Positions 1 to 34,554 of a DNA stretch of 34,554 nt are shown here, one piece after another. The translations under genes were made by a program, and so were the position numbers. The stretch's first letter is position 1. Every line of letters starts with the position of its first letter. Source of the DNA: Phycisphaerae bacterium (GTDB taxonomy: Bacteria > Planctomycetota > Phycisphaerae > JAAYCJ01); contig JAAZAW010000235.1 of the NCBI GenBank assembly GCA_012514125.1, positions 1 to 34,554 on the forward strand, in the 5' to 3' direction. A model generated the notes under the pieces. That model was not told the origin of the DNA and searched no databases. It was given only the letters and a program-made list of their open reading frames with translations.

Positions 1-23
1 CGCTTCGACAGGCTCAGCGACCG
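1..23 (+). repeat. Dispersed REP-like repeat, copy 1 (CGCTTCGACAGGCTCAGCGACCG)
   Basis: Exact 23-bp match to 12761-12783; contains short complementary arms (CGCT...AGCG). Left flank is outside the window. Confidence 0.75.
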
Positions 24-189
24 AAGTTTTTAACATTTTTAATGCGACGGTACGACTAAATCAAAAGCGTATAAGAATTTAAATTAATAGCGATAGATAA
101 CTTTGATGTCCTTTTACCATTTTATTCAACCGCGACTTGAATTTGGCCGAAGTCTTTAATGTAACAATAAAATAGTCAGGATAAGAATA

Positions 190-1443
190 ATGAAACTTCC
201 ACAGGCTCAAAATACCTGGGACAACAACGACGATTCGAAAAAAACATTGACCCGAATTCAGATTTTCTGCCCTCAGCCCCGGCTGCCGGAACATCTCAGG
301 CCAATGCTCAATCGAAAAGATGTCCAGTGTAGTTGGGTCATGACCTATCAGGCCTTGGAAACCCACGCGCTGATGGACCAGTTCGATCTGGTGGTTTTTG
401 TTCCCGGTCCGATAACCGATGTCGAACAAAAACGTCGAATCGGAAAACTCCTCCAGACCGCCCAGCAAAAATTGATGCCGATTATCCTGGTCTCAAAAGA
501 CCCTTCACTGGCCAATCTGATTCCCATCCAGGACGATCAGGTCCTGCCGCGTGTCCAGATGGCCGACCCGGACATCAGCGTCGAGGAGTTATGGGGGCGA
601 ATCTTTGCCATGCTCAACTATTCGCCGCTTTTCAATCGAATCGAACGGCACATGAAGCATCTGGAAAAATGGGCCGATAACCTCAACAGCCGGTTTGAAG
701 AACTCCATCAGGAACTCCGTCTCGCCTGGCGGGTTCAACAGGACTTTCTACCGAAAAAACTTCCTCACACCTCTAAATTCAGGTTCGCCGCCCTCTATCG
801 TCCAGCCGCCTGGGTCAGCGGCGATATCTACGATATCTTCCAAATCGATGAAAAACATATCGGTTTCAATATCGCCGACGTCGTCGGCCACGGCGTCGCA
901 GCGGGGCTGATGACCCTGTTTGTCAAACGTGCCCTGATTACTAAGGAAATTCTCGAAAAATCGTACCATATTCTTCCCCCAAATCAGGCGCTGGCCCGTT
1001 TGAATGAAGATATTTGTAGTTTGGAACTGCCCGAACATCAATTCGTCACCGCTGCCTATGGCATGATTGACATTCAAACCGGCGAACTGACCCTCGCGCG
1101 AGGCGGGCATCCTCACCCCCTGAAATTCGATGCCGACGGTCAATTATCACTGATCGAAACCGAAGGAGCACTCCTTGGCGCCTTTAAGGACGTCAACTTT
1201 GGTATCCATCACTCCACCCTTCATGCCGGTGAAAAACTGGTTCTCTATACCGATGGACTCGAACAAGCTTTCGGTGAAGGCTCCGACGAGCAAAAAATGA
1301 TCGAACAAGTCTCTGCCTTGTCTGTAAATAAGTCCGCGCAGGAAATGGTCGACTCGCTCTCAAGCCTGCTCGATTGCCAGGAAAATTCCCTCACACCTGC
1401 CGACGATATCACCGTCGTTGTCGTCGAAGCCATTCCCGACTGA
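190..1443 (+). CDS. PP2C-family (SpoIIE/RsbU-type) serine phosphatase with N-terminal receiver-like region
   Basis: 417 aa ORF with PP2C/SpoIIE motifs SGDIYDIF, DVVGHGVAAGLM, VLYTDGLEQA and DDITVVVV; N-terminal ~130 aa looks like an alpha/beta receiver-like fold, followed by a coiled-coil linker. Confidence 0.88.
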   Translation: MKLPQAQNTWDNNDDSKKTLTRIQIFCPQPRLPEHLRPMLNRKDVQCSWVMTYQALETHALMDQFDLVVFVPGPITDVEQKRRIGKLLQTAQQKLMPIILVSKDPSLANLIPIQDDQVLPRVQMADPDISVEELWGRIFAMLNYSPLFNRIERHMKHLEKWADNLNSRFEELHQELRLAWRVQQDFLPKKLPHTSKFRFAALYRPAAWVSGDIYDIFQIDEKHIGFNIADVVGHGVAAGLMTLFVKRALITKEILEKSYHILPPNQALARLNEDICSLELPEHQFVTAAYGMIDIQTGELTLARGGHPHPLKFDADGQLSLIETEGALLGAFKDVNFGIHHSTLHAGEKLVLYTDGLEQAFGEGSDEQKMIEQVSALSVNKSAQEMVDSLSSLLDCQENSLTPADDITVVVVEAIPD

Positions 1444-1532
1444 TTTCCATTAGCCCTGTAAAAAACTGAAAATTCAGTTATAATAAAACCGTACTCTCTG
1501 GAAGATGAAAAATAACCAAAAATCCAAGCATT

Positions 1533-1880
1533 ATGAGAGGAAGACACATGGCTGAAGAACGACATGCTGAAGAACGTTATATCACAACGATCTTTTTCCC
1601 CGAAACCGAGTGGCAGGGCGATCTGATCGTCCAGGAACTTGAAGACGCCGGCATCGAAGCCTATCTGGCCAATCGGTCCAGTGTCGCCGCATGGAGCGAT
1701 GTCATGCCTCTGGTCAAACTGGAAGTGGTTGTCCCCGAAAAAGATGCGGAAAAAGCCCGTCAAATCATCGACGATTTCTTCAAAGCAAAAGGTCTTATCC
1801 CCGAATCCGAGCTGGAGGTGGAAGCCGAGCAGGCCGCCGAGGTGACGCAAGACGAACCCGCCTCAAACGAAAATAAATGA
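1533..1880 (+). CDS. DUF2007-type putative signal-transducing protein
   Basis: 115 aa ORF; TTIFFPETEWQGDLIVQELEDAGIEAYLANRSS...VKLEVVVPEKDAEKARQIIDDF matches the DUF2007 pattern. Start could be ATG 1548. Confidence 0.7.
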   Translation: MRGRHMAEERHAEERYITTIFFPETEWQGDLIVQELEDAGIEAYLANRSSVAAWSDVMPLVKLEVVVPEKDAEKARQIIDDFFKAKGLIPESELEVEAEQAAEVTQDEPASNENK

Positions 1881-2582
1881 AAACCATAAAATCCAATTCA
1901 GATTTACGGCTTCATTTTTAATCAGCATAGCGCCAAAAAACTCGCCAGCGACAGCAACGCAAAGCGATATTTACGCCTGAAAAAATGAGCAATCTCCAAT
2001 TGTAAGGTTGTTCGTTTGAACATCTGCATTTTCTCCAGCCTCTCACAGGCTTAGTGCAGCGACCCCTTCTTCCGAATCGCCGAAAATGAAAATGCAACGA
2101 ACATGCCATTCTATTAAAAAAAGCACCATCCATATCTCCCTGCAAATAAACACTTTATCAACAGGTCGTCCAAGGCGGTTTTTCGGGACGTTTCAAAAAT
2201 GAAACACAGGTTCGAGAGTGAAACCGAAAAGCAAATCGAAAAAATCAGTATCAATATTATAGTATTGCTTATTTTCATACGAACTTCATTGGTCCCATAA
2301 CGTATAATAGATAGGAGTGAAAAACACATAATAATACATCCCGCAGAACCGCACATCATCATCAACATCTTCCAGGGCACAAAAGGCCCGGGCAAGAATA
2401 CAAAAAAATATGGAATAATTCGCAACAAAGAATTGTTTTAAATAATAGAAGCAGCTTGAAAAACGCGAATGTAAAAAATTAATAATCAGGCCTGCATCCG
2501 TGGAGGGCAAAAATCGTCGTCCGGAAGTAGGAGGGCGAAAACTGCGGGAGAAAGAGCGTTTTATAGGGAAGGGGCCAAAAAA

Positions 2583-3575
2583 ATGATAGCAGAAGCAAAA
2601 AAGAAATATGTCGGGATCAAAACAATTGATGGCAGCCGGTTGCTCACAGGGGCCAAACGCGTTCTCGATCGGCTTGATTTTGACGATCGTGCGATCATCG
2701 AAAAAATCCTTTCCGAACCGGTGGAATTCGTAGACAATCCGGCGTTCCATACCGCTGCGGGCAAAGCCAATCTTGAAAAAAGTTTTGAGGCCATCGATCC
2801 GGAAATCTCAAAATCCGAAGCTCGCCTGTTGCCCATCGATATTTTCGAGCAGGGCGAAAAGGTCCTGGGAAATTTCAAACCGCTTAAAAACGAACAGGAA
2901 GTCACCCTGTTTCTCAAATTGAATTACGCCCGTTATCGAATCTATAAATTGATTAAGGAGAGGGAAAATAAACCCCTCACCATGACCATGGTCCCCCAGG
3001 TGCTCCGATGGCGAAAAGAAGAGCTTCTCGCGAGAAGCCAAATCACCCAGGCCAACATTCCGCTGGTCCTGGCCATGGCCAAACGAAGCAAGCTCGTCGG
3101 TGTCGATTTTACCGAACTCATCAGCGAAGGCAACATGGCCTTGCTCCGAAGTATCGATAAATTCGATGCCTCGCGCGGTTTCAAATTCAGCACCTACGCC
3201 TGCCGGGCGATCATAAAAAGTTTCGCCCGCGTTGCCTTGCGAACCAATCGGTATCGCGGACGGTTCCCGGTCGAATTCGACCCCGATCTTGAAAAAGGCG
3301 ATTTCATCGAGCAACGCCGAGAGGACACCAAGATATATTGCATGGATCGTCTGCGCGACATCCTCGGCAACGAAACTTCGGAACTTTCCGACGTCGAACG
3401 CAGAGTTCTCCAAGCCAGATTTGCGATTCACAAAGACACCGAACAGGAAAAGCCCATGACGCTCGAGCAGGTCGGACACGTCATCGGCGTAACCAAAGAG
3501 CGGGTCAGGCAAATCCAAAACAAAGCCCTGAAAAAACTCCGCTCCACCCTGGAGGACTCCATCCTCACAGGCTGA
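2583..3575 (+). CDS. RNA polymerase sigma factor, sigma-70 family
   Basis: 330 aa; region 2 (ITQANIPLVLAMAKRSKLVGVDFTELISEGNMALLRSIDKFDASRGFKFSTYACRAIIKSF) and region 4 (LSDVERRVLQARF...MTLEQVGHVIGVTKERVRQIQNKALKKLR). Confidence 0.92.
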   Translation: MIAEAKKKYVGIKTIDGSRLLTGAKRVLDRLDFDDRAIIEKILSEPVEFVDNPAFHTAAGKANLEKSFEAIDPEISKSEARLLPIDIFEQGEKVLGNFKPLKNEQEVTLFLKLNYARYRIYKLIKERENKPLTMTMVPQVLRWRKEELLARSQITQANIPLVLAMAKRSKLVGVDFTELISEGNMALLRSIDKFDASRGFKFSTYACRAIIKSFARVALRTNRYRGRFPVEFDPDLEKGDFIEQRREDTKIYCMDRLRDILGNETSELSDVERRVLQARFAIHKDTEQEKPMTLEQVGHVIGVTKERVRQIQNKALKKLRSTLEDSILTG

Positions 3576-3598
3576 CATCCATTCGTCAAACTCATTAT

Positions 3599-3636
3599 AA
3601 AAAAACGGCTCCTTATTCCAGAGGGGCCGTTTTTTT
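3599..3636 (+). terminator. Rho-independent terminator after the sigma factor gene
   Basis: AAAAACGGCTCC-TTATTCCA-GAGGGGCCGTTTTTTT: GC-rich stem followed by T-run, 24 bp after the stop codon. Confidence 0.85.
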
Positions 3637-3715
3637 ACAACTCCCCAACTCCCTCGACTTCTTCGCCGCCCCCGACTCTTCCAACTTCTCCCCATCTCTG
3701 GTATAACATACACCC

Positions 3716-4912
3716 ATGAACAAAGAAATCTTTACCTGTGAAATTCTGGACTTTCTAACCAGCTCTGCCGGAGCCGAAGTCCTCACGCTGGCTCGCGACC
3801 TGGATATCTACAATCCCGGCGATGCGATGAAACTTCGCAAACACTGCACCCCCGAACAAGCCCGCGCCGTTCTCGAACTCACCGAGCTTCGAAAACGGGC
3901 ACGCGACAAATTCACCCTCGCCGATTCCATGTTCTTCGACCGTGTCGGATACGAACAATCCAGCAGCCAAATCCTCGCAGAATACAAAGCCCGGCGAATC
4001 GCTTCAAATTACACCGGCGAACGAATCCTCGACCTCTGCTGCGGCATAGGCGGCGATACCATCGCGCTCGCCGGCGTCGGTCCCGTGTTGGCGGTCGACT
4101 TTTCTCCCGTTCGCATCAAAATGACTCAGATGAACCTCAAACTTCACAGCCTCGCCGATCGCTGTGAATTCCAATGCAGCGATCTGAACCAACTTGATTT
4201 ACAAGGTGAGCTGTTTCACATCGACCCCGACCGTCGAGTCCTCAAACAGGCCCGAACCGTCAGCATCGATGAAATCTCTCCCTCGAAGGAATACATCGAC
4301 CGTCTCATCTCAAAAATCCCTCACGGTGCTATCAAACTCTCGCCCGCCACCGATTTTTCAAATCTCCCCTGGCCCGGCGAACTCGAACTCATCAGCCACA
4401 AAGGTCAATGCCGTCAACTCATCGTCTGGACAGGCCGATACGCCCACGCCAAACTCCGAGCCACCACTCTCCCAAGCGGCGAAACCATCGACGACACCAT
4501 GCCCCAACGTCTGGAAATCAGCGAAATCGGAAAATACCTCTACGACCCGGACCCCGCAATCACCAGACTGCGACTCCTGCCCCAACTCGCAGGACTCATG
4601 GAACTCGACTTCATCGCCCCAGGCCAAATTGTCTTAACCTCAAACCAACTCATCGCCAACCCCCTCGCCCGCGCGTATCGCGTCGAAGAAGTCCTGCCGT
4701 ACCACGAAACCAAAATCAAAAAACTATTCCGAAGTCGTCCCACCGGTCCCGTCACCGTAAAACCACGCGGCGCCGACGTCAAAGTCGATCAATTAAGCAA
4801 ACAGCTCTCCGGAAAATCCGCCCCCGAAAAACACCTCTTCCTCTTACGGCTGGACAAAAAAATCCAAGCCGTAATCACCACCCTGGAAGCAACAGAATCC
4901 CCAACAAAATAA
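3716..4912 (+). CDS. Class I SAM-dependent methyltransferase with C-terminal THUMP-like domain
   Basis: 398 aa; SAM motif ILDLCCGIGGDTIALA, DPDRR motif, C-terminal RVEEVLPYHETKIKKLFRSRPTGPVTVKPRGADVKVDQLSKQL typical of the THUMP-like methyltransferase family. Confidence 0.8.
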   Translation: MNKEIFTCEILDFLTSSAGAEVLTLARDLDIYNPGDAMKLRKHCTPEQARAVLELTELRKRARDKFTLADSMFFDRVGYEQSSSQILAEYKARRIASNYTGERILDLCCGIGGDTIALAGVGPVLAVDFSPVRIKMTQMNLKLHSLADRCEFQCSDLNQLDLQGELFHIDPDRRVLKQARTVSIDEISPSKEYIDRLISKIPHGAIKLSPATDFSNLPWPGELELISHKGQCRQLIVWTGRYAHAKLRATTLPSGETIDDTMPQRLEISEIGKYLYDPDPAITRLRLLPQLAGLMELDFIAPGQIVLTSNQLIANPLARAYRVEEVLPYHETKIKKLFRSRPTGPVTVKPRGADVKVDQLSKQLSGKSAPEKHLFLLRLDKKIQAVITTLEATESPTK

Positions 4913-4990
4913 ACACCTTTTAATTTTGCCCTTTGCCATAATTCTCCTTCCCCGTAGCCCGCAGCCCGTCGCCCGTAACCCGCAACCGCC

Positions 4991-6799
4991 TCACTCTTTC
5001 TGTGGCCGTTCTTGCTTCAACCATCGCCCGATCGTCTGATCCAGCAACTCCGGAGGCTGGCTCTTCGACCACGCTTCCACAAAATCAACGTTATTACTCG
5101 CAGGCCGACGTTCAGGCGGCGTGATCAACGTCCGTAACGGCATCGGAACACTATCCCCCAGCACAAACGCCTCCCCAGGACTCAAAATCGGCAGCATCTG
5201 AATCAAATTCGCAAACTGATCCGAAACCACCTTCGTAATATAATGCTGATCTTCCGGATTATTCATCCTCAGCACGATCATATTGTTACACTGACTCAAC
5301 ACCGTTCGAGATAGCTCGCTGGGCCGCTGCGAAACAACAATCGCGCTCACACCATATTTTCTACCTTCCTTCGCCACTCGCTCCACCGACACCCGCGCAA
5401 AACTATTCTTAATTTCATTATCCGGGATATACGTATGCGCCTCTTCAAACACCATCACGATAGGTCTTCGAAAATTCACCGGCGTATAAAAATTGTAATC
5501 GAAAATCAGCCTCGTAATCAGTCCGATCGTCAGATCGATAATATCAAAAGGAATACCGCTTAAGTCCACAATAGTCAGATTCTTTCTAGGCTCCAGATCG
5601 CCCGTGAGCATCTTGATCAACCAGACGATCATCTCCGACCAGTCCGTCCGCTCTTCCATAATCTGCGGGAAAAGCCCGCTGAAAAGTTTCGACTTTTTCG
5701 CATGCTCGACCGGATGAAGCAAAAAATCATACCGCTTGTCGTTATATTTATGTTCGATCTGATCGATCAAACCGGTCAGTTTCTGAAAATACAGCGCATG
5801 CGGAATTTCACCCTGCGGATTGCCCTGATTAAACTGCGACTTTTGCGTCAGCAGAATTTCTTCCTGCTCTGGCAGCGACAAATTCCGCAATGCCGTCCGT
5901 GAAAACGCATATCGATCGGTATTGATAACAAACCTCGCCTGGTTCATGTTCTGCGCATACGTCAAAAAATGGTCCAGCGAAAAATAAATCGGCGTATCGA
6001 CATTATACGTCGTCAGCAACTCAAGATTTTTCGCCGAATTCTTCTTGAGCTTGATCAATGCTTCCTTAAAAAACGACACCTGGTTGGCGATGATCGTCGG
6101 GTCCGATCGATCGATAAACAGCGAATCAAGCTCCTGATATCTCAAAAGCCAATAGGGCACCACCAGGTCGTTTTCATCCAGATACGTCACGTTCGAATCC
6201 ATTTGGCCGTTTTCGTTGCTGAACGCCTTGCGATATTCCCCATGAAGGTCGAACATGATCATCTGCGTATTGGGATGTTTGATCGATTCCCCGATAATCT
6301 TCGCCACCGTACAACTCTTGCCCGCGCCGCTATTGCCCAGAACCGCGGCATGTCTCGAAAAAAACTGTCTGCCGTTAAGAAAAACCTTATAATCGGTATT
6401 AAGAGCGAATCGTCCCAGCATAAACGAAGACGACGTCAGGAGCGTTTCTCCCGCGTCGGGCCGATCGAAAATCGCATCCAGGTCCTGAGCTTCCCCTGCC
6501 ATCACCGCGTCGCCGATCATCGGATACTGGTGTACCCCGCGATAAAAACGTCCCTGGGATATTTGTCCGATCAGGTGCAGATTCATCGTCCCTGCCTGCG
6601 ATTCGGTAACTTCCAGCCCCGTCACCAGCCCGATCACTCGCGCCTCGCCCACCGGCACAACCAGAAAGCTGGCGATTTGTCCAAGCCGATCTTTTCTACC
6701 GCTCTCCAGATAATCCGCCATCAAAGCGACCCGAACCTGATCACCCTGAACACTGATAATCTGCCCAATCTGCCGTTCAGTCTTCGTTTCCTGTATCAT
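4991..6799 (-). CDS. HerA-like ATP-binding protein (HAS-barrel N-terminus, DUF87-type hexameric ATPase)
   Basis: 602 aa; Walker A GNSGAGKSCTVAKI, Walker B RPIVMVFEEAHTYIP, sensor-like IVVSQRPSELSRTVLSQCNN; N-terminal HAS-barrel-like beta region. Confidence 0.87.
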   Translation of the reverse strand: MIQETKTERQIGQIISVQGDQVRVALMADYLESGRKDRLGQIASFLVVPVGEARVIGLVTGLEVTESQAGTMNLHLIGQISQGRFYRGVHQYPMIGDAVMAGEAQDLDAIFDRPDAGETLLTSSSFMLGRFALNTDYKVFLNGRQFFSRHAAVLGNSGAGKSCTVAKIIGESIKHPNTQMIMFDLHGEYRKAFSNENGQMDSNVTYLDENDLVVPYWLLRYQELDSLFIDRSDPTIIANQVSFFKEALIKLKKNSAKNLELLTTYNVDTPIYFSLDHFLTYAQNMNQARFVINTDRYAFSRTALRNLSLPEQEEILLTQKSQFNQGNPQGEIPHALYFQKLTGLIDQIEHKYNDKRYDFLLHPVEHAKKSKLFSGLFPQIMEERTDWSEMIVWLIKMLTGDLEPRKNLTIVDLSGIPFDIIDLTIGLITRLIFDYNFYTPVNFRRPIVMVFEEAHTYIPDNEIKNSFARVSVERVAKEGRKYGVSAIVVSQRPSELSRTVLSQCNNMIVLRMNNPEDQHYITKVVSDQFANLIQMLPILSPGEAFVLGDSVPMPLRTLITPPERRPASNNVDFVEAWSKSQPPELLDQTIGRWLKQERPQKE

Positions 6800-6895
6800 C
6801 CTGAAACCTTTCCTTCATCTATACCGCTTCCATCAATCCACCCACATCTCCCTCGCCTCGCGCTTATCACGCCGCTGTCATTCCCGAGAAGGCCC

Positions 6896-6933
6896 GAATC
6901 CAGAAACGGCTCAAGCCGTTGAACAATCCTCTT
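6896..6933 (-). repeat. 38-bp repeat, inverted copy of 10989-11026
   Basis: GAATCCAGAAACGGCTCAAGCCGTTGAACAATCCTCTT is the exact reverse complement of 10989-11026; contains the 16-bp palindrome AACGGCTCAAGCCGTT with an adjacent degenerate ATTCCC...-type element at 6880-6895. Confidence 0.9.
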
Positions 6934-7111
6934 CTCCCGACCTTCCTCTTTTATCGACGAAAAACACCACCCAATTAAGCTCTTTCATCGCCCGATAAAA
7001 ACATTCCTCTATCACTTTGGAACCGATGAAAAACCGCTTTTTTTACCCCATTTCCGAAAACATCTTTTTCACCGTTTAATGAAATTTTTTTAAGGAAAAC
7101 CGCAATTGGCC

Positions 7112-7140
7112 TTGCAAGGCTCCCTATAAAGAGATATAGT
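7112..7140 (+). promoter_or_regulatory. Sigma70-like promoter of pyrF: TTGCAA-17 bp-TATAGT
   Basis: -35 TTGCAA 7112-7117, -10 TATAGT 7135-7140, spacer exactly 17 bp; -35 embedded in the perfect palindrome GCCTTGCAAGGC (7109-7120). Confidence 0.6.
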
Positions 7141-7145
7141 TTCAG

Positions 7146-7171
7146 CGTAAGATATACGTCTATACCTTACG
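7146..7171 (+). promoter_or_regulatory. 26-bp near-perfect palindrome overlapping the predicted pyrF transcription start
   Basis: CGTAAG-A-TATA-CGTC-TATA-C-CTTACG; symmetric except one A/C pair and the central four bases. Confidence 0.55.
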
Positions 7172-7218
7172 TTAAAGTTGGTAATGAAACTTAATCTCGT
7201 AATTAAGAGGGTACATAA

Positions 7219-8157
7219 GTGTCCAGTAATTTCGCTGACAGATTATTGGAGGGGATAAAGGCAAAAGGGTCGCCCATCGCTGTTGGACTTGATCCGCAAT
7301 ATTCCCGTTTGCCGCTGGTGATTCGTGAAAATAAAGAACTCAACGATGAATTGGATACCGAATCCGCCGTTGATGCTATTTTCGACTTCTCGACCAAGAT
7401 CATGCGCATCATTGCGCCTCACGTCGCAGCCGTCAAATTGAACATCGCCTTTTTCGAAAAATATTATTGGGAAGGCATCGAAGCCTACTATAGCCTCGTC
7501 GAAGAAGCAAACGATCTGGGACTCGAAATCATCGGCGACGTCAAACGAGCCGATATCCCCGATACAAACGAAGTCTATTCCCGGTCGCATCTGGCGAACC
7601 CCGAATTCACCAACATGGAAGACCTCCTCGCCCCCGATGCCGTCACTGTCAACCCATACTTCGGCATCGAAGCTCTCAGGCCGTTCTTCAACATCGCCGC
7701 CGAACAGGGCAAGGGAATCTTCGTCGTCTGCCGATCAAGCAACCCCGAAGCACACGAAATCCAGGATTTCGTCAACGCCGACGGTAAAAAACTCTATGAG
7801 CATGTCGCGGAACTCATCTCGAAAGTCGGCGCAGAACCTGCCATGATGGGAAACCATGGCTATAGCTGCCTGGGCGCCGTCGTCGGTGCCACCGACCCCG
7901 ACGCCGCAAAACAACTTCGCGAAATCATGCCTCATACCCTCTTCCTCGTACCAGGATACGGTACCCAGGGTGGAACCGCCGATGCCGCCAGGGCCTGCTT
8001 CAAGGACGATGGCACCGGCGCGATTGTTACCGCCACTAGAAGCATCATCTATGCGTATGAGTCCGATCAATATAAAGGCAGCCCCTCGTGGGAAAAAGCA
8101 GTCGAACAGGCTGTGATCGATATGAAAGAACAAATCAAGGCAGTACTAGGCGGATAA
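7219..8157 (+). CDS. pyrF: Orotidine 5'-phosphate decarboxylase (type 2)
   Basis: 312 aa, GTG start; SPIAVGLDPQYSRLP, VKLNIAFFEKYYWEG, DVKRADIPDTNEVYS, DAVTVNPYFG, FLVPGYGTQGG. Confidence 0.93.
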   Translation: MSSNFADRLLEGIKAKGSPIAVGLDPQYSRLPLVIRENKELNDELDTESAVDAIFDFSTKIMRIIAPHVAAVKLNIAFFEKYYWEGIEAYYSLVEEANDLGLEIIGDVKRADIPDTNEVYSRSHLANPEFTNMEDLLAPDAVTVNPYFGIEALRPFFNIAAEQGKGIFVVCRSSNPEAHEIQDFVNADGKKLYEHVAELISKVGAEPAMMGNHGYSCLGAVVGATDPDAAKQLREIMPHTLFLVPGYGTQGGTADAARACFKDDGTGAIVTATRSIIYAYESDQYKGSPSWEKAVEQAVIDMKEQIKAVLGG

Positions 8158-8211
8158 CCTGTCTCGCTCCGGTCATGTGCATCAATTATACTGAAATAGG
8201 CCTTTTTTAGC

Positions 8212-8231
8212 GGTTTGATTCAAGTCAAACC
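8212..8231. promoter_or_regulatory. Inverted repeat GGTTTGATTCAAGTCAAACC upstream of murD (FNR/CRP-box-like)
   Basis: 7-bp perfect arms GGTTTGA/TCAAACC; core TTTGATTCAAGTCAAA differs at one position from the generic FNR-type pattern TTTGATNNNNATCAAA. Confidence 0.35.
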
Positions 8232-8335
8232 ACTACGATGCGCCGAAGTATATATATCAGAGTTTAAAATAAAAGATCGGCGTCGGTTTTCCCGGCTCCG
8301 ACCGGAATTTGAGTTTTGATGATTGGAGCGGATAC

Positions 8336-9781
8336 ATGACGCCTTTGCCGCCTGATTATTTCGCAGGAAAAAAAATCACCATAATGGGACTGGGCCACTT
8401 CGGCGGCCAGATCGCAGCCATCCGATATCTCCTTCACCAAGGCGCCATCATCACCGTAACCGATATCGCTACAGAAGATAAACTTAAAGATTCTTTAGAA
8501 TTATTAAAGGGACTGGACGTCACCTATCACCTCGGAGGCCACCTGGAATCGGACTTCGTCGACGCCGATATGATCGTCGTAAGCCCCGCGGTACCCAAAG
8601 ATTCCCGATATCTCAAACTCGCCGCGCAAAAAGGTGTGTCCCTGACCTGTGAAATGAACCTGTTTCTCGACCGGTGCCGAGGAAAAGTTGTCGCGGTAAC
8701 CGGCACTGTCGGAAAATCAACCACACTTGGAATGATCGAATCGATCCTCCAAGCTGCCGAGCAAACGGATTTTCCGGCATTGGGGTTGCGTAAGTCCTGG
8801 TGTGGCGGGAATATAGGCAAATCGCTTCTCGAAGTCATCGCCGACATCCAACCCAACGATATTGTCGCCCTGGAACTTTCAAGTTTTCAGCTTGACGACC
8901 TCGCCGAAATCGAATATTCGCCCGACGTCGCACTTTTGACCAATATTTACCCCAATCATCTCGATCGCCATGGAACGCTCGACAATTACATCGACGCCAA
9001 AGCCAATATCACCCGCTTTCAACAGCCGGGCGATTATCTGATTTCCCGTATCGGCGATGAAAATCTGGAAAAAATCTGCGACTTGTGCCCCCCACAGGTC
9101 ACGCAGTGGTATTTCGGCGAAGGCGACGATGCGAACCTGAAAGTTCGCCTGGTCAAACACGGTGAAGGTCACGCCTCCCTGGAATATCGTCCGCGGGAGG
9201 GCGCCGAGTGGGAAAAATTGATCGATGCCTCGGAAATTTACGTTCCCGGCGAACATAATTTATTCAATGCCGCCGGTGCCGCCGGCACCTGCCTGGCTAT
9301 CGGTATTAGCGCCGCCACCGTGGCAAGGGGACTTCAAAATTTCAAAGGACTGCCCGATCGCTTGCAGTTGGTCGGACAGTACGGGCAGGTTCGGTGGTAT
9401 AACGATTCGAAATCGACGACGCCCGAATCCGGGATGGTGGCGTTAAAGTCGTTTGAACCCGGCACAATGATTGCAATTGCAGGGGGTTACGACAAAGGAA
9501 GCGATTTGACCGCCTTTGGTCGCCAACTCGCCGCCTGTTGCCGTATCACCTATTGTCTGGGCCAGACCGGCCCGAATCTCGCAGCGACGATCCACGCGGC
9601 AGGCGGGGCGGTGGAAAATGTCGAGTCGCTGGAAGAAGCCGTCCGCCAAGCCGCTGAAATTGTCCAACCGGGGCAGGTGGTCTTGCTCTCGCCCGGATGC
9701 GCAAGCTGGGATATGTTCGAAAATTATCAACACCGCGGACGAATTTTCACCCAGGCCGTCGAAAAATATGCCCGGAAATGA
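8336..9781 (+). CDS. murD: UDP-N-acetylmuramoyl-L-alanine--D-glutamate ligase
   Basis: ORF from TTG 8309 or more likely ATG 8336; VVAVTGTVGKSTTLGMIESIL, ELSSFQLDDLAEIEYSPDVALLTNIYPNHLDRHGT, YNDSKSTTPESGMVAL, LLSPGCASWDMFENYQHRG. Confidence 0.95.
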   Translation: MTPLPPDYFAGKKITIMGLGHFGGQIAAIRYLLHQGAIITVTDIATEDKLKDSLELLKGLDVTYHLGGHLESDFVDADMIVVSPAVPKDSRYLKLAAQKGVSLTCEMNLFLDRCRGKVVAVTGTVGKSTTLGMIESILQAAEQTDFPALGLRKSWCGGNIGKSLLEVIADIQPNDIVALELSSFQLDDLAEIEYSPDVALLTNIYPNHLDRHGTLDNYIDAKANITRFQQPGDYLISRIGDENLEKICDLCPPQVTQWYFGEGDDANLKVRLVKHGEGHASLEYRPREGAEWEKLIDASEIYVPGEHNLFNAAGAAGTCLAIGISAATVARGLQNFKGLPDRLQLVGQYGQVRWYNDSKSTTPESGMVALKSFEPGTMIAIAGGYDKGSDLTAFGRQLAACCRITYCLGQTGPNLAATIHAAGGAVENVESLEEAVRQAAEIVQPGQVVLLSPGCASWDMFENYQHRGRIFTQAVEKYARK

Positions 9782-9787
9782 ATTGTC

Positions 9788-9847
9788 ATATTATATTACA
9801 ATTAAAGGCGGTTCGGTTTAAGCGATCGCACAATTGTAATATAATAT
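9788..9847. repeat. AT-rich 16-bp perfect inverted repeat (28-nt spacer)
   Basis: ATATTATATTACAATT (9788-9803) is the exact reverse complement of AATTGTAATATAATAT (9832-9847); the spacer contains the palindrome GCGATCGC. Confidence 0.85.
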
Positions 9848-9862
9848 TATAATATTATAATT
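9841..9862 (+). repeat. AT-only tandem repeat, unit ATAATATT (~2.75 copies)
   Basis: ATAATATT ATAATATT ATAATT read directly. Confidence 0.8.
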
Positions 9863-9901
9863 AGGCTGTGGATGATGGAGTTCATCCATAGCCTTTTTTT
9901 T
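9863..9901 (+). terminator. Rho-independent terminator after murD
   Basis: AGGCTGTGGATGA-TGGAGT-TCATCCATAGCCT followed by TTTTTTT; 13-bp stem with one G-T wobble. Confidence 0.85.
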
Positions 9902-9912
9902 CAGGAAAATCG

Positions 9913-10947
9913 ATGTCTGTTACGGTTGAGATTCTGAATAACCCCGATCGCGCCTGTGACGCGTTTGTTGCGCGGACCCCCGGCGCGGGGATGGGGTATT
10001 TGTATTCCTGGGGGCAGGCAGTGACGCGCGCGGTGGGTTTGAAAAGTTTTTATCTTGTTGCGGTAGATGAAGATAGGGAAGTTTGCGGCGTCTTGCCGTT
10101 GTCGCAAACGCGCAGCAGGTTTTTCGGGAATCGGCTGATTTCGCAGGCGTTTTCCATGTATGGCGGTATTCTGGCGGATAGCGTCGAGGTTCGGGATTCG
10201 CTTTTCCGCCGCGCGGTCGAACTGGCCTGCGACCTTTGCTGCGAGTCCATCGAGTTTCGAGGTGTCTCTCCTTTGCCTTATGATTTGCATTTGCGGACAG
10301 GCAAGGTCTGTATGCACTTGCCGCTGGCGGGCGATCCGGGGGAGATGTGGGATTCGTTCGATTGTAAAGTCCGAAATCAGGTTCGCAAGGCGGAAAAATC
10401 CGATTTGACGGCATGTAAGGGTGGGGTGGAATTGCTCGATGATTTTTACAGGATATATGCCATTCGAATGCATCAGTTGGGCACTCCGTGTTATTCACGT
10501 CGTTTGATGCGAACGCTGCTGGAAACTTTTCCTGACGGCTGTGGTATTTTTGCCGTTGGGCGGGATGGGCATATTATCGGGGCGGGGTTTGTTACGTGGT
10601 GGAATGGGTTTGTGGAGATTCCCTGGGCGGCGTCGCTTGTGGAATACAACAGATTTTGTCCTAATCACCTTTTGTATTGGTCGGTGATCAGGCATTTTTG
10701 TCTGGGGGGGGCGAAATGTTTTGATTTTGGACGCTGCACGATCGATGGGCCGACGTATCGTTTTAAAAAGCAGTGGGGGGCGACACCTGTGGGGCTTAAC
10801 TATCAATATTGGGTTCGTCCGGGTTGTGAATTTTCGCCGGTTGTTCCGGATAATCCCAGGTATCGGCGGAAAGTTGAGCTGTGGAAAAGATTGCCTTTGT
10901 GGGTGACTCGACTGGCGGGGCCTGTTGTTAGTAAGTATTTGGGGTAG
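9913..10947 (+). CDS. FemAB-like / GNAT-fold acyltransferase, resembling the XrtA/PEP-CTERM-associated FemAB family
   Basis: 344 aa; GYLYSWGQAVTRAVGLKSFYLVAVDEDREVCGVLPL, FDCKVRNQVRKAEKSDL, CIFA..HIIGAGFVTWWNGFVEIPWAASLVEYNRFCPNHLLYW, FDFGRCTIDGPTYRFKKQWGATP. Confidence 0.78.
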   Translation: MSVTVEILNNPDRACDAFVARTPGAGMGYLYSWGQAVTRAVGLKSFYLVAVDEDREVCGVLPLSQTRSRFFGNRLISQAFSMYGGILADSVEVRDSLFRRAVELACDLCCESIEFRGVSPLPYDLHLRTGKVCMHLPLAGDPGEMWDSFDCKVRNQVRKAEKSDLTACKGGVELLDDFYRIYAIRMHQLGTPCYSRRLMRTLLETFPDGCGIFAVGRDGHIIGAGFVTWWNGFVEIPWAASLVEYNRFCPNHLLYWSVIRHFCLGGAKCFDFGRCTIDGPTYRFKKQWGATPVGLNYQYWVRPGCEFSPVVPDNPRYRRKVELWKRLPLWVTRLAGPVVSKYLG

Positions 10948-10988
10948 ACGGGGAAAGGGCTACCGGCTGCGGGCTGCGGGGAAGAGGG

Positions 10989-11045
10989 AAGAGGATTGTT
11001 CAACGGCTTGAGCCGTTTCTGGATTCCCGCTTTCGCGGGGATGAC
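10989..11045 (+). repeat. Composite REP-like repeat: AAGAGGATTGT - palindrome AACGGCTTGAGCCGTT - GGATTCCCGCTTTCGCGGGGATGA
   Basis: First 38 bp inverted-identical to 6896-6933; right half shared with 25999-26021, 11081-11103 and 28917-28942. Confidence 0.85.
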
Positions 11046-11080
11046 CGCGGGGATGCCTTTCACGCGGCGGTTTTCAACTT

Positions 11081-11103
11081 GGATTTCCGTTTTTGCGGGA
11101 ATG
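11081..11103 (+). repeat. Degenerate copy of the GGATTCCCGCTTTCGCGGGAATG element
   Basis: GGATTTCCGTTTTTGCGGGAATG. Confidence 0.7.
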
Positions 11104-11194
11104 GCTGGCTTGGGGGCTGAGATTTTGGTGGATATATTTTAATTTATGAGGTAATTTACTTTATTTTCAGTTTTTAATTTTTATTTGGATATGG

Positions 11195-12658
11195 GTGATG
11201 AGCTTAATATTGACGTTGGATGCCGGGACTACTTCTGTGAAAGGGGCCCTGTTCGACCTTGGCGGCGAGATTTTGTGCTCGCGAGTTTATGAATACGATT
11301 TGGAAAAACCGGCACCGGATATTATCGAACTTGATCCGGAAGTTTATTGGAATGCGGCTACCGGTGTTATTGCGGATATTCTGTCGGAGACGGGTGTTTC
11401 TCCGAAGGATATCACGGCGCTCGGGGTGACCAGTCAGGGTGAAACATTGATCGTTCTTGATCAATACGGCAAGCCACTTCGGAAAGCGATTGTCTGGCTG
11501 GATAACCGGGCGAAAGATGAAGCGGAGGTGATACGAAAGGCATTGGGGCGAGAACAGGTTTATCAGGTGACGGGGCAGCAGGATATTGTTCCCGGTTGGC
11601 CTGCGTCGAAAATTCTCTGGTTGAGGGAGCATGAACCGGAGGTGTTCGGTGCCGCTGCGAAGTTTTTGATGGTGGAAGATTATCTTATTTTTCGTTTGAC
11701 GGGGAAATTTGCCACGGATCATGCGATGAATCCGTCAACGCTTTATTATGATTTGCGTAACGGCTGTTGGTGGGAGGAAATGTTGGATTTTATTGGAATT
11801 TCTTCCCGACAATTGCCGACGTTACTGAATTCCGGCGATGTTGTTGGAAATGTGGCGGTGGATATTGGGTTGAGTTCTCAGACGCGGGTTACTGTGGCGC
11901 CGATCGATCAGATTGCGGCGGCAGTGGGCGCGGGGAATATATCGCCGGGGATGGTGACGGAAACGACGGGTTGTGCTTTGGCGGTGTGCGCGACGGTGGA
12001 GCGTCCTGTTTATGATCCGGGGATGAGCATCGGACTTTATCGGCATGCGCTGCCGGGGATGTTTGTTCTGCTGCCCTGGATCCCGACGGCGGGGATGGTA
12101 TTGCGATGGTTTCGGGATGAATTCGGCGGGGGTGTGGATTATTCGGCGCTGGTTGAGGCGGCGGGTGAAATTCCGCCTGGGAGTGAAGGGTTGATTTTAT
12201 TGCCGCATTTTTGCGGGATGAATTCGCCTCAGATTAATCCGGAAGCGAAAGGTGTTTTTTACGGGATTACCGCTTCGCATCGCAAGGAGCATTTTGTGCG
12301 TGCGATTCTTGAGTCGGTGGCTTTGGCGATGCGTGACAATCTGGAGGTGTTATCGAGATCGGCGATTGATTGTCGCGAGGTTGTTTCGCTTGGCGGAGCC
12401 GCTCGGAGCGAAGTTTGGCTTCAGATCAAGGCGGATGTGCTTCAAAAGCCGATTAAGACGATGCGTTGCGAAGAGACGACGAGTTTAGGGACGGCTGTGC
12501 TGGCTGCGGTGGGGACGGGGGCGTTTGCGAGTGTGAGGGAGGCGGTAGAGTCGATGGTGCATTCGTCGAGTACGGTGGTTCCGCAGGCGAGCAATGGAGA
12601 AGTTTATGATAGAGTTTTTCGTCATTATCGGGATTTGAATACGAAGCTGTTTTTATGA
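11195..12658 (+). CDS. FGGY-family carbohydrate kinase (xylulokinase-like)
   Basis: 487 aa; LTLDAGTTSVKGALFD, GVTSQGETLIVLDQYGKPLRKAIVWLDNRA, VSLGGAARSEVWLQIKADVLQKPI, TSLGTAVLAAVGTG. Start may be ATG 11198. Confidence 0.9.
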   Translation: MMSLILTLDAGTTSVKGALFDLGGEILCSRVYEYDLEKPAPDIIELDPEVYWNAATGVIADILSETGVSPKDITALGVTSQGETLIVLDQYGKPLRKAIVWLDNRAKDEAEVIRKALGREQVYQVTGQQDIVPGWPASKILWLREHEPEVFGAAAKFLMVEDYLIFRLTGKFATDHAMNPSTLYYDLRNGCWWEEMLDFIGISSRQLPTLLNSGDVVGNVAVDIGLSSQTRVTVAPIDQIAAAVGAGNISPGMVTETTGCALAVCATVERPVYDPGMSIGLYRHALPGMFVLLPWIPTAGMVLRWFRDEFGGGVDYSALVEAAGEIPPGSEGLILLPHFCGMNSPQINPEAKGVFYGITASHRKEHFVRAILESVALAMRDNLEVLSRSAIDCREVVSLGGAARSEVWLQIKADVLQKPIKTMRCEETTSLGTAVLAAVGTGAFASVREAVESMVHSSSTVVPQASNGEVYDRVFRHYRDLNTKLFL

Positions 12659-12707
12659 TTTTGATGGAGGCGTGTTGTTGAGGCGTGGGGAGGGAAGAAG
12701 GGGGAAG

Positions 12708-12747
12708 GTGTGAAGGTGTGAAGGTGCGAAGGTGTGAAGGTGCGAAG
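12708..12747 (+). repeat. 8-bp tandem repeat, unit GTGYGAAG, 5 copies
   Basis: GTGTGAAG GTGTGAAG GTGCGAAG GTGTGAAG GTGCGAAG. Confidence 0.9.
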
Positions 12748-12760
12748 GTTTGGAGAAAGT

Positions 12761-12783
12761 CGCTTCGACAGGCTCAGCGACCG
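12761..12783 (+). repeat. Dispersed REP-like repeat, copy 2
   Basis: Identical to 1-23; here the stem extends to GTCGCT...AGCGAC. Confidence 0.75.
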
Positions 12784-12893
12784 CAGTTGGGCTTTAGGTT
12801 TTGGCAGAGAATGCGAGTTTTTTTGTACTGTGACGTTATTAACGCAGAAGCGTGTGTGTGAAAGTTATTTGGCAGGAAAGTGGAGGTGACATT

Positions 12894-14258
12894 ATGAACG
12901 GCATCAGAAAAGTCAGGGCAGGATTTGTTGGATTCGGGGAAGTTAATACGCCCAGGGAATTTATTACGAAGCGCTGTGACGCTGCCGCCAAGTTACTGGA
13001 GGAGGCGGGGTTGGAATTGAGCGTTGCTTCGCCGGTTTGTGACGATGCGCAAGGTCGAGAGGCGGCTCGCGCGGTGGTGGAACTTTCCGGGAAAGATTTT
13101 GATGTGTTAATTATCTGCATTGCCGGATGGATTCCATCGTGGGCGGTGCTGAGCGTTATTGAACCGTTTAAGAATAAGCCGATGATTTTATGGGGACTTA
13201 GCGGATGGCAGGAGGGAGATCGATTTGTGACCACTGCCGACCAGGCGGGAACGACCGCTTTACGAAAACCGATGGCGGATATGGGGTATATCTTCAAATA
13301 TGTTGTGACGTATCGTGGGCAACAGCCGCCGATTAATGACATTTTGACTTATGCCCAGGCTGCGCGTGCGGTATCGTTGCTCAGGACCGCGAAGATCGGC
13401 ATGGCGGGTTATCGCGACATGCGGCTGTTTGGAACTTTGTACGATGGAGTTTCTCTGAAGGGGAAAATCGGTCCTGAGATCGAGCATTTTGAGTTGCTGG
13501 AAATTGTGAACATGATGGAAAAGGTCGATGAAAAAGAAGTGGAGAAACTTGCCGCTTTGCTGAAGAATCGATGGAAATTTGTTCGGGATCCTCGGCCTGG
13601 GACGGTTGAAAATTCCGTGCGATTGTTCCTTGCCTTCAAAGCCAAAATTGAAGATCGCGGGTATCAGGGATTTTCGTATAATGACGTGGACGGCGTTAAA
13701 AAACTATTGAAATTTGCTCCTGCCGGCAGTTTGACGTTACTGCATGACGAACTGGATGTTTGTTCTGTGCCGGAGAACGACAGTTTGGGGGCTGTGACTC
13801 AGCTTATTGTCAAATATCTTACCGGTCAGGTGGGGGCCTATCTTGAATTTTATGAATTTTTATCAGAAGGCGCGTTGATGGGGGTGCCGGATTATGTACC
13901 TGCGGAAATTGTTGACGGGAGTGTGACCGTGATGCCTAACGCCTTTGGCGATTTTGGCGAAGGGTTGCTGAACGTTTCGAAATTGAAAACCGGAAGGGTT
14001 ACGTTGTGTCGCCTGGGGTATTTTGGGAATGAATATACCCTGCATGTTGTGACGGGCATTGGCCGAACTCCATTGAAATGGGAAGAAGCCGGCTGGGCGC
14101 CGCCTGCGCCGCAACTGCCGAGTTTGGAGATTGTGTTCGATACTCCGGTTGAGGATTATGTTCAGAATGTCATGTCTCAGCATTACATTATTTCTTATGG
14201 TGATAATCGCGAACATTTAAAAGCGCTCTGTTCGATGGTTGGAATTCGATATTTGTGA
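12894..14258 (+). CDS. L-fucose/L-arabinose isomerase-like sugar isomerase
   Basis: ATG 12894 preceded by GGAGGT; VRAGFVGFGEVNTPREFITKR, FDVLIICIAGWIPSWAVLSVIEPFKNKPMILWGLSGW, GMAGYRDMRLFGTLYDGVSLKGKIGPEIEHFEL. Confidence 0.75.
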   Translation: MNGIRKVRAGFVGFGEVNTPREFITKRCDAAAKLLEEAGLELSVASPVCDDAQGREAARAVVELSGKDFDVLIICIAGWIPSWAVLSVIEPFKNKPMILWGLSGWQEGDRFVTTADQAGTTALRKPMADMGYIFKYVVTYRGQQPPINDILTYAQAARAVSLLRTAKIGMAGYRDMRLFGTLYDGVSLKGKIGPEIEHFELLEIVNMMEKVDEKEVEKLAALLKNRWKFVRDPRPGTVENSVRLFLAFKAKIEDRGYQGFSYNDVDGVKKLLKFAPAGSLTLLHDELDVCSVPENDSLGAVTQLIVKYLTGQVGAYLEFYEFLSEGALMGVPDYVPAEIVDGSVTVMPNAFGDFGEGLLNVSKLKTGRVTLCRLGYFGNEYTLHVVTGIGRTPLKWEEAGWAPPAPQLPSLEIVFDTPVEDYVQNVMSQHYIISYGDNREHLKALCSMVGIRYL

Positions 14259-14269
14259 TCGGGAAGGTT

Positions 14270-15313
14270 TCAGATGATCAGCATGGCGTCGCCGTAGCTG
14301 TAGAATCGATATCGTTTTGCAATGGCGTGGTGGTAGGCGTGTTGCGTGAGCTCTTTTCCCGCCAGGGCGTAAATCATCGCGAGCAGCGTGGTTCTGGGCA
14401 GATGAAAATTGGTCACCAGACGATCAACGACCTTGAAGCGATAGGGTGGATAGATGAAGATTTGCGTCCAGCCCCGGCCTGGGGTGACGATTCCGTCTTC
14501 GTTTGCCAGGGTTTCGAGCACTCGGACACTGGTTGTGCCGATCGCGACGATTTTTTTGCCTGTTGATTTCGCGTTGTTGATGGTTTCGGCGGTTGCCTGA
14601 TCGAGATGATACCACTCGCTGTGCATTGGATGATCTCGAAGGTCTGCTACGGTTACAGGCTCGAACGTTCCCATGCCGACGTGGAGGGTTACGCTGACGG
14701 TTTTTACTCCTTTGTCGGTTATTTTTTTCAGAAGCTCGGGAGTAAAATGAAGTCCTGCCGTTGGTGCGGCCACTGCACCGGGTGTGTCGCTGAAGATGGT
14801 CTGATATCGTTTTGCGTCCACCTGTTCCAAAGCGTCATTTGTTTTCGGGCGGCGAATGTAAGGCGGCAGGGGGATGCGGCCGAAACGCTGCAAAAATTCC
14901 ACTGGATCGACCGCGGGTGATACGTGCATTTCGACGGTTTTTTCGCTGATTCGTTTTTGGAAAATAAACTTGGTGTCGCTGTTTTCTATTTGTAATTCAA
15001 CGCCCGGTTTGAGTCTGGCCAGGCCTTTGATCATCATTTCCCATCGTCCGGGTTCCATTTCTCGCAAAAATAATCCTTCGACCTTGCCGCCGGTGGATTT
15101 GTGGAAAAAGATTCGGGCGGGCAGCACCTGCGTATTGTTCGTTACCAGCACATCGCCGGGCGAGAGGTATTCGGGCAGATCGTAAAAATGCCGATCGAAC
15201 AATTCGTCCGTGTTGCGATTGATGACGAGCAGTTTGGAGTGATCTCTGGGCTCGATTGCCTGCTGGGCGATCAGTTCTTCCGGTAATACGTAATCGAGTT
15301 CTTCAGTCCGCAT
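14270..15313 (-). CDS. queA: S-adenosylmethionine:tRNA ribosyltransferase-isomerase (queuosine biosynthesis)
   Basis: 347 aa; LDYVLPEELIAQQAIEPRDHSKLLVINR, VLVTNNTQVLPARIF, GAVAAPTAGLHFTPELL, TLHVGMGTFEPV, GTTSVRVLETLA, NFHLPRTTLLAMIYALAG. Confidence 0.96.
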   Translation of the reverse strand: MRTEELDYVLPEELIAQQAIEPRDHSKLLVINRNTDELFDRHFYDLPEYLSPGDVLVTNNTQVLPARIFFHKSTGGKVEGLFLREMEPGRWEMMIKGLARLKPGVELQIENSDTKFIFQKRISEKTVEMHVSPAVDPVEFLQRFGRIPLPPYIRRPKTNDALEQVDAKRYQTIFSDTPGAVAAPTAGLHFTPELLKKITDKGVKTVSVTLHVGMGTFEPVTVADLRDHPMHSEWYHLDQATAETINNAKSTGKKIVAIGTTSVRVLETLANEDGIVTPGRGWTQIFIYPPYRFKVVDRLVTNFHLPRTTLLAMIYALAGKELTQHAYHHAIAKRYRFYSYGDAMLII

Positions 15314-15325
15314 GATTTTCGGTTT

Positions 15326-16144
15326 CTAATCGATCAATGTTATCACTTTCATCCACAACAATATTGCGAACACTGCGGCGAAGACAAGGCGATAATATGC
15401 GAAGGGTTTGAGTGTCCACTTTCCGAGCAATTTGATAAAGGTTTTGATCGCGATGACGGCCACGATGAAGGAGACGACAAATCCTACGGCGAATACGGGG
15501 ATATCGTTTGCGGACAGGGCGTTTCGCGATTCGTACAGGTCTTTGGCGGTCGCAGCGAACATGATCGGCACCGCGGCCAGGAAGGAATATTCCGCGGCGA
15601 TAGTTCGGTCGAGTTTGCTGAACATTCCGCCGACGATGGTCGATGCCGCTCTGCTCATTCCCGGCCAGAGGCTGATGCACTGGAAGAGTCCGACGGAAAG
15701 GGCGTGTCGCCAGTTAAGGTCATCGAGCGATTTGACTTTTGGGGTGGGTCTGAATTTTTCTGCGAGTAAAATGCCGATTGCGCCCAGGGCTAGTGCGATG
15801 ACTACAGGAATGGGGTGAAAGAGATATTCCTTCATGGGTTTGTAGACCAGCACACCGGCAATCGCGGCGGGCAGGGAGGTCAGGAACAACAGCCACCATC
15901 CTCGCAGGCCATAAAATCCTTTGGTTTGCCGGAAATTGAACAATCCTTTGAATCGGCTCCAGTACAGGAACACCACCGAAAGGATGGCTCCGAGTTGGAT
16001 TACCACTTCGAAACATTTGGCTGTTTGGCCCGTGAATTTCAACAAATTTCCGACGATAATCAGATGTCCTGTGGAGGAAACCGGTACAAATTCTGTTAAT
16101 CCTTCCACAACGCCTAAAATCGCGGCGATTATAATTTCCCGCAT
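15326..16144 (-). CDS. uppP: Undecaprenyl-diphosphatase
   Basis: 272 aa; AAILGVVEGLTEFVPVSSTGHLIIVGNLL, LWPGMSRAASTIVGGMFSKLDRTIAAEYSFLAAVPIMFAAT; multi-TM. Confidence 0.95.
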   Translation of the reverse strand: MREIIIAAILGVVEGLTEFVPVSSTGHLIIVGNLLKFTGQTAKCFEVVIQLGAILSVVFLYWSRFKGLFNFRQTKGFYGLRGWWLLFLTSLPAAIAGVLVYKPMKEYLFHPIPVVIALALGAIGILLAEKFRPTPKVKSLDDLNWRHALSVGLFQCISLWPGMSRAASTIVGGMFSKLDRTIAAEYSFLAAVPIMFAATAKDLYESRNALSANDIPVFAVGFVVSFIVAVIAIKTFIKLLGKWTLKPFAYYRLVFAAVFAILLWMKVITLID

Positions 16145-16445
16145 CGAAATACGCTCCCTTTCAACAAGGCTATGAAAATAACAGTCTCCAACATAATGAT
16201 AAAGTCGTTGTCTTTCAATTCATTTCGACGGGGACCGCTCAAGTTTTTCGATTTTTCGCGGTGTAATTGCGTGAAGGGGGAGGGCCTGGTGCGATTGAGC
16301 CTGCGTGGGGATCGATTGTACAAAGGGCAGGATTGATTGAATATTCTGTCAGCCTGCTTGAAACCTGTCGGCGGAGTGATACGATACATGCGAAGAATAG
16401 TGTGTCTTGGTTCACTGGTTCCGCTTGTTAGACAGGAGAAAAACA

Positions 16446-17735
16446 ATGGCGAGTTTAAAAGGTAATTGTGTACTGGCTCAGTCGGGTGGTCCGACCGCGG
16501 TGATTAATGCCAGCATTTGCGGCGCGGTTCAGGAAGCGATGCGGTATCCGGAAATATTCACGGGTATTTACGGCGCCGATAACGGTATCCTGGGGATTTT
16601 GAACGAAAAACTTTTCGATCTCGGACAAGAACCTGCCGACAATATCGAAGGGTTGAAGTCCACTCCGGCCGCTGCTCTTGGCTCGTGCCGATATAAACTC
16701 AAGGATCTGACACAATCTCGGGACGATTATGAGCGAATCATCGAAGTCTTCAAAGCTCATAATATTCGTTATTTCTTCTATGCAGGCGGAAACGATTCGA
16801 TGGACACCTGCGATAAGATTTGCAAACTCGCCAGAGAAACAGGCTATGATATGATCGCCGTCGGTATTGCCAAGACCATCGACAACGATCTGGCGTTTAC
16901 CGATCATTGCCCCGGTTTCGGCTCGGTCGTCAAATATAACGCCACCGCCATTATGGAAGCAGGCAAAGATACCGAAGCGATGTACACCGCTGATACCATT
17001 ACCGTTCAGGAAATTATGGGACGAAATGCCGGCTGGATCGCCGCGGGGACGGGAATGGCTCGACGAAGTTATGAAGATGCTCCGCATTTGATTTATATTC
17101 CGGAGATTCCCTTTGTGGTCGAAAATTTCGTTCAGGATGTCAAAGAAGTCCTCAAACGGATCGGCTATTGCGTGATTTCCGCCGGTGAAGGGATGAAAAA
17201 CGCCGAGGGTAAATATATTTCCGAAATGGGCGGCTCGTTCGGTAAGGACTCCTTTGGTCATGCCCAGCTTGGCGGTGTGGCGGATATTCTGCGTGGCATT
17301 ATTGAAAGCGAAATCAAAGTCAAATGCCGGACACAAAAATTGGGAACCTGTCAGCGATCAGCTATGCACTTTGCTTCTCTTACCGACGTTAATGAAGCCT
17401 ATATGTGCGGTCAGGCTGCTGTCAAAGCTGCGGCTGAGGGAATTTCAGGCAAAATGGTCACACTGGTCCGCGAGGGCGACGGTGCGAACTATCGATGCAC
17501 GACCGGTCTGGCAGACCTTAGTGCCGTAGCCAACGGTGAAAAATATCTGCCTCGAGAATTTATGGACGAACGTGGAACCTCCATCACCGACGCGATGCGA
17601 AAATATATGACCCCGCTGCTCCAGGGAGAGGCTCCTGTCCGTATCGGAGACGACGGATTGCCGGTTTACGTTCGTTTGCAGAAACACCGGCTTGCTCCGA
17701 AAACGGGGCGTGAATATTCCGCCGGTAAAAAATAA
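16446..17735 (+). CDS. Phosphofructokinase family, likely PPi-dependent (diphosphate--fructose-6-phosphate 1-phosphotransferase)
   Basis: Longest ORF from 16407, ATG 16446 preferred (preceded by AGGAG); LAQSGGPTAVINASICG, YAGGNDSMDTCDKI, VGIAKTIDNDLAFTDHCPGFGS, EIMGRNAGWIAAGTGMARR. GGNDS rather than GGDG suggests PPi use. Confidence 0.85.
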   Translation: MASLKGNCVLAQSGGPTAVINASICGAVQEAMRYPEIFTGIYGADNGILGILNEKLFDLGQEPADNIEGLKSTPAAALGSCRYKLKDLTQSRDDYERIIEVFKAHNIRYFFYAGGNDSMDTCDKICKLARETGYDMIAVGIAKTIDNDLAFTDHCPGFGSVVKYNATAIMEAGKDTEAMYTADTITVQEIMGRNAGWIAAGTGMARRSYEDAPHLIYIPEIPFVVENFVQDVKEVLKRIGYCVISAGEGMKNAEGKYISEMGGSFGKDSFGHAQLGGVADILRGIIESEIKVKCRTQKLGTCQRSAMHFASLTDVNEAYMCGQAAVKAAAEGISGKMVTLVREGDGANYRCTTGLADLSAVANGEKYLPREFMDERGTSITDAMRKYMTPLLQGEAPVRIGDDGLPVYVRLQKHRLAPKTGREYSAGKK

Positions 17736-17898
17736 TGAGCGGCTTTCATAATTTACAAAAGAGACGCGACCGGAAGGGCGTGTGGGAGTGTTTGCGAATT
17801 CCGTGAAAACCACTGGCGTTACTTTGACAATTTCGGTACACTCTTGAAATAGAAAAAGGAGGTATGATAGTTTTTTATAAAATCGTGAGGAGATTTGG

Positions 17899-19380
17899 GT
17901 GCTCAAGTTTCTGGTTTTCAAAGATGGGTCTCCGGTTGACCAACTGGATGTAACGTCGGCGCACATGCTTGGCCAGGACGACGTACCGGTCAAAAGCCAG
18001 GTTGAATATGCGGATCGTTTGCTGACGTGTCAGAAAATGACGGAAGAAGCCGGCGCGTTGGCGATCTTGTGGGACGTTCGCGGGGCCGGTAAGTATCTGC
18101 TGCAAACCACCCGACTTCCCAGCAGGGAAAAACCCTATATCCTGAACGTCGAACTCGCTCGCTGGCGGCTGATGCGGATTTTAAGCAAACTTGAAGACTG
18201 GGGACTTTTTGAATATCCCAAAACCGAATCGATCATGGAACTCGTTGAGACGAGCAGGAAGTTATTTATCAACGCCCTTCAGGAATCGCAATCTCCGGCC
18301 AAGGCGGCGGACCTTGCGGATCAATCTCTGGAGAAATCCATGGAAGCCGGCGATGCGCTGGCCAAGTTTCATGCCTCGCACCTGCTTGGGATAAAATTGC
18401 AATCGGGTGTACTGAATCGAAAACTCTTTGGTTGTAGAGTCAATCCCGGTGTGACCACCGATCAGCTTAGTCCGGAAGTGCTGGCTACCTTGAATTTTGT
18501 CCAGATTCCGCTTAACTGGGGACAACTTCATACGGGTCGTCAGCAGTTTAATCTTGGGCCCCTCGATCGGCAGGTCGAATTTTTTCTCAAACGAAAGATG
18601 TCTATCCGGTTTGGTTCGGTGATCTCATTTGCCCAAGCCAATATTCCCGCCTGGCTTAAAGGGAAAAATATCGAATTCGATGTTTTGCGCGATCTGGTGT
18701 ATGAATATCTTACCGCTATCGCCGGGCGATACGGCAAGTGTATCCGCAGCTGGGCAGTGGTGAGCGGGCTTCACGCCGAGAATTATTTCGGATTGAATTT
18801 CGAGCAGATTCTGGATATTACCAGACTGGCTTCGACGCGGGCGAAGCAACTGTGCCCGCGGGCCGGCGCTGTGATTGAAATCGTCCATCCCTGGGGCGAA
18901 TATTACGCCCATACGCCTAAGACAATTCATCCTTTCCTGTATGCGGATATGGTCGCACAGAGCGGGATCAATTTCGACGCTTTTGCGCTCCATCTGCCTT
19001 TTGGTGCCGCGAAAGATGGTTTTTATGTGCGGGACTTTTTCCAGATTTCGTCGCTGATCGATCGGTATGCACTGGGAAAACCCATTCACCTGACGACCGC
19101 GGTTCCGGCGATGACTTTACCGGAGAGAGATTGCGGCTATTGCGATACGCCCTGGACACCGGAAGCCCAGGCGAAGTGGTTTGAATGTTTTTGTCAGATA
19201 GCGATAAGCAAACCGCTTATCGAGTCGATTACCTGGGAAACGCTCAGTGATCCTTTCAGCGAAAGTATTCCGGGTAGTGGTTTGTTGGACGACCAGTGGA
19301 CCGCCAGACCGATTCTGGCCCGGATTTACGAGATGCAAAAGAAGTTTCTCGATTCCAAACAGCGAATTCCGCCGCAATAA
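17899..19380 (+). CDS. GH10 (endo-1,4-beta-xylanase)-fold protein, probably catalytically degenerate
   Basis: 493 aa, GTG start with GAGGAG upstream. C-terminal TIM-barrel-like segments align by eye with GH10: ANIPAWL, IRSWAVVSGLHAEN, FDAFALHLPFG, KPIHLTTAV, LLDDQWTARPILARIYEM. No signal peptide. Confidence 0.6.
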   Translation: MLKFLVFKDGSPVDQLDVTSAHMLGQDDVPVKSQVEYADRLLTCQKMTEEAGALAILWDVRGAGKYLLQTTRLPSREKPYILNVELARWRLMRILSKLEDWGLFEYPKTESIMELVETSRKLFINALQESQSPAKAADLADQSLEKSMEAGDALAKFHASHLLGIKLQSGVLNRKLFGCRVNPGVTTDQLSPEVLATLNFVQIPLNWGQLHTGRQQFNLGPLDRQVEFFLKRKMSIRFGSVISFAQANIPAWLKGKNIEFDVLRDLVYEYLTAIAGRYGKCIRSWAVVSGLHAENYFGLNFEQILDITRLASTRAKQLCPRAGAVIEIVHPWGEYYAHTPKTIHPFLYADMVAQSGINFDAFALHLPFGAAKDGFYVRDFFQISSLIDRYALGKPIHLTTAVPAMTLPERDCGYCDTPWTPEAQAKWFECFCQIAISKPLIESITWETLSDPFSESIPGSGLLDDQWTARPILARIYEMQKKFLDSKQRIPPQ

Positions 19381-19401
19381 ATTGAGATGTGGGGGTGGAT
19401 C

Positions 19402-19806
19402 ATGGCTTGGAGTTTCGACGATCAACAACTTGTGCGACGCAACCGGCTTGTGATCGCGGGCGTACTGATTGCGATCATTTTGCTGGATGTCGGAGTCATT
19501 GTGTATCGTAAAATCGATCATGCCGAATATGTTGTTGAATATCAGCCGATGAACTTTGTCGTTCACTTCGATCCGAATTCCGCGCAAGTGGACGAGCTTG
19601 AAGTTCTGCCGGGACTCAACCGGAACTTGGCACAGGCTATTGTCGATTATCGTGAGGAGTCTCAGCGGTATTATCCGGATCGAACCGTTTTTATGCAGGC
19701 TGCCGACCTGATGCAGGTCAAAGGAATTTCAGAAAAAACAATAACCCAGGCGGAGAAGTTTCTGATTTTTCCTCAGAAAGCAACGCCGGAGAAAGATGGA
19801 AATTAG
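19402..19806 (+). CDS. Single-TM helix-hairpin-helix (ComEA-like) protein
   Basis: N-terminal TM LVIAGVLIAIILLDVGVIVY; HhH-like FDPNSAQVDELEVLPGLNRNLAQAIVDYREE...LMQVKGISEKTITQAEKFL. Start ATG 19402 or 19387. Confidence 0.75.
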   Translation: MAWSFDDQQLVRRNRLVIAGVLIAIILLDVGVIVYRKIDHAEYVVEYQPMNFVVHFDPNSAQVDELEVLPGLNRNLAQAIVDYREESQRYYPDRTVFMQAADLMQVKGISEKTITQAEKFLIFPQKATPEKDGN

Positions 19807-19870
19807 ATGGTGGAAGCATTCTGTAAGACGCTTCTGACTTCCAACTAAAACCATTTGATCGAGGATTGAC

Positions 19871-20779
19871 ATGCGGGATATTCACGATGTTCCGAAAATA
19901 CCGGGCAGGCCTTGCGATGCTCATAAGGGAACCTTCGGGCGGGTTCTGATTGTGGGCGGATCACGCAACTATCTTGGCGCACCGGCTTTGGCTGCCAACG
20001 CCGCTTTGCGATCGGGCGCGGGACTGGTCACCATGGCGTTGCCTGGATCGGTCCAACCGGTGATTGCTCCCCTGGCTTGGTGCGCAACGTCCTGGCCTTT
20101 GCCGGAAGATGAGCGGGGCGTGTTCCATACCGACGCGATGCCCGAATTGCTCGACGCAATCCTTCACCGGAAACTTTATAACGTCGTTGCCGTTGGTCCG
20201 GGACTCGGCGATTGCAAACCCATTGTCCCGTTTATCGCGGAACTCAATCGCGCGAAAATTCCCTGCGTGGTCGATGCCGACGCGTTGAATCGATTGGCGG
20301 AAGTTTCGTGGTATGGTCTGCTGTCCGGCCCCTGCGTCATCACGCCTCACCCTGGTGAATTGGCTAGACTTCTGGGCGGATCGACTTCGGAGATTCAAGC
20401 GGATCGAGATCGAAAATGCCTTCAGGCGGTGGTTAAAATGCGAGGCGACCGGACAGGCGAACAGAGCGAATCGGTTTGCCTGCTCAAAGGTCATCGAACG
20501 CTGGTCTCCGACGGTGAACGTTTTTACACCAATACCACGGGCAATCCGGGAATGGCGACCGGCGGGACGGGCGATGTTCTGGCAGGGATGATCGCCGCAT
20601 TGATCGCGCAAGGCCTTTCGACTTTCGAAGCTGCCGCACTGGGAGCTTATGTTCATGGTCTTGCGGGCGATCTGGCTGCGGAACAACTTGGCGAAATATC
20701 CTTGATGGCGGACGACCTGCTGACCTGGTTGCCGGCTGCATTTAAAAAGACAACCACGTTTGCCGATAAACGACATTAA
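19871..20779 (+). CDS. nnrD: ADP-dependent NAD(P)H-hydrate dehydratase
   Basis: 302 aa; HKGTFGRVLIVGGSRNYLGAPALAANAALRSGAGLVTMA, VVAVGPGLGD, VVDADALNRL, VITPHPGELARLLG, LLKGHRTLVSDGE, NTTGNPGMATGGTGDVLAGMIAALIAQGL. Confidence 0.95.
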   Translation: MRDIHDVPKIPGRPCDAHKGTFGRVLIVGGSRNYLGAPALAANAALRSGAGLVTMALPGSVQPVIAPLAWCATSWPLPEDERGVFHTDAMPELLDAILHRKLYNVVAVGPGLGDCKPIVPFIAELNRAKIPCVVDADALNRLAEVSWYGLLSGPCVITPHPGELARLLGGSTSEIQADRDRKCLQAVVKMRGDRTGEQSESVCLLKGHRTLVSDGERFYTNTTGNPGMATGGTGDVLAGMIAALIAQGLSTFEAAALGAYVHGLAGDLAAEQLGEISLMADDLLTWLPAAFKKTTTFADKRH

Positions 20780-21405
20780 AACTCTTTCGCAAGCATTCTT
20801 GCCTGGTCCGCCAGCGAATTTCGCCGTTCGACGGTAGCGTTTCGGTCGGCATTGAGGGTATCGTCCATGGTCAATTCCTTGATATCGGTGATGCCGATAA
20901 AGTTCAAAATCGCGCGGATGTACCGCGATTGATAATCGAGGTCCTGGCCCGGGGGGGTGGTGTATTGTCCACCGCTGGCGTAGACCACCAGGGCTTTTTT
21001 GCCTGTGACCAGCCCCACATAGCCTTTTTCCGGATCGACGCGGAAGGTATAGCCCGGTTGAACGAGCAGATCGATGTAGTGTTTGAGGCGGTAGGGAATG
21101 CCGAAGTTCCACATCGGTACGGCGAAGACGTATTTGTCGAACGAGGTGAATTCTTCGATAATTTTTTCAACGGCCTGCCAGGAGGTTTTTTCTTGAGGCG
21201 TGGCATTTTGGCCGTGAAGTATCGCATATTTGGCGTTGATGACCGGCCCGTCGAAGGAGGGCAGATCGGTGGTAAAGACATTTATCGTCTCGATCCGGTC
21301 CTGTGGATGGTACTGACGATACGCATCGACGAACGCATTGGCGATATGGAGTGAATAAGACCTTTCGATTCTCGGTGACGCCATCATGTAAAGTAATTTA
21401 TGCAT
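20776..21405 (-). CDS. azoR: FMN-dependent NADH:quinone oxidoreductase / azoreductase (AzoR family)
   Basis: ATG at 21405; [101 protein letters not shown]. Confidence 0.92.
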
Positions 21406-23590
21406 CGGCAAATTCCTTTCTTTCAAAATTTTCTTCAGGTTCAAATTTAAGCATATTAAGCATTTCATCAATCGAGGTGGTTGGCGGCTGACAGATCAAA
21501 TCCTGACAGACATACGCTGTTGCCTGAGAGTCTTTGGGTTGATAAAACTCGGTGAAAGGCGCAATTTCGACGATTTTAGGGAATTTGACCTCGGCGGGTT
21601 TGAACAAAATTACGGCGTTGGGCAGAAATTGTGAATGAAGGGCGTGGATCATTTTTTTGGTGTCCTGTGACTGGGAATTTCCGACGATGATGATTTCGTA
21701 GGTTGGTCCGGCTTGAAATTCGAGTCCGATGAGAAGCTGAGTAAAGGCGGAGGGTGATTTTCGGACAACGGCGGCGATGGATTTTTCGACTCTGGAAGCG
21801 ATTTCTTCAAGCTGGGCGTTTCCGGTAAAGCGTGCGAGCCGACGAAGGTTGTAGGTTTCGACGGAGTTTCCTGCAGGGGTCGCGCCGTCGAAAATTTCTC
21901 TGGGTCGTAAGAGTAAATCTTCGCCGGCATCGTCGGCAGTGAGACAGAAAATATTTTCGGCGCTATCGAAGAAATGTTCTTGAATGATACGGTTGGTTTC
22001 CATGGCGGTTTGCAGATATCTGGTGTCGAAAAGCGTTTCATAAAGTTCAATCGCCGCCCAGGTGAAAAAGGCGTAATCGTTGAGGTTTCCGGGGACGTCG
22101 GATTCATTTTCACGGAAGCGATGCAAGAGTCGGCCCTGATTGGTTTTGAGATGATTTTGAATGAAGTCGAATGTTTTGACGGCATGGGCGGCGTATTGAG
22201 GTTCGTCGAACGCGCGTGCCGCCTTGGCCAGCGCGACGATCATCAGGCTGTTCCAGTCGGTCAGGATTTTGTCGTCCCGATACGGTCTGGGGCGTTGCCG
22301 GCGAGTTTTGAAGAGTTTTTCTCGTGCCTGATCCAGGTGGCGGGCGAAAGTTGATTCGGAGGTGTGATTGTCGGCTGCGAGATCGGCAAGGGATTTATTA
22401 CGATGGAGGATATTCATGCCGTTTTTGTTGCCGGTGCTTTGATCGACAAAATTACCGTTGGGGGTGATGTTGAATGTTTTAACGGTCAGGTCGGCTCGGG
22501 TTTTACTCAGGGCCTGTTGAATTTCCTGCATGCTCCAGAGGTAGAATTTTCCTTCTTTTCCTTCGCTGTCGGCGTCTTCGGCGGAATAAAAGGCTCCTTC
22601 GGGAGAGGCGAGGTCTCGGAGGGTGTAGGTTAGAATTTCCTTTGCGGTGTCTGCGTAAAAAGGATTTTGGGTGGCTAGAAATGTTTCGGTATAAACGATG
22701 GTCAATTGTGCCTGATCGTAGAGCATTTTTTCGAAGTGGGGGACCAGCCATTGACTGTCGGTGGCGTAACGGTGGACTCCGAATCCGAGATGGTCGTAAA
22801 TTCCGCCCTGGCGGATTGCGTGGAGTGTTTTTTCGACCATTTGGCGGGCTTTTTCGTTTTGGGTTCGATACCAGTATCTCAGGAGGAACAAGAAGTTATG
22901 GCTGGTGGGGAATTTGATCGATTGTCCGAAACCGCCGAAGCGTTCATCGAAGTTTTGGGCGAGTTCGGAAAAGGCGAAGTCGAGGACATTATTGTTGAGT
23001 TCTCCTTCGCCTTTGATTGTTACGGCCTGGTGTAAGAAGGAGGTGATTTGTTCGGCGGACTGGAGGAGTTCGTCGTGATTGTTGTTCCAGAATTCTTGGA
23101 TGCGCTGGGTGAGTTCGAGCAGGCCTACCATGCCGTGGCGCGAGGTTCTGGGGATGTAGGTTCCGGCGAAAAAAGGTTTTTTGTCGGGGGTCATGAAGAT
23201 GGACAAAGGCCAGCCGCCGTTTCCGGTGAGGATCTGGCAGACGTTCATGTAGAGGCTGTCGATATCGGGGCGTTCTTCCCGATCGACCTTGATGCAGACA
23301 AACGTGTTATTGAGGGCTTCACCGACTTCCGGATCGCTGAAGGATTCCTGTTCCATGACGTGGCACCAGTGGCAGGTGGAATATCCGATGGACAGGAAAA
23401 TGGGTTTGTTTTCCTGTCGTGCTTTTTCGAAGGCTTCTTCGCTCCAGGGGTACCAGTCCACGGGATTATGGGCGTGCTGGAGAAGATAGGGGCTTTTTTC
23501 GTTGGCGAGACGATTGGTATATTCCTGAACCGCACCGGTGGAGCTTTGGCTCGAACCGGTGTGATGATGATTGTGGTTTGAACGTTTCAT
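21398..23590 (-). CDS. YyaL/DUF255 family thioredoxin-domain protein (SPATA20-like)
   Basis: 730 aa; [91 protein letters not shown]. Confidence 0.96.
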
Positions 23591-23685
23591 TTTTTTCCCT
23601 CCCGTAAAGTTAGTTGGAAGTTGGTGTTTTCGAAACTTTTAACTTTTTAACTTCCAACTTCTAGTTTTGTTTTCAAAAAGTATGT

Positions 23686-24396
23686 TCAGGTTTCGATGAG
23701 GATGGTCTTGGTGATTTTTTGGGCCGCTTCTTTATCCATAAGCCAGATGGCGTTATGCACAATTCTGGCGGGAGTTTCCAGGATATTTCCCGTTTCGGCA
23801 AAGACCTGTTGGACGGCGTTGGCTTTGTTCGTTCCCGATACGAGGACCATGATTTCCGAGGCGCAGGCAATTCCTTTGGGGGTGATGGTGATGCGGGACG
23901 GGGGTTCCGCCGGGGTCTGGACCGCAAGAAACTTACGGGTTTGTTCTTCCAGAGCAGTGGAATGTGGGAAAAGCGAGGCGGTATGGCCGTCGGTTCCAAT
24001 TCCCAGCAACAGCAGATCGGGACGGGGGGGGAACTCGACTTCGTAACATTTGGCTTCGACGTGCGGGTCGTCGGCTTCGCCATGAATGCGATGGATGTTG
24101 TCGGCTGGGATTCGGACGGTGTCGAGAAAACTTTGCCGGGCCATCATGAAGTTGCTTCGCGAATCGTCCGGCAGGACACAGCGTTCGTCGGACCAGTAGA
24201 CCTGGGTATTTTCCCAGAGTCGGCGTTTATGTTCCCATTGTCGACCCAGGAGCGAATAGGCTTGTTTGGGTGTGCTTCCACCGGAGAGGACGAGTTCGAA
24301 TTTTCCACGATCTTCGAGGCATTGGAGTCCGATGGTCACAATGGCTTGGGCTGCCATTTCGCTTAAAGTTTGATAGTCCTGAAATATTCGTATCAT
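23686..24396 (-). CDS. pgl: 6-phosphogluconolactonase
   Basis: 236 aa; FELVLSGGSTPKQAYSLL, VYWSDERCVLPDDSRSNFMMARQSFL, LLLGIGTDGHTASLFPHSTAL. Confidence 0.94.
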   Translation of the reverse strand: MIRIFQDYQTLSEMAAQAIVTIGLQCLEDRGKFELVLSGGSTPKQAYSLLGRQWEHKRRLWENTQVYWSDERCVLPDDSRSNFMMARQSFLDTVRIPADNIHRIHGEADDPHVEAKCYEVEFPPRPDLLLLGIGTDGHTASLFPHSTALEEQTRKFLAVQTPAEPPSRITITPKGIACASEIMVLVSGTNKANAVQQVFAETGNILETPARIVHNAIWLMDKEAAQKITKTILIET

Positions 24397-24419
24397 TTTT
24401 TGGCCTCTCGTTCATTCAT

Positions 24420-25868
24420 TCACAACCATTCTTTTTCATCCTGTCTGAGCAGGTCGTCTGCTTGTTGGGGGCCCCAGGTTCCGGGTTCATAGCTGAAGAT
24501 TTTATCGTCGGGACACGGTGTTGCGATGAGGGGTTCGACGGCTTTCCAGGCTGCTTCGATACTGGCGGCGCTCCAGAAGAGGGTTGGATCGCCCAGGAGT
24601 CCGTCGAGCAGGATTCGTTCGTAGGCTTCGGGCATTTTCATTCCCATCGAGGCGTAACGAAAATCCAGATGTACCGGTTCGATGCGGTCTTCGCGCTGAG
24701 GGGTTTTGACGGAAATGAGCAGTGAAATTCCTTCGTCGGGTTGAAGCCTGATGATCAGGCGATTGGATTGGACGTTACGGCAGAGCGCGGGGTTTTCCAT
24801 GACGCACAAGGGGATGCGTTTAAAATTGATGACGACTTGTGTCATCGATTGAGCCATATTTTTTCCGCAACGGATATAAAAGGGCACGCCGAACCATCGC
24901 CAGTTGTGGATGGCTAGTTTCACGGCGACATACGTGGGGGTTTTCGAGTTTGGATCGACGTTTTTTTCGTTTCGATATCCGTGGTATTGGCCGAAGACGA
25001 AATCCTGTTGCTGGATGGGTGAGAGGGACTTGAGGACTTGAAGTTTCTGGTCGTCGATCGAACCGGTGTATCCGACGACGGGCGATTCCATGGCGATCAG
25101 AGTGAGGACCTGCATGACGTGGTTTTGTACCATATCGCGCACGACGCCGGATTGTTCGTAATAGCTGCCGCGGCCTTCGACACCGATTTTTTCGGCGGCG
25201 GTGATTTGGACGCTGTCGATGTAGTTTCTGTTCCAGATCGGCTCGAAGACGGCGTTGGCGAATCGCAGGACGAGGAGATTTCGGATGGTGTCTTTGGCGA
25301 TATAATGATCGATGCGGTAGATGTGCTCAGGCTCGAAGAGATTCGAGAGCATCTGGTTAAGTCGCCGGGCGCCGGCCAGATCGTTTCCGAAGGGTTTTTC
25401 GATCATGATTCGGCAGGGGACTGGGGAGCGGCATTTTCCGATAAATTGGGTTTGTTCCATGGTTTTGAGGACGGTTTCCATTGTTTCGGGCGGCAGGGCC
25501 AGGTAGAAGAGGTAGTGGAGTTTTTCACAGGGTTTGATTTCCATGATCAGTGAGTTTAATTTTTGGAAATCGTCCGGATTATCGTAGTGCCCAGTGACAT
25601 AAAACAGGCGAGATTCAAACCGCTGCCAGGTTGACGGGTCGAATTTATTTTTTGAGAACGTTTCGACAGCATTTTTTAATTCATTTCGGAAGGAATCGTG
25701 GTTCAGCTCTGAACGGGCAAAGCCTACGATTTTGAATTGCTCTGGAAGCAGATTGGCGGATTCGAGATTGTACAAAGCGGGGATGAGCTTACGCCGGGTC
25801 AGATCGCCGGAAGCGCCGAAGATGATCATAACGCAGGGGACGTTGTTGTTTGTGAGTGATTGAGTCAT
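24420..25868 (-). CDS. zwf: Glucose-6-phosphate 1-dehydrogenase
   Basis: 482 aa; MIIFGASGDLTRRKLIPALYNL, RIMIEKPFGNDLAGA, YRIDHYIAKDTIRNLLVLRFANAVFEPIWNRNYID. Confidence 0.97.
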   Translation of the reverse strand: MTQSLTNNNVPCVMIIFGASGDLTRRKLIPALYNLESANLLPEQFKIVGFARSELNHDSFRNELKNAVETFSKNKFDPSTWQRFESRLFYVTGHYDNPDDFQKLNSLIMEIKPCEKLHYLFYLALPPETMETVLKTMEQTQFIGKCRSPVPCRIMIEKPFGNDLAGARRLNQMLSNLFEPEHIYRIDHYIAKDTIRNLLVLRFANAVFEPIWNRNYIDSVQITAAEKIGVEGRGSYYEQSGVVRDMVQNHVMQVLTLIAMESPVVGYTGSIDDQKLQVLKSLSPIQQQDFVFGQYHGYRNEKNVDPNSKTPTYVAVKLAIHNWRWFGVPFYIRCGKNMAQSMTQVVINFKRIPLCVMENPALCRNVQSNRLIIRLQPDEGISLLISVKTPQREDRIEPVHLDFRYASMGMKMPEAYERILLDGLLGDPTLFWSAASIEAAWKAVEPLIATPCPDDKIFSYEPGTWGPQQADDLLRQDEKEWL

Positions 25869-25928
25869 GCTGGTTCGTTCCTCCGTTTTTCGGGTTTATG
25901 GTCCGAGGTATTCTTAAATTATATAGTT

Positions 25929-25963
25929 GGAAGTCGGAAGTTGGAAGTTGGAAGTTGGAAGTT
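25929..25963 (+). repeat. 7-bp tandem repeat, unit GGAAGTT, 5 copies (first copy GGAAGTC)
   Basis: GGAAGTC GGAAGTT GGAAGTT GGAAGTT GGAAGTT. Confidence 0.9.
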
Positions 25964-25966
25964 GCG

Positions 25967-26021
25967 GAGAGGATTGTCTGATGATAGGAGTCGTTTTCGG
26001 ATTTCCGCTTTCGCGGGAATG
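25967..26021 (+). repeat. Composite REP-like repeat (GAGAGGATTGT-N21-GGATTTCCGCTTTCGCGGGAATG)
   Basis: Same AGAGGATTGT and GGATTYCCGCTTTCGCGGGRATG blocks with identical 21-nt spacing as 10990-11043. Confidence 0.75.
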
Positions 26022-26237
26022 TTTATTTGGTTTTTGATGTGACGACTTGTCTGATCGAAGAAGATAACTTCTTTCATAATTAAAGATAACACATGGCCGG
26101 CCAAATGCAAATTTTTGGGTTGGGCTGGAGGGGGGTAAAAGAGGCAAAGTGTGGTCGGCTTGGGGGTTATGGATTTAAAAAAAATAAAAAATTATTTTTG
26201 GCGGATATTTTTGGAGATTGGCGGCAGAGAGGCTATA

Positions 26238-26292
26238 GGGATTTCTATAGAGATTTCTATGGAGGGCAGGGATTTCTATAGAAATCTCTATG
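26238..26292. repeat. Nested direct/inverted repeats GGGATTTCTATAGA and ATAGAGATTTCTAT/ATAGAAATCTCTAT
   Basis: GGGATTTCTATAGA at 26238-26251 and 26269-26282; ATAGAGATTTCTAT is the reverse complement of ATAGAAATCTCTAT; GATTTCTATAGAAATC is a perfect 16-bp palindrome. Confidence 0.8.
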
Positions 26293-26298
26293 GCAATT

Positions 26299-28878
26299 CT
26301 ATTTCTGATGCGTAGCGGGGGTTTTTGGTGGGTTGGGACGGGTGAAATATTTGAAGAATTCGAACCAGACGATGCTTGCCGCGCCGCAGATGAGACAGAT
26401 CAGGAGGTCGGTCGAATGGAGCGGTGCAAAGTGGAACATATTCTGGAGCGGGGGGAGGTAGAGGACGAGCGTGAGGAAGAGAGTTGCGCCGCTGAGGATC
26501 AGCCAGAGGGCTTGATTTCTTTTTTTCAGCAGGGCGGGGATTGTTTGAATCCAGGAGCGGTTGGTCAGGATCAGCCCGATGTTGGCGACGATCAGGGTTG
26601 TAAAGGCGAGGGTTCGCGCATTGTTGTTTTCGGCAGAGGAGTCCTGAGAACCCGCGATGAGGTAGACGGCGAGGGTGAAGATTAAAACGCTGAGTCCCTG
26701 CAAGATGCTCAGGGTGAGAGTTTTTTTGCTGAGGAGGGGATTTTTTAAGTTTCGCGGCGGACGTTTCATGATATCGGCTTCGCCGGATTCGGCTTCGAAG
26801 ACGATGGAACAGGCGGGATCGATGATCAGTTCGAGGAAGACGATATGGACGGGTAAAAGGATCAGAGGCCATTTGAACAGGACGGGCAGGAGGGACAAAC
26901 CGGCGATAGGGACATGGACGGCAAAGATGTAGGCCATTGCTTTTTTGAGGTTGTCGAAGATTCGACGTCCCATTTTGACGGCATCGACGATGGAGGAAAA
27001 GTCGTCGTCGACGAGGACCAGGTCGGAGGCTTCACGAGCGACGTCTGTTCCGCGTCCGCCCATGGCGATGCCGATATTGGCGGCTTTGAGAGCGGGTGCG
27101 TCGTTGACACCGTCGCCGGTCATGGCGACGGTTTCGCCATTGGCTTTTAGTGCCTGGACGAGACGGAGTTTTTGTTCGGGGACGACTCTCGCGAAGATGT
27201 TGACGGTTTTGATTTGTTGTTGGAGGTCGTCGTCGGAGAGTTGATCAAGCTCGGGGCCTGTGAGTACCTGGTCCATGGGCGAGAGGCCTATTTGTTGGGC
27301 GATGTTTTTTGCGGTTCCGGGGTAGTCGCCTGTGATCATGATTACCCGGATGCCGGCGTCGTAACATTCGCGGATTGAATTGTCGACGCCGGGTCGGACG
27401 GGATCGGCGAAACCGATCAGGCCTATGAATTTGAAGACAAAGGCGTGCTGTTGGATCGGGAGATCAGTTTTGTGGAAGTTGGCGCGTGCGACGGCGAGGA
27501 TTCGGAGTCCGTCGTCAGCCATCTGCGCGACTTTTTTTGCGAGATCGGCCTGTTGGGAGTCGGAGAAGTGGCAGAGGTCTGCGACGGCTTCGGGTGCTCC
27601 TTTTGCGGCGATGGTATAATTTTGTTCATCGGGAGATTTCCAGACATGCGAGAGAGCCAGCAGGTTGTGCGAGAGCGGATATTCCTGGATGAGGGTCCAA
27701 TCGTCGTGGAGATGCTCGGTATTTGTCAGGTTTAATTTTCCGAGCCTTCGGAGGGCTTTTTCCATGGGGTCGAAAGGGTCTCGTTGGCTGGCGAGGATGC
27801 CGAATTCGACGAGTTCGTGAAATTTTTCGGGAAGTCCGTCCCGGCGATGATGTTTAACATCGTAAAATTCGCCGTCGGTGTAAATTTGACTGACGGACAT
27901 CATGTTGAGGGTCAGCGTTCCTGTTTTATCGACGCAGAGGACGGAGGCGGATCCGAGGGTTTCGACGGCGGGGACTTTCCGTGTGAGGACATGTTTTTTT
28001 GAGATTCGCCAGGCTCCGAGGGCGAGGAAGATGGTCATAACGACGGGAAATTCTTCGGGCATCATGGCCATGGCGAGGGTAAGTCCGGCGAGAAAGCCCG
28101 TGGGCCAGTCCTGATTTGTCAGGCCATAGACGATGACGACGATGGTGCAGAGGATTAATCCGACGATGGTGAGATTGCGAACGATTTTGCCTGTTTCTTT
28201 TTTTAAGGCGGTGGGGGCGGTATCGATGGATTGCAGCGCTTTCCCGATTTTGCCCATTTCGGTAAAAATGCCGGTTTTGAGGACTCGCGCGATGCCCTGG
28301 CCACTGACGACGAGGGTTCCGGAATAGATAAAGGGCAAGTTGTCGCCGCCTGGTGGTGTTAATTCCATTTTCTGGTCCCAGGCGATTTTTCGGACGGGGG
28401 CGGATTCACCGGTGAGGAGGGATTCATCGGTTTCAAAATTTGAGCAGTTTTCGAGGACCGCATCGGCGGGGACGCGATCTCCTTCGACGAGTACAAGATA
28501 GTCGCCGCGAACCACATCGCGTCCGGCGATTCGTTTTTCTTCACCGTCGCGAATGACCAGGGCACGCGGGCTTGAAAGGTCTCTCAAGGCTTCAAGGGCG
28601 CGTTCGGTTTTTCGTTCCTGGTAAAGAGTGATTCCCATGACGACAAAGACGAAACTCAGGAGCATGAGGGCGTCCTGGAGTTCGCCTAATCCGAGATAGA
28701 TTCCGCCACAGGCTACGAGGAGAAGGAACATCGGCTCACGGACCACGTCGAGTGCAATGGCAAGGAAGCTACGCTGTTTTGAAGAAGGCAATTCGTTGTA
28801 TCCTTCGGTTGCAAGCCTGGTGTCGGCTTCCTGTCGGGTCAAGCCTTTGAATGCACTGATGTCCCATTTTCTTGTCAT
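26299..28878 (-). CDS. Cation-translocating P-type ATPase (P2-type, Ca2+-ATPase-like)
   Basis: 859 aa; phosphorylation motif CVDKTGTLTLN, MMPEEFPVVMTIFLALGAWRISKKHVLTRKVPAVETLG, TGESAPVRK, MITGDYPGTA, AMTGDGVNDAPALKAANIGIAMGGRGTDVAREASDLVL. Confidence 0.95.
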   Translation of the reverse strand: MTRKWDISAFKGLTRQEADTRLATEGYNELPSSKQRSFLAIALDVVREPMFLLLVACGGIYLGLGELQDALMLLSFVFVVMGITLYQERKTERALEALRDLSSPRALVIRDGEEKRIAGRDVVRGDYLVLVEGDRVPADAVLENCSNFETDESLLTGESAPVRKIAWDQKMELTPPGGDNLPFIYSGTLVVSGQGIARVLKTGIFTEMGKIGKALQSIDTAPTALKKETGKIVRNLTIVGLILCTIVVIVYGLTNQDWPTGFLAGLTLAMAMMPEEFPVVMTIFLALGAWRISKKHVLTRKVPAVETLGSASVLCVDKTGTLTLNMMSVSQIYTDGEFYDVKHHRRDGLPEKFHELVEFGILASQRDPFDPMEKALRRLGKLNLTNTEHLHDDWTLIQEYPLSHNLLALSHVWKSPDEQNYTIAAKGAPEAVADLCHFSDSQQADLAKKVAQMADDGLRILAVARANFHKTDLPIQQHAFVFKFIGLIGFADPVRPGVDNSIRECYDAGIRVIMITGDYPGTAKNIAQQIGLSPMDQVLTGPELDQLSDDDLQQQIKTVNIFARVVPEQKLRLVQALKANGETVAMTGDGVNDAPALKAANIGIAMGGRGTDVAREASDLVLVDDDFSSIVDAVKMGRRIFDNLKKAMAYIFAVHVPIAGLSLLPVLFKWPLILLPVHIVFLELIIDPACSIVFEAESGEADIMKRPPRNLKNPLLSKKTLTLSILQGLSVLIFTLAVYLIAGSQDSSAENNNARTLAFTTLIVANIGLILTNRSWIQTIPALLKKRNQALWLILSGATLFLTLVLYLPPLQNMFHFAPLHSTDLLICLICGAASIVWFEFFKYFTRPNPPKTPATHQK

Positions 28879-28916
28879 TGCGAGCCTTTTCGAATATTGT
28901 TGGAAGTACGAGAAGA

Positions 28917-28942
28917 TGGATTCCCGCCATCGTGGGAATGAC
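28917..28942 (+). repeat. Variant of the GGATTCCCGC...GCGGGAATGAC element
   Basis: TGGATTCCCGCCATCGTGGGAATGAC, inverted ATTCCC/GGGAAT arms. Confidence 0.7.
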
Positions 28943-29010
28943 AGAGTATTTGGTGGATTTTACTTCCAACTTTTAATTTTTAACTTCCGATGGATAACTT
29001 TTCCATAAAA

Positions 29011-30333
29011 TTATTTTTCCGAACTTGCCAGGAGTTGTGGTTCAGGCTCGATATTGGGGGAGAGGGGAGTGTTTTCTTCCGGGGCGGGCCGGCGTGATTG
29101 GCGGACGATTTCGATCAGGGCAGGGACTTTTAATGAGAAAAGGATCGCTCCGAAGATGCAGCAAAAGCCGCTGAACAGGAACGTATTTGGGGCGCCGATT
29201 TGTTTGGCCAGTATACCTCCGACGAGACTTCCGAGGGGGGCAGCTCCCATGAAGGCCATGGTATAGAAGCTCATTACGCGGCCTCGTTTGTCATCGTCCG
29301 CGATGGTTTGAAGGACGGTATTGCTTGCGGCTGAGGTGACCATCATTCCGAAGCCTACGAGCACCATCAGGATGAGGGATAGCCATAGGATGTTGGAAAA
29401 GGCGAAAGCCATGATTCCGACGCCGAAGATTGTGCAGGCACTGCCGATGATTTTGCCGAGACCTTGAGCATTGGGTCTGGCGGCGAGGAAGACGGCGCCG
29501 AAAAAGGCACCGAGTCCTGAGGCTCCGACGAGAAAGCCATAGGTGTGCGAATCGCCGTGAAGATGGATTTTTGCAAATACGGGCAACAGCACGGTGAATG
29601 GGACGAAGCTGAACAGGCAGATCAGGAGAAGGACCGAACGGATAGGGGCGAAACCGGCTGCGTATTTTAATCCTTCTTTAAATCCATCGAATGGGTGTTG
29701 GTGTTGTATGGTTACCAGGGGTTTGGTGTGATTGAGTTTCATTGCGGCGAGAGCGAGAAGAATGGCGATATAGCTTAACCCGTTGAACCAGAAGCATATT
29801 CCTTCGCCATATCGGGCGATAAGGATTCCGGCGATCGTTGGGCCGATGAGACGCGCGCCGTTGAAGACGGAGGAGTTGAGGGCGATGGCATTGCCCAGAT
29901 CGTCGCGATTTTCGACCATCTCCAAGACGAAGGAATGCCGGATTGGGATATCAAAGCCGTTGATTATGCCCTGGATGGCGGTTAGCGTTATGATTCCGGG
30001 GAGGGTCAAGGTTCCGGTGGAATACATGATCGCCAGAGTCAGCGCCTGGCACATAGCCAGCAATTGTGTGGTGAAGAGGAGTCGATGTCGATTCCAGCGG
30101 TCGGCGAGCACACCGCCTGTCGGGGCGCCCAGGAAGGCGGGGATTTGGCCTGCGAAGCTGACGACGCCCAGAACCACTTCAGACCCTGTCATTTCATAGG
30201 CGAGCCAACCCATGGCGATGGATTGCATCCATGTTCCGATCTGGGAAAAGATCTGCCCCATGAAGAATAAACGGAAATTTCTATATTTCAAGGCCCGGAC
30301 CAGGGTTGGCCAGCCCGTTGACTTCTCATTCAT
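29011..30333 (-). CDS. MFS transporter (EntS/MFS_3-like)
   Basis: 12-TM-like; MNEKSTGWPTLVRALKYRNFRLFFMGQIFSQIGTWMQSIAMGWLAYEMTGSEVVLGVVSFAGQIPAFLGAPTGGVLADRWNRHRLLFTTQ. ORF extends to 30369; internal Met at 30333 preferred. Confidence 0.92.
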   Translation of the reverse strand: MNEKSTGWPTLVRALKYRNFRLFFMGQIFSQIGTWMQSIAMGWLAYEMTGSEVVLGVVSFAGQIPAFLGAPTGGVLADRWNRHRLLFTTQLLAMCQALTLAIMYSTGTLTLPGIITLTAIQGIINGFDIPIRHSFVLEMVENRDDLGNAIALNSSVFNGARLIGPTIAGILIARYGEGICFWFNGLSYIAILLALAAMKLNHTKPLVTIQHQHPFDGFKEGLKYAAGFAPIRSVLLLICLFSFVPFTVLLPVFAKIHLHGDSHTYGFLVGASGLGAFFGAVFLAARPNAQGLGKIIGSACTIFGVGIMAFAFSNILWLSLILMVLVGFGMMVTSAASNTVLQTIADDDKRGRVMSFYTMAFMGAAPLGSLVGGILAKQIGAPNTFLFSGFCCIFGAILFSLKVPALIEIVRQSRRPAPEENTPLSPNIEPEPQLLASSEK

Positions 30334-30566
30334 GTTTATTTGTGATTTATAAAAGTAAAATAGTCGCATGGGTAATTTTCAACAACCTTTAGTAAAAATG
30401 GCGTAAAAACACCCATTCAAAGATTAATCATATCATCGCTGGGCCGGGTTTGTGAAGTCTGTTTGTTTTTAATGATGAATTTGATGATTATTTTACGAGA
30501 AGCATCTCTGGAAGGTTGGTATAAAGTCTTGTGAAATTCCGTTTTTGTTCATAAAATTCAAGTTCT

Positions 30567-33500
30567 ATGGAAGCACCAGAGAAGAAGAAAAAACAGTTGA
30601 TGCAAGATCGACCGAAAGGATGTCGCACGAGACGCATTCGGAATATTGTATTGATTGCGCTGGGGGGGCTATTTTTGTTGTTGGCGGCGGGGCCTTATAT
30701 TATTCCGCGAGAGTATCTTCGGAAAAAGATCGCCGGACATCTTTCGGAGAAGACTCAGTCGGCGGTGAGGGTTGATCGGGCGTCGATAGGATGGTTTTCG
30801 GGGCTTAGACTTTGGGGACTTGAACTGGAGAATAACGAGACGCAGGCGTGTGTGTCGATTTCGCGGATGAAGATTCCGATTGAGCCGGTGAAATTGCTTT
30901 TTGGGGGAGCGGCGAGTTTTGTTCGGCTTGAAGGGGTGAAGGTTGAGCTTGTTGAGCGAGCACAATCGCCGGAGTTAAAGCTGACGGAATTTTGTCCGTC
31001 GGGGTTGCCGGTGCAGCGAGTTCAGCTTTCGGATTTGCAGATCGATTTTATGTGGCGGGATGGATTCAGGCAGGAGATGATGGTACCCTGGCTGGAGTTT
31101 ATTTTTGATCTGTCGAATCAGACGGTGCAATATGATGCCCAGGCGAAATTGCAGGCGAGGCGTGAGGCAGGATCGTCGGCGGAGTATGTGGGACGTTTGA
31201 CGACTCATGGGAATTTTGAATTCGTGCGGCAGGAGGGTCAGCAATGTCTGGCGGGGACACTGAACGTCGACTGGCAGGACCTGGATCTTTCGATTCTTCG
31301 CCTTGAACGGATCGAGCGATTCGATATCGCAAAGTTTGCAGGGAAGTCAGGGGGGAACCTTACTCTGGAGATATTTCCGGATTTTCATTTTCGGTGGAAT
31401 TCACGGACGCGGTTTGATGATTTGATTGTCAGGCGTGGAGAGGTTTCGACGCCGGGGAAGATCGATCGGCTTACGGTGATCAGTAAGGGGGAATTTGACC
31501 CGGTGACGGGGAAATTGACGCTTGGACGTCTGGATGTGAGCAGTTCGCCTTTAGAGATTTCGAGTACGATGACGGGACGGTTGGACCAGAACGATTTCGA
31601 TCTTGCGACACTTGATCTGGACGGCAGGCTCGATATGGCGATGGTGGCCGCTTTAGCGCCCGGACTGGCCAGGTCGCTGGGCGAGGAGGGCAGGATCGAT
31701 GGACCTTGTTATTTTGATTTTTCGTGGAAGGATGAACCTGCGGGGTATCAGATCGAGGTACACGTGAATGCGGACGGTGTTTTTCTGGATCGGCCGGGAA
31801 CGATTTTGAAAAGGGCGGACGATGCGTTGAATGGGTCGATTTCGATTCATACCGATCAGGCGACGTGGCCTTGGGTGGTGGTTGACCGTGTTGATTTCAA
31901 GGTGGGTCAGACCGAATTGCATGGCTGGGGACGATTGCCGCCGATTCGGAGCGGCGATGATCCTGATGTGTGGTTGGATGAGGTTCGGCGATTGGCGGAG
32001 TTTGAGGTGACGGTGAATTGTCCGGAGTTGCTTTGGTTTTCGCCGAGAGTGCCTGCGATGGGAGATGTATTGACGTGGGCGAATCTTTCCGGGCCTGTCG
32101 GGATACGTTTGGGATATACGGGGCAGGAAGATGTCGGGCGGATGGATATGGATGTGGAACTCAATGAGAGCGGCACGCTGGGATTGGGTGATATTTTTGT
32201 CAAGCCCGAAGACGAGAAAATCGATCTGCGGTTTCAAGGTTTTTTGCCGTGGCATACTCGTGAGCCTCAGGTGTGGATTTATGCGTTCGGCAAGTGCGGC
32301 GAGGCGGAAATAATGACGGATCAGCGACCGCTGAAGATAATCTGGGCGTTTACGCAAACGCCTGATAAGAAACCTGCGATCGATCTTTTCGGTGATGTGT
32401 CCATTGAGGTTCATGGGCTGGGTTCGATGCTGGCTTATTCGCCGCGGTTGAAGCGGGATCGACCGGCAGAGCATGTGGGGGGAGCGTTTGAGTTTGAATT
32501 GGGTCATGTATTGCGGGCGACGCTTGAAGATGGGCGCTGGACGATGCAAAACGCGCGGGTTCATTTTGAGCTTGAGGCGGATAAGGTATGGGTTGATCTG
32601 CCGGAGAAATTTATGAAGCCCGCGGATGTGCCGATGTCGGTGAGGGTGGATTATACGTATACGAACCGGATGAAACAACACGAGTTTCAGGGCGAGGCGC
32701 GGTGGTGTTCGACTCAGGCGGAGTTTGAGATTCTTCGGATCGACGCGAAGGACAACCGCATCGAAGGCAGGGGTGAGATTCGTGTGGAAGGGCTTAAAAA
32801 TACGCTGAATTCGATGCCGGTGCTTTCGAAAATGATCGATAAGGTCGGAGTTGTCGATGGCGGATTGACGATGGGTTTACAATGGTCGAGCGATGTGCAG
32901 AAGGACAAGATCGACTGGTCGATTGATGCGACTGCGACGAGGGTGGAGATGGATGGCGAGCATGTCAAGTCTGAAACGATGCCTGCGACGATGGAGGGGC
33001 AGTTGATTTTGCCTGCTTCGCCTGATGAAACGCCCCGGACGTATATTATTTCCAAATTGCGGTCTCAACTGGGACAAAGTTATGTAAATCTGGAGCATGG
33101 TTCGATTCTTCTCAGGGGCGGTGAGAGGGACGGTTGGGGCAGGATGTTCGGTGTCGAGCCCTGGATGCTTCGGCACAGTGGTCCGTTTCAATCGTTTTCA
33201 TTCAGCTTGTCGGGTCATTTGGATGCGCAGAGCCGGTGGCTTAGGGTTAATCGAAAAGTTCGGGAAGTGCTTGATGAGTATGGTTTACGGGGTGGGGCGG
33301 ATTTCAATCTGGAGGCGGGTTTTAAAGATTCGCTTTTACAAACGACTTTTAGTGCCCGGCTGGAGGAGATGGCGTTTGAATACGACGATATATTGACTAA
33401 AAGAAAAGGTGTGCCCGGTTCACTTGAGATGTCGGTATTTGTTTGGCCTGACGCAGAAGACATCGACGTTTGTCATGTTCAACTTGCTTATGCGAAATTT

Positions 33501-34554
33501 CGTCTGAGTGAATTCTATGCAACCGGCCGTGGGGGAGGGACACTTGGATGGTCGTCGGATAAAGATATTTTACTGAACGACGCTCTGGCTCAGATCAATG
33601 TACGAATTACGGATATTTCGCAGCTTGGTGAACTTTCTTCGCTTGTTCGGGAGTATGAGGCAGGGGGGCGGATTAATGTCGATATGGGGTTTCTCAGGCG
33701 GGACGGGCGTAATTCTCTGACGGGTTCATCTGCTTATTTCAGCAACGTCAATGCGATGGTGTCCGGTCAGCCTGTGATGGTGGATGGACGGATATATTTC
33801 TCGGAGGATTATTTCAATTCGGACAGGTTTTTATTTTCTGCGGGCTTTTCATCGTTTAAGGCCGGGTGGGATACGGTGATTATTGACGATAAGATCACCG
33901 GAATTGCGGATATCGAGAGCGACTATTTTGATACGGATCAGGTACAGCAGATGTTTGTTTCGGCAGTCAAAGCCCGTCGGGGCGCGGTGGCTTCTGCGAT
34001 TCAGCCGACGCCGTTACCTCAAGATAAGCCGATGGATTTGGCGTATCAGTTGGGGCAGGAAGATTTGATGAGGAAATTTCAACCCCTGCGACAAAAGTTG
34101 ATTCATTCGAGTGTGCTAGTGGGCCTGAAGGCGAAAAAGCTTCACATGACCGATCCGCGAACGGGTGATCGTCATGACTTGAGTGATTTTCGATCGCAGA
34201 TCAATGTTGAAGATAACAGGACCTACAATCGTCCTACGGGCGGACTGAGATTCTGGAGCAGAATTTCCGATGGTTTGATCAGCGGGAATTTTGTCGCGAT
34301 GCTGGATGAAGAAAATCCGACGGTGATTCTTGACAGCAGTATCGACAATATTCGCATGGTGGAAGAGTTTCGGCCTATGGTAGAGAATTTTTTCCCGGGT
34401 TTGCGTGTCGAAAGCCGACTTTCGATTACGGAGAGTTCTCAACAGAAACTTTTCACTACCCGTCAGAGCGCACCGAATTATCCGGTTGGCGAAGGAAACA
34501 TGATTTTCGTGGATGGTTTCATGATCGGAAGGGCCGGTCCCGACTGGATCACGC
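30567..34554 (+). CDS. Large AsmA/TamB-like inner-membrane-anchored protein, truncated by the window end
   Basis: Continuous open frame from ATG 30567 to the end (codon phase checked at 32040, 33240, 33840 and 34500). N-terminal basic stretch plus TM (RNIVLIALGGLFLLLAAGPYIIPREYLRKKIAGHLSEKTQSAVRVDRASIGWFSGLRLWGLEL), AsmA-type start, then long beta-rich repeats. No stop in the window, so absent from the ORF track. Confidence 0.8.
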   Translation, partial: MEAPEKKKKQLMQDRPKGCRTRRIRNIVLIALGGLFLLLAAGPYIIPREYLRKKIAGHLSEKTQSAVRVDRASIGWFSGLRLWGLELENNETQACVSISRMKIPIEPVKLLFGGAASFVRLEGVKVELVERAQSPELKLTEFCPSGLPVQRVQLSDLQIDFMWRDGFRQEMMVPWLEFIFDLSNQTVQYDAQAKLQARREAGSSAEYVGRLTTHGNFEFVRQEGQQCLAGTLNVDWQDLDLSILRLERIERFDIAKFAGKSGGNLTLEIFPDFHFRWNSRTRFDDLIVRRGEVSTPGKIDRLTVISKGEFDPVTGKLTLGRLDVSSSPLEISSTMTGRLDQNDFDLATLDLDGRLDMAMVAALAPGLARSLGEEGRIDGPCYFDFSWKDEPAGYQIEVHVNADGVFLDRPGTILKRADDALNGSISIHTDQATWPWVVVDRVDFKVGQTELHGWGRLPPIRSGDDPDVWLDEVRRLAEFEVTVNCPELLWFSPRVPAMGDVLTWANLSGPVGIRLGYTGQEDVGRMDMDVELNESGTLGLGDIFVKPEDEKIDLRFQGFLPWHTREPQVWIYAFGKCGEAEIMTDQRPLKIIWAFTQTPDKKPAIDLFGDVSIEVHGLGSMLAYSPRLKRDRPAEHVGGAFEFELGHVLRATLEDGRWTMQNARVHFELEADKVWVDLPEKFMKPADVPMSVRVDYTYTNRMKQHEFQGEARWCSTQAEFEILRIDAKDNRIEGRGEIRVEGLKNTLNSMPVLSKMIDKVGVVDGGLTMGLQWSSDVQKDKIDWSIDATATRVEMDGEHVKSETMPATMEGQLILPASPDETPRTYIISKLRSQLGQSYVNLEHGSILLRGGERDGWGRMFGVEPWMLRHSGPFQSFSFSLSGHLDAQSRWLRVNRKVREVLDEYGLRGGADFNLEAGFKDSLLQTTFSARLEEMAFEYDDILTKRKGVPGSLEMSVFVWPDAEDIDVCHVQLAYAKFRLSEFYATGRGGGTLGWSSDKDILLNDALAQINVRITDISQLGELSSLVREYEAGGRINVDMGFLRRDGRNSLTGSSAYFSNVNAMVSGQPVMVDGRIYFSEDYFNSDRFLFSAGFSSFKAGWDTVIIDDKITGIADIESDYFDTDQVQQMFVSAVKARRGAVASAIQPTPLPQDKPMDLAYQLGQEDLMRKFQPLRQKLIHSSVLVGLKAKKLHMTDPRTGDRHDLSDFRSQINVEDNRTYNRPTGGLRFWSRISDGLISGNFVAMLDEENPTVILDSSIDNIRMVEEFRPMVENFFPGLRVESRLSITESSQQKLFTTRQSAPNYPVGEGNMIFVDGFMIGRAGPDWIT

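What the first reader, a model, noticed from the sequence alone, without database searches (positions are those of the whole stretch)
8880..10000. GC-skew polarity switch near 9.3-9.9 kb, independent of coding strand
Left of ~9.3 kb the + strand is C-rich over both + genes (3841-3900: C=25, G=13) and the minus-strand HerA gene (5401-5460: C=16, G=7). To the right it is mostly G-rich over both + genes (9601-9660: G=23, C=14) and minus genes (zwf 25201-25260: G=21, C=12). A C-rich to G-rich change is the polarity expected at a replication origin, or at an inversion breakpoint. Evidence against an origin: no dnaA/dnaN/gyrB nearby, most left genes are on the + strand (not co-oriented with the expected fork), and parts of the pfp gene are locally C>G (16861-16920: G=14, C=18). 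Counts are hand samples, not a full profile.
Basis: partly seen in the sequence, partly recalled or inferred. Interest (0 to 1): 0.6.

Follow-up and report, generated by a model that had tools for sequence, protein, structure and literature searches.

The report
Many origin-like sites on bacterial chromosome
It sits on a short paired-palindrome element, one of about 19 such elements in this genome, and nearly all of those that can be tested mark the same origin-type switch, which suggests that this planctomycete-like bacterium copies its chromosome from many defined starting points rather than one.

Summary
Confirmed: at window ~9.8 kb the third-position GC skew jumps from -0.46 to +0.42 (6-kb flanks) and the AT skew flips the other way, on genes of both strands. 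The jump falls in the 131-bp murD/FemAB gap. It is neither THE origin nor a plain inversion scar. Sampling ~0.7 Mb of the same 2.98-Mb draft genome shows a mosaic of strong, strand-independent skew domains with many sharp C-to-G jumps. The window's gap holds two AT-rich palindromes (9781-9803 and 9832-9862; motif A). Another jump (contig C131) shares the same 22-mer. A second motif (B, ATTACACAAACGTGTAAC, in pairs 30-31 bp apart) lies at other jumps. Genome-wide searches with A and B (reversed-pattern controls: 0 hits) found about 19 loci. At 14 not used for discovery the mean skew step is +0.32 against -0.01 for random positions (13/14 positive; 0 of 200,000 resamplings as large). B sites occur inside purD, ksgA and other genes, so they are not promoters. 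Uniform polarity argues against inversion. Best reading (0.6): multiple sequence-specified, bidirectional replication origins with an unknown initiator. Firing was not shown. Main rivals: another outward strand-biased process, or many small replicons. Read-depth peaks would decide.

The parts
9781..9803 (.). Motif A, first palindrome: AATTGTCATATTATATTACAATT
   Evidence: Coordinates; same 22-mer at the C-to-G jump of contig C131; 10 genome hits at <=2 mismatches against 0 for the reversed control
9804..9831 (.). Spacer of 28 bp between the palindromes, not conserved between loci; contains the palindrome GCGATCGC at 9822-9829
   Evidence: Spacer sequences compared across A loci; coordinates
9832..9862 (.). 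Motif A, second palindrome: AATTGTAATATAATATTATAATATTATAATT
   Evidence: (inverted repeat I3)
9864..9901 (+). Hairpin followed by T8, probable intrinsic terminator of murD (inferred from sequence, not tested)
   Evidence: Sequence
1..9780 (.). C-rich (+ strand) skew domain left of the site, carrying SpoIIE-type phosphatase, sigma-70, methyltransferase, HerA (-), pyrF, murD
9913..34554 (.). G-rich (+ strand) skew domain right of the site, dipping towards zero at about 16-21 kb
8309..9781 (+). murD-like Mur ligase, last gene of the C-rich side (GC3 skew -0.27)
9913..10947 (+). FemAB/GNAT-like protein, first gene of the G-rich side (GC3 skew +0.41); not beside murD in any of the class relatives listed with both genes
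6872..6934 (-). Copy of a dispersed repeat, oriented with the left (C-rich) domain
10988..11050 (+). Copy of the same repeat in the opposite orientation, right of the switch

Best explanation
The switch marks a bidirectional, origin-like site, one of many on this chromosome. A pair of palindromes (motif A at 9781-9862; elsewhere motif B, 16-bp near-palindromes in pairs 30-31 bp apart) is bound by an unidentified protein that starts replication forks, or stimulates fork start, in both directions. Each outgoing fork exposes its lagging-strand template, so the strand running 5' to 3' away from the site becomes rich in G and T over roughly 10 kb or more, until forks from other sites cancel the bias. 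Shown: the skew, its strand independence, the shared motifs, and their position at C-to-G steps. Inferred: that the cause is replication, that the motifs bind an initiator, and that the sites fire in living cells.
For: Sharp GC3 and AT3 flip at the intergenic site, independent of gene strand. The mosaic is genome-wide: opposite-strand neighbours correlate 0.72 in + strand GC3 skew, and the mean coding-strand skew is -0.02. Motif A is shared by the window and C131, motif B by C339 and C94. Genome searches: A 10 hits and B 25 hits at <=2 mismatches, reversed controls 0 and 0. A search for core pairs 30 bp apart hits, at <=2 mismatches, only 10 loci, all already known B loci. At 14 loci not used for discovery the skew step averages +0.322 against background -0.009 (sd 0.128); 13 of 14 positive, 0 of 200,000 resamplings as high. 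All high-scoring B sites in sampled contigs lie on C-to-G steps. Outward GC3 skew is ~+0.3 to +0.5 within 6 kb on both sides. Spacing is 30 or 31 bp at 12 of 13 B loci. The dispersed repeat follows the local skew in 28 of 30 copies. Outward G/T richness is the sign expected of forks leaving the site.
Against: No direct evidence of initiation. DnaA boxes are rare at the sites (8 in 12.9 kb). Highly expressed genes are not consistently co-oriented with outgoing forks: the S10 ribosomal-protein operon lies on the G-rich strand, but the str operon lies on the C-rich strand, and the 16S gene sits on the minus strand where + is G-rich. Skew decays within about 10 kb although A/B sites average one per ~155 kb; several sharp steps (C287, C258, C299, C34, C168) carry neither motif and no shared third motif was found. 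Motif B is confined to this genome among 198 class genomes. A complete class relative has similar domains, but no motif was found at its steps.
Confidence: 0.6

Rival explanations
1. A strand-biased process other than replication initiation radiates outward from these protein-bound sites, for example pervasive divergent transcription or repair starting at a site-specific nick or break.
For: Bias decays within ~10 kb of the sites, shorter than replichores between sites ~150 kb apart would suggest; motif B pairs look like regulator operators, and one lies upstream of a ribonucleotide reductase gene.
Against: Transcription does not drive skew here: mean coding-strand GC3 skew is -0.02, and sites lie between co-directional genes or inside purD, ksgA and other genes. 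End resection at breaks followed by cytosine deamination would give the opposite sign (inference).
Confidence: 0.17
2. The genome is divided into many small replicons, each with its own iteron-type origin, so each site is the single origin of a minichromosome or plasmid.
For: Iteron-like pairs plus AT-rich DNA resemble plasmid origins; the genome is in 398 contigs.
Against: Sites lie amid or inside chromosomal genes (murD, pyrE, purD, ksgA, fliQ/R, topA). A complete single-contig relative (4.25 Mb) shows similar skew domains.
Confidence: 0.12
3. An ordinary two-replichore chromosome scrambled by inversions; the window switch is one breakpoint.
For: Mosaic skew of both signs; murD and FemAB are not neighbours in relatives, and HerA-pyrF-murD is conserved only on the left side; inverted repeat copies flank the switch. 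Step-direction asymmetry is weak in unbiased samples.
Against: Inversion predicts both polarities at its breakpoint elements; 17 of the 18 A/B loci with enough flank on both sides are C-to-G, the exception being a lone weak match. It does not explain why unrelated sites share 30-bp-spaced palindromes.
Confidence: 0.07
4. The site is the unique chromosomal origin (canonical oriC).
For: Correct polarity, intergenic, AT-rich, two DnaA-box-like 9-mers nearby.
Against: Same steps at many other loci; dnaA-dnaN-gyrB elsewhere; no DnaA-box cluster.
Confidence: 0.02

Closest known systems
Multi-origin, DnaA-independent replication in cyanobacteria (Synechocystis 6803, Nostoc 7120, dnaA-less species; PMC7198777)
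   Same: Bacteria with irregular skew profiles reported to replicate from multiple origins
   Different: In the passages read, the mechanism is called unknown and no common origin sequence is named; here sharp steps coincide with specific paired palindromes, and dnaA (two paralogues) is present
Archaeal multi-origin chromosomes (Sulfolobus, Haloferax)
   Same: Several discrete origins per chromosome, AT-rich DNA with repeated binding sites, several skew reversals
   Different: The known cases are two to a few origins; here ~19 or more candidate sites, in a bacterium, with an unknown initiator
Iteron-type plasmid and secondary-chromosome origins
   Same: Short repeated binding sites beside AT-rich DNA
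   Different: Here near-palindromes in 30-bp pairs, dispersed in chromosomal genes, no Rep gene beside the window's site; Rep families were not searched genome-wide
Skew-based proposals of multiple bacterial origins (Xia 2012 PMC3269012; Gao 2015 PMC4403523)
   Same: Multiple skew polarity changes taken as possible multiple origins
   Different: Those rest on skew (plus DnaA boxes); both papers name rearrangement or transfer as confounders. Here an independent sequence element predicts the steps
Eukaryotic skew N-domains
   Same: Sharp upward skew jumps with more gradual decline between them
   Different: Scale of tens to ~135 kb in a bacterium; the asymmetry between up and down steps is only weakly supported here

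Membership tests
Canonical DnaA-dependent oriC | Origin-type GC-skew switch | tested here: met
Canonical DnaA-dependent oriC | Only one such site per chromosome | tested here: not met
   Many C-to-G steps and ~19 motif loci in the same genome
Canonical DnaA-dependent oriC | Cluster of DnaA boxes | tested here: not met
   Two one-mismatch 9-mers near the window site; 8 in all near 19 loci
Canonical DnaA-dependent oriC | Adjacency to dnaA/dnaN/gyrB | tested here: not met
   dnaA-dnaN-gyrB on contig C331, second dnaA on C239
Multi-origin chromosome (archaeal or cyanobacterial kind) | Several origin-type skew switches in one genome | tested here: met
Multi-origin chromosome (archaeal or cyanobacterial kind) | Common sequence element at the switches | tested here: met
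   Motifs A and B; some switches have neither
Multi-origin chromosome (archaeal or cyanobacterial kind) | Several switches on the same DNA molecule | tested here: inconclusive
   Own genome is a draft; several skew domains on one 4.25-Mb contig of a class relative
Multi-origin chromosome (archaeal or cyanobacterial kind) | Demonstrated initiation (read depth, nascent strands, ARS activity) | not testable with these tools
   No reads or culture available
Iteron-type origin | Repeated binding sites beside AT-rich DNA | tested here: met
   B pairs and A palindrome pairs; 200 bp around the sites is 51-71% AT
Iteron-type origin | Cognate Rep initiator encoded nearby | tested here: not met
   Genes in the window and those identified beside other sites are housekeeping genes, none Rep-like
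Inversion breakpoint | Both step polarities equally likely at the shared element | tested here: not met
Transcription-factor operator | Placed at promoters | tested here: not met
   B pairs inside purD, ksgA, a glycosyltransferase and other genes; some sites are upstream of genes
Mobile palindromic element (MITE or REP) | Conserved element body between termini | tested here: not met
   Spacers between paired palindromes differ at every locus

The most novel reading that the evidence does not exclude
A bacterial chromosome copied from tens of discrete, sequence-specified origins, each marked by paired palindromes recognised by an undescribed initiator, with eukaryote-like competing forks that leave ~10-30 kb skew domains.
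Probability: 0.45. Interest if true: 0.93.

Novelty: new variant of a known kind. Interest (0 to 1): 0.78.

Why it matters
One origin per bacterial chromosome is close to a textbook rule; [quoted passage not shown] A genome in which a defined sequence element predicts where strand bias flips turns the question of sequence-specified multiple bacterial origins into one testable with existing metagenome reads, and would point to a new initiator protein and a different way of organising replication and segregation.

Tried and rejected
Sawtooth asymmetry (more up-steps than down-steps) was tested as an independent sign of many origins: suggestive over all own contigs plus one relative (one-sided p 0.009-0.034) but not significant in the randomly chosen contigs alone, so it is not relied on. 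A motif common to the steps of the complete relative G055 was sought by palindrome search and 9-mer enrichment without success; one candidate palindrome there belongs to insertion-sequence debris. A third motif for the unexplained own steps was sought without success, while the same method recovered motif B as a positive control. The repeat's orientation bias suggested REP/RAYT transposition, but no Y1 transposase was found. Gene co-orientation was tried as a marker of fork direction and gave mixed answers. Rfam and tRNA searches of the window: nothing. The one genome-contig scan gave few relatives.

Full report
Check of the observation. The hand counts are exact. Over the whole window the cumulative GC-skew excursion is four times the largest of 2000 shuffles. 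Third-codon-position skew separates strand effects from coding: the six genes left of 9.8 kb have + strand GC3 skew of -0.25 to -0.67 whichever strand they are on, and the first genes to the right have +0.41, +0.63, +0.36, +0.30, +0.27, again on both strands; AT3 skew flips in the opposite sense. With 6-kb flanks the step at 9835 is -0.46 to +0.42. By third positions the switch is between murD (ends 9781) and a FemAB/GNAT-like gene (starts 9913); the all-site cumulative minimum is at 9095.

Not a unique origin. The window is the whole of contig C196 of a 398-contig, 2.98-Mb draft genome, 92.7% complete, related to Planctomycetota/Phycisphaerales records. Contigs sampled from the same genome (about 0.7 Mb) show blocks of strong skew, up to about +/-0.8 at third positions, usually 5-30 kb long, with adjacent genes on opposite strands correlated at 0.72 and a mean coding-strand skew of -0.02. 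dnaA-dnaN-gyrB lie on contig C331, with weak skew. A complete single-contig class relative (G055, 4.25 Mb) has the same kind of domains; a contiguous 400 kb of it shows sharp rises near 30, 163 and 303 kb with slower declines after them. So the mosaic is unlikely to be an assembly artefact.

What lies at the steps. The intergenic sequences at sharp C-to-G steps were read side by side. The window gap has two AT-rich palindromes, AATTGTCATATTATATTACAATT (9781-9803) and AATTGTAATATAATATTATAATATTATAATT (9832-9862). The same 22-mer, with a second palindrome 51 bp on, lies at the step of contig C131. Steps on C339 and C94 share TTACACGTTTGTG. Searching the whole genome at up to two mismatches gave 10 hits for motif A and 25 for motif B, with none for the reversed patterns. 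Motif B, consensus about ATTACACAAACGTGTAACTTT, occurs in groups of two to five; at 12 of 13 loci neighbours are 30 or 31 bp apart, and a search for 30-bp-spaced core pairs recovers, at up to two mismatches, only loci already known. Spacers between the palindromes are unrelated from locus to locus.

Do the motifs predict the steps? The motifs came from four loci (C196, C131, C339, C94). At 14 other loci with enough flank, the all-site step (up to 1.4 kb each side) averages +0.322, with 13 positive and 12 above +0.2; random positions in the same genome average -0.009 (sd 0.128; 5.6% above +0.2), and none of 200,000 resamplings reached the observed mean (maximum 0.171). Leaving out the three loci on contigs whose skew I had already seen (C120, C398, C6) the mean of the remaining 11 is 0.29, by arithmetic on the same table. 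The one negative locus, C267, is a lone two-mismatch match; C129 has too little right flank to test. A position-weight scan of the sampled contigs puts every B site scoring 15 or more on a C-to-G step, and explained one further step (C308) not found by the first search. The outward-signed GC3 skew is about +0.4 to +0.5 within 6 kb on the left and +0.3 to +0.4 on the right, falling towards +0.1 by 9-12 kb; in the window it recovers beyond 12 kb.

Interpretation. Uniform polarity argues against inversion at these elements, which should give both step directions. Position between co-directional genes or inside purD, ksgA, a glycosyltransferase and other genes, and the lack of coding-strand skew, argue against promoters and transcription. 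In a fork leaving the site the lagging-strand template is exposed, and cytosine deamination there makes the outward strand rich in G and T, as seen; exposure by end resection at a break would give the opposite sign (inference from established mutational patterns). If the flips do reflect fork polarity, many flips of one kind imply many origins whether the forks start at the sites or meet there; outward G/T richness, the usual leading-strand composition, favours starting there. An independent marker agrees: a dispersed 54-66 bp repeat (41 matches) is oriented with the local skew in 28 of 30 copies, and its copies on either side of the window switch are inverted.

Limits. Nothing here shows initiation. 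Highly expressed genes do not consistently point away from the sites. DnaA boxes are not clustered. Some steps lack both motifs, and A/B loci (about one per 155 kb) are fewer than the sharp steps seen in the sample, so there are either other site types or other causes. Motif B is confined to this genome among 198 class members, and the relative's steps have no recognised motif; closely related genomes are almost absent from the held set.

Comparison with the known. A 2015 opinion paper states that there was no evidence of two functional origins used on one bacterial chromosome (PMC4403523), and a 2012 review used skew alone to suggest multi-origin bacteria while naming horizontal transfer and strand switching of genes as confounders (PMC3269012). 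Cyanobacteria such as Synechocystis 6803 are reported to replicate from multiple origins without DnaA, by an unknown mechanism (PMC7198777). The present case works like a multi-origin chromosome and adds a sequence element that predicts the steps; membership cannot be claimed without evidence of initiation.

Noticed in passing
window 6872-6934 (-), 10988-11050 (+), 25968-26021 (+); 41 matches genome-wide: Dispersed repeat AGAGGATTGTTCAACGGCTTGAGCCGTTTCTGGATTCCCGCTTTCGCGGGGATG whose orientation follows local GC skew in 28 of 30 copies; no Y1 (RAYT) transposase found in the genome.
   Followed up: partly
window 26232-26297: Another pair of similar palindromic 26-mers 31 bp apart, just past the end of the P-type ATPase gene, with no skew flip: a caution that such spacing also occurs away from skew steps.
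   Followed up: no
window ~20.8-21.4 kb: Smaller rise of the skew within the right domain (about +0.07 to +0.23 all-site, 3-kb flanks) without motif A or B.
   Followed up: no
window 16407-17735 (pfp): pfp has GC3 skew of -0.15 inside the G-rich domain; possibly a recently acquired gene.
   Followed up: no
L194 (contig C67) 397-560 and L195 (contig C129) 1489-1575: A motif B pair plus an A palindrome lie upstream of a ribonucleotide reductase gene; an A pair lies upstream of a topoisomerase I gene.
   Followed up: partly
contigs C331 and C239 (L016, L017): Two DnaA paralogues with complete ATPase and C-terminal DNA-binding domains; five few-contig class relatives also have two or three strong DnaA matches.
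   Followed up: partly
G055:C1:1.30-1.70 Mb (L170-L189): A complete class relative has sawtooth-like skew domains of about 135 kb without a recognised motif.
   Followed up: partly
window 12704-12757: 8-bp tandem repeat GAAGGTGT/GAAGGTGC in the gap before the arabinose-isomerase-like gene.
   Followed up: no
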